Assembly: GCF_001676055.1 (NCBI RefSeq)
Contig: NZ_LZEX01000002.1
Span: forward strand, 62,001-126,000
DNA length: 64,000 bases
Origin: Morganella psychrotolerans
Lineage (GTDB): Bacteria > Pseudomonadota > Gammaproteobacteria > Enterobacterales > Enterobacteriaceae
Direction: 5' to 3'
The number at the start of each line of letters is the position of its first letter. Positions within the stretch are counted from its first letter, which is position 1. This document shows, one piece after another, positions 1 through 64,000 of the stretch. The notes beneath the pieces are model-generated. The model was not told the DNA's origin, ran no database searches, and saw nothing but the letters and a program-made list of their open reading frames with translations. Made by a program: the position numbers and the translations under genes.

Positions 1-402
1 ACCCTGCGGTAATATTTCATGAATTTCAATATTACTGAAATCGACTTTCGTCGGAGTCAACTCAGTTAATGCTTCAATAACAGATGCTGACTGACTATTT
101 TCAGCTGCAACAAATGAAAGCGAAAAATGGCCTATCTGAACTGTTGATCCGTAAATTAAGCGAACCTTTGTACCAAAAGGAACCTGCTGTTTATTTACAA
201 AGCAAACCAGCTCCTGACAAATATTCTGTAAAACCGGCCCCGTATTGGTGTAATAAAATAAAACTTCAGTATCCTGACCGCTCCGGGATTGTAATGATAC
301 ATTCGCCGTGAATGCATTAATAATCACCGGATTATCAATGGTATTTTGTTCAGTCAGCTTGACCGATCCTTTCCGGGTCGGCCAGTTAAAATGCAATAAC
401 AT
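1..402 (-). CDS. T6SS-linked protein with FHA-like N-terminus, partial
   Basis: An open frame of 134 codons starts at ATG (402-400) and runs off the window edge without a stop. Its start lies four bases beyond the stop of the PAAR-like gene, so the two are probably co-transcribed. Residues about 67-98 have the pattern of the last strands of an FHA domain (a conserved Gly-Thr-x-Val-x-Leu stretch followed by Val-Gln-Ile-Gly), similar to the N-termini of FHA accessory proteins (TagH/Fha) of T6SS clusters, which bind phosphothreonine and act in post-translational control. The match is by eye and the phosphopeptide-binding residues are not clear. It could be another T6SS accessory protein; the C-terminal part is outside the window. 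Confidence 0.5.
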   Translation of the reverse strand, partial: MLLHFNWPTRKGSVKLTEQNTIDNPVIINAFTANVSLQSRSGQDTEVLFYYTNTGPVLQNICQELVCFVNKQQVPFGTKVRLIYGSTVQIGHFSLSFVAAENSQSASVIEALTELTPTKVDFSNIEIHEILPQG

Positions 403-405
403 GAT

Positions 406-666
406 TCAATGGCCAATAAAGACGTTACATGAGCCACTTGAAATGACGGTACCACACCCGCCACAATCTCCGGCACGGGCAGCCGGAATATTGTTTACAA
501 AGACAGAACATGAAGCACTGGATATGCAACATTTAACGTGGATAGAGCAGCAAACCGGTGCTCCGATAAATGTTTGCGGAATATTATTGGTTGTTACATT
601 ACATGACCCTGCTTCCACACATCCGCAGTGACAGGCAACATCACCCATTCGTGCTGCTGGTAACAT
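406..666 (-). CDS. PAAR-like spike-tip protein, Cys-rich
   Basis: 86 residues, the usual size for a single-domain PAAR/DUF4150-type protein. PAAR proteins cap the VgrG spike with a small metal-binding cone and are delivered with it. The start MLPAARMGDV and two internal repeats of the type Gly-Ser-Cys-Asn-Val plus Asn-Asn-Ile-Pro are typical. There are twelve cysteines, far more than the few needed for one zinc site, so it may bind several metal ions or form disulfides. It follows vgrG by about 60 bases, across a hairpin, and precedes the FHA-like gene. No toxin domain is fused to it, so it is a structural tip or carrier rather than a specialised effector. Confidence 0.85.
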   Translation of the reverse strand: MLPAARMGDVACHCGCVEAGSCNVTTNNIPQTFIGAPVCCSIHVKCCISSASCSVFVNNIPAARAGDCGGCGTVISSGSCNVFIGH

Positions 667-698
667 ATTAGCTCCTTATGCTTCCATATTTCTGCTGG

Positions 699-724
699 GA
701 TATAGCCCCCTGAGGGGCTATATC
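699..724 (-). terminator. Hairpin between vgrG and PAAR-like gene
   Basis: An 11-base perfect inverted repeat (GATATAGCCCC and GGGGCTATATC with a CTGA loop) follows the vgrG stop on the minus strand. There is no U-tract after it in that direction, so it is more likely an attenuator or mRNA 3'-end stabiliser than a full terminator. Confidence 0.55.
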
Positions 725-726
725 GG

Positions 727-3219
727 TCAGAACGGTATTGAACCAGATACTGTTATGCTTGGGTCTGGTGTCGTTATCGACGGTGTCGTTATCGACGGTG
801 TCGTCAGAGACGGTGTTGTCAGAGACGGTGTCGTCAGAGACGGTGTCGTCAGAGACGGTGTCGTCAGGGACGGTGTCGTCAGAGACGGTGTCGTCAGAGA
901 CGGTGTCGTCAGAGACGGTGTCGTCGGTGTTTCAATCGACGGCGATGTTGCTGTTGCCGTTTCAGTTGGTGGTGGCGTCGGCGGACAAATAGTCTTACAT
1001 GGGATCTTCGCAAAGAAGAAGAATCCCGGTAATCCCGGTACTGCCGGCGCTGCTATAGCAACAGGGCTGCCCGGCTGTGTACCAAATCCGCGGGCATGAG
1101 CGTTATCACCAGGGTTCAGGTAGGTACAACAGCCATCCAGGATAAGATCAGATTTCGCTTTGATTTTGATAGTATCAGCAGTGATAACCAACGACCCAAG
1201 GCAACCAATAGCTAACTCACCACCGGCTGTCAGTGCAAATGCGCCTCCGACACCCATCTGCATTGCACCACCAACCGCAACGGAGTGGTAACCTCCGACG
1301 TTGGTTGCATAGGCACCACCGACGTTAATAGCATAAGCGCCACCGACGTTCGTTGAGCTTGCCGCCGCAATATTGACGGAGTGCGCAGCACCAAAGATCC
1401 CGCTATATGCACCGCCGATAACAACCGTATCTGACAAACCAACAATGCGGCTTGATAACCCGACAACATCCTGACTGTAGTTTGCACCCACAATCTCACT
1501 GCGGTTGGCACCAACCATGTTGCTCTTGTTAACGCCTACCGTTTCACTGCGGTTCACCCCGATGGTTGAAGCGGAGCTCACACCAATGGTTTGGGTGTGG
1601 TTTACACCAATTAACTGATCTTCATTCAGTTTTGTTACGCGGTGCATATTTCGTTCGGCTTGCTCCCAGTACTCTTCGAGTCCCGGTTTATCGTCGAAAC
1701 GGATACCGTTGTAGTTAGTTTTTCCCCCGCCGATGGTCCGGCTGATCAAACCACTTTGTGTGCGGTTTGCCGGCAGATCCCATGGTGGTGGTGTTACGTT
1801 GTTATACAGACTGCCGATAATCATCGGGCGATCAGGATCTCCATGCAGGAAGTCAACAATCACCTCCTGACCTACACGCGGAATATAAATCCCGCCGTAA
1901 TTATCCCCGGCCCATGCCTGGCCAACACGGATCCAGCAAGAGTCAGCATCCGTGTTATCGCCATAGCGATCCCACAGGAAACGGACTTTTACGCGGCCGA
2001 ATTCATCTGTCCAGACCGTTTCACCTTTTGGCCCCACAACCAGTGCTGTTTGCGGACCATGAGTGACTGGTTTGCTGATTGTCTGTGGCGGACGATACAC
2101 TTTTGTTGTCGGCTGAACGACAAAACTGGTATAGATACTGAAGGCGTCACTGTCCGTCTGCTGGTTAATTTCAGTTGCACGCAACTGATTAGAAATAACC
2201 AGATATTCACGGTTTGCTTTCGACTGCGGGAAATTCGACATCGAAAATGTCGTACCACAAACCACAGAACGGATTTCACCGGAACCGGTTGCACGGGCAC
2301 CAAGACAACCTTGTTCTTCACTGCGCACACGCGCAAGGAATTCACCCATACCCGGATCATCATAATCACCCGGCCATTGGTACATTTCAAAGCTGTTATA
2401 GTTGGTTTTACGCGGTTTTTTATCCAGTGCGGAGATATCTGCACGGGATTTTTTAAAGTCATAATCCGATGTCAGCCATGATCCCGACGTAATTGTTTCC
2501 TGGGCATGGAATTGATCAATATATTCCTGACCATCTTTCGGTTTATCTGATTCATAACGCAGCGTATGGTAGGCCGGGCTGATAGTACGTTTATGAGCAC
2601 CGACGTGGTCAACCAGCACCAGGCGGTTTTTCATATCATCATGTTCAAAGAACCAGTAAATACCCCACTCTTCCATCAGGCGCTGGATGAAATCAAAGTC
2701 CGTTTCACCATACTGAACCTGGAAATCGAGCGGCGGATACATAGCCGACAAGCGTTTTTCAATCGGAAAGTGATAAGTTGATAAAACTTCATCAATAATA
2801 TCGACGACTGATTTTTGCTGATAAATTTTATAGTCAGATGTCAGTGTGGCCAGGTTGAGCCAGGGACGTACGATAAACTCATACATTGCCTGATTTTCAT
2901 CGCGGCCGACAAAACGGGCCCGCTCAACAAGACCTGAGATCTCACGATGACCTTTACCGGCTCCGCGCTCAATTTCCAGTCCGTTACCATCAAGTTCGAT
3001 GGTGACTGTCATCTGCTGGCCGATAAATTTCTTCAGATCCAGATTTGCCGCGGTCTGCCACGGAATGTTCGGGTTTGCGGGCGTTTTCGCAACCACCTTA
3101 TACTGATACAACGTTGAAAGGGCTTCCTCGCCCTCAAACGTTGATATTGCTAATCCCGGCTCGCCCAGTAAATTGGGCATTGCCGAGCAATGCAAGGTTA
3201 ATGTTCGAGGCATATTCAC
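727..3219 (-). CDS. vgrG: T6SS spike protein VgrG with Thr/Pro/Ser repeat tail
   Basis: 830 residues. VgrG trimers form the puncturing spike of the T6SS. Residues about 1-390 are the gp27-like base, about 400-500 the gp5-like OB fold (conserved stretches around GRVKVRFLWD and SCWIRVGQAWAG, ending in a DPDRPMIIGSLYNN-type motif), and about 530-690 the beta-helix spike of short repeats (SVAVGGA-like). There is no evolved enzymatic domain. Instead the last ~70 residues are a low-complexity tail with eight SLTTP and two SITTP units, ending in Ile-Pro-Phe. The tail is encoded by a 15-base tandem repeat. The gene sits between an unknown gene and the PAAR-like tip, the normal place for a spike. The tail may be a flexible cargo linker or an O-glycosylation target (inference). 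Confidence 0.95.
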   Translation of the reverse strand: MNMPRTLTLHCSAMPNLLGEPGLAISTFEGEEALSTLYQYKVVAKTPANPNIPWQTAANLDLKKFIGQQMTVTIELDGNGLEIERGAGKGHREISGLVERARFVGRDENQAMYEFIVRPWLNLATLTSDYKIYQQKSVVDIIDEVLSTYHFPIEKRLSAMYPPLDFQVQYGETDFDFIQRLMEEWGIYWFFEHDDMKNRLVLVDHVGAHKRTISPAYHTLRYESDKPKDGQEYIDQFHAQETITSGSWLTSDYDFKKSRADISALDKKPRKTNYNSFEMYQWPGDYDDPGMGEFLARVRSEEQGCLGARATGSGEIRSVVCGTTFSMSNFPQSKANREYLVISNQLRATEINQQTDSDAFSIYTSFVVQPTTKVYRPPQTISKPVTHGPQTALVVGPKGETVWTDEFGRVKVRFLWDRYGDNTDADSCWIRVGQAWAGDNYGGIYIPRVGQEVIVDFLHGDPDRPMIIGSLYNNVTPPPWDLPANRTQSGLISRTIGGGKTNYNGIRFDDKPGLEEYWEQAERNMHRVTKLNEDQLIGVNHTQTIGVSSASTIGVNRSETVGVNKSNMVGANRSEIVGANYSQDVVGLSSRIVGLSDTVVIGGAYSGIFGAAHSVNIAAASSTNVGGAYAINVGGAYATNVGGYHSVAVGGAMQMGVGGAFALTAGGELAIGCLGSLVITADTIKIKAKSDLILDGCCTYLNPGDNAHARGFGTQPGSPVAIAAPAVPGLPGFFFFAKIPCKTICPPTPPPTETATATSPSIETPTTPSLTTPSLTTPSLTTPSLTTPSLTTPSLTTPSLTTPSLTTPSITTPSITTPDPSITVSGSIPF
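766..925. repeat. 15-bp tandem repeat encoding the VgrG tail
   Basis: About ten copies of the unit GGTGTCGTCAGAGAC (plus-strand reading), with the two outermost copies diverged to GGTGTCGTTATCGAC. On the minus strand they encode the Ser-Leu/Ile-Thr-Thr-Pro units of VgrG. The near identity of the inner copies suggests recent expansion, and copy number is likely to vary between strains without breaking the frame. Confidence 0.92.
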
Positions 3220-3263
3220 ACCTAATTGGTTTGATACAAATCAAATTTGTATTAAGCTCATAA

Positions 3264-3920
3264 TTAAACGGAGACATCCATATTTCTGATGTCTATTTTG
3301 ACTGAGTCTAAAATGTTTCCCTGCCGATTCAGACGCCATAGCCAGGCAGAGTCAAAAGACTTAATACAATAAGGCCAATTCATCCATGGCATCGCGCTAA
3401 CCCCTCCATTGTCATTGATATTACAATCCAGATAAGTCGTTTCAGATGTAAGTACGTCCAGGTTGTTCTTAAACTGAAACTGTGACTTTAAGAGTACTGA
3501 CTCCCATAACGGCGAGTAATATCGTTGCAGCGACGTAACCCAACTTCTTAATTTCTTTTCATCTATCACACTGTTTTCATTTTCAATATGAAATGCTATT
3601 ATTCTGGAACACCAAAAAATAACATTAGATATATTACTCAGATTCTTAATCATCCATTTATCTGAAGTCTTTGTGTACAGAACAATACATTTTCCATCAT
3701 CGAGAAGACTGAAAGCACCAAGATAAAATGCGTCTTTCTTTGTTGATGCCGGAACAACAAAACACCACGGAAAATGTTTAGAAATCACCTTACTATTCAG
3801 TGAATGATTTATATTCAAATGACTGCATTGCCGGATAACACGCTGAATCACGTGATTACTCTTCCGTTTTTTTCTTCCGGAACTATTTCCTAAGCCTGAG
3901 AAAATTATTTTTATTTTCAT
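3264..3920 (-). CDS. Hypothetical protein in T6SS cluster
   Basis: 218 residues that I do not recognise. It lies between tssM and vgrG on the same strand, about 100 bases from tssM and 44 bases from vgrG. There is no signal peptide or membrane segment. The N-terminus is very basic, and the middle alternates hydrophobic strands with charged loops. Base composition is more AT-rich than the neighbouring core genes. The position would fit an accessory protein, an effector adaptor or a diverged TagF-type regulator, but no motif decides between these. Confidence 0.6.
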   Translation of the reverse strand: MKIKIIFSGLGNSSGRKKRKSNHVIQRVIRQCSHLNINHSLNSKVISKHFPWCFVVPASTKKDAFYLGAFSLLDDGKCIVLYTKTSDKWMIKNLSNISNVIFWCSRIIAFHIENENSVIDEKKLRSWVTSLQRYYSPLWESVLLKSQFQFKNNLDVLTSETTYLDCNINDNGGVSAMPWMNWPYCIKSFDSAWLWRLNRQGNILDSVKIDIRNMDVSV

Positions 3921-4024
3921 AATGAGCAGCCATTTATCAATATAAAGAAATTGCTCTAATAATTAATAGGAAAAGTCCACAATTAAATACGTGGACGAAC
4001 AATCTTAATTATAAATACCTATCA

Positions 4025-7000
4025 TTAAATAGAAGTCGGACATTTAAATTTCTTTAGCATTGTATTAATCGGCTTTCCTTTATAGTTCAATCCATTGATA
4101 TTTATACTGACCTTCTGATCACCAAACTTATAAACTATTACCTGCTTAGCGGCTGATGTCATTTTCTGCTCACTGGCCATATCCATCCAGCGTAATAACG
4201 ACCACTCTCCCATGAGCACCCGTTCATCGCTGCTTTCTGCGTTATCTGCAGAAACGGCATTCATCGTAATCGTATTTTCAGAATCCGCCTCAGGCCATTT
4301 AAATGATTTCGGCCAGACCGGGCCGTGTTTATACGTCAGATTTGTACCATTAATGTTCATACCAAACTGCAATATTCTCGGCGACAGAGCCGGAATGCTT
4401 GCCGTAAAACTAAATGATATATTTTCACTCATCCCATTACGAAAAAAAGCTTTTTTGATCTCCTGGGCCTGCTCGAAAAAACGCAGAACCTCCTTATCTT
4501 CATTTCCGCGGAGATCTTCGCGCTTATAGCGCCATGGTGAAGTCGTGGTATCAACCAGCTTCACCATATTCTCTTTAAAATAGGCATCAACGATACCGTT
4601 AGGCCCGAAAAAAACTTCGAACTCCTCAAGACTGACTTCCTCTTCGCTGTTTGCAAAGGGATAGCTTCCCTGAAAAGAGGCGACACACATGTCGCCTAAT
4701 TCAAGTTTTACTGCTTCATTGCTCTGTGCGGTAAACTGCTGGCTGAGCTTTGTTGATATCCCGCCCAGCAGCGGCATGATTATCGCTTTAAGCGGTGCCG
4801 GCCAGAGCCGGGACTCCGCTTTCAACCGTTTTTCAGCTTCTGACGGAAACGGCAGCGCACTTCCGTCTTCCATGGTTGATTCTTTAATAACCAGATAGTT
4901 ATGTTGATCGCCTAACATATTGATAATTTTAACCAACCCGTTATCGCTACCCTGACCGGCCTGCATCACCCGGCCGCCCGGTTTTGGAGAAGTATCCAGA
5001 TTGACTAACCTGTGAAGTGCGCCAAACCGGCGATCCACGTTGTCATACAGAATTTTTTTCTCACGTTGTGATAACGCATCTTTTACTGTTTTAATATCTT
5101 TCAGGTTACGGGCAACCGATCCCATACGTCCGGTAGTCAGATTTCTGCCCGCCTGAGTCTGGGACAGATCCGGCATTTCGGATTCCTGTTTTGCAAAATC
5201 AACCGATACCGCAGTTTCATGCGCAATCTGCGTCATCATGTCAATCAACGGGGAATCCGGTGAGCTGAGGATCTGCAACGCATACATATCAAACGTTGTA
5301 TCGTTTCCCACCGCTCCGTCCGGGACCAGTTTTTTTAACTGGATCCCGTTAAGAAACTGATTCCACGTTGCCACATATTCCTGAAGATAGAGTTTCAGAA
5401 CCGCTTCTTCAGTTTCTGTCATATAGAAGCCGTCCAGTTGCTTAATCTCAACTTTACGGCCTTCGTTTTTTTGTCCGGTGATCCAACTATCCTCAGACTG
5501 GATAGTTTTCACGTACTCTGTCAGTTTTTTTTTTAAAAACCTGATGATAGCCGGCATTGGTAAAAATGCCGGGGATACCATTTACCGCGAGTGTTTCATC
5601 GCTGATTTCCAGAATACTGCCTAACTGATCACCACTTAGCTTATACAGGGTTATATTCTCAGGCGCCTCTGTCATCGCCTGTTCTTTAACCTTCTGATAC
5701 AGGCGCGAGGCTAACGGCTTTTTTTGCAGAACCACACGGGCTGCCGCAACAAGACGGTCATTAATCTCTGAGTTATACTGATTCCAGTTCGGATCATTAA
5801 ACAGCTCTTCCAGGTGAGAAACAAAAACAATCGTCTGACCATAATTCTCAATCATATGCGTTGTCTGTGCTTCTTCTGTCAGCGATTTAATCAGGTAATC
5901 TTTATCAAATTTCCCTTCACCGTGCAGGATCAGATATGTTTTAAGCTTATCGTAAATAACATCCTGGTTATCGGTCGTCACCGCATCAAACAGGGACTTC
6001 TCTGTCATTCTTTCCAGAGAGAAAAGCAGCCAGCGTTGCAGGAAATACTGATAAATCTTGTTCGATTCTTCCTGGATATCAAAACCGACATACAGACCGT
6101 AACGATAAGAAAGACGCGGATCTTTAAAGTCAAACACACCCAGAACCGGAATATCCTGTGTCAGTGACAGCATTTTCGCCAGTAAACCGTCGCTGTTCGT
6201 TTCCAGATACTCATCCACGACAGTCGATACCTGTTCGACTTTCTCAGTAGCTTCATCCAGATAGACACGGTTATTATGATAACTGTTCACCAGTGCATAA
6301 CATAACCAGATAGTCAGCAGGATACACAACAGATGTCCGGTAAGCGTCTGGAAGCGGTACTTCGCAGTCAGTGCCAGGTTATAGCGCACCAGATTGCGGT
6401 CACGGATAAAGTTATCAAACAGCTGTTTCAGGAAGAAATGCTTGCCGTTAACGTTTTCCTGAACCAGACGATCTTCCGTATCTTCAGCCTTATCAGCAAT
6501 AGCATCTTTACCTTCAAGGCTGCTCGCCATATCACGCCATTTCTGGACAATGGTATGCGGATTAAGCAGTGACTGCATCGTTGACTGCGTACTGCTGGCA
6601 AAGTAAATACCGCGCAGTGACGTATATTTCTGCGTGTCATCATAGCGGGATGGCGAGAAAACATTCTGACCAAACTCGGTGATGGCATCCGCCAGTAAAC
6701 GGAAATCCTGTGGCAACTGATACATGCGTTTACGCGTGGTGACATCATATTCATCCAGCATACGCGCGGTCATATCTTTATCGAGGCGGCTCTCCAGCCC
6801 GGATAATTCATTGCGCAGGACATCGCGGATCTCGACAACGGCATCCGATTTCTTCTTCTTCTCACCGAACGGCAGTGTGAAGCCCCAGATCTGATCACGC
6901 TCTTCGAGTGTCAGGGATCGGAAGTATTCATCAAAACCGGACACCATATCCATTTTGGTGATCAGTACATACACTGGGAAACGGACACCTAACTCATGAC

Positions 7001-7925
7001 GCAGAAAGTCCAGTTGTGTTCTGAATTTTGACGATAATGCATACAGCTCTTTTTTATCTTTGCCCATCAGATCAGTGACAGGAATTGTCACAACCACACC
7101 ATTGAGTGATTTCAGCGGACGGTTTTTCTTGATGGCTTTAACTAAGGCATCCCACTCACCGCTGTTTTCATCAAGTTCATTGATGTATTTACCGGAAGTA
7201 TCAACAAAAATAGCTTCGTTGGTAAACCAGCATTCACAGTTTGTGGTCGGGGTACTCTCTTTAGAGACGCGAAGCAATTGTTCCGGCAGCGGGAATTCCT
7301 GACCCGATGACAGGATCGCCGTAGTTTTCCCTGCGTCCTTCGGACCCAGCATCATGTACCACGGCAGATCGTAAACGACTTTCTTCGGACGCCAGAAATA
7401 GCTCCAGCGGGAAATTTTACGGCCGGTGTATGCGACATACCGTGCAGCGTTGTTAATAATAGCAACTACTTCACGATAACGTTCCACCCGTACTGAGTCG
7501 ACTCTTCTGTTTTTAAAGAAACGATCCAATTTTTCCGGGTTAAAGCGCAACATGGAGATCAGCAGCCAGACGCAGTACAACAACGTCGCCAGCGTGATAA
7601 CCCCGATAACAATCAGACGAGGGGTTGTCTCCTCAAAAGGATAGGATTCACCAAGTAACAGATATGGCGAAAAGACCCAGAATGTGACGCAGACCGTCAG
7701 TACCCCGAGCAGAAAACACGGAACACGGCACCATAGCCCGACAAATATGACAGCCAGCAGTACGATATATGTAATCCGTGATGTGCTGTCTTCAAGCGGA
7801 CGGATTTCACCGTAGCCGAATGTCGGTCCCAGGTACCATATAATGGCGGCTAATAACAAAAAGAAGAGAAAAATCAGGACTCTTTTTGTAAACCGTAGTG
7901 CAAATGTTCTATTCCAGAATGACAT
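4025..7925 (-). CDS. tssM: T6SS inner-membrane protein TssM, frame interrupted at A10 run
   Basis: TssM (IcmF) bridges the inner membrane and periplasm in the TssJLM complex. The first frame (7925-5493, 810 residues) has N-terminal membrane segments at about 15-33, 51-80 and 103-125, a Walker A motif GPKDAGKT at 194-201, and a further membrane segment near 530. It then runs into a run of ten A (5534-5525, minus strand) and stops at 5493. The C-terminal periplasmic half continues in another frame to 4025 (ending in KFKCPTSI). Removing one A, or adding two, joins them as VFKKKLTEYVKT and gives about 1,299 residues, a normal TssM length. Transcriptional slippage on a poly-A run is known to rescue an interrupted tssM in Citrobacter rodentium; sequencing error is the main alternative. 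Confidence 0.93.
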
Positions 7926-7934
7926 TTTTAAAAC

Positions 7935-9323
7935 TCACAGATAGGTAACATAAACTTCAACACGCCGGTTCAGCGCACGCCCCTGCTCATCTTTATTACT
8001 GCTGACAGGTTGTGAAGCACCCATGCCTTTTGTCTGAATGTTCTGGGAAGGGATCCCGGTCCGCACAAAGAACTGACCCACAGATTCTGCCCGTTTCAGT
8101 GACAACTCTTCATTACTCGCAAACTTCGCCCGTCCGATAGGAACCGAGTCAGTATGGCCGGAAATAACCACTTTACCGTCGACGCGTTTTACTTCATCAG
8201 CTACGCGAACAAGGATACTGTCCATTTCAGGTTTAACTTCCTGTTTCCCGGAGAGGAACATGGCATCACCACGGAATATCACAATACTTTGCGGACCCGT
8301 TTCATCCACGGTAACCAACCCTTTGGCGATTTCATCTTTCAGTAAAATAGCCAGGCGCATCCGTGGTACGGCAACTGCCAGTTGAGTATGTTTCAGTTCA
8401 CCACGTTTGAGTGAGGCGACCCGGTCATTAAATTCACCAAGATCAACCATCAGCCAGTATTTGAAGAGAGCAAACAGACTGATCAGAATAAAGCCGCTGA
8501 TAATTATTGAGATACGAACAGGTAAATAAACCCGGCGTACTTCATTATCATCCTGAGTCACTGTCGCATTCGGCGATAACGCTGCCGGTACAGAGTCTCT
8601 CGTGCTCTGCTGTAATGAAAGCAGACGCTGACGGATTTTATTCAGCTGACGATCGCCGTTTTCAATAATACTGTAGCGACCTTCAAACCCGAGGCCGAGA
8701 ATACGGGAAAGGATATCCAGTACATCCGTGTATTCCTGCGGGTTCATGGATAAACGACCAATCAGCAGGAAAAATTTATTCCCCCCGTCGTTATCCCCTT
8801 CAAAGTGGTTCAGAAGGTTACTCTGAGACCAGCCGGAGGCCAGACCCCAGGCTTTTGAGTGAACAGATTCATCAACTGCGGTACAAATGGCATAACGGAT
8901 AATCGCCATTTTCTGCCATGCAATACTCACGGCATCACACACCGCCGTGAAAGTGGCAATTTCGTTCTTCAGGCTCTTTTTAAGAATTTCCACCTGTTTC
9001 AGATCAGAGACCTGATCAGGCAGTTCACTGAGCGCCCGTAATAATGGCTGCACAGCTTCAAGTAACGGATCTTCTGCCCGGCTTACACGCTGAATCCGGG
9101 CCTGGATGCTTTCGCTTTTAATTGCAAGATCACGGTAATCAATCGCTTCTGCTCCCATGCCCAGCGGATCACTGTCCAGCGGAGCAAAGAAACTACCATC
9201 ATCATGCAAAAAAGCCCCCATCGACTGAGGGGTCTGCTCTTCCTGATTCTCCGTCGATGCGCCGTCAGAGCCTTTTTGGGCCTGATCAGGATCATCACCG
9301 TAATTGTCATTAAACAGATTCAT
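7935..9323 (-). CDS. tssL: T6SS membrane protein TssL with OmpA-like domain
   Basis: 462 residues from the ATG at 9323 (MNLFNDNYGD), which overlaps the tssK stop as TAATG and has a GAGG ribosome site; an upstream in-frame ATG at 9341 is less likely. The N-terminal DotU-type cytoplasmic domain spans about 60-240, with a C-terminal-anchor-type membrane segment near 270-290 (IIISGFILISLFALF). An OmpA-type peptidoglycan-binding domain follows at about 350-462, with the GHTDSVP and NRRVEVYV motifs. It is therefore an extended TssL that binds the cell wall itself. It is nine bases upstream of tssM, as expected for membrane-complex partners. Confidence 0.95.
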   Translation of the reverse strand: MNLFNDNYGDDPDQAQKGSDGASTENQEEQTPQSMGAFLHDDGSFFAPLDSDPLGMGAEAIDYRDLAIKSESIQARIQRVSRAEDPLLEAVQPLLRALSELPDQVSDLKQVEILKKSLKNEIATFTAVCDAVSIAWQKMAIIRYAICTAVDESVHSKAWGLASGWSQSNLLNHFEGDNDGGNKFFLLIGRLSMNPQEYTDVLDILSRILGLGFEGRYSIIENGDRQLNKIRQRLLSLQQSTRDSVPAALSPNATVTQDDNEVRRVYLPVRISIIISGFILISLFALFKYWLMVDLGEFNDRVASLKRGELKHTQLAVAVPRMRLAILLKDEIAKGLVTVDETGPQSIVIFRGDAMFLSGKQEVKPEMDSILVRVADEVKRVDGKVVISGHTDSVPIGRAKFASNEELSLKRAESVGQFFVRTGIPSQNIQTKGMGASQPVSSNKDEQGRALNRRVEVYVTYL

Positions 9324-10669
9324 TAATCCCTCACGCCCCAAAGCTCAAGCCGTATCCCCGGGAAATCCCCGGCAACGTGAAGGGCAAGGGATCCGCTGTT
9401 GAGAATATTTTCCCAGTAAGGCCCCTGCTTCATCAGTTCAAAATACAGATACCCGGAGGTATAAGGTATTTGTCTTGGTGGTACAGGCAGGTTACGTAAA
9501 ATCAGGCCCGGCAGGTGAGAACGTACCAGTTCCTGAAGCTTATGCGGCGAGCTTATCTTTGTCTGCGCCACAAACTGATGCTGCATAACATCCAGTGGTA
9601 ACTGAGATGATGCAGCCAGTACCAGATTGGAGAAACCGCGCAATTCGCTCGGAATAACCGATGCAGTCCAGACACCATGCTCCTGACGTACCAGCGGAAT
9701 ACTCTGACCGGAACGAACGAGCATCTGATTGAGCAGACCATGAACTTCATCCACTAACGGGCGGATAGAAGCATAGAGATTGGCGTGATCATAGCCCGGG
9801 GCAACATTCGGACGACGGGTTTTTGCCCGCAGGAATGTGGATAATTCACCCGCAAACTTTGCCAGCTCTTCATAAATAATGATGGGTGCCGTTTCCGGAA
9901 TATGGCGCAGATGGTTTAAAATCGGCTCATATTTATTGAAAATCTGTAATAACAGATAGTCCACAACTTCCGCACTGGCGCTGGCTTTACCATCACTGGA
10001 TGCCAGACGTGATGCCAGCATATCCGCACGCATTTTTACCAGACCGTTCAGGTGGGTTATCCACTCCATCAGCAGGTAGTTTGCGGCGTAACCGGTTACC
10101 GGAGGGATATGGTCTTCAAAGTGAAGCAAAACGCTGCCGTCAGGCTGAATCGCTTTAACTTTTGCCAGCGCAATACCAATCCATGATTCCGTCATTTCTG
10201 TTTCCGCCATCAGGCGTAAACGCATACGCGCCAGCTGGATCGGCTTCGGTCCCTGACGTACGGAGTTGGTATCATTAATCTCTTCTTCGAATGAATTGAA
10301 ACGCGCTAATGAACTTGCATCAAATTCATCAAAAATAGTTTCATCACTGTTATCAAGGCGCAGCGGTACAGCCAGATATATCATCTTTCCCAGATGCTCG
10401 GCTGTAATGGTTAAGGGTTCCGGTTGCTCATCATGACCGGGGATCCCGAATGGTGTACCATCCGGAAAAACGCCCTGTCCTGAACGTAAGACTAACTTGC
10501 CATAAGACAGCGCCTCACGGTCAATCTCGTATTGTGCAAAACCCCAGAAGAATGGACTAATGGTCGCTGCACGTTTATGAGCAATATATTCAAAGTAACG
10601 TTCTTGCTGTTGGAATAGCTGAGGGCGCAGGAACAGTCCCTCACTCCATACGACTTTATTTGTTCTCAC
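9323..10669 (-). CDS. tssK: T6SS baseplate protein TssK
   Basis: 448 residues, a normal TssK length. TssK trimers link the baseplate wedges to the TssLM membrane complex. The start MRTNKVVWSEGLFLRPQLFQ is the family signature (VxWxEGxFLxPQHFQ), followed by YFEYIAHKR. The gene sits between tssJ (three bases upstream) and tssL (TAATG overlap), the common tssJ-tssK-tssL order. No lesions were seen. Confidence 0.96.
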   Translation of the reverse strand: MRTNKVVWSEGLFLRPQLFQQQERYFEYIAHKRAATISPFFWGFAQYEIDREALSYGKLVLRSGQGVFPDGTPFGIPGHDEQPEPLTITAEHLGKMIYLAVPLRLDNSDETIFDEFDASSLARFNSFEEEINDTNSVRQGPKPIQLARMRLRLMAETEMTESWIGIALAKVKAIQPDGSVLLHFEDHIPPVTGYAANYLLMEWITHLNGLVKMRADMLASRLASSDGKASASAEVVDYLLLQIFNKYEPILNHLRHIPETAPIIIYEELAKFAGELSTFLRAKTRRPNVAPGYDHANLYASIRPLVDEVHGLLNQMLVRSGQSIPLVRQEHGVWTASVIPSELRGFSNLVLAASSQLPLDVMQHQFVAQTKISSPHKLQELVRSHLPGLILRNLPVPPRQIPYTSGYLYFELMKQGPYWENILNSGSLALHVAGDFPGIRLELWGVRD

Positions 10670-10672
10670 AAC

Positions 10673-11233
10673 TCATCCATTCTCTTTGATTGACACAACT
10701 GAATTTGAAAATAAGACTTTAATTTCATGTTCAGGCTCGGTAAATAAAATGTATTTTTCAGTCCATGTTGCACCGCGCAGATTATCCAGCGAATAAACAG
10801 TGCTCCATTTGGCATTACTGATATCTTTATAAGCGGCGATTATTCCGATATAGGGATAATCTGAATTAATCTTGTAATCTATTACTTTCGTTTCACCCGG
10901 CCTGATGATATATTCCAAAATAAGCATTTCGTTTTCAGGGTTAGGCTTGTTTTTATATAAATACGTTAAATAGTCCGTACTTAAAAATGATTGTTTAGAT
11001 TTAACAGCATAAACAAATATATTCAGCGGCGATGGTAATCGGTTTTTACTTTTATTAATTTCAGCACTGGCCACTAAAGTAATTTTGAGCTCTGACGCTG
11101 ACTTAGCTTCAGATGGAGTTGATCTGGCAAAATTTAAAATACTGCACCCTGTTAATAACAACGATATCACAAGGACACACAAGATATTTGCTACTTTAAA
11201 ATCGGTATGTTTCATGACTGTATTGATCGACAT
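10673..11233 (-). CDS. tssJ: T6SS outer-membrane lipoprotein TssJ
   Basis: 186 residues. TssJ anchors the membrane complex to the outer membrane. The N-terminus carries a hydrophobic signal ending in a lipobox (LLLTGC, Cys at about 30), then a region of alternating strands with the motif RPGETKVIDYKI typical of TssJ transthyretin-like folds. It lies after hcp and a terminator-like hairpin, and three bases before tssK. Two start codons are possible (11233 and 11215) and neither has a strong ribosome site. Confidence 0.88.
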   Translation of the reverse strand: MSINTVMKHTDFKVANILCVLVISLLLTGCSILNFARSTPSEAKSASELKITLVASAEINKSKNRLPSPLNIFVYAVKSKQSFLSTDYLTYLYKNKPNPENEMLILEYIIRPGETKVIDYKINSDYPYIGIIAAYKDISNAKWSTVYSLDNLRGATWTEKYILFTEPEHEIKVLFSNSVVSIKENG

Positions 11234-11356
11234 ATAACCATGCCTGGCATTATTGAAAATGCTTATATGTATAAATAACTAAGAGTGTGTAATAATATTG
11301 TCCGCCATGTTAAATTGCAAACAATTAAATATGTATTAAACCGAGAGTTGGGAATA

Positions 11357-11386
11357 AAAACCTGCCACCCGAAAATGGCAGGTTTT
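11357..11386 (-). terminator. Intrinsic terminator/attenuator after hcp
   Basis: A perfect stem AAAACCTGCCA / TGGCAGGTTTT with the loop CCCGAAAA, ending in a T-rich stretch on both strands. It sits between the hcp stop (11406) and tssJ, where it would leave hcp transcripts more abundant than the downstream structural genes. Confidence 0.85.
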
Positions 11387-11405
11387 AATTCAATACAAAA
11401 TGTTA

Positions 11406-11891
11406 TCAGCCAATCAGGTTAGCTTTAACATCGTAGGTTGCTGCGATAGTACCAGATTTGTTACCATCAGCATTCTGAATTACATATTCCTGAGTCATCT
11501 TAGTGAAAGAGAATTTAACCACTTCACGCGGACGGCTTTCATCTTCAACAGAACCCTGCATCGCAACATCAGTAACGATAACATCAGTAAATTTGATGAT
11601 CAGGTATTCCAGTGGTGTACCACCCGCTTTACGTACGGTAAATTGGATGTCTTTGATGTGTTTACCAGATAAGCAGTAGCTCAGCAGGTTTGGACTTGCA
11701 CGGTCAGTGTAGTGAACAAATGTGAAATCTTCCACAGTTGCTTTACCAGAACCACCACCTGAACCACTGTGCATGTTGGACTGCTGGTTAACACCCCAGC
11801 GCCATGACAGAACTTCAATCTCATCCTTGTGTGCGTGATCCAGTGCTTCACCATCGATGCCTGCGATTCTTAAAAACATATCTTGAGCCAT
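11406..11891 (-). CDS. hcp: T6SS tube protein Hcp
   Basis: 161 residues, the standard Hcp length. Hcp hexamers stack into the expelled inner tube. The start MAQDMFLRIAGIDGEA, the motif EIEVLSWRWGV and the central TVEDFTFVHYTDRASP are family hallmarks. There is no C-terminal toxin extension. It follows tssC after a 169-base gap with a hairpin and is followed by a strong terminator-like hairpin, consistent with separately tuned high expression. Confidence 0.97.
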   Translation of the reverse strand: MAQDMFLRIAGIDGEALDHAHKDEIEVLSWRWGVNQQSNMHSGSGGGSGKATVEDFTFVHYTDRASPNLLSYCLSGKHIKDIQFTVRKAGGTPLEYLIIKFTDVIVTDVAMQGSVEDESRPREVVKFSFTKMTQEYVIQNADGNKSGTIAATYDVKANLIG

Positions 11892-11935
11892 CTGTATTTC
11901 CTCTTATTAATGCATTAATCAAATTAACTTTGACA

Positions 11936-11958
11936 GGTAATCACGCCCTGTGATTACC
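11936..11958 (-). promoter_or_regulatory. Inverted repeat upstream of hcp
   Basis: GGTAATCAC, GCCCT, GTGATTACC is a perfect 9-base inverted repeat in the tssC-hcp gap, about 45 bases before hcp. It has no T-tract, so it may be an mRNA 5'-stabilising stem, a processing site or a dimeric-protein operator. Confidence 0.5.
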
Positions 11959-12060
11959 GCTTTGTTGTGCCGGATATTGAATCTGATATCCTTATGAGTC
12001 TCACCGGCAACTAACTACTATTCTCTTTATGAAGCGAGAGAATTTTTCTTACTGATGCGG

Positions 12061-13566
12061 TTACGCAGCACCTTTCAGTGATGGTAATTTCGCAACCATA
12101 CGTAAAGATACGGTCAGACCTTCCAGCTGGAAGTGCGGACGCAGGAAGAATTTAGCCTGGTAGTAACCAGGGTTACCTTCAACATCTTCAACAACCACTT
12201 CAGCCGCTGCCAGCGGACGGCGTGCTTTCGTTTCCTGAGAAGAGTTAGCAGGATCCCCGTCAACATAGTTCATCAGCCAGTCATTCAGCCATTTCTGCAT
12301 ATCATCACGCTCTTTGAACGAACCGATCTTGTCGCGGACGATACATTTCAGATAATGCGCGAAACGGGAGCAGGCAAACATGTATGGCAGACGCGCTGAC
12401 AAGTTGGCGTTTGCAGTTGCATCCGGATCATAATATTCAGCCGGTTTTTGCAGAGACTGTGCGCCGATAAACGCTGCATAATCTGTGTTTTTGCGGTGAA
12501 TTAACGGAATGAAACCATTTTTGGACAGTTCAGCTTCACGACGGTCAGAAATTGCGATCTCTGTAGGACATTTCATGTCCACGCCGCCATCATCACTCGG
12601 GAATGTGTGGCAAGGCAGGTTTTCAACAACACCACCACTTTCCACACCACGGATGAGCGTACACCAGCCGAACTGCTTGAATGAACGGTTGATATTGACA
12701 GCCATCGCGTATGCCGCGTTTGCCCATGAATATTTGTTATGATCCGCGCCGTCAGTTGTTTCTTCGAAATCGAATTCGTCAACCGGGTTGGTGCGGATAC
12801 CGTATGGCAGGCGGGCCAGGAAGCGTGGCATTGCCAGACCGATATAACGGGAATCTTCAGACTGACGCAGGGAGTTCCATGCGGCGTATTCCAGATTCTG
12901 GGTAAAGATTTTAGTCAGATCACGCGGGTTAGACAGTTCCTGCCATGAATCCATCTGCATAACAGAAGGCGATGCACCGGTAATGAACGGCACGTGTGCA
13001 GAGGCAGCAACTTTCGCGATAGAACCCAGCAGATCAACATCCGGCGGAGTATGATCAAAGAAGTAGTCAGCAACCAGGCAGCCATACGGCTCGCCACCTA
13101 ACTGGCCATATTCTTCTTCATAAACCTGCTTGAACAGCGGGCTCTGATCCCATGCAACGCCTTTATAGCGTTTCATGTTACGACGCAGTTCATCTTTAGA
13201 GATGTCCATGAAACGTAATTTCAGTTTCTCGTCGGTTTCAGTATTGTTGACCAGATAATGCAGGCCGCGCCATGCGCTTTCCAACTGCTGGAACTCTTTA
13301 TGGTGCAGGATCAGGTTGATCTGCTCTGACATTTTCAGGTCGATTTCGGCAATGATTGACTCGATATTTTTATACGCGTCATACGAAATCGTAATTGAGT
13401 TGGCTAATGCTTGTTCAGCCAGTGTTTTAACTGCGTTCTGTACCGCAGTTTTAGACTGTTCAGTCTTTGATTTAAACTCCTGCGCTAACAGTGAGCTGAA
13501 ATCACTTTTTTCCTGAGTCTGCGTCGCTTTAGCGCCCGCATTTTTCTGAGTATTTTGAGCTAACAT
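12061..13566 (-). CDS. tssC: T6SS sheath large subunit TssC
   Basis: 501 residues, a normal length. With TssB it forms the contractile sheath. Conserved features include the stretch LESAWRGLHYLV near residue 98, the region KYSWANAAYAMAVNI, and the C-terminal QAKFFLRPHFQLEGLTVSLR that forms the handshake strands. The N-terminal ~35 residues are a Gln/Lys/Thr-rich leader typical of the family. It lies 21 bases downstream of tssB. Confidence 0.97.
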   Translation of the reverse strand: MLAQNTQKNAGAKATQTQEKSDFSSLLAQEFKSKTEQSKTAVQNAVKTLAEQALANSITISYDAYKNIESIIAEIDLKMSEQINLILHHKEFQQLESAWRGLHYLVNNTETDEKLKLRFMDISKDELRRNMKRYKGVAWDQSPLFKQVYEEEYGQLGGEPYGCLVADYFFDHTPPDVDLLGSIAKVAASAHVPFITGASPSVMQMDSWQELSNPRDLTKIFTQNLEYAAWNSLRQSEDSRYIGLAMPRFLARLPYGIRTNPVDEFDFEETTDGADHNKYSWANAAYAMAVNINRSFKQFGWCTLIRGVESGGVVENLPCHTFPSDDGGVDMKCPTEIAISDRREAELSKNGFIPLIHRKNTDYAAFIGAQSLQKPAEYYDPDATANANLSARLPYMFACSRFAHYLKCIVRDKIGSFKERDDMQKWLNDWLMNYVDGDPANSSQETKARRPLAAAEVVVEDVEGNPGYYQAKFFLRPHFQLEGLTVSLRMVAKLPSLKGAA

Positions 13567-13587
13567 ATTTCTGGCACCCTACAATTC

Positions 13588-14121
13588 TTAATCGTCCTGA
13601 GACGGATCTGCAACTTTGTCTTCACGCTTTGGTGCAGACGCCAAGGTTTTCAGCAGTTCTTTATCCTGCAGAATTTGCATGATCAGACCTTCCGCCCCTG
13701 CTTTACCATCCATGTAAGTTTGCAGGTTAGTTAACTGAGTGCGTGCTTCAAGCAGCTCAGCCAGCGGCTCGATTTTGCGGGCAATTGCATCCGGTGCAAA
13801 ATCATCCATGCTTTCAAACGTAATATCGACCATCAGCTGACCGTCACCGGTTAAGGTATTTGGTACAGCAAAAGCAACACGAGGTTTCATGCTCTTCATG
13901 CGGTCATCAAAATTATCGATATCAATACTCAGGAATTTTCTGTCTGTAACAGGAGGAAGCGGCTCCAAAGGCTTACCGGATAAATCCGCTAAAACACCCA
14001 TTACAAATGGCAATTCAATTTTTTTCTCACTACCGTAAATCTCGACATCATATTCAATTTGCACGCGCGGAGCGCGGTTTCTTGCTATGAACTTCTGAGC
14101 ACTACCGTTATTAATTCGCAT
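13588..14121 (-). CDS. tssB: T6SS sheath small subunit TssB
   Basis: 177 residues. The start with SAQKFIARNRAPRVQIEYDV and the motif ELPFVMGVLADLSG are TssB hallmarks. The C-terminal helix mediates TssC interaction and sheath disassembly by ClpV. It leads the tssBC-hcp group. The next gene upstream is not another T6SS gene but the fimbrial cluster, separated by about 200 bases with a strong inverted repeat. Confidence 0.97.
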   Translation of the reverse strand: MRINNGSAQKFIARNRAPRVQIEYDVEIYGSEKKIELPFVMGVLADLSGKPLEPLPPVTDRKFLSIDIDNFDDRMKSMKPRVAFAVPNTLTGDGQLMVDITFESMDDFAPDAIARKIEPLAELLEARTQLTNLQTYMDGKAGAEGLIMQILQDKELLKTLASAPKREDKVADPSQDD

Positions 14122-14280
14122 ACCGTGATTCTCTTATTTTGTTTAATTTGATTAGTAAGAATACTAATATTACTTCACTCAAATTAGCCGGTTCCATTAG
14201 TCATAATAAACAGCTGACTTTTGACATAAGGCATATTTACATATTAAACGTTATTAACGCAGATATACTAAGATAAATCC

Positions 14281-14313
14281 GTTTGTTATGAACAGATTAT
14301 ATTCATAACAAAC
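14281..14313. terminator. Perfect 12-bp inverted repeat between fimbrial and tss genes
   Basis: GTTTGTTATGAA and TTCATAACAAAC flank a 9-base AT loop, directly after the minor pilin stop (14322). On the minus strand no clear U-tract follows, so read-through into tssB is possible. It may terminate, attenuate or protect the fimbrial mRNA. Confidence 0.55.
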
Positions 14314-14321
14314 TTTTAGGA

Positions 14322-14909
14322 TTATTTGTAAACTACTTCCAAAATTGTTTTAGATTGAACATTACCAGCTGACACACTGTTAGAGCCGGCAAAATAACTC
14401 ACATAATAATCTTTGCTTACTGACGAATATAATCCCGGAATAATATAACGCTGAGCACTGGTCGGATCGTCAATACGAATATGTTTTAAATTCATATCTC
14501 TTAATCTGAGCTCAACATCTTTAGCAAAATTAGCTCCCGGACTATTGAGTAAATTCATGGTTCCCGATGCTAAATTACCTGAGCTTTTAAAGTACAGGTC
14601 TACATTAACATTTACAGGACAATTATTTAAGGCAACTGTAAACTTAGTTGCACCGGCTTCATTCCCTGCAGATGATAACGTTTGAGCTGAAATAGTTGGT
14701 AACTTAACTGTTTCATTTTCAGACCCGCCATTAACAGAGATAGTACAGGTTCCCTCTTTGTAGATCCCTTTGAATTCTACGTTTATATTGCAATTATCAC
14801 ATATAAACTCCGCCTTAGAGTATGTAAATATTCCTAAAAAAACCAATAAGAATAATGCACTAGTCATTACAAAAATTATGCGTCGGTTAATTAAAGACAT
14901 TAAATACAT
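14322..14909 (-). CDS. Minor fimbrial subunit
   Basis: 195 residues with an N-terminal hydrophobic signal or anchor (about 13-30) and a pilin-type beta sandwich. It has the cysteine pair typical of FimA-like subunits, the motif VKLPTISAQTLSSAG, and a C-terminal beta strand ending in a Tyr-Lys penultimate-aromatic pattern recognised by chaperones. Its start overlaps the usher stop by ten bases, implying translational coupling. Nothing marks it as the tip adhesin; it could be a terminator or adaptor pilin. The two early Cys near residues 37-40 are unusual. Confidence 0.85.
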   Translation of the reverse strand: MYLMSLINRRIIFVMTSALFLLVFLGIFTYSKAEFICDNCNINVEFKGIYKEGTCTISVNGGSENETVKLPTISAQTLSSAGNEAGATKFTVALNNCPVNVNVDLYFKSSGNLASGTMNLLNSPGANFAKDVELRLRDMNLKHIRIDDPTSAQRYIIPGLYSSVSKDYYVSYFAGSNSVSAGNVQSKTILEVVYK

Positions 14910-17485
14910 TTAACCTCCAATTGAACTACTGAGTTCCCTGATTCGGATATTTTCTTCGCAATAAATGGTTCCGGATTAATAACACACTCTCCGACCGTGC
15001 CTGATTTAACAGATAATGTTTCACTGGCACCATCCCAGCCTCTTAAATATGCCATCCCTGCCTGGCCAACTATTGTCTGGTAATCTCCGCTGCCACTATA
15101 AACGTTTGTACCAATAGGCAAATAGTTACCACTCTTATCTCTGATAATAAGAACAACAGGCTTACCAACAACTGTTTTTATCTTAACAGCAATAATTGCC
15201 CCGTCCCGCGGAACAACGGTTGACTGGTCATCAATAAGATCCACATCCGGGTTTGCCTTACTGACATCAAGACCAACCTGGTTTTCTCTGTACGAATTCA
15301 GACCCGGAACAATGGCATAGCCTCTGCTGTCAACCTCACTGCCGTAGCCATTCAGTGCTGCACTACCGCTTGCACCCGGTGCTTCAATAATCGCAAATGC
15401 CGAATCACCGACAGAAGGACCTAAAGTTACCCCGCCGGCGTGTGCGACAACACTACCGTTAGCCGAGATAGAAGCTTGTCTGTTAGAGCGGTTATCCATG
15501 GAAACCGTCGAACCAAAGCTCCCGACAGAAGATCGGTAGTTAGCTGAAGCATTCAGGCTGTCACTGGTCTCTGAATGTGAGTTAGCCGTCGCACCAACTG
15601 AGTAATTCAGCTCACTTTGATCACCCTGAGAGCCGGAAGCTGTTGTCTGGAAAGACGTATTACTATCAGCGTTTCTGGTCGCCGTCAGTGTCAGGTTATC
15701 AAACGCCGGCTTATCCAGATAAGAACGGAAGAACGGTATATTGACACTAACCATATAGGTATTGTCGTACGAATCTTCACCTGTTTTTGCACGTTGATAT
15801 GCAAGGCTGTAGGAGAAATAATCCAGGCTTTGCTGATAGGAGACTGACCACTGCGTAGATGCTGCACGGTTAACCCAGTAATCATAATAATTCCCCAGTA
15901 CCGTGATCGAACTGCGATCCCATAACCGTTGGTTTACGTTTACTGAATACTGATTTTTTGCTCTGACGCCAAGGTAGCTGTTAAAAAGCTCTCCGTCTGA
16001 ATTATGCTTATTGATATAATAGTTTTCGCCTTTTTCTTTGAGCATGACTGCATCGCGAAAACTCAGATAGCCATCGTTTGAATAACGATAACTGGATACC
16101 AATATATTGGTATCTGTTTGTTCAAAAAGTTTACTGTAACTGATACGGAATGATTCACCTGATTGTGATTTATCTTTTAAATCACTCTGCGCATGGGTCA
16201 TATCCAGTGAAATACCCCCCAGTGGCGTATTCAGTGCATTACCTATTGCCGCAGCCTTATAATTTTCAGATAACTGGAAACCGGCATACCAGGTTAAAAA
16301 GTTATTTATCCCCTGAACGAATTCACCTTCCACAACAACAGGAGAGGCACCGGAGGAATCATCACGGAGTTCACCGGCAGAAAGTGAATACAATATAGTA
16401 TCCGGATGCAGCATCATCGGTGGTGCTGAGAAGACGACATCCTGTACTTTTTCACGTCCGTCGGCTTCAATAATAACTAACTGAAGTGTCCCGTTATGAC
16501 CAAGCGCACCATAGTCTTTAATTTCAAACGGACCTGGTGTGACGGTTGTTTCATAAATTGTATAATCATTTTGTCGCAATAATACGCGGGCATTACTATC
16601 CGCTATACCGGCAATAGTCGGTACGAAATTATTGAGTGAATCAGGCAGCATTTTTGTGTTTGAACCAAGCGTTATCCCTCTTAATCCATGTACATCAAAA
16701 ATACGGCCCGTTGTAAATGTTTCACCAATAGTTAATCGACTTTTTAATGGTGTAATATCGGTTTCAGCATAAAGTAAAATATTTTTATTACTGAATTTAT
16801 TATTCTTTGACCACTCCGAGTTACTCCGGTTTCTGAAACGCCAGCCCCCGTAGTTAAACCCGGCCGTCCAGTTAATATTGGTATTATAATCCGTTTCTTT
16901 ACCCGAAAATGATTTACTGTTTGACATATAACTGTTCAGGTTATAATCGACAAATAGCGCGGTAACCCCTTCATCCCAACGGGACGGATCAATATAATCG
17001 GCATACTGATGATGTAAATTAGCTTGAGGTACAGTAATATTCAGCACTAAATCTGCTGTGTTGTAATATACCTTTGCATAATTAACAAAATAACCGATCG
17101 GGTGACATCCCCCGTTCGCAGCATAATCAGTTTCTGTCTTTGGCCGGCTGCCGACCTTGTTATCCGGGATAATACCTAACGCTTCAATCTGCTCCAGAGT
17201 GAAACAAGCTTCAGCACGTTTATTATTTTCATTATTCTTAAAAAGAACGCTCTGTTTACCTCTGTTAACGTCATTCAGAACTAATTCTGCTGTATAGTTC
17301 CCCTCAGGAATGGGGTTACCATAGCTATAATCGTCAATATCAACATCCAGCCCCTGAATAAAACTGGCGTTATATTCAATTTTTTCATTATCACTCTTAC
17401 CACCAGTCAATGAAGTAGTGTTACCGAATGATACTGCCGGAAATAAAAACGAATAGAGCATTAATCTCCATTGACTTTGTTTCAT
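14900..17485 (-). CDS. Fimbrial outer-membrane usher
   Basis: About 861 residues from the ATG at 17485 (MKQSQWRLMLYS), chosen because AGGAG lies eight bases upstream and a signal peptide follows; an upstream in-frame codon at 17524 would hide it. Ushers are beta-barrel assembly pores for chaperone-usher pili. Seen here are the N-terminal chaperone-binding domain (FNASFIQGLDVD-like start), the barrel with the plug region (motifs PYGALGHNG-like and DGREKVQDV), and the C-terminal CTD with GTVGECVIN. It lies between chaperone and minor pilin in the usual order. No frame damage. Confidence 0.95.
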   Translation of the reverse strand: MKQSQWRLMLYSFLFPAVSFGNTTSLTGGKSDNEKIEYNASFIQGLDVDIDDYSYGNPIPEGNYTAELVLNDVNRGKQSVLFKNNENNKRAEACFTLEQIEALGIIPDNKVGSRPKTETDYAANGGCHPIGYFVNYAKVYYNTADLVLNITVPQANLHHQYADYIDPSRWDEGVTALFVDYNLNSYMSNSKSFSGKETDYNTNINWTAGFNYGGWRFRNRSNSEWSKNNKFSNKNILLYAETDITPLKSRLTIGETFTTGRIFDVHGLRGITLGSNTKMLPDSLNNFVPTIAGIADSNARVLLRQNDYTIYETTVTPGPFEIKDYGALGHNGTLQLVIIEADGREKVQDVVFSAPPMMLHPDTILYSLSAGELRDDSSGASPVVVEGEFVQGINNFLTWYAGFQLSENYKAAAIGNALNTPLGGISLDMTHAQSDLKDKSQSGESFRISYSKLFEQTDTNILVSSYRYSNDGYLSFRDAVMLKEKGENYYINKHNSDGELFNSYLGVRAKNQYSVNVNQRLWDRSSITVLGNYYDYWVNRAASTQWSVSYQQSLDYFSYSLAYQRAKTGEDSYDNTYMVSVNIPFFRSYLDKPAFDNLTLTATRNADSNTSFQTTASGSQGDQSELNYSVGATANSHSETSDSLNASANYRSSVGSFGSTVSMDNRSNRQASISANGSVVAHAGGVTLGPSVGDSAFAIIEAPGASGSAALNGYGSEVDSRGYAIVPGLNSYRENQVGLDVSKANPDVDLIDDQSTVVPRDGAIIAVKIKTVVGKPVVLIIRDKSGNYLPIGTNVYSGSGDYQTIVGQAGMAYLRGWDGASETLSVKSGTVGECVINPEPFIAKKISESGNSVVQLEVKCI

Positions 17486-17554
17486 ACTAATACTCCTGTT
17501 ATCGGCAGTTACACTCCCTGTCAACTGCCTGTGTTAAATCCCTTTAAAACAGCA

Positions 17555-18319
17555 TTATTTGGCGATGGTAAATCCTGAGCCTGATTTAACAACTTTTGTT
17601 GCAACCTGGCTGCCAAAGTCATTTAAAATAACAAAGGTAAATTCAGATATATCTCCATTTATTTTCTGAGCATTTTCTTCCTGATAATACTCTGAAGATG
17701 ACATAGGACTGACCATATCAGCTCTTATATCTACATCCTTACCATTAATTTTTGCTTTTATCCCGATTACAGAAATGTAATACGGCGATGTACTTTCAAC
17801 TTTTAACCCGGTCCCTTTGCTGCCGTTATTGACAACACTCCATTTAAGTTTATCCAACTCGCTGGTAACGGTACCTTTCAATAACGATTCAGGCCGGTAG
17901 AAAAGTTTAATTCTTGTTTTAAATGCCAGATCTAAACGCTGGGTAGCATTTTTTGAATCTGTAGTTTCCGGCGGGATTTCCAGAACATTAAAGTAGTAAA
18001 CAGATTCTTTGTCCTGAGGAAGTGCCATACCATTATAAATAACACGTACACTTTGCCCTTTATTCGGCTCAATGCGGCTGATAGGTGGCGTAATAACAAA
18101 CGGAAGCTTGGCATTATTGATGTTATTTACTTCAATACCATCATCAGCCCAAACCTGAATAAGTGCCGGCTGAGTCTCATCCCTGTTATTAATTCTTACG
18201 ACCTGCTCTTTTTTACTGCCATCAAATATTACACGGGTACCCTCAATAGCAACTGCGCTATATGCAAGACCCGAAAAAATGGTATAAATAAATACCGATT
18301 GTAGTGATTTAATCAACAT
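17555..18319 (-). CDS. Periplasmic fimbrial chaperone
   Basis: 254 residues with a signal peptide. PapD-like chaperones donate a strand to pilins and carry them to the usher. Conserved: TRVIFDGSKKEQVVRINN at the start of domain 1, the motif PPISRIEPNKGQSVRVIYNG, and the FYRPESL turn with KLFYRP near residue 135. It sits between the major pilin (60 bases upstream) and the usher (about 70 bases downstream). Confidence 0.95.
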   Translation of the reverse strand: MLIKSLQSVFIYTIFSGLAYSAVAIEGTRVIFDGSKKEQVVRINNRDETQPALIQVWADDGIEVNNINNAKLPFVITPPISRIEPNKGQSVRVIYNGMALPQDKESVYYFNVLEIPPETTDSKNATQRLDLAFKTRIKLFYRPESLLKGTVTSELDKLKWSVVNNGSKGTGLKVESTSPYYISVIGIKAKINGKDVDIRADMVSPMSSSEYYQEENAQKINGDISEFTFVILNDFGSQVATKVVKSGSGFTIAK

Positions 18320-18378
18320 GGCAAACCCCGGATAATTGAAAGACAGAGCCGGGAATACGGCTCTGTCTGCTATGACTA

Positions 18379-18939
18379 TTACTGATAAACTAAGGTATAC
18401 ATAACTTTAGCTGCAACTTTACCCGCAGTAGTTATACCTGTTGCATAATAACCACCAAAGTATTTAAATTCTACTTTACCAGCTGCATCAGGTTTAACCC
18501 ATTGACCATGGTCGCCAATTTTAATCTGAGTACTGTTACCGTCACCGGTAATAATTTTAACCTGAACATTTTTGGCATCATTCGCACCAGTTAATGAGTT
18601 TTTCAGGTTACCAGTTGCGGGATCCCAGGCTGTTGTTGCACCTGTTGGTTCGAAGTTCATTGCAACTTCATTATTTAAAAGTGCATCGGAAATTTTTGGA
18701 GTCGGGCATGTAACACGAACTTTAAATGGTGTATAACCACCTTCTTTACCGGCAACATCTAATGTTTTAATTGATACAGCAGGTAATTTAACTGTCTGAT
18801 CTTTATCGGCTGGTTCGATTACACACGTTTCGGTGATCAACAGGCCATCAAATGTTACAGTACCCTGTCCTTCAGCAAATGCGTTAGAACCGGCTAACAG
18901 TGCACCTGACACTAATAATGCTAACTTAATTTTGTTCAT
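18379..18939 (-). CDS. Major fimbrial subunit, inside T6SS operon
   Basis: 186 residues, a normal FimA-type length. It has a signal peptide (about 1-22, cleaved after an Ala-x-Ala-like site), a pilin Cys pair, the motif LPAVSIKTLDVAGKEGGYTPF, and the C-terminal donor-strand ending VMYTLVYQ. It begins only 66 bases after the clpV stop on the same strand, too short for a phase-variable invertible promoter of the mrp type. Co-transcription with clpV is therefore likely unless a promoter hides in that gap. Confidence 0.93.
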   Translation of the reverse strand: MNKIKLALLVSGALLAGSNAFAEGQGTVTFDGLLITETCVIEPADKDQTVKLPAVSIKTLDVAGKEGGYTPFKVRVTCPTPKISDALLNNEVAMNFEPTGATTAWDPATGNLKNSLTGANDAKNVQVKIITGDGNSTQIKIGDHGQWVKPDAAGKVEFKYFGGYYATGITTAGKVAAKVMYTLVYQ

Positions 18940-19005
18940 ACTATATCCTTAATATATGATTTTTAACTCACTTCATTGCTTTTATGTAAAACGGAATACC
19001 TGACA

Positions 19006-21789
19006 TTACTCTGATGTCACAATAAAGCCGTTTTGGTTATCACTACTCAAACTAATCTTTTGAATAGGCGATTCTGAGTTCCGGTTTAAAATATATAAAC
19101 CGACTTTTGGTAAAATATGCTGTTCAATAAAACGGATCAGAATACGGGCACCTGTTTCAGCAACTGAACACTGACTGATAATTGAATTAACCACGTCATC
19201 GTTATATTCAAATGCAGCACCGTGATGGGCAAACAAACGCTGACCAATACGATCCATGTGAATGCGGACAATACGGCCCAACGATTCATCCTGTAACGGA
19301 TAATATGGCACGACACTCAGACGTCCCAGGAACGCGGCCGGGAATACTTTCAATAATTCCGGCTGGAGTGCGGTACGCATCCCGTTAAGATCAGGTGCTG
19401 TATCCGGATCAGCGCTCAGGCTTGAAATCAAATCACTACCGGTATTACTGGTCAGTAAAATAACAGTGTTTTTAAAATCAATGACGCGGCCTTCACCATC
19501 TTCCATACGCCCTTTATCAAAGACCTGGAAAAACAGTTCATGAACATCCGGATGCGCCTTTTCCACTTCATCCAGCAATACAACACTGTAAGGTTTTCTG
19601 CGGACCGCTTCTGTTAACACACCGCCTTCACCATAACCGACATAGCCCGGAGGTGAACCTTTCAGAGAGGAAACGGTATGCGCTTCCTGATATTCACTCA
19701 TATTGATGGTGATAATATTTTGTTCGCCACCATAGAGCTGCTCAGCAATCGCCAGGGCAGTTTCTGTTTTACCGACACCGGAGGGACCTACCAGCATAAA
19801 TACGCCGATAGGTTTCTGCGGATCAGCCAGACCTGCGCGGGAAGTCTGGATAGACTCACTGATAATATCCAGTCCGTGCTTCTGACCGATAACACGCTCT
19901 GCCAGATGGTTAGGTAATTCCAGCACTGCATTTAATTCATCTTTCATCATCCGGCCGACAGGAATCCCCGTCCAGTCAGCGACGATAGCCGCAACAACAG
20001 ATGCATTTACTTCAGCCTGAATCACCGCATCCTCACGCTGATTGCACTGAATACCGTCAAGCTCGCTTTCTAAATCTGCCAGCTGCTTCTGCAATTGCGC
20101 AAGCTGCTCTTTATCACTGAGAACAACGGTTTCTGTTACAGTCTCTGCTTCAGCAACCGCAACATCAGTGTCAGCTGCACTGTCAGCAGCAACAATAGTT
20201 TCTTCAGCAACAAACTCCGATTCTTCTACCTTTTCACCACTGATTAATGCCTGAATCTGACTGCGGATTTCCACAATCGCGGCAACTGTTGATTTCTCTT
20301 TCAGCCAGCGGTTTTCCATTTCTTCAGCAAGAACAGATTGTTCTTTAATATCGTCGCGCAGTGACTCAAGCGTACTGTTCTCTTCGCGACCGAAATGCAG
20401 CGCTTTTTCTGCCAGAGACAATTCAGATGATGCGGTTTGTGTTTTGTATTTCAGCTCCTGCAAATCTCTCGGCGCAACATTTTGTGCAACCGCAACACGG
20501 GCGCAGGCAGTATCAAGCAGACTGATTGCTTTATCCGGTAACTGACGGGCAGGAATATAACGATGAGATAAACGCACCGCTGACTGAAGCGCTTCTTCCA
20601 TGATCCAGACACCGTGGTGCTTCTCAAGCATCGGAACCAGACCACGCAACATCGCGACACTCTTCGCTTCAGACGGTTCTTCAACCTGTAACACCTGGAA
20701 GCGGCGGGTCAGCGCAGGATCTTTTTCAATATGACGCTTAAACTCACTCCAGGTGGTTGCACCGATGGTTCTCAGCTTGCCGCGGGCCAGTGCCGGTTTC
20801 AGTAAGTTTGCCGCATCACCGGTTCCGCTATTACCACCGGCACCAACGAGTGTGTGAACTTCATCAACAAACAGAATAACCGGGTTCGGAGAAGACATCG
20901 CTTCTTCCAGAACGGATTTCAGGCGGGATTCAAATTCACCCTTCATACTCGCACCCGCAGAGAGTGCGACGATATCCAGGTTCAGCAGACGTACTTTTAC
21001 CAATGCCGGAGGTACATCACCGGCAGCAATGGCCAGCGCCATTCCTTCAACTAACGCCGTTTTACCGACACCGGCTTCACCGGTCAGTAACGGGTTGTTC
21101 TGACGGCGGCGCAACAGAATATCAATCATTGTATTGATTTCATGCTCACGACCAATAACCGGGTCAATTTTACCTTCACGGGCAAGTGCAGTTAGGTCAG
21201 TGGTGTACTGAGCGAGAGTTGCTTTACCGGATTCTCCGCCCATTGCATTGCTGGCTTCGCCCGGCATGCTATTTTTACCGCCCAGTTCGCTGTCATCTGT
21301 TGCGTTCTGATCAGCTTCCGGTGAATCTTTTGTGATAAAGGCCAGGTCTGCCGCAAGAATATCCAGTGGGATTTTGTCAAACACAGGGGAGATGGCGGAT
21401 AACGCACGACGCAGCTCCATAGTAGTCAGACAGGCGAGTAACAAATGACCGCTGCGGATAGCATTTTCTGAATATTCCAGACTTGCACATACCCAGGCAC
21501 GTTCAATAGCCATTTCAATATGATATGAAAAATCAGAAATAGAGCTGGCACCACTAGGCAAACGAATTAACGCCTGCTCCATCCCTTTTTCCAATAATTG
21601 GACATCAAGCTGGAAGTGACGGGCAATCTGCCGGACATCACTCTGCTCTTGTTGCCACAGCTGAATCATCCAATGAACGAGTTCAACGTATGGGTTACCT
21701 TTTAATTTACATAGTGTCGTTGCACTTTCGATACTACGGAAAAGAGTTGTATCGAGTTTTCCAAATAGACTCTGTCTGCTGAAAGCCAC
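19006..21789 (-). CDS. clpV: T6SS sheath-recycling ATPase ClpV
   Basis: 927 residues from a GTG start at 21789 (MAFSRQSLFGKLD). ClpV is a Hsp100 AAA+ hexamer that disassembles contracted TssBC sheath. It has an N-terminal Clp domain, first ATPase with Walker A GEAGVGKTALVEGMA, a coiled middle domain, and second ATPase with GPSGVGKTETALA. The middle domain has an acidic insert (about 520-550, rich in Ala, Glu and Val) that is longer than in most ClpV proteins. It opens the minus-strand T6SS arm, facing tssF across a 970-base gap, and is followed directly by fimbrial genes. Confidence 0.96.
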   Translation of the reverse strand: MAFSRQSLFGKLDTTLFRSIESATTLCKLKGNPYVELVHWMIQLWQQEQSDVRQIARHFQLDVQLLEKGMEQALIRLPSGASSISDFSYHIEMAIERAWVCASLEYSENAIRSGHLLLACLTTMELRRALSAISPVFDKIPLDILAADLAFITKDSPEADQNATDDSELGGKNSMPGEASNAMGGESGKATLAQYTTDLTALAREGKIDPVIGREHEINTMIDILLRRRQNNPLLTGEAGVGKTALVEGMALAIAAGDVPPALVKVRLLNLDIVALSAGASMKGEFESRLKSVLEEAMSSPNPVILFVDEVHTLVGAGGNSGTGDAANLLKPALARGKLRTIGATTWSEFKRHIEKDPALTRRFQVLQVEEPSEAKSVAMLRGLVPMLEKHHGVWIMEEALQSAVRLSHRYIPARQLPDKAISLLDTACARVAVAQNVAPRDLQELKYKTQTASSELSLAEKALHFGREENSTLESLRDDIKEQSVLAEEMENRWLKEKSTVAAIVEIRSQIQALISGEKVEESEFVAEETIVAADSAADTDVAVAEAETVTETVVLSDKEQLAQLQKQLADLESELDGIQCNQREDAVIQAEVNASVVAAIVADWTGIPVGRMMKDELNAVLELPNHLAERVIGQKHGLDIISESIQTSRAGLADPQKPIGVFMLVGPSGVGKTETALAIAEQLYGGEQNIITINMSEYQEAHTVSSLKGSPPGYVGYGEGGVLTEAVRRKPYSVVLLDEVEKAHPDVHELFFQVFDKGRMEDGEGRVIDFKNTVILLTSNTGSDLISSLSADPDTAPDLNGMRTALQPELLKVFPAAFLGRLSVVPYYPLQDESLGRIVRIHMDRIGQRLFAHHGAAFEYNDDVVNSIISQCSVAETGARILIRFIEQHILPKVGLYILNRNSESPIQKISLSSDNQNGFIVTSE

Positions 21790-22758
21790 AATTATTACCT
21801 AATCAAGTGTTGTTTATACTAATAATTCATCCTTTACAGGATGTACGATTTATAAAACATATTATGTTCCTGAATATCCGCCCCGTTAATTGGCACAAAT
21901 AACTAGTTCAATATACGAGAATAGCAGAGAACATATAAATATTAGTTTCTCTATTATCAGAAACGTTGAGTTATAATAAAAACAAACAATGTTACTTAGC
22001 AATAAGACTTTCGCCTAACTTGACTCTGAGAGAGTTCACCTGAGTAACAAATTTTAATTCCTACTATAGTACACACCATCTTGAGGTTCACTACGCGTCT
22101 TTTATATAATGAGATTATTACGCGCCATGGAAAAATACAACTATCCGTACGAATAAACTCACTAATTTGGACAATTCCTAAGATATAACGAAACAAATAT
22201 AAAAACCGTTGTTACAACACACGAAAAACAAATTAAAACCAAAATAAAATCAACAGATTGAGACATTCAATACACTATGACAGCAATGAATATCAAATGA
22301 GTATATTGCAAAACAAAAAACCGATTAAGTTTAAAAAACAATTAATGACAAGATGAAATCAGCTCAATGAAACAATGATACAAATTATCACACCCGGTTA
22401 CAACAGATGAATATAATCACGCGTATTCAACCTTACTATCTTTCTTATTTAATAAGTTTAAACTCGGTAAAAATCTCGGCATAACATTAAAAATGCAAGC
22501 GCAGCAAATGAATATAATATATTCACATGACAATCATATAGTGTTCATCGCTATTGTTATTTATTTTATCTATCACATAATTACCGTATAACAGGGTAAT
22601 TACACGGTAATGCAGACTTATCTGATATCGATTAAAACACCCTCGTTTTATTTTGTTCAGGACTTTACTTCAGCGTCTTTTTTTTTATATTTATAGTCTT
22701 TTATAATTTGAAAGGTGGATCACCACCTTTATTATTCATTTTCTTCAGAGGTATATCC
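21790..22758. promoter_or_regulatory. Divergent T6SS control region, AT-rich
   Basis: About 970 bases with no convincing gene between clpV and tssF. Both T6SS arms must be driven from here. A TATAAT at 22702-22707 lies about 50 bases before the tssF GTG start, with only a weak T-rich -35 region. The strong AT-richness would suit H-NS-type silencing (inference). No regulator gene or sigma-54 site was recognised. Confidence 0.6.
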
Positions 22759-24635
22759 GTGGATCAGAAATTTCTTGATTTTTACAATCGGGAACTGACG
22801 TTTATGAAAGAAATGTCCGGTGAATTTGCGGAGAAACATCCGAAAATTGCCGGGCGTCTGGGCATGAATGGTATCGAAGTTGCTGATCCTTATGTAGAAC
22901 GACTTATCGAAGCATTCTGTTTTATTTCAGCTCGTTCACAAGTGAAACTGGACGCGGAATTTCCGAAATTTACGCAACGTTTTCTGGATGTTATTTATCC
23001 GAATTACAACGCACAAACCCCTTCGATGGGTGTCGTCCGTCTTCATCCGAATACAAAGGAAGGTGACCTTTCAAATGGTTACCATGTGCCGAAAAATTGT
23101 CAGATGTTTACCCGTTTATTACCGGGAGAGCAGTCCCGCTGTGAGTTTCGTAACAGCCAGGAACTGACATTATGGCCAATTGAAATTGAAGATGTCCGCC
23201 TGACATCTATTCCGCCGGATATTTCCAGTCTGGAAAAATACCGTATCTCTTATTCACGCCTGAAGGGCGCGCTGCGGATCAAACTGAAACTTGACGGCGA
23301 TAATCTGTTTTCCCAACTGGAAAATCTGGACAATCTCCCTTTCTATATTGACGGGGATGAGCGCGTCGTTTCACATATATTTGAGCTGATCCACGCCCAT
23401 TATGTTGCCATGATAATCCGCACCGGCGGCAGTGAAAAACACGATACGACCATTGTTAACGGCGGTATTACCTTTGAAGGCCTTAAACCGGATCAGGCGC
23501 TGTTACCGGTTCAGTGGAATATGTTCCAGGGCCACAACCTGATACAGGAGTATTTTGCCTGTCGTCAGCGTTTTTATTTCTTTACGCTCAATCACTTACG
23601 TAAAGCAATGCGTAACAATAATACCAATGAAGCAGAAATCATTATTCTGCTGGACCGTTTTCCTCAGGATCTGATCAGTCATATTGATAAAGACCGCTTC
23701 CTGTTATTTTGCACGCCGGTCATTAACCTGTTTCCCAAACGAATCGATAAAATTGAAATCAACCGGGCACTGAATGACTTCCACGTTGTACCCGATCGCA
23801 GCCGCCCGATGGATTATGAAGTTTTTTCAATCAGTAAAGTTATGGGGCAACAGGCAGAAAATAGCAGCGAAGTTATCTTTAATCCTATTTATCAGACCCG
23901 GCATTGTGATTCCGGTAACTTCGGGCGTTATTTCTCTCTGCGCCGGGAAACCAGGGCCAGCGGCAGCGCCCGCCGTAAATATGAAACACTGACGCCATAT
24001 ATCGGCACAGAGGTTTTTATCTCCCTGGTAGATCAGCAGGAAGCACCATTTGATGACGATATTCGTTATCTCTCCGTGGAAGCACTTGTGACCAACCGGG
24101 ATCTCCCCCGTCTGATTGACCGGGGCAATGAATACGATTTAACGCTGTCTGATTCTGTACCTGTTTACGGTGCAAATTTCCTGTCACAACCAAGCCCCCC
24201 TCACCCGCCATTTGCACAGGGAGAGTCAGCCTGGCGCCTGATCCGTCAGCTCAGTTTTAACTATCTTCCGCTGCACGATATGGATCACAGCAGGGCGGGG
24301 AATCGCTGCGTAATCTGCTGCGCCTGTTTGTCAGCCCGGCAGATCAGGAATCAATGACACAAATTGACAGCCTGGTCGGCAGCAAAACCAAACCCGTCAT
24401 CCGGCGATTGCCGGGAAATGAGCTTCTGGTATACGGACGCGGGGTTCAGTGCGTACTGACAGTGGATGAGATCGGATTCTCCGGATTAAGTCCTTATTTA
24501 TTCGGGTTAGTGATGGAAAATTATTTATCCCGCCATGCAGCAATTAACGTCTTTACTGAGACTGAGCTGCACTCAATGCAGCGCGGGCTGGTCGCCAAAT
24601 GGGCACCACGTCCGGGTAAGCGCGGGATCTTATAA
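22759..24635 (+). CDS. tssF: T6SS baseplate protein TssF, frame broken near C-terminus
   Basis: TssF forms the baseplate wedge with TssG. I choose the GTG at 22759 (giving MDQKFLDFYNRELTFMKEM) because AGAGG lies eight bases before it; the ATG at 22708 adds an atypical leader. The first frame ends at 24357 in a nonsense-looking tail. The family's C-terminal domain, with RRLPGNELLVYGRG and the motif NVFTETELHSMQRG, continues in another frame from about 24,300 to 24,635. Adding one G to the GGGG at 24297-24300 joins them (SRAGESLRNLLRLF) to about 625 residues, a normal length. The two frames overlap by ATGA at 24354. Sequencing error or recent mutation are both possible. Confidence 0.92.
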
Positions 24636-25651
24636 TGAGCCATTTGCACCATAATATGTTAAGCCAACTTTCACAGTGGTATGACGAAGCCGAGCCCTGG
24701 AACAGTGGTTTCGTCAGCCTGATGCGGGCGGTTGCGGCAAAATATCCGGATATGCCGGCTATCGGAACGGCCGATCGTCCCCAGCAAGAGCCTTACCGTC
24801 TGGGGCAAACCCCCAATATGGTGTTTGCCCCGCGCGAAATCGCAAAAATTACCCATGAAGACCACCTGTGCCATGTTGATCTCTTCAGTTTAGGGATCTG
24901 GGGTCCTCAGGGTGCAATGCCGATAAATTTTACCGAGCAGGCATTTATCCGCATGGAGCACCAGGACACCCTGCTCCGTGACTTTGTTAATATCTTTCAC
25001 CACCGGGCGCTCTCGCTGTTTTATCGCAGCTGGTTTGTTTCGCAGGATGTCGCCACACTCGATCGCAAAGATGACGAGCAGTTCTCTTTTTATATCGGGT
25101 CACTTATCGGATTGGTGCCGGATGAAATCTGTGACTCGGTTCTGCCGACACACGCCAGGCTATCTTCTTCATCTCACCTGATCCGTGAAGCACGCAACCC
25201 GGAAGGGCTTGTTGGTGCACTGGAATATTATTTCGGGATAAAGGTCGGGCTGAAAGAATTTACCAAACAATGGATTTTCCTCGAAACCACGGACCAGACA
25301 AAAATCGGAGATTTAAACTCCTCCTTACTGTTATCGGAAGGTGCCATTTTAGGTAATACCGTTCAGGACCGGCAGCATAAATTCAGCCTGGTTCTGGGGC
25401 CGTTAACATTAGAACAATATATGCGTTTCAGTTTATGGGGTGAGGATCTGCCAATCCTTAAAGAGTGGGTCCGCAACTTTGTTGGTTTTGAATATGCCTG
25501 GGATGTCCAGCTAGTACTTGCACCGAATGCAATACCACAGGCGAACCTTGATGGCAGCCACCAGTTAGGATATGCCGCGTGGCTTCCGCGCGAAAAGCAG
25601 GATGAACCTATTTCGGGGATGAGTTTTGACCCCGAAACGCACCTTAACTGA
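24635..25651 (+). CDS. tssG: T6SS baseplate protein TssG
   Basis: 338 residues, a normal TssG (VasB/ImpH) length. Conserved parts are the early PWNSGFVSLMRAVAAKYPDMP, the central LGIWGPQGAMPINFTEQA, and FHHRALSLFYRSW. Its ATG overlaps the tssF stop as TAATG, so the two wedge subunits are translationally coupled. No lesions. Confidence 0.96.
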   Translation: MSHLHHNMLSQLSQWYDEAEPWNSGFVSLMRAVAAKYPDMPAIGTADRPQQEPYRLGQTPNMVFAPREIAKITHEDHLCHVDLFSLGIWGPQGAMPINFTEQAFIRMEHQDTLLRDFVNIFHHRALSLFYRSWFVSQDVATLDRKDDEQFSFYIGSLIGLVPDEICDSVLPTHARLSSSSHLIREARNPEGLVGALEYYFGIKVGLKEFTKQWIFLETTDQTKIGDLNSSLLLSEGAILGNTVQDRQHKFSLVLGPLTLEQYMRFSLWGEDLPILKEWVRNFVGFEYAWDVQLVLAPNAIPQANLDGSHQLGYAAWLPREKQDEPISGMSFDPETHLN

Positions 25652-25678
25652 TTACTGATTTTCAACAGATAATGGAAT

Positions 25679-26812
25679 ATGACCGTGAACGAAGAACTGC
25701 AATCTACTTTTCAGTCCGATTTTTATAAAGACGTACTCAAACCGCTGCCGGGGAAATTCGTCTGCGGTGAAGGTATTGAATATGACCCGTTATTCATCAC
25801 ATTGCAGTCTAAAATGGCACCCAAACTCGGCGCTGAGTACGGCGATTTCGTCGAAACGACTGAACCGGTTAACTGGCGTGAAATAGAAAGTGATTGCCTT
25901 GAACTTCTGACGAAAAGTAGACATATCCGCCTGATTATTCTGTTAATCCGTTCACGCAGCCGGCAGATAGGCCTTTTTGCCCTGGAAGAAGGCCTGATGG
26001 CGATGCATCAGTTGCTGAAAGATTATCCCAATGAAGTTCATCCCCAGCTTTACGATGAAGGGGAATTTGAACCCTTTATGCGGGCAAATGCTATTTCGGA
26101 ACTGGATGATATCGATGGCTTTCTGCTCGATTTTCGCCAGCTGACGTTGCCGAAAATTAACGGACTTCAGCTGACAGTTAAAGAAATTGAACGCGCCTTT
26201 GCTATCCCGAAAGATGAAAACTCCCTGGCGGAAGAGAGTGTTATCGGGATCCTCAATGAATGGCGTACCAAAAATGATAAAACGCTGGCATCACTGAATA
26301 ATGCCGCATTCATTCTGGATGCAATTAAAAAGCTGGCCCGTGAAACCTTAGAGAATGAAACACCGGCGCTGCCGGTGCTGACATTAATACTGGCGCTGTT
26401 TAATAAAGATCTTACCCACAACGGTAATAAATCGGCCGCTGCAGCTGCGGTAGCTGAGAGTGAAAACTCGATGTCTGCCTTAGTCTTTTCTGATGATACG
26501 CAGGACAAAGACCATACCACTCAACAAGCTGATTCTGTCAGCACAACCACAGAAACAGTTATTGATGGTGACACAACAACGGTGACAACCGAACGCATTG
26601 TCTACCGTGAAAAAGTGATCAATACCCGGCAGGATGCCCTGGAAAGGATCCGCGAAGCACGTGCATGGTTTCAGCAAACCGAACCCGGTAACCCGATTAT
26701 TTTGCTGCTGACCTATGCCGAAGGAGCGGCAGGAAAAAATTTTGTTGAACTCAGTAAATTATTCCCTGCTGACATGCTTGCTATTTTAGATACGAACAAG
26801 GAAATGTCATGA
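25679..26812 (+). CDS. tssA: T6SS cap/priming protein TssA
   Basis: 377 residues. TssA caps and coordinates tube and sheath growth. The N-terminal ImpA domain (about 25-150) carries GEGIEYDPLFITLQSKM and the core REIESDCLELLTKSRHIRL. The middle has a Thr-rich linker (about 275-310), and the C-terminal part RIREARAWFQQTEPGNPIILLL is the short conserved helical region. It follows tssG by 27 bases and overlaps the next gene, a fimbrial-like protein, as ATGA. Confidence 0.95.
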   Translation: MTVNEELQSTFQSDFYKDVLKPLPGKFVCGEGIEYDPLFITLQSKMAPKLGAEYGDFVETTEPVNWREIESDCLELLTKSRHIRLIILLIRSRSRQIGLFALEEGLMAMHQLLKDYPNEVHPQLYDEGEFEPFMRANAISELDDIDGFLLDFRQLTLPKINGLQLTVKEIERAFAIPKDENSLAEESVIGILNEWRTKNDKTLASLNNAAFILDAIKKLARETLENETPALPVLTLILALFNKDLTHNGNKSAAAAAVAESENSMSALVFSDDTQDKDHTTQQADSVSTTTETVIDGDTTTVTTERIVYREKVINTRQDALERIREARAWFQQTEPGNPIILLLTYAEGAAGKNFVELSKLFPADMLAILDTNKEMS

Positions 26813-27826
26813 AACTAAAATTACTCGTGTTGTTAGCTGCAATGGGTATGGCCACAAATGCAATGGCTGCGGATTGTAAAATCAGTAGTCCGGCCGGTTA
26901 TATGCCGGAGCATTTACTCGCCTCATCAGCACCAATCCGATTACGTGCTGACGCGCCCAAAAGCGCTGTGACACCTATCGGCCGGGCCAATTCTGCAACA
27001 AACAGTACGGATATGACCGTCCTGTGCGCGGGTATTAGTGGTGTTAACGGAAGCCGCCCTATCACGGGTCCCGGTCTTCAGGTCTATCCGGGCTATACAA
27101 ATTATTACCGCACAAATATTGATGGTATTGGTGTTAAATTTATTCTTACCGGCCCGGGTGGTGATGCCGGCGTAGAATTACCAGCGCCGACTTACGTAGC
27201 AACCCCCGGTGAACCAAACGGAAACGCGACGACCACTGACATTGGTAAGGGGCGTCTCGTGGCTTATTTCTATAAATTAGAAGATACCGTTAAATTAAAA
27301 TCAGCGTATCAAAATACAGTTAATTTGATGATGCCTACCCCCGTAGCTGAGTCCAGAATAGAAGATTTCGCTTACGCTTATTATAAATTAGATAAAATTG
27401 ATATTGTCGGCATTCCGGTTTGTACCGTTGATAAACCACTGCCTGTCGATTTTAATACCGTAAATGCTGAATCAGTAAAAAAACGGCGTATCACGTTCGT
27501 TTAATTTCGGCATCACCTGCAAGACTGACTACAATGATTACATTGCTGTTGCTTCAATTACTGCGGCACAACGAACGCCGGATAGAAGATTTATAAAAGT
27601 TGATGACGCCAAAAATAACAGCGACTCATTAATAATCGAGATCACTGACAAAAACGGTAATAAAATCAATGTAGACGGATCAACAAAGATAGAGTCCGGA
27701 GTAAAATCAAGTGGTGTAAAAGCAGATTACGAATGGAATGCAATACTGAAAAAACAAGATGGGACGCCCTATCCTGCACAAGGTCCATTTAAAGCATCCG
27801 CTATTATTACCCTTGATTTAAAATAG
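26809..27826 (+). CDS. Fimbrial adhesin-like protein coupled to tssA, frame broken
   Basis: About 338 residues once restored. The first frame (26809-27504) has a signal peptide (cleaved near AMA-A, residue 21) and a lectin-like domain with a YKLDKIDIVGIPVCTVD joint. The C-terminal pilin domain, with the Cys partner in FNFGITCKTDYND and the final donor strand ending ITLDLK, lies in another frame up to 27826. Removing one A from the A7 run at 27477-27483 joins them as ESVKNGVSRSFNFGITCK. This is the two-domain architecture of a chaperone-usher tip adhesin. Its ATG overlaps the tssA stop (ATGA), so it is translated with the T6SS genes. No chaperone or usher sits beside it; the nearest are in the opposite T6SS arm. 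Confidence 0.82.
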
Positions 27827-27846
27827 TACTAAGTGATATTGATAAT

Positions 27847-29193
27847 ATGAAAAATACAATTTTTGTCAGCATCGCCAGCTATCGGGATAATGAATTAATT
27901 CCGACTCTGAAAGATATGGTAGCGAAAGCAGACCATCCGGAACAGTTATTTATTTCAATTTGCTGGCAGGTTGAAGAGCGGGATTTTACTATTTTTATGG
28001 ATATGGGAGCCAGGCAAACAGATTACCGGGGTGATAATCCGGACGTTGTTCGCCTGGAATACCTTGGTGCCACACTCAATATCCACTTTATCCAGATATA
28101 TCAGGCTCAAGGTGCTTGCTGGGCAAGATACTGCTGTGAACAATATTATACTGATGAACAGTATTTTCTGCAGATAGACTCTCATTGCCGGTTTATTAAA
28201 AATTGGGATGCTGAATTAATTACTTACTATTTATCACTGAAAGAAAAAACAGATAAACCCGTTATTTCCGGTTATCCACCGGGCTATACACCGGCAACAG
28301 AAGATAAAGAAGAAGTATTGCATGCAGGCTGTGCAAGGATGGTATTTAATGTCTTTAATGATAATGATGTCCCTTCATTTCTTCCGCTCGCGCTGCTTGA
28401 TACAACACAAAATAGCCGCGGCTGTTTTCTTGCCGGAGGTTTTACCTTCACGTCCGGTCGTTTTGTTCTGGATGTTCCCAATGATCCGCTGATTTTTTTC
28501 ATCGGTGAAGAAATATCGATGTCCGCAAAAGCATTTACCCATGGATACGATATTTTTTATCCGGAAAAACAATTCCTCTGGCATTTTTACGGACGTGAAG
28601 GCTGTGACAAAATATGGGGAGATCACACAGAAGAAAAGAAAGAAACAAAGCAGGTTGAAAAAACCTGGTGGGAGCGGGATATCATCTCTAAAAAACGGGT
28701 TCGCAAGGTATTAGGTATTAGTCAGCCTGATGAAATAGATCTCGGAAAATATTGCCTTGGCACTGAACGGACACTGGAAGAATATGAATATCTGACAGGG
28801 ATCTGTTTCAATGAACAATTGCTTGCTCAGGAACTGCTTTGTGATCTTAAGCCCTGCTATTTTGATAAAAAACCGGTATCCCGGGAAGAATGGATTACCG
28901 GGCTTTACAGCCCATATTACCGCTCTGTCGATATCCATAAAAATGAAATTGCACAAAACAGTGACAATATAGATTACTGGTCATTAGGTGTATTCACAGA
29001 AGATGATTCTCTGCTTGCTATGCAACGAATTACACCTGAGCAACTCAGTGCTCTGATGTCCGATAATAAGCCTGATATTTATTCTCTGCCGATAAAATTA
29101 AAAGACAAACCTCTGAAAATTCCGGGGAAAATCAGACTGGCACCTTTTTTTGGTCTTACCGGCTGGGGTGAAACACTGGAGAAACCATGGTAA
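27847..29193 (+). CDS. GT60-like GlcNAc transferase in T6SS operon
   Basis: 448 residues, no signal peptide. The N-terminal half matches the eukaryotic-type Skp1 hydroxyproline GlcNAc-transferase family (CAZy GT60): IFVSIASYRDNELIPTLKDM at the start, QAQGACWARYCCEQYY, and the DXD-type motif in YFLQIDSHCRFIKNWD near residues 108-123. Then come KPVISGYPPGYTP and a WHFYGREG segment. It probably transfers a sugar to a protein in the cytoplasm. The C-terminal ~170 residues are unassigned. It starts 20 bases after the adhesin-like gene and overlaps the DotU-like gene by seven bases. Candidate acceptors in the locus are the VgrG Thr/Pro/Ser tail or the adhesin (inference). Confidence 0.82.
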   Translation: MKNTIFVSIASYRDNELIPTLKDMVAKADHPEQLFISICWQVEERDFTIFMDMGARQTDYRGDNPDVVRLEYLGATLNIHFIQIYQAQGACWARYCCEQYYTDEQYFLQIDSHCRFIKNWDAELITYYLSLKEKTDKPVISGYPPGYTPATEDKEEVLHAGCARMVFNVFNDNDVPSFLPLALLDTTQNSRGCFLAGGFTFTSGRFVLDVPNDPLIFFIGEEISMSAKAFTHGYDIFYPEKQFLWHFYGREGCDKIWGDHTEEKKETKQVEKTWWERDIISKKRVRKVLGISQPDEIDLGKYCLGTERTLEEYEYLTGICFNEQLLAQELLCDLKPCYFDKKPVSREEWITGLYSPYYRSVDIHKNEIAQNSDNIDYWSLGVFTEDDSLLAMQRITPEQLSALMSDNKPDIYSLPIKLKDKPLKIPGKIRLAPFFGLTGWGETLEKPW

Positions 29194-29819
29194 GCAGTCA
29201 GGATGTCTTTAATAAAATAATGAGTATCGATGCTCTTATTGATTTAGAGTCAATTATTCCCTCGTTATCGGAATTACAACTTAATTTATCCACTTCGGTC
29301 CAACAGTTCCGGGATTGCCTGGAACTGGAGGATCCTTATTTTGAGCATTCAGAAGATTTTTGCCGGTTACTTTGTCTGTACCTGGATACCATTATCCTGA
29401 AATACACGGACAGCCAACAATTATCCTGGGCCCCCTACCTGCTGGAAAATTATTTTTACGGTTTCGATCGTGAGCCCTTTGATATGGTGCAACAACTTAC
29501 TTTTTTTTCAACCGTAAAACGCAATGCTATTTTTCTGCCGGCTTATCAGATGGCACTCCGGCTTGCTAAATTCCCGGCTTACAGCGTAAATCTAAAATCA
29601 GTATTGCCCCTTTTTGAGCCGGGACTGCCAAAACCGCCGGTTATTAAAATGGTTCCGCCACCGCCACCGGAAGCCGCAGAGGAAATTGCCTATCCAGAGC
29701 CGGTTGCTTACCGGACAGTCAATCTGCCGCTTATTTTTACCGCTGAAATTCTTTGCCTGATATGTATTCTGATTTTTGTCTGGCTTTATATTCGTGATAC
29801 TTTGGATATGCTGATTTAA
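29187..29819 (+). CDS. Short DotU/TssL-like membrane protein
   Basis: 210 residues. The N-terminal ~125 residues are helical with the DotU-like spacing LYLDTIILKY...SWAPYLLENYFYG (compare the usual E/D-rich helix and FFGE-type turn), followed by a Pro-rich linker (about 150-170). One membrane helix lies near the C-terminus (about 182-202, FTAEILCLICILIFVWLY). This resembles a stripped TssL without a cell-wall domain. It is fused end-to-start with the next gene, which does carry an OmpA domain. It may form a second or modified membrane complex with it. The family assignment rests on topology and weak motifs. Confidence 0.65.
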   Translation: MVSSQDVFNKIMSIDALIDLESIIPSLSELQLNLSTSVQQFRDCLELEDPYFEHSEDFCRLLCLYLDTIILKYTDSQQLSWAPYLLENYFYGFDREPFDMVQQLTFFSTVKRNAIFLPAYQMALRLAKFPAYSVNLKSVLPLFEPGLPKPPVIKMVPPPPPEAAEEIAYPEPVAYRTVNLPLIFTAEILCLICILIFVWLYIRDTLDMLI

Positions 29820-31454
29820 ATGAAAACCTTCGCTTCATTAAAAAAATGGCTGATAATTTTATTCAGCATTATTGCGCTTATCATGGCCGGCATGGCCTTT
29901 TATGATAAATCAAACCTGTTTATCTGGCTGAGCGGATTATGCGGCACTTTATTTATGTTCACTGTTATTTATGCAATCAGGATAAATGAACATGATGAGG
30001 TTATTGTTCACCAGGAAGATGATGTTAATGAAGCGCCGGAAATTGTGTTTATCCTTGGTCCCTATGCAAGAACCTGGTTTAGTCAGCAGGATGATGGTGA
30101 TACGCTGAGATTTGATAATAAAATCATCTGGATGCTGATTAATAAACCGGACGATTTACATAAACAAGTTTCCGCGATCAAACAGCAGCATACCCATTTT
30201 CAGCTCAGTGCTGTTTTTCCGGTACTTCCTGATGGCCATGATACTGATGCTCTGTTATTAAATAAAATACGCGGCTGGACAAATTCATTTTCACAAAATC
30301 AATTTGAACATAAAATCCCCTGCACATTAATTTTATATTCACGCCTGGGTAGCCAGCGGTTTGCACATAACCCGGATAAAGCTATCTGGATAGGACAGTT
30401 TAATATTTACAATACTGAACCAAAAGTATTACGCGAGGAAGTCACCTCTCTGCGTCACTCTCTTGCGGCGGTTTATCAACAACCTCACGCAGTTGCAGCA
30501 CAACATCGTAATGCAATGGCATTATCAACACTCAATTGGCTGGAAGATGCCGGAGTTCTGCCGGAAATTGAGACGTTATTTACCGAAAGTATTCTCGATT
30601 TTACCAATCTGCTGTTTTCTGATTACGGAAATGGTCCTACCCGGCACGGAGCCTGGTCCCGCTGGGTTCAGAAAAAATTTGCCGTTTTACCACGGATCTC
30701 CGCTTATCTGACACTGCCGCCATTACCGGTAAATATCGGTGAAGCGCCGGTTAAGGTAAGGAAAAAAACCGTTGAAATGACACCGGTTCCTTATCAGACA
30801 CTGCGCTATTCACTCCTGATTGTTCCGCTACTGATTGCTGGTGCAATGGTCAGTACTCTGCTCTGGTCTCTGAATTTTCATGTTCAGAGAAATGAAACAG
30901 TTAATGCGCTGGTACAGCAATTCGAAATTACACCGCCAAATGCGTTACAGCAACGGGTTGAAATAATTCTGCAGATGAAGAAATTATCTCAGGCTATAGA
31001 AAATCATGAAACCCCCTATTTCTTTATTATTGAACTTGCAAAACCTGAAATATTCACTGAAAAACTGGATAAATCAATTGCAGAATTTTCCCGTAGCCCA
31101 CTCTATATCGCTCATGATAAAAATATTGTTTTTGATATCGGCAGTTCAAAATTAAAACAGGAAAGTACAGAATATCTGATGCCGGTTTTGCAATTTATTA
31201 AGCAAAATCCGGAACTGAAAATTTTAATTGAAGGTTACACCGATAACACCGGCAATGATAAAAACAATATTAATTTATCACTAAACCGGGCAGAACAAGT
31301 CAGGCATTGGTTACAGGAATCGTCCGGGTTACCGGAATCACATTTCGTAACCCACGGTCTGGGTGCCCAAAACCCGATAGCAGATAATGATTCTCAGGAT
31401 GGACGGGAGCAAAACCGCCGTGTTGAAATCAAAATTTATCAGGAAAATCGCTAG
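29820..31454 (+). CDS. TssM-like topology protein with OmpA domain
   Basis: 544 residues. Two membrane helices near the N-terminus (about 9-27 and 31-52), a cytoplasmic region of ~280 residues with no Walker A motif, a third membrane helix (about 337-357), and a periplasmic part ending in an OmpA-type peptidoglycan-binding domain (about 435-544). The domain has IEGYTDNTGNDKNN and the Asn-Arg-Arg motif REQNRRVEIKI. The layout imitates TssM, but it is shorter and ends in a cell-wall anchor. It starts one base after the DotU-like stop. It is best read as a T6SS accessory envelope protein. Confidence 0.75.
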   Translation: MKTFASLKKWLIILFSIIALIMAGMAFYDKSNLFIWLSGLCGTLFMFTVIYAIRINEHDEVIVHQEDDVNEAPEIVFILGPYARTWFSQQDDGDTLRFDNKIIWMLINKPDDLHKQVSAIKQQHTHFQLSAVFPVLPDGHDTDALLLNKIRGWTNSFSQNQFEHKIPCTLILYSRLGSQRFAHNPDKAIWIGQFNIYNTEPKVLREEVTSLRHSLAAVYQQPHAVAAQHRNAMALSTLNWLEDAGVLPEIETLFTESILDFTNLLFSDYGNGPTRHGAWSRWVQKKFAVLPRISAYLTLPPLPVNIGEAPVKVRKKTVEMTPVPYQTLRYSLLIVPLLIAGAMVSTLLWSLNFHVQRNETVNALVQQFEITPPNALQQRVEIILQMKKLSQAIENHETPYFFIIELAKPEIFTEKLDKSIAEFSRSPLYIAHDKNIVFDIGSSKLKQESTEYLMPVLQFIKQNPELKILIEGYTDNTGNDKNNINLSLNRAEQVRHWLQESSGLPESHFVTHGLGAQNPIADNDSQDGREQNRRVEIKIYQENR

Positions 31455-31479
31455 TTATATCTTTTGAGGATTATTATTT

Positions 31480-31965
31480 ATGAGTAAAAATAACGAATAC
31501 ATTATTCCTGAAGGCAGTTTTATTACCTCTACGCCTAATTTGGATAATTCATTAAATATTTTAATTTATCGGGATCCGACATTAAATGAATATAATATTG
31601 TCGTACACCGGGCTTTTTTAGATGAAGATGAAACTGTTGAAGAATTTTGTGAAAATGAAGTAAAAACCTTCACCCGTAATCTGGCCGGATTTAAAGAAGA
31701 AGGGAAAATGATCACCCATGAATTAGGGCCGATGAAATTAAAAGTTGTTCAGATTGCTAACAGTTATCTGGATGAAGGTGAGCGCTTACAGCAGGTACAA
31801 TCTATGATTAAGCTGCCTTACCACAGAGATAATAACCCGAATAATAACCGCATCATTATTTTCACGCTTAACCGTAAAGGCGACTTTACTGAATATCAGC
31901 GTAAACATTATGTTCGTGTTCTGAACAGTTTTGCGCCAAACTCGACTTCCGGATTATTAGGCTAA
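31480..31965 (+). CDS. Eag-type T6SS effector chaperone (DUF1795)
   Basis: 161 residues. The pattern YIIPEGSFIT, DNSLNILIYRD, then VVHRAFLDEDETVEEF matches DUF1795/DcrB-like EagR/EagT proteins, dimeric chaperones that shield the N-terminal membrane segments of PAAR-Rhs or other pre-PAAR effectors until loading on VgrG. It closes the plus-strand T6SS arm, 25 bases after the OmpA-domain gene, and is followed by a terminator. No pre-PAAR effector is encoded next to it or elsewhere in this window, which is unusual because Eag genes normally precede their client. Confidence 0.85.
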   Translation: MSKNNEYIIPEGSFITSTPNLDNSLNILIYRDPTLNEYNIVVHRAFLDEDETVEEFCENEVKTFTRNLAGFKEEGKMITHELGPMKLKVVQIANSYLDEGERLQQVQSMIKLPYHRDNNPNNNRIIIFTLNRKGDFTEYQRKHYVRVLNSFAPNSTSGLLG

Positions 31966-31972
31966 TATTATT

Positions 31973-31998
31973 CCCCTATAGATAATATAGGGGTTTTA
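31973..31998 (+). terminator. Terminator of plus-strand T6SS arm
   Basis: CCCCTATA, a short AT loop, TATAGGGG, then TTTTATTCTTTTT, immediately after the Eag-type gene stop. It also lies at the convergent end of the GT25-like gene. Confidence 0.85.
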
Positions 31999-32012
31999 TT
32001 CTTTTTAGTCTG

Positions 32013-32669
32013 TTACATCTCATCAATAGTTCTGCTGAAATAACATACTCTGTCTGTCATGTACCCTTCAATATCACTCATATCCACCAGTTGATATCCG
32101 ACACAAGGATAAATCGCATACCAGTCATCCCGCTGCATAAGATAATGCCAATAAACATCCAGACTGCAGTAGTTGCGGTGTATAATACCTTCATTCATTT
32201 TTTCAATAGACACATCAAAGACTGCAATCAACTCGTCATAATAATGTTGATTAACAATATAACTATTGGAAAGATAAGAGCGGAATACCTGATAAAAACA
32301 ACCATGTTTCTGTTTAATCTTAAAATAACTTCCTGATAAAAATCCGGCATCCCAGTCAGTTGATATCAGGCTACTGAAAAAATAATTGATTCTGTCATGT
32401 GATTCATCATCATCATTAAAGACCATATCGTCTTCAAGAATCAGTACATTTTGCCAGTTATTTTCTTTCGCCATCGTCAATACAGCAACATGAGACATCG
32501 CGCAACCCAGTGCACCTTTATCGTGTTCTATCGCCTCAAAACGGATTATTTTCTCCGGAGGAACCGCCATTTTCTTCAGCTGAAATTCAATGCTTTCCCG
32601 TCTGTCTGTGCGTTTTGCCAAATTGATATACACAACTTTATCGACAAAACCCCAGTTAACTCTAATCAT
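32013..32669 (-). CDS. GT25-family glycosyltransferase
   Basis: 218 residues. The start VDKVVYINLAKRTDRRESIE, the motif GALGCAMSHVAVLTMAKEN and the DXD-type ILEDDMVF mark a family 25 glycosyltransferase (LgtB/LpsA type; also eukaryotic collagen galactosyltransferases). Such enzymes usually add galactose or glucose to lipooligosaccharide; some act on proteins. It is a lone gene converging on the T6SS operon with the GT60-like gene, with no LPS genes around it, so a T6SS- or fimbria-linked glycan is worth considering. Confidence 0.88.
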   Translation of the reverse strand: MIRVNWGFVDKVVYINLAKRTDRRESIEFQLKKMAVPPEKIIRFEAIEHDKGALGCAMSHVAVLTMAKENNWQNVLILEDDMVFNDDDESHDRINYFFSSLISTDWDAGFLSGSYFKIKQKHGCFYQVFRSYLSNSYIVNQHYYDELIAVFDVSIEKMNEGIIHRNYCSLDVYWHYLMQRDDWYAIYPCVGYQLVDMSDIEGYMTDRVCYFSRTIDEM

Positions 32670-32933
32670 CCATGTTCTCCAAAGTATTAATACTCTTATT
32701 CATGCAAACTGCAGGTTCGTTGACTTCATCCCTGAAGACGCCGGCTCATCACTCTGTAAAATGCAGTTCAATAATGAATATAGTTAAAAAATAAATTTAT
32801 CTTTCACATTACATAATCAGTGCTGGAATATAATTTTGTATAAACTTCTCATAATTCGCATTATTTTTTGAGCAGATTAATCCGTTATATTTTATTTTTA
32901 TACATCGTTTTATCTCTGTCGCAATGTTCGTTT

Positions 32934-32966
32934 AAAAAAAACAGCTGCGGGTTTCCCGGCAGCTGC
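32934..32966 (-). terminator. Terminator of adhP
   Basis: On the minus strand a GC-rich stem (GCAGCTGCCGGG / CCCGCAGCTG with loop AAA and one bulge) is followed by a run of eight T, 30 bases after the adhP stop. Confidence 0.9.
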
Positions 32967-32993
32967 TTTATTGTCTCAGATACTATCAGGACA

Positions 32994-34010
32994 TTATTTT
33001 TTCTTTGTAAAATCAATTACCATACGGCCGGTAAATTTACCCTGTGCCATCTCTTCGAAAATGGTATTGATATCTTCCAGCGGACGCAATGCTACCTTCG
33101 GCACGACTTTTCCTTCCGCGCCGAAACGGAACGCTTCTTTCAGGTCTTCACGTGTTCCCACCAGCGAACCAACCACTTCGATACCATCCAGTACCAGACG
33201 CGGAATACTCAGATCCATCGTTTCAACCGGCAGACCGACTGCAACAACCCGTCCGGCAGCACGTACGCTGGCAATTGCTGAATTGAATGCAGATTTAGCC
33301 ACTGCGGTCACAACCGCAGCATGTACACCACCGAGGTCTTTTTGGATGATTTCATCCACATTATCTGTTTTCGGATTCAGTACCAGATCAGCACCCATCT
33401 CTTTCGCCAGTGCAAGCTGCTTGTCATTCACATCAATGGCAACGACTTTGGCATTAAACACATTTTTAGCGTATTGCAGCGCAAGGTTACCCAGCCCGCC
33501 GAGACCATAAATTGCCAGCCACTGCCCCGGTTTAATACCGGAAACTTTAATCGCTTTATAGGTTGTCACACCCGCGCAGGTAATACTGCTGGCAGCCGCT
33601 GATTCCAGACCATCAGGCACTTTTACCGAATAATCTGCAGTCACGATACACTCTTCCGCCATACCGCCGTCAACGGTATAACCGGCATTTTTCACTTCAC
33701 GACAGAATGTTTCTTTGCCGCTGTTACAATACTCACAGTGACCACATCCGCGGAAGAACCAGGCGACACTGGCGCGATCCCCTACTTTCAGTGATGTTAC
33801 ACCCTCACCGATTTCTGTTACCACCCCAATTCCCTCGTGCCCGAGGATCACACCGGAGACATCACCAAAATCGGCGTTTTTCACATGCAGGTCAGTGTGA
33901 CAAACACCACAGCATTCCATTTTTAATAAGGCTTCACCGTATTTCAGCGGACGTAATGTTTTTTCTTTTATTTCCACTGTTTTATTTTTCGCGACGACGG
34001 CAGCTTTCAT
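32994..34010 (-). CDS. adhP: Zinc alcohol dehydrogenase, AdhP type
   Basis: 338 residues, a typical length for NAD-dependent medium-chain alcohol dehydrogenase. Catalytic zinc ligands lie in [10 protein letters not shown] and GHEGIG. The structural zinc loop [15 protein letters not shown] is complete, and the Rossmann motif is GLGGLGNLA. It oxidises or reduces ethanol, propanol and the matching aldehydes. A single gene with its own terminator and a ~150-base upstream region. Confidence 0.95.
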
Positions 34011-34167
34011 AATTCACCTCAATAATGAAACAACATCAATGTTATGTTCAGTTAAGAAACATAACGACCATTAACAATTTCAGTGTAACCCGTAATAAGA
34101 AGTAATACTGTACTAAGAATGCCAATAATATTTGCTATCATTAATATGATAAACCAGATTCAGACAA

Positions 34168-35079
34168 TTATATCTGAGGGTCAGAATGGCGGTGCGCCAC
34201 AGGGTATAAAGGTGCCGGTAATGGTTCACGACACTCATTTTCGATTACCCCGAAACGAACATCGCCACTATTCCAGTCACTGACAGCCTGTTGTAATGAC
34301 TGTGAATTGTAGCCGGCGAAATTCCACCACAGCATGATTTTTTCCTGCATCGGCGCGCCCCCCAGTAATAGTATCCGGGTGCCTTTCATCAGTGTCAGAG
34401 TGAGTGAGGATAACCCTTCTCCGAGATAAACTAATTCATTCGTCGTATAAATTTCATCACAATAAGTCAGTTGCCCTTCCAGAATAAATATACCGTATTC
34501 AAAATCCGGACGGGTATTCAGCGTGGTTTGAGCCGATTGTTGTGCCTGTAAATCAATGCCGACCAACGCAGAGAAATGCAGTACCGGAGAGCATCTCTCC
34601 CCATATTCCCCGGCAAGCAGGGTAAAACGGACCTGGTCGACATTCCAGACAGGTAAATCCGGATAGTGATCAAACCTGGGTGGCATCTCACTTTCAGCAG
34701 GCGGCAGGGCAATCCAGAGTTGTGCTGCGTGCAGGCGCGGATGTCGTCCGGCAGAATCTTCGGTGTGCGTGATCCCGTGTCCGGCCGTCATCAGATTAAC
34801 CTGGCCCGGGCGGATAATTTGTTCCGACCCCAGACTGTCACGGTGCAATATTTCACCCTCCAGCATCCAGGTAAAGGTTTGCAAACCGGTATGCGGATGC
34901 GGACCAACTTTCATACCGTCCTGACCTTTAAATACAGCAGGCCCCGCATGATCAAGAAAGCACCAGGCGCCAATCAGCCGCCGATCTTTCACCGGTAATG
35001 CGCGGGAGACCGGTACACCGCCGACCTCTTTGCTGCGTGCGGGCAGGCGTTGAGGTAAAACCCCGTGTCTGTCAGTCAT
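34168..35079 (-). CDS. Pirin family protein
   Basis: 303 residues of the bicupin pirin family. Metal ligands are in the motif GPHPHTGLQT (two His) and in GHGITHTEDS (His, Glu). Some bacterial pirins have quercetinase activity or bind pyruvate dehydrogenase; the role here is unknown. It stands alone between adhP and the type I secretion operon. Confidence 0.9.
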   Translation of the reverse strand: MTDRHGVLPQRLPARSKEVGGVPVSRALPVKDRRLIGAWCFLDHAGPAVFKGQDGMKVGPHPHTGLQTFTWMLEGEILHRDSLGSEQIIRPGQVNLMTAGHGITHTEDSAGRHPRLHAAQLWIALPPAESEMPPRFDHYPDLPVWNVDQVRFTLLAGEYGERCSPVLHFSALVGIDLQAQQSAQTTLNTRPDFEYGIFILEGQLTYCDEIYTTNELVYLGEGLSSLTLTLMKGTRILLLGGAPMQEKIMLWWNFAGYNSQSLQQAVSDWNSGDVRFGVIENECREPLPAPLYPVAHRHSDPQI

Positions 35080-35180
35080 TGTGTTACCTGTCTGTTCTGG
35101 TGAAATAATACCGCCAGTATACCGGACTGTTACCCGGAAGGATCAGCAGGATGTTGGTATACGTAAGATAAATAAAAGAA

Positions 35181-35222
35181 AGCGCCCCCGTGAGTCACTA
35201 TGTGGCCACACAGGGGTATATG
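35181..35222 (-). terminator. Possible terminator of type I secretion operon
   Basis: Imperfect GC-rich stem (CCCC and GGGG blocks around GTGGCCAC) just after the HlyD-type gene on the minus strand, followed by a T-rich stretch. The fold is irregular. Confidence 0.4.
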
Positions 35223-35228
35223 GGAGCG

Positions 35229-36452
35229 TTATCGCTCGCGCAGGGCTTCATTTGCCCGGTTCAGCGGTTTCACCAGATAACGGAGAATCGATTTACTGCC
35301 GGTTTTGATGTCGACTTCCGCAACCATCCCCGGGAAAATCTGAAACTCTTTACCGGCTTTATTAATCAGTGCATCTTTACTTGTCCGGATAAGGATCCGG
35401 TAATAAACATGATCGCGCTGAATTTCATCCTGAAGGGTATCCGGTGAGATAAGTATTACCTCCCCTTCCAGTCCGCCGTAAATAGCATAATCATACGCGG
35501 TAATTTTCACCAGAGCGGCGTCGTTCAGGCGGATATGCGCGATATCCTGCGGCGAAATTTTCGCTTCCACAATCAATTGATCATCCAGCGGGATAATATC
35601 CATGATTTTCCCGCCCGGTGCGATAACGCCACCGATGGTATTCACTTCAATATTTTTCACAATTCCGCGTACCGGTGAAACAACTTTTGCCCGCTGCAAT
35701 GAGTCATCACGGGCACGCATAACCGACTCCAGTTCTTCCAGCTCTTTATTGGATTCTGCAAGTTGCTCGCGCGCATTCACCACATATTCATTATGCAGTT
35801 CCTGCTTTTTACTCTCCAGTTCAGATATTGTCCGCTTCAGGCGGATCAATTCCACTTCACTTGACGCCCCGGATTTTACCAGGCGTTGCAGGATCATCTC
35901 TTCACGACGGTAAAGCTGCAGTGAGTTATTTACACCTTTAATTGACTGTCCCAGCCGCTCTTTACGTGATTTATACAGACGCTGTTCTGCTTCTACCAGT
36001 GCGGTATCCTTTTTAACCAGCTCAGGGATAACAAATTCACTGCCGGAGACTTCAGCATTCAGACGGGCGGACTTGATCAGATTGGCTTTATAGCGGCTGC
36101 GGCTCTCATCCAGAGAAGACTCAAAACGGGTTTCATCCAGATACGCGATAGCCTGTCCCTTTTCAACGATCGCGCCTTCGCGGACTTCCAGTGAAGAGAG
36201 AATACCGCCTTCAAGAGACTGAACAACCTGCTCACGGGATGACGGAATAATTTTCCCCTGCCCCTTGGTAATTTCATCCACATCCGACAATGCGGCCCAG
36301 ATAAGTAAAATAATGAAAAAACCTGAAATAACCAATATCAGGCTGACCAGACGGGGCAGTCCCGGCTCATGCTGACCACCGTAGAGAAACGGGACTCCGC
36401 GCAGGTTTGTTTCAGGCGTCGGTGCTGCCCTCTGAGTTTTCATTTTTTTCAT
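35229..36452 (-). CDS. Type I secretion membrane fusion protein (HlyD/LapC)
   Basis: 407 residues. One membrane helix (about 36-56), the biotinyl-lipoyl-like motif GAIVEKGQAIAYLDETRF, a long coiled coil (about 110-250) and the C-terminal VRGIVKNIEVNTIGGVIAPGG region typical of HlyD/LapC adaptors. It bridges the ABC exporter and TolC. It starts two bases after the ABC transporter gene. Substrates of this subfamily are usually giant RTX adhesins; none is encoded in the window. Confidence 0.93.
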   Translation of the reverse strand: MKKMKTQRAAPTPETNLRGVPFLYGGQHEPGLPRLVSLILVISGFFIILLIWAALSDVDEITKGQGKIIPSSREQVVQSLEGGILSSLEVREGAIVEKGQAIAYLDETRFESSLDESRSRYKANLIKSARLNAEVSGSEFVIPELVKKDTALVEAEQRLYKSRKERLGQSIKGVNNSLQLYRREEMILQRLVKSGASSEVELIRLKRTISELESKKQELHNEYVVNAREQLAESNKELEELESVMRARDDSLQRAKVVSPVRGIVKNIEVNTIGGVIAPGGKIMDIIPLDDQLIVEAKISPQDIAHIRLNDAALVKITAYDYAIYGGLEGEVILISPDTLQDEIQRDHVYYRILIRTSKDALINKAGKEFQIFPGMVAEVDIKTGSKSILRYLVKPLNRANEALRER

Positions 36453-36453
36453 C

Positions 36454-38607
36454 TCAGTTTCCTGCCTTAGCCGGTGCCGTTGTACCGGACATCAGGTTCC
36501 TGAGAACCTCGTCACGGGCACCATCAAGCACAATTCGTCCGTTATTCATCACGATAATCCTGTCAACCAGTTGCAACACACTTGTCCGGTGCGTGGCAAC
36601 CACCAGCGTTTTGTCCTGTGCCCATGTTTTCAGCCCGCTGATAAGGCGCTGTTCCGCAATTTCATCCAGAGCGGATGTTGGTTCATCCAGCAGCACAATA
36701 TTCGGATTTGTCAGGATGGTACGGGCAAGCAGAACAGCCTGCCGCTGTCCGCCGGACATCCCGATCCCGCCTTCCCATAAGACCCGGCTCAATCCCTGCG
36801 GGCTGCTGCTGACCAAATCAGCCACACCGGCAATCTGTAATGCATCAATAATTTGCACATCATCTGCTTTCGGTGCCCCCAGAGTCATATTATCGCGCAA
36901 TGTGCCGTGTAACAGACGGGAGTTCGCCCCGAGATAACCTATATCACGGCGCACATCGTAAGGATCAATTGCTGATAAATTGACATCATCCAGGCGGATT
37001 TGCCCGGCGACCGGATCTAATAACCCGCTCAATGCATACAGTAGTGTCGATTTTCCGGAGCCGTTACGCCCGAGAATGGCAATTTTTTCACCCGGTTTAA
37101 TCGTCAGCGAACCAATCGTCAGTACCGGATTTGCCTGCACATCATAGGTAACAGAGACATTTTCAAATTCATAATGTCCGGTCAGTGACGGCTTATGAAT
37201 CAGTTTTGTGCCGTACTGGGCATCAACCGGTTTTTCCATCAGCTCATTCAGGCTTTTTAATGAAACTTTCGTTGATTGCCAGCGCGCCAGCAGCCCGGAG
37301 ATCTGCGCCATCGGCGCCATCATCCGTGAGCTGAGAATAGATGCCCCGAGCAGTGCGCCGGTGGTGATCGCCCCGTCCATGACCAGGAATGCCCCGCACA
37401 GTACGGTCACAGCAAAAACCAGTGTCTGGATGGTCTGGCTCCAGGTCATCAGTCCCTGGGTGATAAATTTCACTTTAAGGTTTGTATCACCCACTTTTTC
37501 ATTCAGGTAGTTCCACTCCTGCTGAAAACGCGGTTCCGCACGGTGAAATTTAATATCTTCCGCGCACTGAACTGCTTCAATCAAAGAGGCATTACGCAGT
37601 GTACTTTCCCGCATTGCTTCATTGGCAAGTTTGCCCAGCTTAGGCTGAAGCAGCAGACCGGGCAGGATCATAAAAAACAGCGCCACCAGAGGAACCAGCG
37701 CCAGGGGACCGGCGATCAGCCACAAAATGACCAGGAATAAAAAGAAGAAAGGTAAATCAGATGCTGCTGTTACCGTTGTGGAGGTAATGGTTTCACGGAC
37801 ATTTTCCAGTTCCCGTAACTGGGAAACAAAGGTCCCGGTTGAGCGCATGCGCTCTTTCATGCGGATACGTAACGCATGACCGAACACCGTATCGGTAATT
37901 TTCAGATCCGCCCGTTTACCGATAAGATCAATCAGCCTTACCCGCATGATCCGCATCGTAAATTCAAATCCCATCGCAATCAGCACACCAATAAAGAGCA
38001 CCAGCAGAGTGGGAATCGATTTTCCGGGAATAACCCGGTCATAGACCTGCATAGAGAAAATTATTGAACTCAGTGCCAGGACGTTAGCCAGCAACGCGGC
38101 AATCAGTACGGAGACAAAATATTTGCGATCACGCAGGACAATATCCCAGAACCAGCTTTTCTTAAACGGCCGGATATAATCATCCACGCGCGCATCCGGC
38201 ACATTTCTTTCCGGTCGCGCAAGGATAACATCCCCGCCCTGAGTCAGTTTCAGTAACTCATCCAGCGCAATATGATTTTTTTTCTGTCCGCCGTGCAGTA
38301 ACACCACCTGAACACGACCATCAGCAGAGATACTCTCTGCATACAAAGCCTGTCCGTCCGGCAGTGCCACAATAAAAGGCAGATACCAGGGATTGAGCAT
38401 CTCTTTAGTCAGCGGCACCCGGTCAAGCGTCAGACCAATGTTACGGGCGATGCGCTGAAGCTCGGTTTTTTGTCCGGTTCCGCTGCTGTAGGTAAAATTG
38501 ACTCTGGCATTCTCTTCCGAGACCGGCAAACGATAATGACGGGCAGCGAGGATCAAAGCCTGCAACCAGGTTTCATTATATTCGCTCTGTTGTTGCTCTG
38601 AAATCAC
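36454..38607 (-). CDS. Type I secretion ABC exporter (LapB type)
   Basis: 717 residues. An N-terminal C39-like domain (about 1-140) lacks the catalytic cysteine, as in exporters of C-terminal-signal substrates. Six membrane helices span about 160-430. The ATPase domain has Walker A GRNGSGKST, signature MSGGQRQAV and Walker B NIVLLDEPTSALD. It overlaps the TolC-like gene by four bases (ATGA) and is followed by the HlyD-type gene, forming a three-gene exporter. Confidence 0.95.
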   Translation of the reverse strand: MISEQQQSEYNETWLQALILAARHYRLPVSEENARVNFTYSSGTGQKTELQRIARNIGLTLDRVPLTKEMLNPWYLPFIVALPDGQALYAESISADGRVQVVLLHGGQKKNHIALDELLKLTQGGDVILARPERNVPDARVDDYIRPFKKSWFWDIVLRDRKYFVSVLIAALLANVLALSSIIFSMQVYDRVIPGKSIPTLLVLFIGVLIAMGFEFTMRIMRVRLIDLIGKRADLKITDTVFGHALRIRMKERMRSTGTFVSQLRELENVRETITSTTVTAASDLPFFFLFLVILWLIAGPLALVPLVALFFMILPGLLLQPKLGKLANEAMRESTLRNASLIEAVQCAEDIKFHRAEPRFQQEWNYLNEKVGDTNLKVKFITQGLMTWSQTIQTLVFAVTVLCGAFLVMDGAITTGALLGASILSSRMMAPMAQISGLLARWQSTKVSLKSLNELMEKPVDAQYGTKLIHKPSLTGHYEFENVSVTYDVQANPVLTIGSLTIKPGEKIAILGRNGSGKSTLLYALSGLLDPVAGQIRLDDVNLSAIDPYDVRRDIGYLGANSRLLHGTLRDNMTLGAPKADDVQIIDALQIAGVADLVSSSPQGLSRVLWEGGIGMSGGQRQAVLLARTILTNPNIVLLDEPTSALDEIAEQRLISGLKTWAQDKTLVVATHRTSVLQLVDRIIVMNNGRIVLDGARDEVLRNLMSGTTAPAKAGN

Positions 38608-40235
38608 TGGAGACTCCGTAGAGATTCATTGGATAATTGTAAGCTTTCGCGGAACAGCCCTAACTGTGAGGAACAACTGATACTGGTTGCCAGGTAGTCA
38701 TACTTTGCCGCCACATAATCGCGTCGTGACTGATGCCATTCCTGATCCGCATTCAGCAGATCGATAATACTGCGCTGACCCAGAGCAACGTATTGCTCCT
38801 GATACAGGCGGGTTACATCCTTGAGGGAAAGGTTACGTGAATCCAGTAATTTCATTCGTTCTTCCAGTTCATTAAGCCGGATTTGCTGGTTACGCCAGTT
38901 ATTCTCAACAATATTCTGTGTATGGCGGATTTCTGAATTGGCTGCATTTTCCTGATAAGCCGCCATCCGCTGCTTTGAATTACTGGTATAAAAATTCGAC
39001 AGAGGCACATTGACTGTCAGCTCAACACTGTGGTCTTCGCGCCCGTAACGATCAGTATCTTTTGCATCAAAACGCTGCTGATAAGTGCCCTGCAATCCGA
39101 TACTCGGCATAACTTCACGTTTGGCCACTTCACGGTCACTTTGTGCAATCGTCAGCCCGGCCCTGGCGACCAACACCACAGGAACTGAATTAAAATCAAT
39201 ATTTTGTGCATAGCACTGCCGGCTATATAAAGATGAATCAACCGGCTGCTCTGATAACAGGCTGACAGAAACACCGGTCATCCGGTTCAGATTGAGGATC
39301 TGATTTTCATGTTCAAGCTTCAGCGTATTAAGCTGAAGCTGTGCGCTGTCCTGTCGGGCTTCCGCCTGAACCAAATCGGCACGGGATGCCGCACCCGCTG
39401 CGGTCCGCTCACGGGCAAGGTCGGTAATGTGGCGCACGGAGCTCAGTTGCTCCTCTGCCAGTACGATATATTCCTGATAGCGTTTTATATCGAGATACAG
39501 CATTGCCGTTTTCTCGGCCACTTCATCTGCTGTCACAAACACCCGCAGCATAGACTGATCACTGCGTGCGACTAATGAATCTATCTGTGATGAGACTTTA
39601 CCGAACGAATAGAGCAACTGGCTGACGCTGGCTGTTGCCACATAGCCTTTGTCGCTGTTATTCAGGCTCCGGGAAATTCCTGCCCCCGGTTGCGGATAAT
39701 ATTCAGTTTCTTTCTGATATACCGCTTCCAATTGAGCACGGTATTGGTTAACCAACCCGGACAAACCGGCATCCCAGTCTAACGATTTGACAACCGCATC
39801 CTGCAATGTCATCCCGCCGGGCATGCCGGTCTGCCCGGCAACAACCGGAGCAGAGGTATTAACCGGCCGGGATTTCGGCATATTATTCAAAATTGAGCGC
39901 TGACGGATAATCTCGCTCTCCGGTGCAACCGGATCCCCGGTCAGCGGAACCAATGGCGCCACCAAAGGTACGTCATCCTGTTTTGTGGTAACCACACGTG
40001 CAGACGAAACAATCCGGCGATTCGGGTTTTCCGGCAACGTAGTTATTTCAGGCCGTGTTTTTACCGGCTGCTGTTCTTCACCACTGTCCCCGGTCAGTTC
40101 GGGTTCCTGCTCAATTTCCTGTGCTGCTTTATAACCAAATGCACCGAATGAGACTGCCGCAGAAACCGTATGTATACAAACACCGGTAATAATGGCGGCC
40201 ACAGAAAGGTTACGTACAAACCAATTTACTTTCAC
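38604..40235 (-). CDS. TolC-family outer-membrane channel of type I system
   Basis: 543 residues with a signal peptide (about 1-26). Residues about 27-145 are an unusual Pro/Thr/Glu-rich region before the TolC fold. Two TolC repeats follow (motifs GMTLQDAVVKSL and TRLYQEQYVALGQRSIIDLLNADQ, the latter typical of LapE/TolC proteins). It is the first gene of the exporter operon. The disordered N-terminal extension is longer than usual and might sit in the periplasm. Confidence 0.92.
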   Translation of the reverse strand: MKVNWFVRNLSVAAIITGVCIHTVSAAVSFGAFGYKAAQEIEQEPELTGDSGEEQQPVKTRPEITTLPENPNRRIVSSARVVTTKQDDVPLVAPLVPLTGDPVAPESEIIRQRSILNNMPKSRPVNTSAPVVAGQTGMPGGMTLQDAVVKSLDWDAGLSGLVNQYRAQLEAVYQKETEYYPQPGAGISRSLNNSDKGYVATASVSQLLYSFGKVSSQIDSLVARSDQSMLRVFVTADEVAEKTAMLYLDIKRYQEYIVLAEEQLSSVRHITDLARERTAAGAASRADLVQAEARQDSAQLQLNTLKLEHENQILNLNRMTGVSVSLLSEQPVDSSLYSRQCYAQNIDFNSVPVVLVARAGLTIAQSDREVAKREVMPSIGLQGTYQQRFDAKDTDRYGREDHSVELTVNVPLSNFYTSNSKQRMAAYQENAANSEIRHTQNIVENNWRNQQIRLNELEERMKLLDSRNLSLKDVTRLYQEQYVALGQRSIIDLLNADQEWHQSRRDYVAAKYDYLATSISCSSQLGLFRESLQLSNESLRSLQ

Positions 40236-40784
40236 TGCTCAGACCTTTTATGCTGACGAATACCGGTGAATACATAAAAATGAAAACGAAACAGATCCTG
40301 ATACAGTTACACTGTGACAGGTAAACGCATTTCCGGCCGGAATAATTATGATTATCAGCCTGCGGACTATTCTGAGAACAAAGAAAGCCATCAGACTAAT
40401 GAACAGCCCGGAGATATTGCAGGTGCGCCATAACCTTGTCTGCGCAATAATTCAGAGTGCAATATCCTGCTCCGGGAAAATTACTGAATAGCGGGTAGCT
40501 TATCAAAAAGCAGCAGGGATTTTCCGGCGATAGTGATAACATAAAATGTTAATATCAGGTTGAATAACCTGTCATCCGATCCGCAAACAAAAATATATTT
40601 TGCAAATGATTTTTATTATTTCTGAACATGATATTTTAACTTAGCCGTTAAAATGCAGTGCTGTTTCAAATAACATCAAAGAAAAACAACCTTACAATAT
40701 AAGACATCATTATGTGATGAATAACTGAGTAACCACAGTATTCATCACATAACGACTGACTAATATAACGGAGAAACAATAAAA
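40236..40784. other. Intergenic region upstream of exporter operon
   Basis: About 550 bases without a convincing gene. It must contain the promoter of the TolC-ABC-HlyD operon (minus strand). I see no clear -10/-35 pair, hairpin or repeat. Confidence 0.5.
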
Positions 40785-41349
40785 TCAGCGGCCACAATAA
40801 TATTTTGCTGCATTATAAGCATCAGTACCGGGAAACACTGATACCTTTTCAAGGTTATCGATATTATAGTTATCAAGTTTAAGCTTGCGACTGTAGATAA
40901 TATTGTTATTCATCAGATAGGTTTTAGATAACTGATAACCACTGAAATCGTGGCAATCCATCACCCAGGTATCGATGACCCGGTTGAAGTATATTCCACT
41001 TGGTTTACCTTCTTTCTTAAATTCAACTTTTTTATCACCAACCCCCTGAGTCATAAAAGAAAATTTAACCTTACGGTCGGCATTCTCTGTAGGAATGTTT
41101 TGTGTGAAAAAAAGACTAAATTCATTTTTGCTGTCACGCATACCGGAATCAGTCCATTCCGTATTGAGAAGACTGGTCGTATTCGTATTTGCAGCCGGTT
41201 TTGGTGTTATTCCTGAATTGACCGAATCGGGTACATTAATTTGCTCAGATGCAGCAACCTGCGCCGGGACGGATTTAAGGAATTTCTCTGCTGAAGCAAA
41301 AAAAACTGACAGCCGTTAATGAAAATAAAAGTACACTGCGTCGCATCAT
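40785..41349 (-). CDS. Small secreted/periplasmic protein, frame broken in signal region
   Basis: About 187 residues when restored, not recognised. The start at 41349 (MMRRSVLLFSLTAVSFF) is a signal peptide that runs out of frame in a T8 run (41305-41298 on the minus strand). Removing one T gives FFASAEKFLKSVPAQV, a good cleavage site, and reads through the Ser/Asn/Thr-rich segment into a frame ending TDAYNAAKYYCGR at 40785. The later part has alternating strands and two Cys (a DCHDF motif and the CGR end) that could pair. It lies upstream of the exporter operon but is separated by 550 bases. Confidence 0.65.
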
Positions 41350-41668
41350 TATACTTACTCTGTTCATAAGTGTTAATATCCATATATTATAACTTCCGTC
41401 GTCTGACAGAATAGTGTAAAAAAACAAACCCCGTTCACCTGAAACATCAGGGTAACACGATTAATAACAATACAATCCGACCATTGTATTATATTGCTAT
41501 ATATTTTTCACTCTCTACAGATGAAATTAACATCACAATATGAACAGATGAATTATGTATTAATAGTTAATATGTCAGTAATCACATAATTACCATTAAC
41601 AATATAAACAAAAAAACCAATAATTAGCATTGATTTAATTAAAAAATATTAATTTATATTAATCAAGA
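41350..41668. other. AT-rich spacer, no gene
   Basis: About 320 very AT-rich bases between the small secreted protein and the CvaA fragment. The missing rest of the CvaA-like gene is not here in any frame that I can read. Confidence 0.5.
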
Positions 41669-42061
41669 TTAATATATTTTAATAACTCTGGTTGAGATCT
41701 GCCCCGGGTGATCCTGACGCATAACGGGTATGATCATGTCGGTGATACACTGTAGCTGGTTTTGTATTTCACGCCGTTGGTTATCACTCACCACACCACT
41801 GGTTGTCGCTTTATTAATATCAATAATATAAATAGGATCATTTTTTCTGACAGCCTGCCCTTCGCGGACATATTGCTGCGTAATAAATCCCTGAACGCCC
41901 ACACAAACATTGGCAGCACGCGGGTAAGCAGAGACTTCACCGGTTGCATTTATCTGACGGGTATAATATCGGCCTCTGCCTGTCGGCATCAGGTCATTCA
42001 AGACATTTAGTATCAGCAGGCAAAATAAAAAATGGGAACTCATAAAATAATGAGGCCCCAT
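41669..42061 (-). pseudogene. CvaA-like microcin export adaptor, N-terminal fragment
   Basis: 130 residues that follow the N-terminus of CvaA, the membrane fusion protein of the colicin V/microcin V exporter. The sequence YTRQINATGEVSAYPRAANV, GVQGFITQQYVREGQ and the motif PIYIIDINKATTSGVVSDN align well with CvaA as I know it. The usual protein is over 400 residues; here the coiled coil and C-terminal half are missing and the frame ends in unrelated sequence. It lies 50 bases after the microcin-like gene on the same strand, so it is the remains of a microcin export operon. No cvaB-type peptidase exporter is present. Confidence 0.82.
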
Positions 42062-42113
42062 AATTTATGATATTGACAATAATAATGCCAATACAATTAA
42101 TCAGTAATATTGA

Positions 42114-42386
42114 TTAACCAAGCAGCTTTTTAAATAAGCCGCCAACACCAGGAAGAGAAGTTAAGCGGGTTTCAATTTTTGCTCCGATGCTTGCACCAAT
42201 CTGTGAACCCAGATCTTTACCTAAGCCCGCATATTTTTCAGCAATATTAATTGTACCCAGAACCGGTAATTTTACGAATGCCTGAAATGCTGCATCACCA
42301 GTTTTACCGCCAAATCCAACTAAAGCATCTTTAATAAAACCAGCACCAGATGCATTTTCGATTTCCTGAAGATTTAATTCTCTCAT
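42114..42386 (-). CDS. Class II microcin-like precursor with double-glycine-type leader
   Basis: 90 residues from the ATG at 42386, chosen because AAAGGG lies eight bases upstream; an ATG at 42404 precedes that ribosome site. The leader MRELNLQEIENASGA closely resembles the microcin V leader (MRxLxLxELxxxSGG), with Gly-Ala in place of Gly-Gly at the predicted cut. The mature part of about 75 residues is Gly-rich, Cys-free and basic, with an amphipathic end (GGLFKKLLG). It would be secreted by a C39-peptidase exporter. The CvaA-like remnant is directly downstream, but no immunity gene was recognised. Confidence 0.78.
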   Translation of the reverse strand: MRELNLQEIENASGAGFIKDALVGFGGKTGDAAFQAFVKLPVLGTINIAEKYAGLGKDLGSQIGASIGAKIETRLTSLPGVGGLFKKLLG

Positions 42387-42404
42387 TACAAATATCCCTT
42401 TCAT

Positions 42405-43125
42405 TGTTAGTTAAATGGCGTCATTAATACCTGAGCCTGTATTTATTTTAAATGAAACCATAACTAATAATGAATAGAGAAAAACACGTAATAAAAAAAA
42501 GGCACAGAGTTATCTTATTTTTATCCGCTACGAATATACATCGACCTTCACGAGGAAATATTCTTTAATTATCATATGTATATAGATGTAAATTATGTTT
42601 CATATTATTTCAGTGTGTATATTTCAACCTACGGAGTAATAACTACGTATTTATCTCCAATACATAATTTAATGTAAAGATTTTACCCTTTTCGCAATAA
42701 AAAAAAAATGCCCGACCATAATACAACCAAAAACTGTAACTATACGAAAATCACTATATAAAGAGATATACATAAGTATATAATGTTCAGACAAAATAGC
42801 AGAGACAATTAAGAAAAATACAGAACTAATAAATTACCCTTAATGATTTAGCGTAAACTTATTTATAGCATTTATCTGCGTAATACAGACTATTCTTATG
42901 AAATAAGACGATACCCTGTACAATACAGGATACCAGAAGTATAGCTTACTAATAAAATTACAGTATAAATAGATAAGTGAATATCCGGATAATAACTAAT
43001 ATATACCGCCACCCGTGATAGCATGGCTATTATTTATATCCTTATTCATTCATACTTAATTCCGTCTGTTGGTCATATAATTTATCTGTGTCTGCCTTCC
43101 CTTGCCGCCCGTCAACTGAAAAAAC
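42405..43125. promoter_or_regulatory. Upstream region of microcin-like gene
   Basis: About 720 AT-rich bases with no credible gene. It should contain the promoter of the microcin-like gene. No Fur-box-like inverted repeat was clear by eye. An immunity protein could be as small as 70 residues; I found no membrane-helix-rich frame with a good ribosome site here. Confidence 0.45.
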
Positions 43126-43159
43126 AAAAAAACCGCCATACATCTGTGTATAGCGGTTT
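43126..43159 (-). terminator. Terminator of SPFH gene
   Basis: On the minus strand AAACCGCTATACA, CAGA loop, TGTATGGCGGTTT (one mismatch) followed by a T-rich tract, about 36 bases after the stop of the SPFH gene. Confidence 0.88.
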
Positions 43160-43195
43160 CGTAACGGATATGACTCTTCTTTATTCTTTGTTTTC

Positions 43196-44167
43196 TTACT
43201 GCTGACTGCGCATATCCATGATCATTTTGCCGTCATAATCAGCACCAACAACAATATTAGGGACTTCACCTTTGTATTTATGTGCTTTCACCTGCTCAAT
43301 CTCCAATTGCTTCCAACTGATCATTTCACGGGTAATAGTGCGTTGTAATATGGCGTTACCTTCGGCTTCTTTCTGAGCGGCATACAATCTTGCATCGGCT
43401 TCCTGACGCATAGCAAATGAGCTGGCCTGTGCATTTCGTTCACGGGCTATCGCCTGTTGTTCTGAAGATTCACGCTCAGCTTCTGCAATAACTACTTTTT
43501 TCTGCGCTAATTCACGCTCTTTCTCTGCTTCTGCTTTTGCCTGGTTTATTTGTTCCTGGCGCATTTTGGTATTCACTACCTGCTCCTGAACAACTTCCGG
43601 CAACGTAATATCCTGGATCATAATTTCTTTGATAGTATAACCATAAGGTGAGGCATAGCCCTGTATCGCATCACGGATAGATTCCTGTAATTTACGCTGT
43701 GTATCCGCAGTGTATAAATCCTGTGCATTGGCCACATCTTTGCCGAATTCAAGAATAGTGGAGATCAATTTCTGGCGGACATATTTATCCAGCGCTTCAC
43801 TTTCTGTCCCGCCATTAATCCGCAAGATTGGTGCTTTTGCCCCATCAAACTGCAACATAACGGTAATATCCACGATGGATTTTAATTTATCCTGCGAGGG
43901 TACACGTAACTCTTTCAGTGATACGCGGATATCTTTTGTCGAATAGGTATCAAATACCATAAACGGGTTTATCGGAAAATGCAGCCCTGCGTCATACGCT
44001 ACCGGATTGACCTTCCCTAAAAATGTACCCACTTTTACCGAGCCATCCTGCACAATCGTATACGAATTAAAACCGGTTATCCCCATAACAAGAAGGATTG
44101 CCGCAATAACAACCAATTTAATCACTGATTTCAGTTTGACTGTATTCCCTGCCTGCATCATTTGCAT
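43196..44167 (-). CDS. Prohibitin/SPFH-domain membrane protein
   Basis: 323 residues. One N-terminal membrane helix (about 14-32), then an SPFH/Band 7 domain (about 38-200) with GSVKVGTFLGKVNPVAYDAG, and a long Ala/Glu/Gln/Arg coiled coil (about 205-285). This is the layout of HflK/HflC and prohibitin-like proteins that scaffold membrane proteases. The gene is isolated, with its own terminator. It lacks partners such as hflK/hflC or a NfeD-type protein. Confidence 0.9.
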   Translation of the reverse strand: MQMMQAGNTVKLKSVIKLVVIAAILLVMGITGFNSYTIVQDGSVKVGTFLGKVNPVAYDAGLHFPINPFMVFDTYSTKDIRVSLKELRVPSQDKLKSIVDITVMLQFDGAKAPILRINGGTESEALDKYVRQKLISTILEFGKDVANAQDLYTADTQRKLQESIRDAIQGYASPYGYTIKEIMIQDITLPEVVQEQVVNTKMRQEQINQAKAEAEKERELAQKKVVIAEAERESSEQQAIARERNAQASSFAMRQEADARLYAAQKEAEGNAILQRTITREMISWKQLEIEQVKAHKYKGEVPNIVVGADYDGKMIMDMRSQQ

Positions 44168-45085
44168 TCACTTATCCCCATAAGATAATTCTTAGTTAAA
44201 AAGTCATTTTTATAAAAACTAACATCAACATCTTAATTAATAACAAAAGGTATGATTTTTACGTATCATCATTAATAAAATACAGTAAATACGGAAGTAT
44301 CGCGAAAAAATTTAACAGAGACTGTTTTTAAGATAAATTTCCGGCTTTTACCTGGTCACAAAACAACCAATATACAAAAATACAATGCAATTAATTACCC
44401 ATGTTACGGGTTAATACAGTTTAATATGTAAACAAAAATATGACGATGAATTATATCCACATGAAAACAAGATAAAAAAAAACAAACATGAATAAAATGA
44501 AATTAAATATGACATAAATAAACACCACCTGACACATTCACTTACAGTGATTACAGAGGAAATATGTCTGTATATAACAAAATATGAATGCCACGATTTA
44601 TCAGGGTTTTATTCTGTATGTGCAAAATCGGATGTAAAAATGAATTATATATCACTGTTAAATTATAAGTTATAGACTTTACTTATCATGTCATATTCCA
44701 TAAGTAATTAATTTAACTAATTTAACGCGTTAATTGTAAATTTACACTACTCTTCGGTTTTCTGTGAAATGCAAACGGCAACTCTTGATAGTTGTAAAAA
44801 TACTTACTACAATGATTATGAATTCAGGTTTGATTTATTTTATATTCACCTGATCGTATTCATCTGAAATAACATAATGACATTAGCTGTTTTTAAATAA
44901 TATGTATTAAATATAATTTATTACCTATGCATTTCAACGCTGAATGAATTTCCACCCTATTTAATCGACCATTAATTACATTGATAGCATTCTTTACTCT
45001 CCTGTATTACAGATATATTCATGCATTACAGCAGGTAATTTCAGTCATTACGTTATTAACTATTTTATATAAACAGGAATTAAAA
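44168..45085. promoter_or_regulatory. AT-rich control region of second fimbrial operon
   Basis: About 920 bases without a gene between divergently transcribed SPFH and pilin genes. It includes a short palindrome TTAACGCGTTAA at 44722-44733. I found no pair of long inverted repeats nor a recombinase gene that would suggest an invertible promoter. The ribosome site for the pilin (AGGAAT) is at 45075-45080. Confidence 0.5.
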
Positions 45086-45652
45086 ATGAAAAAAACACTT
45101 ATTGTGATTATTACCGCAGCGTGTGCAACATCTGCTTTTGCCGCGTCTGACAATACTGTTCGTTTCAGAGGTGAAGTAGCTAATCAAACATGCTCCCTGG
45201 ATATCAATGGTACAGAGAAAAGCCCGATTGTATTACTGCCTACCGTATCTCTGAATGAATTTAAAGATGGCGCTACTATTACTACGGGTAAAACTGCCGG
45301 GGATACAGAGTTTACAATTAATGTCAGTGGCTGTTCTCCGACAAAAACAGGCGACAATCCTAATGATATGGAAACGTCATTACATATTGCATTTGTCGGT
45401 AACGCTGTCACTACTGCTAATAATCTGGGTAATACCGGTGATGCTGCCGGCGTCTCTATTCAGTTAACGGACAACGATATCCCGTTTAAATTTACCTCAG
45501 GTGATTTAGTTAAGTCTTCACAACCGGTTACTATTGCTGATGATGGTTCAGTAGCACCTATTACTTATGTTGCCCGCTATTATGCGGAAAATAGCACTAT
45601 TACTGCCGGTACTGTTATGGCCAGCGCACAATATGCCATTACCTATAAATAA
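45086..45652 (+). CDS. Major fimbrial subunit, second operon
   Basis: 188 residues from the ATG at 45086 (MKKTLIVIITAACATSAFA), which has a ribosome site and a clean signal peptide; the longer frame from 44981 is not supported. Pilin Cys pair, RFRGEVANQTCSLDI, and the C-terminal donor strand SAQYAITYK. It heads an operon pilin-chaperone-usher-adhesin-chaperone. There is 84 bases to the next gene, with a stem-like GGCGCTC/GAGCGCC pair that may cause partial termination. Confidence 0.93.
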   Translation: MKKTLIVIITAACATSAFAASDNTVRFRGEVANQTCSLDINGTEKSPIVLLPTVSLNEFKDGATITTGKTAGDTEFTINVSGCSPTKTGDNPNDMETSLHIAFVGNAVTTANNLGNTGDAAGVSIQLTDNDIPFKFTSGDLVKSSQPVTIADDGSVAPITYVARYYAENSTITAGTVMASAQYAITYK

Positions 45653-45736
45653 CATTAAATCACCAACAATAATTTACCAAATATAATAATCGGCGCTCAT
45701 CAAAATACAGACAGAGCGCCGCTGTAAGGCAATTTT

Positions 45737-46444
45737 ATGAAAAAATCACTTATTTTAAGTACACTGTGTTTGCTCACCTCTTTTTATGCCGGTGCCAGTG
45801 TCACAATGCTAGGTAACCGTATTATCTATGCTGAAGAGAACCGGGATAAAACATTACTCTTCTCAAATGATAATGAAACGCCGTCATTAGTGCAGATCTG
45901 GACAGATATCAATGATCCAAAATCCACACCGGAAAATGCAGATGGTCCGTTTGTTGCGGTTCCGGCTATTTTTAATATTACTGAACATAATAAGCAAAAT
46001 GTAAAACTGACGTTTACCGGAAGTAAATTACCTGACGATCGTGAAAGTGTATTTTATTTTAATTATCTGAGCATTCCTTCCGTTAAAAAAGAAGATGCCG
46101 ATAAAAATAAGCTCATGATTGTTGTCACTAATCGCCTGAAATTATTTTATCGTCCGGCTGCTATCGGAAATGAAACAAATAGCGTCATTGATAAGCTGGA
46201 ATTTACCCGTAATGGCAGCAATCTTGATGTTCGTAACCCGACGCCCTTTCATGCCAGTATTTCATTTGTCACTCTGTCAAATGGTAAGCAACGTCAACAA
46301 ATAGACAATACCGACATGATCCCGCCTTTCTCTGTTGCAAAGTGGCCACTGACCGCCGGCTATAAAACAGGGAAAGTGACTGTCAGCTTAGGCGCTATTA
46401 ATGATTATGGTGTCGAAAAAACACGCACAATTGATTTACCCTGA
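45737..46444 (+). CDS. Periplasmic fimbrial chaperone, second operon
   Basis: 235 residues with a signal peptide. It has the PapD pattern: GNRIIYAEENRDKTLLFSN, the DDRESVFYFNYLSIP motif, and KLFYRPAAI. It follows the pilin by 84 bases and precedes the usher by about ten. Confidence 0.95.
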   Translation: MKKSLILSTLCLLTSFYAGASVTMLGNRIIYAEENRDKTLLFSNDNETPSLVQIWTDINDPKSTPENADGPFVAVPAIFNITEHNKQNVKLTFTGSKLPDDRESVFYFNYLSIPSVKKEDADKNKLMIVVTNRLKLFYRPAAIGNETNSVIDKLEFTRNGSNLDVRNPTPFHASISFVTLSNGKQRQQIDNTDMIPPFSVAKWPLTAGYKTGKVTVSLGAINDYGVEKTRTIDLP

Positions 46445-46455
46445 CTATTACTGAA

Positions 46456-49020
46456 ATGATGGCCAATAATATGAAATACATCATTACTTATTCCGCTCGT
46501 TATAAAATTGCACTGTTTCTGCTGGGCTGCAGCCTCAGCAGTTTACACTCTGCACGCGCGGGTGATGATGACGATTACTATTTTGATCCGTCACTTATCA
46601 GGGGAACGGCTCTGTCAAATAATGCTTTACAGGCTTTTGATACCAAAAACAGCATTCCTGCCGGCATCTATAAAATTGAATTACTGGTTAACGAAAAATT
46701 TATCGCGCAGCTCTCTGTCTCTTTTAAAAATGAAAAGAACGGAAAAATTGCTGCCTGCCTGACACCGGATCAAATCGAATTATTAGGGTTAAAAACAGCA
46801 CCTGAACTGTCAGGTAATACCGAGTGTTATTTTTCCGGAGAAATCGGGGAGAATATTACCAGCCGTTTTAATCATGCTGAACTTAAGCTGAACTTTACCA
46901 TCCCTCAGGCCATGCTGGTCAGCCACCTTCAGCAGCGTATTGCGCAGGAAAGTCTGGACAGCGGGGAAACAATGCTGTTTGCCAACTATAATCTTAATCA
47001 GTACCACGTCAGTTACCGGAACGACAGAGTCAGTGATATGGACTCAACTTATCTGAGCCTCAATGGCGGGTTCAATTTAGGTCTGTGGAATTTCCGCCAG
47101 GAAAGCCAATATAACTGGTCAAAAAATACCGGTGGCAAATGGAACACCAGCCGGCGTTATATTCAGCGCGCTATTTATGAAATAGGCAGCCAGTTATTAA
47201 TAGGTGAAGGATTTACCTCCGGTAATTTTTTATCCGGTATGGGATTCACAGGTGTCCGTCTGAGTACAGACGAAAGAATGCTGCCAAATAATGAACGCGG
47301 ATACGCCCCGAGAATTCAGGGAATAGCAAACAGTAATGCAAAAGTCGCTGTCTGGCAGGGAAACCAGCAAATTTATGCCACAACCGTGGCTCCGGGACCT
47401 TTTGAAATAAATGACCTTTACTCAACAAACTATGCCGGTGACCTGAGGGTTGAAGTAACAGAAGCTGACGGCAGCATAAACAGTTTTATTGTTCCCTTTT
47501 CGGCGGTTCCCGAATCAGTCAGGCCCGGCAGTACAAAATACTCGGTGACACTGGGAGAAACCCGCTTTACTGATCGTAATGATAATTTCAGTGAGGTGGT
47601 CGTACAACATGGTCTGACAAACCAGGTCACACTGAATGTTGCTAATCAGCTGGCAAAGGGGTATCAGGCGATTATGGCAGGCGGCGTACACACAAACCGT
47701 TTCGGTGCATTTAGTTTCAATGCCACGCTATCCAATGCGAAACTCCCCGGTAATACAGAAACCGGCTGGCGGTTTCATGCATCATACAGCAAAACATTCC
47801 AACCGACCGATACCTCCGTGACGCTATCCAGCTACCATTATTCCACCAATGGTTTCCGGACACTTAATGACAAACTGAGTGCAGATTATTTATCTGACAA
47901 TCATGTTTCTGACTGGGAATCCCGGATCCTGCGCCAGCGCTCGCGCTTTGATATTACGCTGAACCAAAACCTGAATCAGTTTGGTAACCTCGGGTTATCC
48001 GCCTCACGGGAAAACTATCATAATTCCGGAGAGAAAAATGATCAGCTTCAGCTCTCCTGGAACAAAGTATTTGATAACAGTATATCTGTGAATTTATCCG
48101 TTGCCAGAATGACAAATGCACAGGCAGGTGACGAATATCAGTCCGGATACGCAAACAGTGGCGGAAAAGGTCAGAACTTTGTTTCTTTCGGTATCAGTAT
48201 GCCTCTCGGCAGCCAGTTATATTCCCCGAACATAGCGTTTTCCTCTAACCATAGCCAGGGAAAAAATGATTACCAGACTAATCTGTCCGGTCTGACTGGT
48301 CCGGAAAACCAGCCAATCAGTTACGGGCTCAGCTATATTGCAGACAACCAGATAAGTAACGGAACCGTTTCCGGCGCACTGCAAACACAATTACCGCTGA
48401 CCAATCTGCGTGTTGGTGCATCAAAGGGGCAGAATTACTGGCAGGCATCCGCCGGCGCACAGGGCAGCCTGGTATTGCACCGTGGCGGGATCACGGCAGG
48501 CCCGTATCTCGGTGATACATTTGCGCTTATTGAAGCAGAAGGCGCCAAAGGCGCCACCGTTGTCAGCCGCAGCGGAACAACCATTAACAGTGCCGGTTAT
48601 GCACTGGTACCGTCACTGGTACCTTATCAATACAACTCGGTTATGCTGAGCAGTGAAGGTATTGATGCACAGGCAGAAATCCGCCAGCCGGAGAAAAAAA
48701 CCGCGCCTTATGGCGGAGCAATGCTCCGGCTTAAATATGACACACATTATGGTCAGCCGGTTCTTATCACACTGCTGCGCAAAACAACCGCAACAATCCC
48801 GATGGGCAGCCGGGTACTTGATGAAAATGATCATGTACTGGGAATGGTGGGTCAGGCTAATCAGCTCTATTTCCGGGCAGAAAAACCGGAAGGAAAGCTA
48901 CGGATTGTCTGGGGAACCGGTGCAGCAGAGGCGTGTACCACCCACTACCGGCTAGCGGATGACAAACCCGCACCTTTGGTCTCAATGGCGCTGACGTGTC
49001 AGCCGACAACGGAACAATAA
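46456..49020 (+). CDS. Fimbrial usher, second operon
   Basis: 854 residues with signal peptide. The N-terminal domain begins YYFDPSLIRGTALSNNALQAF; the barrel and plug include PGPFEINDLYSTNYAGDL and DGSINSFIVPF; the C-terminal domain has GAAEACTTHYRL. Complete and undamaged. The following gene starts three bases after the stop. Confidence 0.95.
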   Translation: MMANNMKYIITYSARYKIALFLLGCSLSSLHSARAGDDDDYYFDPSLIRGTALSNNALQAFDTKNSIPAGIYKIELLVNEKFIAQLSVSFKNEKNGKIAACLTPDQIELLGLKTAPELSGNTECYFSGEIGENITSRFNHAELKLNFTIPQAMLVSHLQQRIAQESLDSGETMLFANYNLNQYHVSYRNDRVSDMDSTYLSLNGGFNLGLWNFRQESQYNWSKNTGGKWNTSRRYIQRAIYEIGSQLLIGEGFTSGNFLSGMGFTGVRLSTDERMLPNNERGYAPRIQGIANSNAKVAVWQGNQQIYATTVAPGPFEINDLYSTNYAGDLRVEVTEADGSINSFIVPFSAVPESVRPGSTKYSVTLGETRFTDRNDNFSEVVVQHGLTNQVTLNVANQLAKGYQAIMAGGVHTNRFGAFSFNATLSNAKLPGNTETGWRFHASYSKTFQPTDTSVTLSSYHYSTNGFRTLNDKLSADYLSDNHVSDWESRILRQRSRFDITLNQNLNQFGNLGLSASRENYHNSGEKNDQLQLSWNKVFDNSISVNLSVARMTNAQAGDEYQSGYANSGGKGQNFVSFGISMPLGSQLYSPNIAFSSNHSQGKNDYQTNLSGLTGPENQPISYGLSYIADNQISNGTVSGALQTQLPLTNLRVGASKGQNYWQASAGAQGSLVLHRGGITAGPYLGDTFALIEAEGAKGATVVSRSGTTINSAGYALVPSLVPYQYNSVMLSSEGIDAQAEIRQPEKKTAPYGGAMLRLKYDTHYGQPVLITLLRKTTATIPMGSRVLDENDHVLGMVGQANQLYFRAEKPEGKLRIVWGTGAAEACTTHYRLADDKPAPLVSMALTCQPTTEQ

Positions 49021-49023
49021 TAA

Positions 49024-50354
49024 ATGAAACGTGTAATCAAACCGGTTTTTTTATCTTTTCTCGTATTACTGTCACTTTACAGTGTGACCGCCGAAGCCCG
49101 CTGTGTCCGCAAAAATACCACAGCAACAGGTGCAGATAAATCAGGTCTCGGTACCGGACTTGGCAATATCAATATGACCAGCGCTTATTTACAGCCAGTC
49201 GGAACGATATTGGCATCATCCGTGACCAGTTGGTCACAATCCCCTCTGTTTCCGGATCCGGACACCGTTCTGTATGAATGTGATTTAGCCGATAAAAATG
49301 ATATTTATGAGTTATTTGCCACAAACGGAGATGACCGCCACGGCGGGTTTCACGATATCGGAAAAATTGACGGATATGAAAACTATTTCGCCACCTGGTT
49401 TCCCTATACCGCCATCAAATTTACACACATGAATTCAGGCAAGACTTTTACCCGGTTCTGGCAACAAACTCCTATCACCACTTACGGCACGGCTAACGGA
49501 AAAATCCAGATCAGGGTCCGTGATATCAGTGCAATGAAAGTGGATTTGATAAAAGTGAGTACTATTCCGCCGCGGGGCGGAGCAAGCTACTACTGCGGAT
49601 CGAACAGCATGGCGCCGACAACCGGAAATTCAACATACACCTGTAACCAACCTAATTCCTACATTATATTTAAAGGGCCGACCGGTTTCACCTATCCGAA
49701 AGAAGGCACTGATTCCGCCTATAATTATCAGGGATTTAATTACTCCTGGTGGATGTCAACCGGCATGAACGGCTCACCGGTTTCCGGTTATTCACATGCT
49801 GCGACCTGTGCTGCACGTAATGTGACGCCACTGGTTGAACTGCCGCGTATTTCTGCCGCTCAGCTGAATGCCGGTCAGACAACCAGCAATGTATTTGATA
49901 TTACTGTGGAATGTGATAATGGTGTTATTTCCGGAGTGATAGTAATCAGACATCGATCGGGTTACAAACCTCACAGGATGTTTATCAGAAAGCCCGCCAG
50001 CTCGGGTTGGTAAACAGTGCCGGTGGTGTTGAATATTTATTATCAGATGGCTACGGCAGCGTGCCGTCGGTTGCAACCGGTGTCGGGATAGCGCTCAGCA
50101 ACACCACGACAGGACAGCGGATGCCTTTTGTCGGCTGGGGCGGATGTACAGAATCCACACCCTGTAACCAGGCAACCGCAAGAACAGCAGGATGGTTCCC
50201 TGTATTAACCGGCTCCACGCCGATCGGGTCGTCCTCAGCAGGCTATACCAGCCATCTTATCCAACTGACCGCCACACTGTCCCGCCTGCCCGGGCAGCAG
50301 GCACAACCGGGTAATGTTGATGCAAAGGCCTATGTTCTGATTAAGGTGCAATAG
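49024..50354 (+). CDS. Fimbrial tip adhesin, second operon, frame broken
   Basis: About 443 residues if restored. The signal peptide (about 1-25) is followed by a receptor-binding domain and, from residue ~255, a pilin domain with CAARNVTPLVELPRISAAQLNAGQ. The first frame goes wrong after VECDNGVISG and stops at 50013. The rest of the pilin domain, SDSNQTSIGLQTS, QKARQLGLVNSAGGVEYLLSDGYG and a donor strand ending AYVLIKVQ, is in another frame up to 50354. Adding one base near the GG at 49933-49934 restores it. The downstream chaperone is nine bases away. Confidence 0.87.
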
Positions 50355-50362
50355 GTACAATA

Positions 50363-51127
50363 ATGGGTATAGATATGAAATCATTATCGCTTATAAAACA
50401 AAATATAATTTTACTGATCACAATGATATCGCTGATGATAACCACCAGTGCCGTTGCAGGCATGCTTGCATCATCAACACGGATCATTTTTCAGGATAAT
50501 ACATCGCGGAAAACATTATTGCTGGCTAATACTAATGACTATCCTGTCTTAGTTCAGACCTGGGTGGATGATGGTGAAAACAGCGGAACACCCGGTGAAG
50601 ATAAATACCCGTTCGTCGCTATTCCGGCAATATTTCAGTCAGATGCAAAATCCCGCAGTAATCTTGAGCTTATTTATAACGGAACGCCGCTGCCTGATGA
50701 TCGTGAATCGGTATTCTGGCTGAATTTATATGAAATACCGGCAATAAAAACGGCGGATGCAGAAAAAAACAAAGTATTGATGGCGATGAATACACAATTA
50801 AAAATTTTCTATCGTCCGGCCGGGTTAAATACAAAATTTGATGACCGGCTGAATGCGCTGATATTTTCTTATCACCGCCAAAACGGGCAGGATACTATTG
50901 TGTGCCGGAACCCGACACCTTATTACATCTCATTATCATCACTGTCACTAATCCGGGATAATCAGTATTATCCTGCGACAATAATGCCGGACATGATGGT
51001 CGCACCTTTCGGAGAAAAAACCTATGTCATCACCTCTCCGTCATCCGAAAACACCGGAAAAATAAGTACGGAAGCAATCATCATTGATGATAAAGGGAAT
51101 TCGCATACTATATCTCGTTTATTATAA
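50363..51127 (+). CDS. Second fimbrial chaperone of operon
   Basis: 254 residues. The start could be 50363 or the internal ATG at 50375; the signal peptide follows either. PapD motifs: STRIIFQDNTSRKTLLLAN, the DDRESVFWLNLYEIP motif and KIFYRPAGL. It is the second chaperone in this operon and is only distantly like the first. It may be dedicated to the adhesin, as in fimbriae with separate tip chaperones (inference). Confidence 0.94.
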   Translation: MGIDMKSLSLIKQNIILLITMISLMITTSAVAGMLASSTRIIFQDNTSRKTLLLANTNDYPVLVQTWVDDGENSGTPGEDKYPFVAIPAIFQSDAKSRSNLELIYNGTPLPDDRESVFWLNLYEIPAIKTADAEKNKVLMAMNTQLKIFYRPAGLNTKFDDRLNALIFSYHRQNGQDTIVCRNPTPYYISLSSLSLIRDNQYYPATIMPDMMVAPFGEKTYVITSPSSENTGKISTEAIIIDDKGNSHTISRLL

Positions 51128-51297
51128 CCCATTTTATATTCACCAAGATATATAACAATCAATCAGATTATTTTCATCTGTGTTTTTTTACTCATATTAT
51201 AATTACAAACGTAAAATAATTTTTCAATACACCTTTCACTAATGAAATATAGTTAGTAATATAGAGCTGCACATAATAGTGCTAACTTAGTAAGTAA

Positions 51298-51335
51298 GAA
51301 GTCCTCCGGGAAGGATTCCTGAAGGACTTCTTTTA
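51298..51335. terminator. Bidirectional terminator
   Basis: GAAGTCCT and AGGACTTC enclose a second short stem, with CTTTTAT on the plus side. It lies between the convergent fimbrial operon and acuI-type gene and can serve both. Confidence 0.8.
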
Positions 51336-51341
51336 TATCAT

Positions 51342-52325
51342 TTAATTATTAACATCTACCACAACCCGTCCCCGAATTTTACCATCCAGTAAACACTGAG
51401 CTGCCGGAATCGCTTCCTCTAACGGAATAACACGGCTGATTTCAGCCAGAACATGTACATCAGCTAACTCTGCCAGACTCTCCCACGCAGCTTGTCTTAC
51501 GGCATGAGGACACATAACACTGTCGATCCCGATTAAACTCACGCCTCTGAGAATGAAAGGTGCGACAGTGGCGTTAAAATCCATTCCCTGAGCCAGACCA
51601 CAGGCTGCAACAACACCACCATATTGTGTACCCGCACAAACACCGGCCAGCGTATGGCTGCCCACACAATCAATCGCGGCGGCCCATCTTTCTTTTGTCA
51701 GTGGTTTACCCGGTGCTGATAACTCACTGCGATCAATAATCTCTTTAGCGCCCAGCGTATCAATCAGATAGGCGGTATCCAGTGTACGGCCGGTGGATGC
51801 AATCACATCAAAACCGAGTTTTGCCAGTAATGACACCGCAAAACTACCCACACCACCGCTGGCACCTGTGACCAGCACTTTGCCGGACTCTTTGGTAATC
51901 CCTTGTTTAATCAGGGCGTGAACCGCCAGCATTGCTGTGTAACCCGCGGTACCAATCATCATTGCCTGTTTGGTTGTCAGCCCTGCCGGTAACCGGGTCA
52001 GCCAGCTGTCTTTCACTTTCGCTACCTGAGAAAGACCACCCCAGTATTTTTCGCCGACACTCCAGCCATTAAGAATGACTTTATCGCCCACTTTATAGAG
52101 TTCTGAGCTGCTTTCTGTCACGGTTCCGGCAAAATCGATCCCCGGGATCATCGGAAAGCTGCGCACAACAGGACCTTTGCCGGTAATGGCAAGGCCATCT
52201 TTATAATTCAGGGTGGAATAATCAATCTGTACAGTTACATTGTGGTCCGGTAGCTGAGACTCATCCATCTGAGCCATTTTTGCTGTATATCCATCAGTGT
52301 TTTCAATCAAAATGCAATTAAACAT
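51342..52325 (-). CDS. acuI: AcuI/YhdH-type NADPH acrylyl-CoA reductase
   Basis: 327 residues, medium-chain reductase family without zinc ligands. The motif STLNYKDGLAITGKGPVVRSFP and PGIDFAGTV match AcuI/YhdH, and the dinucleotide site is GASGGVGSFAVSLLAKLG. It reduces acrylyl-CoA and may detoxify other electrophiles. It is preceded by a TetR-type regulator gene and by an operator-like site shared with that gene. Confidence 0.9.
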   Translation of the reverse strand: MFNCILIENTDGYTAKMAQMDESQLPDHNVTVQIDYSTLNYKDGLAITGKGPVVRSFPMIPGIDFAGTVTESSSELYKVGDKVILNGWSVGEKYWGGLSQVAKVKDSWLTRLPAGLTTKQAMMIGTAGYTAMLAVHALIKQGITKESGKVLVTGASGGVGSFAVSLLAKLGFDVIASTGRTLDTAYLIDTLGAKEIIDRSELSAPGKPLTKERWAAAIDCVGSHTLAGVCAGTQYGGVVAACGLAQGMDFNATVAPFILRGVSLIGIDSVMCPHAVRQAAWESLAELADVHVLAEISRVIPLEEAIPAAQCLLDGKIRGRVVVDVNN

Positions 52326-52345
52326 AATGTTATCCTTTTAGGAAT

Positions 52346-52368
52346 ATAGACCAGGCGTCTGGTTAATT
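52346..52368. promoter_or_regulatory. TetR-type operator upstream of acuI
   Basis: ATAGACC-AGGC-GTCTGGTTAATT lies 20-43 bases before the acuI start. Only the central block and one other base differ from the site before the tetR gene (53131-53153). The AGACC/GTCT core resembles NemR/AcuR-type operators (from memory). Confidence 0.75.
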
Positions 52369-52466
52369 GTAAAAAAAATTTATTAAATAATCGCCGTCGC
52401 ATTAACAACAGTGAAACTTAATAAATTATTCTGTAACAATCCCGCCGGCAGTATTAAAAGTGACCG

Positions 52467-53098
52467 TTATTTAATTATTTTATTAATAAAAACAGATATA
52501 AACAGATCCAGCGGTTCGCTATTGCGGGTGAGCTTTGCCCGCATAACCGCGCCTTCCCATCCCATCCAGAAAAAAGCTGCCATCAGCCGACAATCCGTGC
52601 CTGCCGGAATAGTATTCATAGCCTGAGCATCCAGCAGACATATTTCCACTTTTTTCTGCCAGCCGCTGATAATGGTATTTAATATTTCACCATATCCGTC
52701 TGGTAAATTCGCTACTTCCTGCCCGAGATTGCCGACTAAACAGCCGCGCAGCCAGTTATATTTTTCCATTCCGGCTTTTGCTGACTGATAAAACTTTTCA
52801 ATCCGTGCCAGAGGCGGTAATTCCGGGTCACACAGGCATTTATCCAGCAGATGCGAAAAGTAATTATCATAACTGTGCATAATCTCAAGACCGAATTGCT
52901 CTTTGCTCTCAAAATAATAGTAAAAAGAGCCCTTCGGCACACCGACTTTCTTCAGTATCCCGTTAATATCTGAGGTCATATAGCCTTTTTCGGTGAACAT
53001 TTCCACACCACTGCGGATAAGCAGCCGTTTAACATCACGCCCGCATCATGGTTTTTCGGCGGTCTTCCGCGTTTTGGTTTTGTGGTTAATGTGTTCAT
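52467..53098 (-). CDS. TetR-family regulator, frame broken near N-terminus
   Basis: About 210 residues when restored. The ATG at 53098 gives MNTLTTKPKRGRPPKNHDAG, a basic arm typical of the group. Adding one base by the CCC at 53040-53042 continues as RDVKRLLIRSGVEMFTEKGY and the helix-turn-helix ILKKVGVPKGSFYYYFESKE. The C-terminal part matches the ligand-binding domain of AcuR/NemR-like regulators. It probably represses itself and acuI in response to electrophilic compounds, as both promoters carry the same site. As read, only a late internal start would allow translation of the intact frame, which would lose the first helix. Confidence 0.88.
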
Positions 53099-53130
53099 CA
53101 CTCAGCATCTCTCCGGTCAGTCATTATAAT

Positions 53131-53153
53131 ATAGACCGATTGTCTTGTTAATT
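53131..53153. promoter_or_regulatory. TetR-type operator upstream of tetR gene
   Basis: ATAGACC-GATT-GTCTTGTTAATT, 18 of 23 positions identical to the site upstream of acuI, located 33 bases before the regulator start and 20 bases from the IS end. Confidence 0.75.
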
Positions 53154-53207
53154 CTATTGGTTTTTTGTATTAGTGTGTGACTTGTCCTGATATAGGTTGA
53201 CAGCTTT

Positions 53208-53993
53208 TCAGTGGTAAGACACCTGATGAACTTCATCAGGTGTCTTGTAATTTGGCGATAAGTGAGGCCGTCGCTGGTTATAAATTCGAATGGATTCTTC
53301 AACCAAAATCTTCGCTTATTCCAGATTCTGTGGCTTTATCAGCAAATACTCCATCTTTAATATCCCGTTCACCCGTTCTGCAAGTGCATTTTGATAGCAA
53401 TCATAACCATCTGTCATTGAACATTGGATCCCGTATTTTTGATGAATATCCTGATATTCAGCAGAACAATATTGTATCCCTCGATCTGAATGATGAATCA
53501 GGGACGATGCTGAGTGGCAAGTCTTCAGTGCATTCAGAAACGCCTGTTTCACCGCCTGTGTTTTCATATTGTTATCTAATTGATAACCAACGATTTTTCG
53601 TGAATATGCATCTGTAATCAGGCTCAGATAGGTATGCCCCTCATGAGTCGGTAAATAGGTAATGTCGGCAACCCAAAGCTGCTCCGGTTTACTGGGTACA
53701 AAGCCAGACTTGATCAAATTCGGATGACAATGAAAACGGTGATAACTCTGTGTTGTCCGGTGATAAGCCCGCTTTGGTGTAACCAACAACCTGTGTGCTT
53801 TCAATAAAGAAAATAAGCGGTCACGTCCCATAACAATTTGTTTTTGCAGTAAAATACGATGTAATTTCCTCACACCCAGCCGAGGTTGATCCATCCTTTC
53901 TGTTTTCACCGCAGAAATAGCGAGAATATTGATGTTATCTCTGTTCTGTAACGCGTCACACCGCTTGTAAAATGCTTGTCGGCTAATGTTCAT
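53208..53993 (-). pseudogene. IS3-family transposase OrfB, in-frame stop
   Basis: The DDE integrase core is present: WVADITYLPTHEGHTYLSLI (first Asp), SLIHHSDRGIQYCS (second Asp) and NALAERVNGILKMEYL (Glu). A TAA at 53318-53316 interrupts it after KPQNLE, yet the same frame continues as AKILVEESIRIYNQRRPHL and ends at 53208 with the family's usual HQVSYH end. CAA to TAA is the simplest change. Translation would normally begin in orfA and shift back one base at A AAA AAG near 54030. The missing 35 residues make activity unlikely unless the stop is read through. Confidence 0.88.
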
Positions 53994-54016
53994 AAACTGG
54001 CAAGCCTTTGTTACCG

Positions 54017-54430
54017 TTAGCCTTCTGACTTTTTTTTCCGTAATAACTCGGCTTTGCGCTTTTTTGATAAACGGACTCCAAAGTCGCTGTCCATGACATT
54101 GACGACGGCTTCAAAGAAATCTGCCTTTAGCCGGGTATCTTCCAGCTCTTTTTCAAGGGCTTTAATACGCTGCTCTGGAGTTAGTGTGGCTGAGGTCTGG
54201 GTCATAGTAGCACCTGGATAGGTTAGACTTGGTGTTCCGGCAGACCAATCTAACCTGCCATGTTTACGAAGCCAAACTAATACTGTAGAACACCCTTGGA
54301 TCCCGTAGTGTTCCTGGGCTTGTTTATAGGTCATTTCGCCTTTTTCTACCTGGTCTACAACGGCTAATTTAAAGGCAAGGGAATAATCACGTTGTGTTCG
54401 TTTACTGTTTGATTTCATGACACTCTCCAA
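54017..54430 (-). CDS. IS3-family OrfA
   Basis: 137 residues. A helix-turn-helix with RTQRDYSLAFKLAVVDQVEKG and QAQEHYGIQG, then a leucine-zipper-like segment (TPEQRIKALEKELEDTRLKA) as in IS3-family OrfA. Its end, RKKKSEG, lies on an A8 run where a -1 shift gives RKKKVRRLTVTKACQFMNISRQ into OrfB. Confidence 0.93.
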   Translation of the reverse strand: MESVMKSNSKRTQRDYSLAFKLAVVDQVEKGEMTYKQAQEHYGIQGCSTVLVWLRKHGRLDWSAGTPSLTYPGATMTQTSATLTPEQRIKALEKELEDTRLKADFFEAVVNVMDSDFGVRLSKKRKAELLRKKKSEG

Positions 54431-54670
54431 CTCTGGTGTGAAAAAGTGTCAACCGTATTCAGGATGGGTCACACAGTAATAATAAACCAGAAATGATACT
54501 TTCTCTTTTTTTTTAAAGAGGTAATAAATTCCATATAAAATCCCACTCGAAAAATATAATTACATTAATAGATATTTGTTTTTGATAAAGTCAAAAAGTA
54601 GTGCTATGTTAGATCGTTTTAAAATGATGAATGCAAAATATAAATAATTTAATAATACAGAGATTACACA

Positions 54671-55857
54671 ATGCGAAGCTCTCATTCTTTTCCCGGTATT
54701 ATTGTCAGATACCGATATAACCCTGATGCGACAGGAGACCAATCTGAACCACCATCTGATGACGATCAGAAAGATGAATTGCACGTAAATTTATGGGAAA
54801 TTGATCTCAATAATTCTTATCCTTTTATGGATATAGGAGTTATGATTTACGATCATGAAAAAATTGAGGCCGTCATGGTTGATTTACCTTGGTCTCTAAA
54901 CAAAAAAAAATATTCATGACTTAGGTGTTAAGCTTAATGGCGAGAAAAGTGTAGCAGCTATTTTCAATGAAGTTGTTCATTATGATGGATTTGCTGAAGG
55001 TAACTTTGCCAATATAAGCTTCATAAAAGATAGCAAAGATACTAACCATTTTTCACTTTTAAGGTTAAACTCTCAATCTTTTAGTTTAGATGAGCTTAAT
55101 TTAAGTAATGATACTCCATGCACTAGGTTAAAAATCTCATTGCCGAGATATCATCATAAAATTAAAAATGAAGAAAAGAGGAAATCAGCCTATATAAGAT
55201 TTCGCATAAAAAAAAGTTCCACCTACAGTATACACTGTTCACTTCACCCAAAATGATAGAGCCTTAATAAGCTCCAGTACTGACACCCGAATAATAGATT
55301 TCAGAATAAATGTTTTAAGAGGTGTGCCAGAGGAATTAATCAATGGAGATGATAATTTAAGATTCCCACCAAACTTAGATAAAATTCATTGCTTTTTGAC
55401 GACGATTCAAGATGAAGAGTGTGTGTCTGTGAGTAAACACTACAATGGATATCGCTCACTTATGGATGAAGATATTTGGAATGAATATGTCAAAAATGAT
55501 AAAACACTACCTATCCAAGAAACTAATAGTATAAAAAATTATTTAGGATATCAATGGACGGCAAAAAACAAAAAAGAGAATCAAGAAAAAATTAAAGATT
55601 TGATCGTATTAGGGAGATTTTCAAAAAAGACTTCTGGTTTGCTTTCGATTTTAAGATTTATGGTAGTAGTGATTATATTAGGAGCTATGGGTAGCGGATT
55701 TTGGGAATTTCTCAGTGACTTAGAACATAAAAACACTGCTAATTTTATCTATTTAATCATAATATTAATAGTTTGCTTTTTAGACAGATTTAGGTTTGCA
55801 AAAAATTGGTTATTTAAAAAAATTAAAGATTCAAAAAAGAAATTTTTCAAAGAGTGA
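54671..55857 (+). CDS. Unrecognised membrane-anchored protein, two frame breaks
   Basis: About 394 residues when restored. I do not recognise the family. Three consecutive frames each stop just after A runs (A9 at 54902-54910 and A8 at 55208-55215). Taking one A from each gives LNKKNIHDLGVKLNGEK and RIKKVPPTVYTVHFTQND. The N-terminal ~240 residues are soluble, beta-rich and acidic. Two membrane helices follow near the C-terminus (about 330-350 and 356-375), then a very basic tail. The base composition is much more AT-rich than the core genome. It is convergent with the kinase-GNAT-ASCH-GNAT operon, touching it at 55857/55858, and may be part of the same cargo module. Confidence 0.7.
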
Positions 55858-56383
55858 CTATTTCAAAAGGCCATTGAAACTAAATTCATTTTTTAATGGT
55901 CTATAATATTGATGATATTCTTCTCCAAATTCAAAACCATAATATTTGAAAATTTTCAAAAACTGACTATTCTGCTCTTCAGAAATTGAGAGCAAAGGAT
56001 TTTTTGTGTTTAATAATTCGAAACTTTTCTCGAATAAGGTCAACCCTATACCTGACCCTTGGAATTTAGGCATTACTTGCAGACAGCAAAGTTTTTTTTT
56101 CAACATTGCTATCTTTTAATATGGCCAATCCAGCCAAATCATCTTGTCTATATTCAAGAATTATTGACCGTTCTCCTGCAATAATACCAGGGATCACGAC
56201 ATTGCTAACCCATGAATTGAACTCAGGATAGAATAGCCGAAGATCGCATAAGGTATCAGTCAAAAAAGAATCGACTTTTCGATCCATTGTTGGATATTGA
56301 AGTAAAAAATCTCTACCGATGAAGTTTGGTTTACCAAACTCAAGTAGAAGGTCGGGCATTTTCAATGGAGAATTTTTATTCAT
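55858..56383 (-). CDS. GNAT acetyltransferase-like protein, frame broken
   Basis: About 174 residues when restored. The first frame ends at 56066 after DSNVEKKTLLSASNA. Removing one T from T9 (56092-56100) gives SNVEKKLCCLQVMPKFQGSGIG, which contains the acetyl-CoA-binding motif A (Q/R-x-x-G-x-G/A: FQGSGIG), followed by NSQFLKIFKYYGFEF typical of GNAT motif B. Last gene of a four-gene operon, 16 bases after the ASCH gene. The substrate is unknown. Confidence 0.8.
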
Positions 56384-56399
56384 AGGTAATTACCCCATA

Positions 56400-56810
56400 C
56401 TATATATATTCAAATTCAAACTGACTCTGCATCTCACTGCTAATATAACAGAAAGACTGTGGTGGTGTAACCTTTCCACCCAAAGTATTTAGATCTATAG
56501 GCCTTTTGTAAATACTCACTTTCCCTATTGCTATTGCTATTGCCTTATCGCGACCTTCGTAATATGAATCAAAATATTTTCTATCAATGCCAGCAAACGA
56601 CTTTGTTATTTTCCAAATCAAATCAGGTGAACCTTGATGTATATTAGTCACTTCGAATTCACCAACTAATTTACCAACTGGCTTCGTAGCATATATCAAA
56701 ACTGTTGTAATTTTTTGTTTAGAAAAATTCACTTTCCTAAACTCAAACCTTTTTTCTCCACTAAGAATTTTATTAACATATTCAGGTTTAATCGATAATA
56801 ATATTTTCAT
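56400..56810 (-). CDS. ASCH-domain (PUA-like) protein
   Basis: 136 residues from the ATG at 56810, which has AAGGG upstream; the longer frame from 56831 is less likely. The start KILLSIKPEYVNKILSGEKR followed by FEFRK is the ASCH signature, with KPVGKLVGEFEV behind it. ASCH domains share the PUA fold and are thought to bind RNA or modified nucleic acid; one member is an RNase, another an N4-acetylcytidine amidohydrolase. It overlaps the upstream GNAT-fusion gene by 23 bases. Confidence 0.88.
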   Translation of the reverse strand: MKILLSIKPEYVNKILSGEKRFEFRKVNFSKQKITTVLIYATKPVGKLVGEFEVTNIHQGSPDLIWKITKSFAGIDRKYFDSYYEGRDKAIAIAIGKVSIYKRPIDLNTLGGKVTPPQSFCYISSEMQSQFEFEYI

Positions 56811-57850
56811 TAACTTGCCCTTCTTCTGCAATCCACCTGAACTGTTCTTCAGTTATCGAAATAAAATCCCATCTAGTTTTAGTGCTAATACCACAATCTT
56901 CGATTAAACGGCCTCTTGTCAATCTTTTTCTAAGAGCACCATTATAGGTAAACTTTATTATATACCTTTTCTTCTTGTTAGTAAAATAATCTTTTAACTC
57001 TTCATTTTTAAATACACTATATGGTTTAACATATTTCATAAAATCACTTTCAGAACAAAATGATTTTATTTGCCTGACCTCTTCAATTACACCAATTGAA
57101 GATACGACTGAGCGGTAATATGCTTTCCCGGTGCCGCCTTTATTTGTCCGATAAATACATATCGCATCACCTTGTTTTAGATTCTTAGTTCTACTAATCC
57201 CAGAAATATATATTTTATGAATACTGTTAGTGTAAGAAATATCTTCCAGTATATCGTGATTTTCATTCCTGAGAATCGAGTCGGGGAGAAATTTCGAATG
57301 GTATTCTGGGTAAATGGCTAAAAGATAGTATTTTTTTCCACCTAAAGTGAGGTGAGGAAAGTCTTTGATTACATCGCCGGTGATATTTTTCATTTTCTTT
57401 ACATAAACATTTTCCACACCATTATTAGTTGTTTTTGAACCATGGAGATTAAATCCATATTTTTCAAGAATCTTTATCAAGGGTTGCTCTTTTTCAAAAA
57501 CGGTTACATATATATAGTCAGAATCCTCGCTAATGGCATGGTCAAAAGTTTTCTTGAGTAATCTTTCTCCCAATTTTGTTCCGTGTGCATTAATTTTGAA
57601 AGTACCTATTTTTAAAATATTACCAATGGGTAATGGTGGCTCAACATCCTTAATTTTTTTTAAGCTCAGGCTTCAGATATATAAAAGCATCTAGTTTCTT
57701 TTTGCCATTATAGAAAACATATGCTTTAGCATTTTCTTCGGCTTTTTTATTAAACCATTTATAAAACTCTTTATAACTTGCTTTCAAAGAGTCAAAAAAG
57801 ACGTCATCAAGGTCTATATCTTTGAAAAAATTATATTTAACATTACTCAT
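56788..57850 (-). CDS. GNAT acetyltransferase fused to PUA/EVE-like domain, frame broken
   Basis: About 353 residues when restored. The first frame (57850-57650) ends at KPELKKN on a T8 run (57654-57661). Removing one base gives KPELKKIKDVEPPLPIGNIL, then the GNAT core INAHGTKLGERLLKKTFDHA with its Gly-x-x-x-Gly acetyl-CoA loop and VFEKEQPLIKILEKYGFNLHG. Residues about 175-350 form a second domain beginning KKYYLLAIYPEYHSKFLPDS, with GDAICIYRT and FSITEEQ-like ends, which looks like a PUA/EVE-type nucleic-acid-binding fold. Its start overlaps the kinase stop as ATGA. Confidence 0.82.
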
Positions 57851-58380
57851 TTATGGTTCCCACTTTGTATGAGTTTTGTATGAATTTTTTTTATTACTTC
57901 ATAATCACTGACATAAAACGATTTAAAAGGAAGATTATATTCTGTAGTAAACTTGAAAGCTTGTTTTTCCTCAATTTCCTGCATTTGTATTATAAGACTT
58001 TCATCCCAAGAAATTTTATCCCTATCCATCAACCTATTACATATCACATCTGTGCTTTCTTTAAGAAGGAGGACCGCTCCTATATTAAGTTTATCAATTA
58101 CATCAAACTCTATTTTTTTTATATTCCCTTCCTTGTCTAATAAGCAAAAGTGTCCATCTAATAAGAAATCGATTCCTGACATTCTATTTATGGCATTTAC
58201 TAAAAAATCTTGATTACTACTAATCTGATCTGTTTTTTTGTATTTATCCCAGGTAATAAAACCTTTTTCTGATTTAATGAGTTCACTAGCACTAAAGAAC
58301 TTAATTTTGAGATCGTTTGATAATTTATTGCATATGGTACTTTTACCGACACCATAAACTCCTGCTATCATCACTATCAT
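57847..58380 (-). CDS. P-loop kinase-like ATP-binding protein
   Basis: 177 residues from the ATG at 58380, with AGGAG seven bases before it; an upstream ATG at 58410 is weaker. Walker A is GVYGVGKST near residue 7. Then come a substrate-like segment FSASELIKSEKG, an LLDGHFCLLD that fits an adenylate-kinase or AAA_18-type Walker B, and a LID-like RLMDRDKISWDE with Arg/Asp residues. A nucleotide, nucleoside or RNA-end kinase is likely; the substrate cannot be told. It leads the four-gene operon. Confidence 0.85.
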   Translation of the reverse strand: MIVMIAGVYGVGKSTICNKLSNDLKIKFFSASELIKSEKGFITWDKYKKTDQISSNQDFLVNAINRMSGIDFLLDGHFCLLDKEGNIKKIEFDVIDKLNIGAVLLLKESTDVICNRLMDRDKISWDESLIIQMQEIEEKQAFKFTTEYNLPFKSFYVSDYEVIKKIHTKLIQSGNHK

Positions 58381-58654
58381 ATTTGCTCCTAAAATCAGCA
58401 GGTTGATCACCGTTCAATGAATATAATCATACAATAGAGTGTAACCAAATGCATCAGTATTGTTCATTCTTCAAGCAAGGGTTAACTCATCGAAGCCCCG
58501 CATCTCAGAGTTGCCTTGCTTTTCTGCCCTTTAGTTGAAAAAGGAACACCGAACCAAAATAAAAATCTAACCAATTGATAAAATTGAATTTCGTGATATT
58601 AATTCATACATAGTATACGGATTTTCTATCCATCTGATATCAAAAGGAGTTGAT

Positions 58655-59124
58655 ATGGGAAAATTTAATAATATATTAGATGACGAATTCCTTTCATCTT
58701 TTACCGATAATATTCAATTAAAAAAATTGCCGCCAAACCGAATCCGCAAGCATTCCCGATGGGCGTTTGTTCATACAACAGCAAAACACAGACCTGACGG
58801 GTCACTAACTCCCGCAGTGAGGAAAATGAGAGTTAATGATAATAACGCCTGGTACTCAGGTCTGAAAAAAGCAGGAATTGAAGATTTTCGATTCCATGAC
58901 TTACGGCATACTTGGGCTAGTTGGTTGGTGCAATCCGGGGTTCCGCTTTCAGCGCTTCAGGAAATGGGGGATGGGGGATGGGAAAGCATAGAGATGGTAA
59001 GACGATATGCTCATCTGGTACTGAATCATTTAAGTGATCACGCACGACAATTGACGTTATTCTTGAGGGTAACGACACAATTACGACACAAGGAGGAAAT
59101 CAGGCAGGATTGAAACTAGCATAA
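58655..59124 (+). pseudogene. Tyrosine integrase C-terminal fragment
   Basis: Only the catalytic half of a phage-type tyrosine integrase is present. The motif [20 protein letters not shown] carries Arg and the His-x-x-Arg box, and [13 protein letters not shown] carries the nucleophile Tyr. A six-base duplication (GGGGAT) inserts Gly-Asp in [13 protein letters not shown], before the conserved His/Trp position. Near 59,050 the frame slips: an added A would give [13 protein letters not shown], ending at the TAA at 59,122-59,124, instead of the present end at 59,113. The first ~25 residues do not look like integrase. A remnant, likely inactive; the int end is 15 bases from the att-like site. Confidence 0.85.
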
Positions 59125-59138
59125 CTCTTTGATTTATA

Positions 59139-59160
59139 TGGTACCCCTACAGGATTCGAT
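59139..59160. other. Possible att site (tRNA 3'-end remnant)
   Basis: TGGTACCCCTACAGGATTCG and the next two bases read, on the minus strand, like a tRNA T-loop/acceptor end (TTCGAATCCTGTAGGGGTAC then CA). It most resembles the tRNA-Arg(CCU) ends used by many phages (from memory). No complete tRNA lies beside it, so it looks like the element side of an attachment site. Confidence 0.55.
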
Positions 59161-59316
59161 ATAAAGACATTTATCATTGATAAATAACAGATATTACCCA
59201 TTCAATTATCTACCATGCCCCCAATAATGCCCCCTTTTGTTTTTGTGAAGATTTCTTTGGGCTATTTTTAAACAGGCTGATACAAGATGACGAGGGTGTG
59301 CTACGTTGCAAAAATA

Positions 59317-59535
59317 TCATCGCCACCATAATTTATTGCAGATAGTGAAACACCGACTAAGCAGAACCCTACCCGTAACCTCCCCGTTATTTTCCACTGC
59401 CTCCGTTTCAAACGGAACCGTGATATTCGGATAATAATTTTCGTCAGATCCGCACACCGAGCTACCCCGATAATATCGGGTCAGTTTAGAGAGGTGATTT
59501 TCCCTCTTTAAATTTCCCGATTTCAAATCAGACAA
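59317..59535 (-). CDS. Small hypothetical protein
   Basis: 72 residues, not recognised. It begins 13 bases after the OB-fold gene stop on the same strand, with codon use similar to it, and has no membrane helix. The middle has a Tyr/Cys/Ser-rich segment, and the C-terminus ends in KLWWR. A short island gene or the start of a decayed longer gene. Confidence 0.4.
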   Translation of the reverse strand: MSDLKSGNLKRENHLSKLTRYYRGSSVCGSDENYYPNITVPFETEAVENNGEVTGRVLLSRCFTICNKLWWR

Positions 59536-59547
59536 TACTAACTTTTA

Positions 59548-59835
59548 CTAACAGGTAACTATCTGCGCCGCGGTGAGCTGATACCCGTTAAACCACTCAT
59601 GCCGACCAATGGCAATAACCTGACTCCCTTTCTGGCAGGTCATCAGTTCCAGTGCGTTCATATCGAATGCTACCAGTTTCAGCGGGTACGGGCTGCGGCG
59701 TTCGCTCTCTGCCTGAATGGTCAGAGTTGCCATTACCTTACCTGTCACCGTCTTAACCCGCTGAGGCGGTTTAGTGACAGTTCCGGTTACTGTGGCTGTG
59801 GCTGTGACGGGCTTTACTTTTCGGTATGTGCGCAT
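59548..59835 (-). CDS. OB-fold single-strand-binding-like protein
   Basis: 95 residues. After a Thr/Val-rich N-terminus (TATATVTGTVT) the segment GKVMATLTIQAESERRS, VAFDMNALELMTCQKGSQVIAIG and the ending NGYQLTAAQIV have the strand pattern of small OB-fold proteins (SSB/PriB-like) found in satellites and integrative elements. It would bind single-stranded DNA in replication. Part of the replication/control module that ends with the DUF927 gene. Confidence 0.6.
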   Translation of the reverse strand: MRTYRKVKPVTATATVTGTVTKPPQRVKTVTGKVMATLTIQAESERRSPYPLKLVAFDMNALELMTCQKGSQVIAIGRHEWFNGYQLTAAQIVTC

Positions 59836-60757
59836 GGTTCACCTGATTCATTAAGTCGGTGTACGGCGTTGCCGCATACCCCGGTTACTGAGACTGTAGA
59901 TAGTATAACGCATTGATTAGATTGCAGGTGGTCACAGTGACCTCCGATGATACGGGAAAATCCCGCATGTAAAACCTTACCGTAATCTTGTTGTTCTTCT
60001 AGGCTGTTACTTTGGCTTGTATCGCCATACATCACAATTTAAATTCTGCGCTGATAATGAAATTACATAACAGTATCAATTAAATAACGGGGTGTTATCG
60101 CTGGTGACATCTCAAATTATGATAAATGTCTATATCAAAAACCTCACCGTAATCTCACCGTTGTTCAGTGCCGTAACCCGTTGATTTCCCCGAGACCGTC
60201 ACTTTGTCCCGCGCAGAGTGATTTGCTTCCCTCGTTGATGAGGGTGGCATAGCTTAACGTGCTGATATTTATCCAGAGTGTGATTTAGCATTCTGGTATG
60301 AGCCGCCGATACCGGAGCCTCCTGTCCGGGTATTGCCCTGACGCAACCCGCAGATATCACGGTCTGCGCTGGTGGTCTGTCCGGTGATTGTCCGATACCT
60401 CAGCGGCGACCATTCCGGTGATATCAACAAAATGGTACGCAGGAGCAACCAGGCTATTTCGCTGCGTACCGGTCTGCGTACCAATGGCGATAGAGCCAGT
60501 AATCATACGTGGCTGATTCACACTCAACGGCATTCTCGATGTCTGGTTTTGTGAGGTTTCGATGTCAGGTTTTGACAGGTTAGAATGTTAACATTTGTAA
60601 ACATCTGAGGGCTTTCTTCTGGCTGGCTTACTCATCGCTCCGGTACTCCAACCGTTACCCTTTCCGACTATTGTGATAATCACAACGGTACAAAGCGCAA
60701 AATTGAGCTTTGCTTGTTTAACAGTATGTTAGATTTAAAATAGCTTACTATTTGAAC
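59836..60757. other. Region with no sure gene
   Basis: About 920 bases. Two similar stretches, CCTTACCGTAATCTTGTTGTT near 59,973 and CCTCACCGTAATCTCACCGT near 60,143, look like diverged copies. A possibly decayed small gene (60,199-60,506, listed separately) lies inside. Otherwise nothing is supported. Confidence 0.4.
60199..60506 (-). pseudogene. Possible decayed small island ORF
   Basis: From the ATG at 60506 a frame reads MITGSIAIGTQTGTQRNS, VAPAYHFVDITGMVAAE and stops at 60357. A shifted frame then reads TVISAGCVRAIPGQEAPVSA to 60199. The wording resembles small hypothetical proteins of enterobacterial phage and P4-like islands, but I cannot name a family. A single frameshift near 60,360 would join the halves. 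Confidence 0.3.
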
Positions 60758-60776
60758 TGTATAACACCGTTATACA
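60758..60776 (+). promoter_or_regulatory. Palindrome before ribbon-helix-helix gene
   Basis: TGTATAAC-ACC-GTTATACA is a perfect 8-base inverted repeat; a TATAAT follows at 60781-60786. It lies 43 bases before the start of the ribbon-helix-helix gene and is a good candidate for its autoregulatory operator. Confidence 0.7.
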
Positions 60777-60818
60777 CTGGTATAATATCCAGCACCTACC
60801 AGTAAAAGGACTTTCATC

Positions 60819-61238
60819 ATGAGCAACTCTAACCTTGTCGCCTTTCGTCTCCCTGCTGAACTCCAGACCCTGTTTAATGATGCTGTAACGGCTTCCGGCA
60901 GTGATAAGACATCATGGATAGTCTCAGCCATCAAAGAGAAAATGAACCGTCCGGAGAATGCCCCTGACACTCGTATGCTGACGCTGGTGGAAAGACTGGA
61001 ATCAGCCGCCGCTTCTCTGATTGTCGGTAAAGCTGATATCCCGCCTCACGCCTACAATGAACCGGCAATCGTCGCTGTGGTGAATCTGGTGCTGTCTGAG
61101 GGGGTGGATAACGGGCGTGTTATTGCGGAACGGGTTAACGAGGCTGGTTATCAGACTAAAGCCGGTAAGGCGTGGGATAAGGATATCTATTCAGCGTGGA
61201 AGCGGCACAAAGACATTGCCGGGAAGTTGGGGAACTGA
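60819..61238 (+). CDS. Ribbon-helix-helix DNA-binding protein
   Basis: 139 residues. The N-terminal SNLVAFRLPAELQTLFNDAV then TSWIVSAIKEKM is a ribbon-helix-helix pattern (beta strand with alternating residues, helices, hydrophobic core). The C-terminal half, with YQTKAGKAWDKDIYSAWKRH, resembles recombinase-type DNA-binding segments. Likely a regulator of the element. A palindromic site and a TATAAT lie just upstream. Confidence 0.72.
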   Translation: MSNSNLVAFRLPAELQTLFNDAVTASGSDKTSWIVSAIKEKMNRPENAPDTRMLTLVERLESAAASLIVGKADIPPHAYNEPAIVAVVNLVLSEGVDNGRVIAERVNEAGYQTKAGKAWDKDIYSAWKRHKDIAGKLGN

Positions 61239-61246
61239 TTTGCGCA

Positions 61247-61645
61247 GCTCGTCCGCAATTGCCTGACTGACCTTAGCATTTCTGTACATCCATCAGTGCG
61301 TAATCCGGTGCTGGTTTTATCCCTAAACCCCGTCATGTCTGGATTTGGCATGGTTCGCACTGCGCAGTTTCCGGGTTTCGTTTTGCGCAGTTCGGTGCGC
61401 AATAAGGCGGTACATGCGTTAGGAATCGTGAGGTGGCATTGTTTGAATTACCTTATCAAACCTTATCATCCTGAACGTTAGCAAATATTAGCATCCGTAC
61501 CAGGTCAGAAACGCCAGATAACGTTATCAATTGTTATCATTTAACCTAAGATTTCCTAAGATTTCCTAAGATTCAGACCGATAAACCTTAAGAAAACTCA
61601 AGATTCTGGCATCAGAAAAACGTTAAGATTTGTTAAGATTAAACG
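61247..61645. repeat. Short-repeat region, possible origin or control site
   Basis: Three repeat types occur: TGCGCA at several places in 61,242-61,405; ATAACGTTATCA/TTGTTATCA and AACCTTATCA around 61,450-61,540; and CCTAAGATTT in three tandem copies at 61545-61574, followed by related AAGATT units and two GTTAAGATT at 61622-61639. AT-rich and gene-free, as in replication origins with iterons. Confidence 0.6.
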
Positions 61646-61752
61646 TCTATATTTGTCGCTATTCAGCCCGCATTCACGGGCTTCCTACGGTGTACATAAA
61701 TCATCAAAGCTGACAGCCTCGCGCGCGTGTGCGCGTACTGGTGTTTAAATCA

Positions 61753-61944
61753 TCAAAGTTCACGCTGTAATTTCTCACTGATAGCTTGTCTGACGAACTC
61801 AGCACGATTGCCCCGCGTGTACCTGCTACCTTTGATATGGCTGTCTACCTCATCAATGATCGACTGTTCACAGGTGACTATCAGCCGCGTTGTCGGTGTA
61901 CCGTTAAAGTAGCGGTTAGTCTGTTTCTTTGTGCTTTTTTGCAT
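61753..61944 (-). CDS. Small CopG/Arc-type repressor
   Basis: 63 residues from the ATG at 61944 (MQKSTKKQTNRYF) with GAGG upstream. TTRLIVTCEQSIIDEVDSHI then YTRGNRAEFVRQAISEKL is a ribbon-helix-helix core of the type used by plasmid copy-number and partition regulators. It overlaps the end of the ProQ/FinO gene by 29 bases. Confidence 0.75.
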   Translation of the reverse strand: MQKSTKKQTNRYFNGTPTTRLIVTCEQSIIDEVDSHIKGSRYTRGNRAEFVRQAISEKLQREL

Positions 61945-62401
61945 GGTCTGCCTCACGTTCCCACTTCTCCAGCTTCCTCTGTGCGTCCTGCTGCTGTTCC
62001 GGTGTTACCTCACCGTTTGGCTGTCCGGTCATATCAAAACGACTGCCGCCCAGAGTAAGGGCTTTCAGATACACTTTGCGGTTAATGTAGTCGTACAGCC
62101 CCTGCTTGATGTGTGAAACGGTAATATCCAGCTCCCGCGCCTCAGCATCGGCAATCATCTGTTCCCGTATACCAATTGCCAGCGGTCTGGCTCCCTGCTC
62201 TGTGAATATCGTCCAGTGCTGCGCTATCCGGTCTGTGCGCCGTTTCCGCTTCTTCGCGTGAGCATCTGCCTTGTTTTTCTTCTGGGGCTGCTGTGGGGCT
62301 TCCTGCTGCGTTTTATCCGGTGCGCTTTTTGGTGCTTCGGTAGCTGGTGGATTTGTAACAATTCTTTTACTTTTCTTTAGTGACAATATCGGTCTGGTCA
62401 T
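61916..62401 (-). CDS. ProQ/FinO-domain RNA-binding protein
   Basis: 161 residues. A Lys/Pro/Gln-rich disordered N-terminus (about 1-50) precedes the FinO/ProQ fold: WTIFTEQGARPLAIGIREQM, then SHIKQGLYDYINRKVYLKAL and GSRFDMTGQPNGEVTPEQQ. Such proteins bind small RNAs with 3' U-tails and control plasmid or element genes; here probably those of the integrative element. It is upstream of the small CopG-type gene on the same strand and just beyond a repeat array. Confidence 0.92.
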   Translation of the reverse strand: MTRPILSLKKSKRIVTNPPATEAPKSAPDKTQQEAPQQPQKKNKADAHAKKRKRRTDRIAQHWTIFTEQGARPLAIGIREQMIADAEARELDITVSHIKQGLYDYINRKVYLKALTLGGSRFDMTGQPNGEVTPEQQQDAQRKLEKWEREADHAKKHKETD

Positions 62402-62451
62402 TTTTTTTATATCTCACAAAAATAAATGTTTTATATAAAGCGCAAAAAAAC

Positions 62452-62767
62452 AGTGTGTCGAGTGTGTCAGTGTGTCAAGTGCGGTACAAAAAATAGCCAT
62501 ACTCTTTTATATCAATAGCTTTACTCTGTACGATATTTAACCTGCTGACACACTCGATACCTGTTCTGACACACTCGACCCCTGATTTGACACACTCTGC
62601 GCATTTTTTAACCAATGGCACAAAGAAAAAAGAGTGTGTCAGAAACGATGAAAAGTGTGTCAGATACGCCCTGAAGTGTGTCACGAGTGTGTCAGCTTTT
62701 TTAGTTAATAACCTTTAAAATCAATATTATGTTATTTTTTATACAGGTCTGACACACTTGACACACT
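62452..62767. repeat. Twelve copies of AGTGTGTCA/TGACACACT, phased
   Basis: AGTGTGTCA (or reverse complement) starts at 62452 (last base varied), 62461 and 62469 forward; 62546, 62567 and 62588 reverse; 62633, 62654, 62675 and 62686 forward; 62750 and 62759 reverse. The middle groups are exactly 21 bases apart, two helical turns. The array fills the gap between the ProQ/FinO gene and the DUF927 gene. It has the look of iterons or operators for an initiator protein. Confidence 0.9.
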
Positions 62768-62793
62768 ACTTTTTTTCTCATTACATGAAAGCG

Positions 62794-64000
62794 TCATTCT
62801 GGCTGGCAATCTTCCGGCGCATACATCAGGACATAGAACAACGGTCTGTTACCATCAACCGTTATCGTGCGCTTTTTATACCTGCCTTTATCACCTTTTT
62901 GTAACATTCCTGTTTCTGCCAGTGCCTTTTCTGCCATTTTGACATTAAAGTCTTTGACGATTTCATCCGTAAAGGCTTTCGGGAAAGTGTGAAACAGCGT
63001 TATGCCGTCTCTCACCTCTCTGTACCCTGCGATATTGCTCACGCGGTCACTGCCCGTCATGTACGGATGAACGGCAAACCGGCTGAACGCATAGGCATTT
63101 AAAAAGCCCTCTGCCTGCTCTTTAATCTGCTCAAGTTCTTTATTACCCGTGCCAAATTCGGCGATCCACGCATTAAATCCCGCCTGAACCGCATCACGGC
63201 AATCCTGCTCATTCCAGCCGGTGATTACCCGCCCCATGATTAATGCTGCCTCAATCGTGGCGAACCGGTCGCTTGCACGGTGTACCTGTTCCCCGTAACT
63301 GGCAGGGATCAACTTGTTCCAGCGGTGCTGTGCGGCTTTATAGATTTCACGGGCTTCCTCTTTGCGGGCTGACAGGTACTCAATCCAGTACCGCCCTGCC
63401 GCCCCGTAGCTGGTACGGCAATTGACTTTGATTAAATCGGCGTGTGCTTTTCCTGTCCCGCATCCGTGTAATTCCGTGGCACGCTCTATCGGGATATTGA
63501 GTAACCGGAGTAACTGACCGGCGTTAATTTTAATGCCTGCCGCGTTTAAAAATGTCTCAATGTCTTTTTCACCTGTGCTGACCGCGACTGTCCGCCAGTT
63601 TTGCACCTGCCGGTTGCCGCCGTCTTTCGCGCCCTGAATTTTGCCTTTGCCGTTAAACAGCGTGTATGCCGATTTGTAGACGTGGCGCGGGTCTGCTCCC
63701 TGTCCGACTTCATCCAGATATAAAAGCCCGTCATTGTGCGCCACGGCTTCGTTAGTCATGCCGTATTCTGTGCCGTACCATGTCAGCCGCTGCAAATCGG
63801 GATCACCGTACAGACTGACCGCCATATCTGCGGTGGTGCTCTTGCCGGCGGTCGATTGTGCGTACAGGTGAATACCGAAGCTGTCCGCGCCGGTAATGCC
63901 CGTCATGGGTGCTGCCAATGCTGCGCCGATAGCGAACATCATAAAGCTATTGCCATTGGCTAACCGTGCCACATCATCCCGCCAGTTTTCCGGTGAGCCG
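62794..64000 (-). CDS. DUF927-domain helicase-like protein, partial
   Basis: At least 402 residues; the frame is open at the window edge, with ENWRDDVARLANGNSFMMF preceding the first internal Met at 63972. Walker A lies in YAQSTAGKSTTA and Walker B in GLLYLDEVGQG, as in DUF927 proteins, which are superfamily-3-like ATPases attached to primase domains in satellites and integrative elements. They drive element replication. The N-terminal primase/TOPRIM part would be outside. It reads away from the phased 9-mer array, its probable binding site (inference). Confidence 0.85.
   Translation of the reverse strand, partial: GSPENWRDDVARLANGNSFMMFAIGAALAAPMTGITGADSFGIHLYAQSTAGKSTTADMAVSLYGDPDLQRLTWYGTEYGMTNEAVAHNDGLLYLDEVGQGADPRHVYKSAYTLFNGKGKIQGAKDGGNRQVQNWRTVAVSTGEKDIETFLNAAGIKINAGQLLRLLNIPIERATELHGCGTGKAHADLIKVNCRTSYGAAGRYWIEYLSARKEEAREIYKAAQHRWNKLIPASYGEQVHRASDRFATIEAALIMGRVITGWNEQDCRDAVQAGFNAWIAEFGTGNKELEQIKEQAEGFLNAYAFSRFAVHPYMTGSDRVSNIAGYREVRDGITLFHTFPKAFTDEIVKDFNVKMAEKALAETGMLQKGDKGRYKKRTITVDGNRPLFYVLMYAPEDCQPE

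What the first reader, a model, noticed from the sequence alone, without database searches (positions are those of the whole stretch)
14322..27826. Chaperone-usher fimbria woven into both arms of a T6SS locus
Pilin, chaperone, usher and minor pilin lie between clpV and tssB on the minus strand, the pilin only 66 bases after clpV. The two-domain, adhesin-like gene missing from that set overlaps tssA by ATGA in the opposite arm. Fimbrial and T6SS genes next to each other are known (for example in Salmonella SPI-6), but splitting one fimbria across both T6SS transcripts suggests shared expression, perhaps contact first and firing after.
Basis: partly seen in the sequence, partly recalled or inferred. 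Interest (0 to 1): 0.85.

Follow-up and report, generated by a model that had tools for sequence, protein, structure and literature searches.

The report
Secretion weapon with a built-in fimbria
A Morganella-like bacterium carries a molecular spear gun (type VI secretion system) whose gene cluster also holds a hair-like sticky fimbria, with the sticky tip gene in the opposite half of the cluster, and relatives show the two halves being kept, and once lost, together.

Summary
The gene order is real: pilin-chaperone-usher-pilin lie between clpV and tssB, and a two-domain fimbrial adhesin follows tssA by an ATGA overlap. In this window the adhesin, like tssF and tssM, is in two frames; intact adhesins exist in relatives. 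It is not a chance insertion. All 22 full-length TssC hits at 84% identity or more have the fimbria at this place, 21 with the adhesin. A named TssF scan (80 of 146 relatives kept) agrees for Enterobacterales; Burkholderiales and one Neisseriaceae have the fimbria upstream of tssB and the adhesin between tssA and a GlcNAc-transferase. All 51 T6SS-linked ushers stand on one side of a branch. One Erwinia locus lacks both halves; against M. psychrotolerans fimbria and adhesin are both strongly diverged while tssB, clpV, tssF, tssG, tssA are 92-98% identical. So the split fimbria behaves as one unit of the T6SS. A chaperone-usher cluster inside a T6SS operon was already reported for Citrobacter rodentium CTS1; the adhesin in the other arm, the breadth and the single origin I did not find in print. 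Shared expression is likely; adhesion before firing is plausible, untested.

The parts
18379..18939 (-). pilin 1, likely rod pilin (PF00419, PF16970), 66 bp after clpV
17555..18319 (-). periplasmic fimbrial chaperone (PapD_N, PapD_C)
14900..17524 (-). outer-membrane usher (PapC_N, Usher, PapC_C)
   Evidence: T6SS-linked usher clade
14322..14909 (-). pilin 2 (PF00419), start overlaps usher end
14281..14313 (-). 14-bp AT-rich stem-loop between pilin 2 and tssB; also in M. psychrotolerans
26809..27504 (+). adhesin N piece (receptor-binding domain by comparison with relatives), overlaps tssA by ATGA
27485..27826 (+). adhesin C piece in another frame (pilin domain PF00419)
27847..29193 (+). GlcNAc-transferase family protein (PF11397), found with the adhesin
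29187..29819 (+). second DotU-like membrane protein (weak hit, below the family cut-off)
29820..31454 (+). second OmpA-like protein
19006..21789 (-). clpV/tssH
13588..14121 (-). tssB
12061..13566 (-). tssC
11406..11891 (-). hcp/tssD
10673..11233 (-). tssJ lipoprotein
9323..10669 (-). tssK
7935..9341 (-). tssL (DotU plus OmpA)
4025..7925 (-). tssM in two frames at a run of ten A, at the like place as the known slippage site of CTS1 tssM
727..3219 (-). vgrG/tssI
22708..24635 (+). tssF in two frames (pieces 22708-24357 and 24354-24635)
24635..25651 (+). tssG
25679..26812 (+). tssA

Best explanation
This is a T6SS lineage with a built-in chaperone-usher fimbria. Pilin 1, chaperone, usher and pilin 2 lie in the sheath arm, just upstream of tssB; the two-domain tip adhesin lies in the baseplate arm, after tssA and before a GlcNAc-transferase. 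Shown by comparison: the fimbria and the distant adhesin have one shared history; the usher tree fits a single recruitment, they stay with this T6SS in Enterobacterales, Burkholderiales and a Neisseriaceae, are absent together in one Erwinia, and diverge or are exchanged together. Inferred: both halves are transcribed with the T6SS arms in which they sit, so machine and fimbria are made at the same time; chaperone and usher assemble a fimbria tipped by the adhesin, which holds the cell against its target (a competitor or a host surface) so that the contact-dependent T6SS can hit it. The receptor-binding half varies faster than the pilin half, as expected if the bound target changes between species.
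For: Same order in 22 of 22 full-length TssC hits of 84% identity or more, adhesin in 21; tssA-adhesin gap -4 to +11 bp in 36 of 36. Named scan: of 38 Enterobacterales loci an usher in 35 of 36 readable, adhesin in 36 of 38, transferase in 37 of 37 readable. In the 15 non-Enterobacterales loci with the transferase, each genome has the fimbria next to tssB (15 of 15; on the same contig in 10) and a two-domain fimbrial protein between tssA and the transferase (14 by profile; one by Pfam); on the complete plasmid pBMC401 both halves are in one locus. Of 27 loci without transferase none has an adhesin hit, and in the 11 with clpV and tssB both in view these are 21-357 bp apart without usher. All 51 T6SS-linked ushers are one side of a branch, SH-aLRT 97, against 30 free ushers; 98 with the mixture model on 24 plus 20 rows; tying the nearest free ushers to the Enterobacterales part is weakly rejected, p-AU 0.03. 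Distances of usher, adhesin and TssF+G track each other, r 0.90-0.94 over all, 0.79-0.92 within Enterobacterales. Erwinia sp. 198 (L107) lacks fimbria and adhesin at the locus. Window against M. psychrotolerans: tssB, clpV, tssF, tssG, tssA 92-98% DNA identity, fimbria 57-61%, adhesin 48-57%. Adhesin model (pLDDT 91.6) and profile match tip adhesins such as LpfD, CupB6 and FimH and the Abp2D and MrkD receptor-binding domains.
Against: No transcript, fimbria or killing was measured. Enterobacterales bacterium CwR94 (L110, the same contig as G068) keeps fimbria and T6SS without an adhesin. In Burkholderiales the tssA-adhesin gap is 35-105 bp in 13 of 14 by the start codons chosen, -22 in L141, so coupling is looser there. 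The window's own adhesin and tssF are frame-broken, so this copy may not work as drawn. A hairpin separates fimbria and tssB in the window. Abp and MrkD relatives are known for binding host matrix proteins (recalled), which would fit a host-adhesion role with no part in killing. In five of the 15 non-Enterobacterales genomes the halves are on different contigs and are paired by genome only. The usher trees are quick searches without bootstrap, and the group of the p-AU test was named after seeing the first tree. Distance correlations do not allow for transfer of the whole locus.
Confidence: 0.65

Rival explanations
1. Co-regulated but separate tools: the fimbria serves attachment to host, plant or insect surfaces and the T6SS serves killing or host delivery there; they share a locus only because both are wanted in the same place.
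For: The receptor-binding domain is closest to Abp2D, Abp1D and MrkD domains; many carriers are plant, insect or gut associates (names, lifestyles recalled). T6SS of like gene order exist without it in E. coli and four family genomes.
Against: Free-standing fimbriae are plentiful (20 usher-domain matches in this genome, some of them pieces of one gene), yet one usher lineage stays with this T6SS lineage across orders; splitting the adhesin into the other arm gives nothing to a fimbria used alone.
Confidence: 0.25
2. Chance insertion or passenger genes in a variable T6SS gap, with no function linked to the T6SS.
For: The clpV-tssB gap does hold other genes elsewhere (two hypothetical genes in one E. 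coli).
Against: Same position, order and tight spacing in Enterobacterales, one side of a branch for the linked ushers, joint absence and joint divergence at two sites about 8 kb apart.
Confidence: 0.03
3. The adhesin after tssA is not the tip of this fimbria but works with another fimbria of the cell or as a chaperone-loaded surface protein.
For: CwR94 keeps the fimbria without it; several other fimbriae are encoded in the genome.
Against: Usher-adhesin distance correlation 0.94 over 47 loci; joint absence in Erwinia sp. 198; joint divergence in the window; two free kin (L173, L254) have an adhesin of this type directly after the usher.
Confidence: 0.07

Closest known systems
Citrobacter rodentium CTS1 T6SS and Enterobacter cancerogenus T6SS-C
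   Same: Chaperone-usher cluster inside a T6SS gene cluster; poly-A tract in tssM. Seen: passages of PMC5813230, section 12 of PMC10797944, abstract and passages of PMC4256274. The 2013 CTS1 paper itself is not held.
   Different: The texts seen name fimbrial protein, chaperone and usher only; they do not report the adhesin in the other arm, the transferase, the spread to Burkholderiales and Neisseriaceae, one origin, or joint loss. CTS1 was not compared here by sequence.
Type 3 (mrkABCDF) and Abp2 chaperone-usher fimbriae
   Same: Pilin, chaperone, usher, two-domain adhesin with MrkD/Abp-like binding domain, second pilin (gene order of mrk recalled; domain match).
   Different: The adhesin gene lies in another operon arm, inside a T6SS locus; in two free kin here it follows the usher.
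Salmonella SPI-6 T6SS with saf fimbriae
   Different: Neighbouring cluster rather than interleaved genes and split adhesin (recalled; not compared by sequence here).
E. coli 2014C-3338 T6SS of the same gene order
   Same: clpV, tssB, tssC, hcp, tssJ, tssK, tssL, tssM opposite a tssF-tssG arm; A tract in tssM.
   Different: No fimbria: two hypothetical genes between tssH and tssB. A fimbriated tssB-usher probe matched 140 of 5,426 complete E. coli genomes, nowhere over 80% of its length; the ten rows listed match tssB only.

Membership tests
Type VI secretion system (type i) | Core set TssA-M, Hcp, VgrG, ClpV | tested here: met
   tssE lies just outside the window at G000:C2:60313-60627; tssF and tssM are in two frames
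Type VI secretion system, subtype i3 | Placement by TssB or TssC tree with reference subtypes | not tested
   PMC10797944 (section 12) places T6SS-C in i3, PMC13129497 (section 3.1) lists i3 among Morganella subtypes; no reference tree was built here
Chaperone-usher fimbria | Usher, PapD-like chaperone, pilins | tested here: met
Chaperone-usher fimbria | Two-domain tip adhesin | tested here: met
   met in relatives: at E 0.01, PF00419 in 42 of 42 and the MrkD-like domain in 33 of 42, often below its cut-off as for L089; model and fold hits. The window copy is in two frames
Chaperone-usher fimbria | Fimbria visible on the cell and assembled by this usher | not testable with these tools
   needs microscopy or biochemistry
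CTS1-type fimbriated T6SS | Chaperone-usher cluster inside the T6SS cluster and A tract in tssM | tested here: met
   literature
CTS1-type fimbriated T6SS | Sequence kinship to C. rodentium CTS1 | not tested
   no C. rodentium record among the named loci fetched

The most novel reading that the evidence does not exclude
The fimbria is a working part of the weapon, not only a co-expressed neighbour: an old T6SS class in which an adhesin-tipped fimbria captures and holds the target, and the extra pair of envelope proteins (DotU-like and OmpA-like, 29187-31454), which is found with the module even where the locus is rearranged, ties the usher site to the T6SS membrane complex so that firing is aimed at the held cell; the GlcNAc-transferase tunes the surface parts.
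Probability: 0.18. Interest if true: 0.92.

Novelty: new variant of a known kind. Interest (0 to 1): 0.77.

Why it matters
T6SS needs tight contact, and what holds attacker and target together is an open question. Here a T6SS lineage carries its own adhesin-tipped fimbria, which on the usher tree goes back to one recruitment shared by Enterobacterales, Burkholderiales and a Neisseriaceae, with its halves in both arms. That makes the question testable by single gene removals. It may also account for reports of usher genes enriched with T6SS (passages of PMC12469244) and gives a clear rule for annotating such loci.

Tried and rejected
Chance insertion: rejected by synteny and usher tree. Adhesin spread wider in the class: profile searches in 369 genomes gave the own genome and G570, then the own genome, G570 and G461 with the wider profile; G570 is a free fimbria operon, G461 was not examined. 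The tssM A tract as a mark of fimbriated T6SS: rejected, because E. coli and two fimbria-less sisters have it and Burkholderiales lack it. Frame break in tssM as decay: judged unlikely, since a tract at the like place is a shown slippage site in CTS1. Transferase as strictly fimbria-bound: weakened, since Erwinia sp. 198 has it without fimbria and adhesin. No Rfam hit at gathering scores and no tRNA in the window. GT search against solved structures: no hit. Papers whose passages had nothing on a fimbria inside a T6SS locus: PMC7541819, PMC5561584, PMC3310003, PMC3904158, PMC3771936. Plasmid search with TssF: 433 records match, three at 60% identity or more; one of these (pBMC401) was read, the other two were not. 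E. coli regions were fetched for an estimate of frame-break rate that could not be run.
Full report
Observation. The window lies at G000:C2:62001-126000. The pilin starts 66 bp after clpV and the adhesin overlaps tssA by ATGA. The correction is that the adhesin is split over two frames here: an N piece and a C piece with a fimbrial domain. tssF and tssM are also in two frames. For tssM this is expected: its frame changes at a run of ten A, and PMC4256274 (abstract and passages) shows that an 11-A tract at the like place in C. rodentium tssM causes transcriptional slippage, with both protein forms needed. For adhesin and tssF I cannot tell sequencing error from mutation; intact copies exist in relatives.

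Breadth in the family. A search with the adhesin N piece over 295 genomes of the family gave 19 matches, the own genome included; the genus search gave 5 of 6. The 18 others of the family search plus two from the genus search were fetched; all 20 show clpV-pilin-chaperone on one side and tssF-tssG-tssA-adhesin on the other, and the usher-to-tssB part was completed afterwards. An unbiased search with TssC gave hits in 170 of 295 genomes. There were 22 full-length hits at 84% identity or more. All 22, the window included, have the four fimbrial genes between clpV and tssB, and 21 have an adhesin after tssA; the exception is G068, the same contig as L110. One partial hit at 84% (G096) has no usher within about 115 kb on its contig. 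Of 17 further loci fetched with TssC at 62-81% identity, one has the whole set (G111, the same contig as Phaseolibacter L152) and 16 do not, among them four sisters of like gene order. In these unnamed loci the tssA-adhesin gap is -4 to +11 bp in 21 of 23; it is 41 in G171 with the start chosen, and in G111 a GTG start at +4 exists although the first ATG lies far inside.

Named relatives. TssF, a part of the machine itself, was used to scan the named genome collection: 146 relatives, the best 80 kept. Profiles were then run on the 80 loci (tallied). Of 38 Enterobacterales loci (Morganella, Erwinia, Pantoea, Yersinia, Serratia, Ewingella, Kosakonia, Siccibacter, Tatumella, Rosenbergiella and others) an usher is found in 35; two contigs end too early (L098, L116) and one locus lacks it (L107). 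An adhesin is found in 36 (absent in L107 and L110). The transferase is found in 37, the last contig ending too early (L115). The tssA-adhesin gap is -4 to +11 bp in all 36. Of 42 other loci, 15 have the transferase. In the genomes of these 15 a pilin-chaperone-usher-pilin set lies upstream of tssB; an OmpA- or TssL-like gene stands between it and tssB in 13 of the 15 (not in L181 and L192). The two halves are on one contig in 10 of the 15 and on different contigs in 5 (L128, L129, L131, L134, L141), by comparing contig lengths; those five are paired by genome only. In 14 the adhesin profile hits between tssA and the transferase; in the Neisseriaceae locus (L128) a 388-residue protein with a C-terminal fimbrial domain sits there. 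The remaining 27 loci have neither adhesin nor transferase within the stretch held; in the 11 where clpV and tssB are both seen they are 21-357 bp apart without usher. The rest of those genomes was not searched. An independent annotated record, the conjugative plasmid pBMC401 of Burkholderia ambifaria, shows fimbrial protein, chaperone, usher, fimbrial protein, DotU, OmpA, tssB, tssC, with fimbrial protein and GlcNAc-transferase after the ImpA-type tssA in the other arm.

One origin and shared history. On a tree of TssF plus TssG (84 rows) presence of the module needs two changes; the label of the 27 loci without it also needs two, against a shuffled mean of 23. The root is not known, so gain and loss cannot be told apart. 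On the usher tree all 51 T6SS-linked ushers stand on one side of a branch with SH-aLRT 97, against 30 free ushers; with a mixture model and 24 plus 20 of these rows the value is 98, and tying the nearest free ushers to the Enterobacterales part is rejected only weakly (p-AU 0.03, a group named after the first tree was seen). These are quick trees without bootstrap. Distances of TssF+G correlate with those of usher (r 0.93, 50 loci), adhesin (0.90, 49) and transferase (0.92, 52), and usher with adhesin (0.94, 47); within Enterobacterales the values are 0.87, 0.79, 0.86 and 0.92; permutation p 0.001 each. In the family search with the window usher the top 21 places are all T6SS-linked (616 bits or more) and the best free usher has 470 bits; two linked ushers fall lower, G111 (467) and G070, matched in part (466) (three candidates scored per genome).

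The two halves act as one unit. First, joint absence: in Erwinia sp. 198 (L107) clpV and tssB are 59 bp apart and there is no adhesin at the locus, while its tree neighbour L104 has both. Second, joint divergence: window against M. psychrotolerans DSM 17886, DNA identity is 98% in tssB, 92% in clpV, 96% in tssF, 94% in tssG, 93% in tssA and 92-94% in the three genes after the transferase, 81% in the clpV-tssF gap, but 57-61% in the four fimbrial genes, 48-57% in the adhesin and 75% in the transferase, with sharp edges (the tssC value there is cut by the end of the relative's stretch). In protein identity all four fimbrial genes and both adhesin pieces are nearer to three M. morganii records than to M. 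psychrotolerans, while all core genes compared, and the transferase, are nearer to M. psychrotolerans; exchange by recombination or strong diversification at both sites is implied. Third, in two free kin with an adhesin of this type (L173, L254) the adhesin directly follows the usher, so the T6SS form looks like an operon from which the tip gene was moved to the other arm; the four free ushers nearest on the tree show no such adhesin there, save a weak hit further down in L251. The exception against one unit is L110, which keeps the fimbria without adhesin.

The adhesin. The model of the M. morganii FAM24679 protein has mean pLDDT 91.6 and pTM 0.82, nearly all beta strands. Fold search finds CupB6, FimH and LpfD (TM 0.58 over the query for LpfD), and for the N domain Abp2D, Abp1D and MrkD (TM 0.72-0.77 over the target); the profile search agrees. 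Over 34 Enterobacterales rows the receptor-binding half has median pairwise identity 0.36 against 0.47 for the pilin half, lower in 539 of 561 pairs.

How it probably works. Shown: gene order, conservation, joint history, domain types. Inferred: shared expression, assembly of an adhesin-tipped fimbria, capture of the target before the T6SS acts. A DotU- or OmpA-like hit follows the transferase in 36 of 37 readable Enterobacterales loci (L094 has none), and on pBMC401 the pair lies between fimbria and tssB, so it is found with the module in both layouts; Glaciimonas (L136) has an OmpA-like hit without fimbria, so the link is not strict. A role as link between usher site and T6SS is a guess. Promoter-like sites are at chance level and terminator-like ones slightly above it (18 found, mean 13.1, sd 4.0); the only notable stem in the minus arm is after pilin 2.

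What is known. The embedded chaperone-usher cluster is on record for C. rodentium CTS1, with the suggestion of co-production (passage of PMC5813230; the 2013 paper is not held), and for E. cancerogenus T6SS-C (PMC10797944, section 12). A 2026 survey of Morganella T6SS names a fimbrial-like protein only in a figure legend, in the passages and section I saw (PMC13129497). The Klebsiella and Serratia surveys report usher or fimbrial domains associated with T6SS, and the Serratia one recalls that pili help T6SS competition elsewhere (passages). In the ten paper searches and the passages read I saw no mention of an adhesin in the opposite arm, of a single origin or of the spread to Burkholderiales; most hits were seen only as listings and subscription papers are mostly not held, so this is a limited claim.

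Noticed in passing
window 4025-7925 and loci: A run of 8-10 A at the like place in tssM in 24 of 24 fimbriated Enterobacterales T6SS whose tssM part was held (window included); also in fimbria-less sisters G234 (10), G140 (9) and E. coli 2014C-3338 (9), but only 6 in G183 and G260 and none there in the Burkholderiales stretches or the Neisseriaceae. The known slippage site of CTS1 tssM seems common in Enterobacterales T6SS of this order.
   Followed up: partly
window 44981-51127: A second, free-standing chaperone-usher operon (weak pilin-like hit, chaperone, usher, adhesin-like, second chaperone); its adhesin-like gene is also in two frames (49024-50013 and 50007-50354).
   Followed up: partly
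G000 contigs C43 and C45: Usher matches come as two adjacent pieces on each of these contigs, so frame breaks may be frequent in this assembly or in its fimbrial genes.
   Followed up: no
L092 17082-19912: In M. psychrotolerans DSM 17886 the OmpA-like and the GT25 gene beside this T6SS each match in two pieces.
   Followed up: no
L197 and L238: A plasmid of Burkholderia ambifaria typed as conjugative (pBMC401) carries the whole fimbriated T6SS, a possible route of spread.
   Followed up: partly
window 14281-14313: A 14-bp stem between pilin 2 and tssB is kept in M. psychrotolerans but not in three M. morganii records.
   Followed up: partly
G206: One species of the same genus has no TssC-like hit at all.
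   Followed up: no
window 3264-3920: A 218-residue protein between vgrG and tssM has no Pfam or NCBIfam hit.
   Followed up: no
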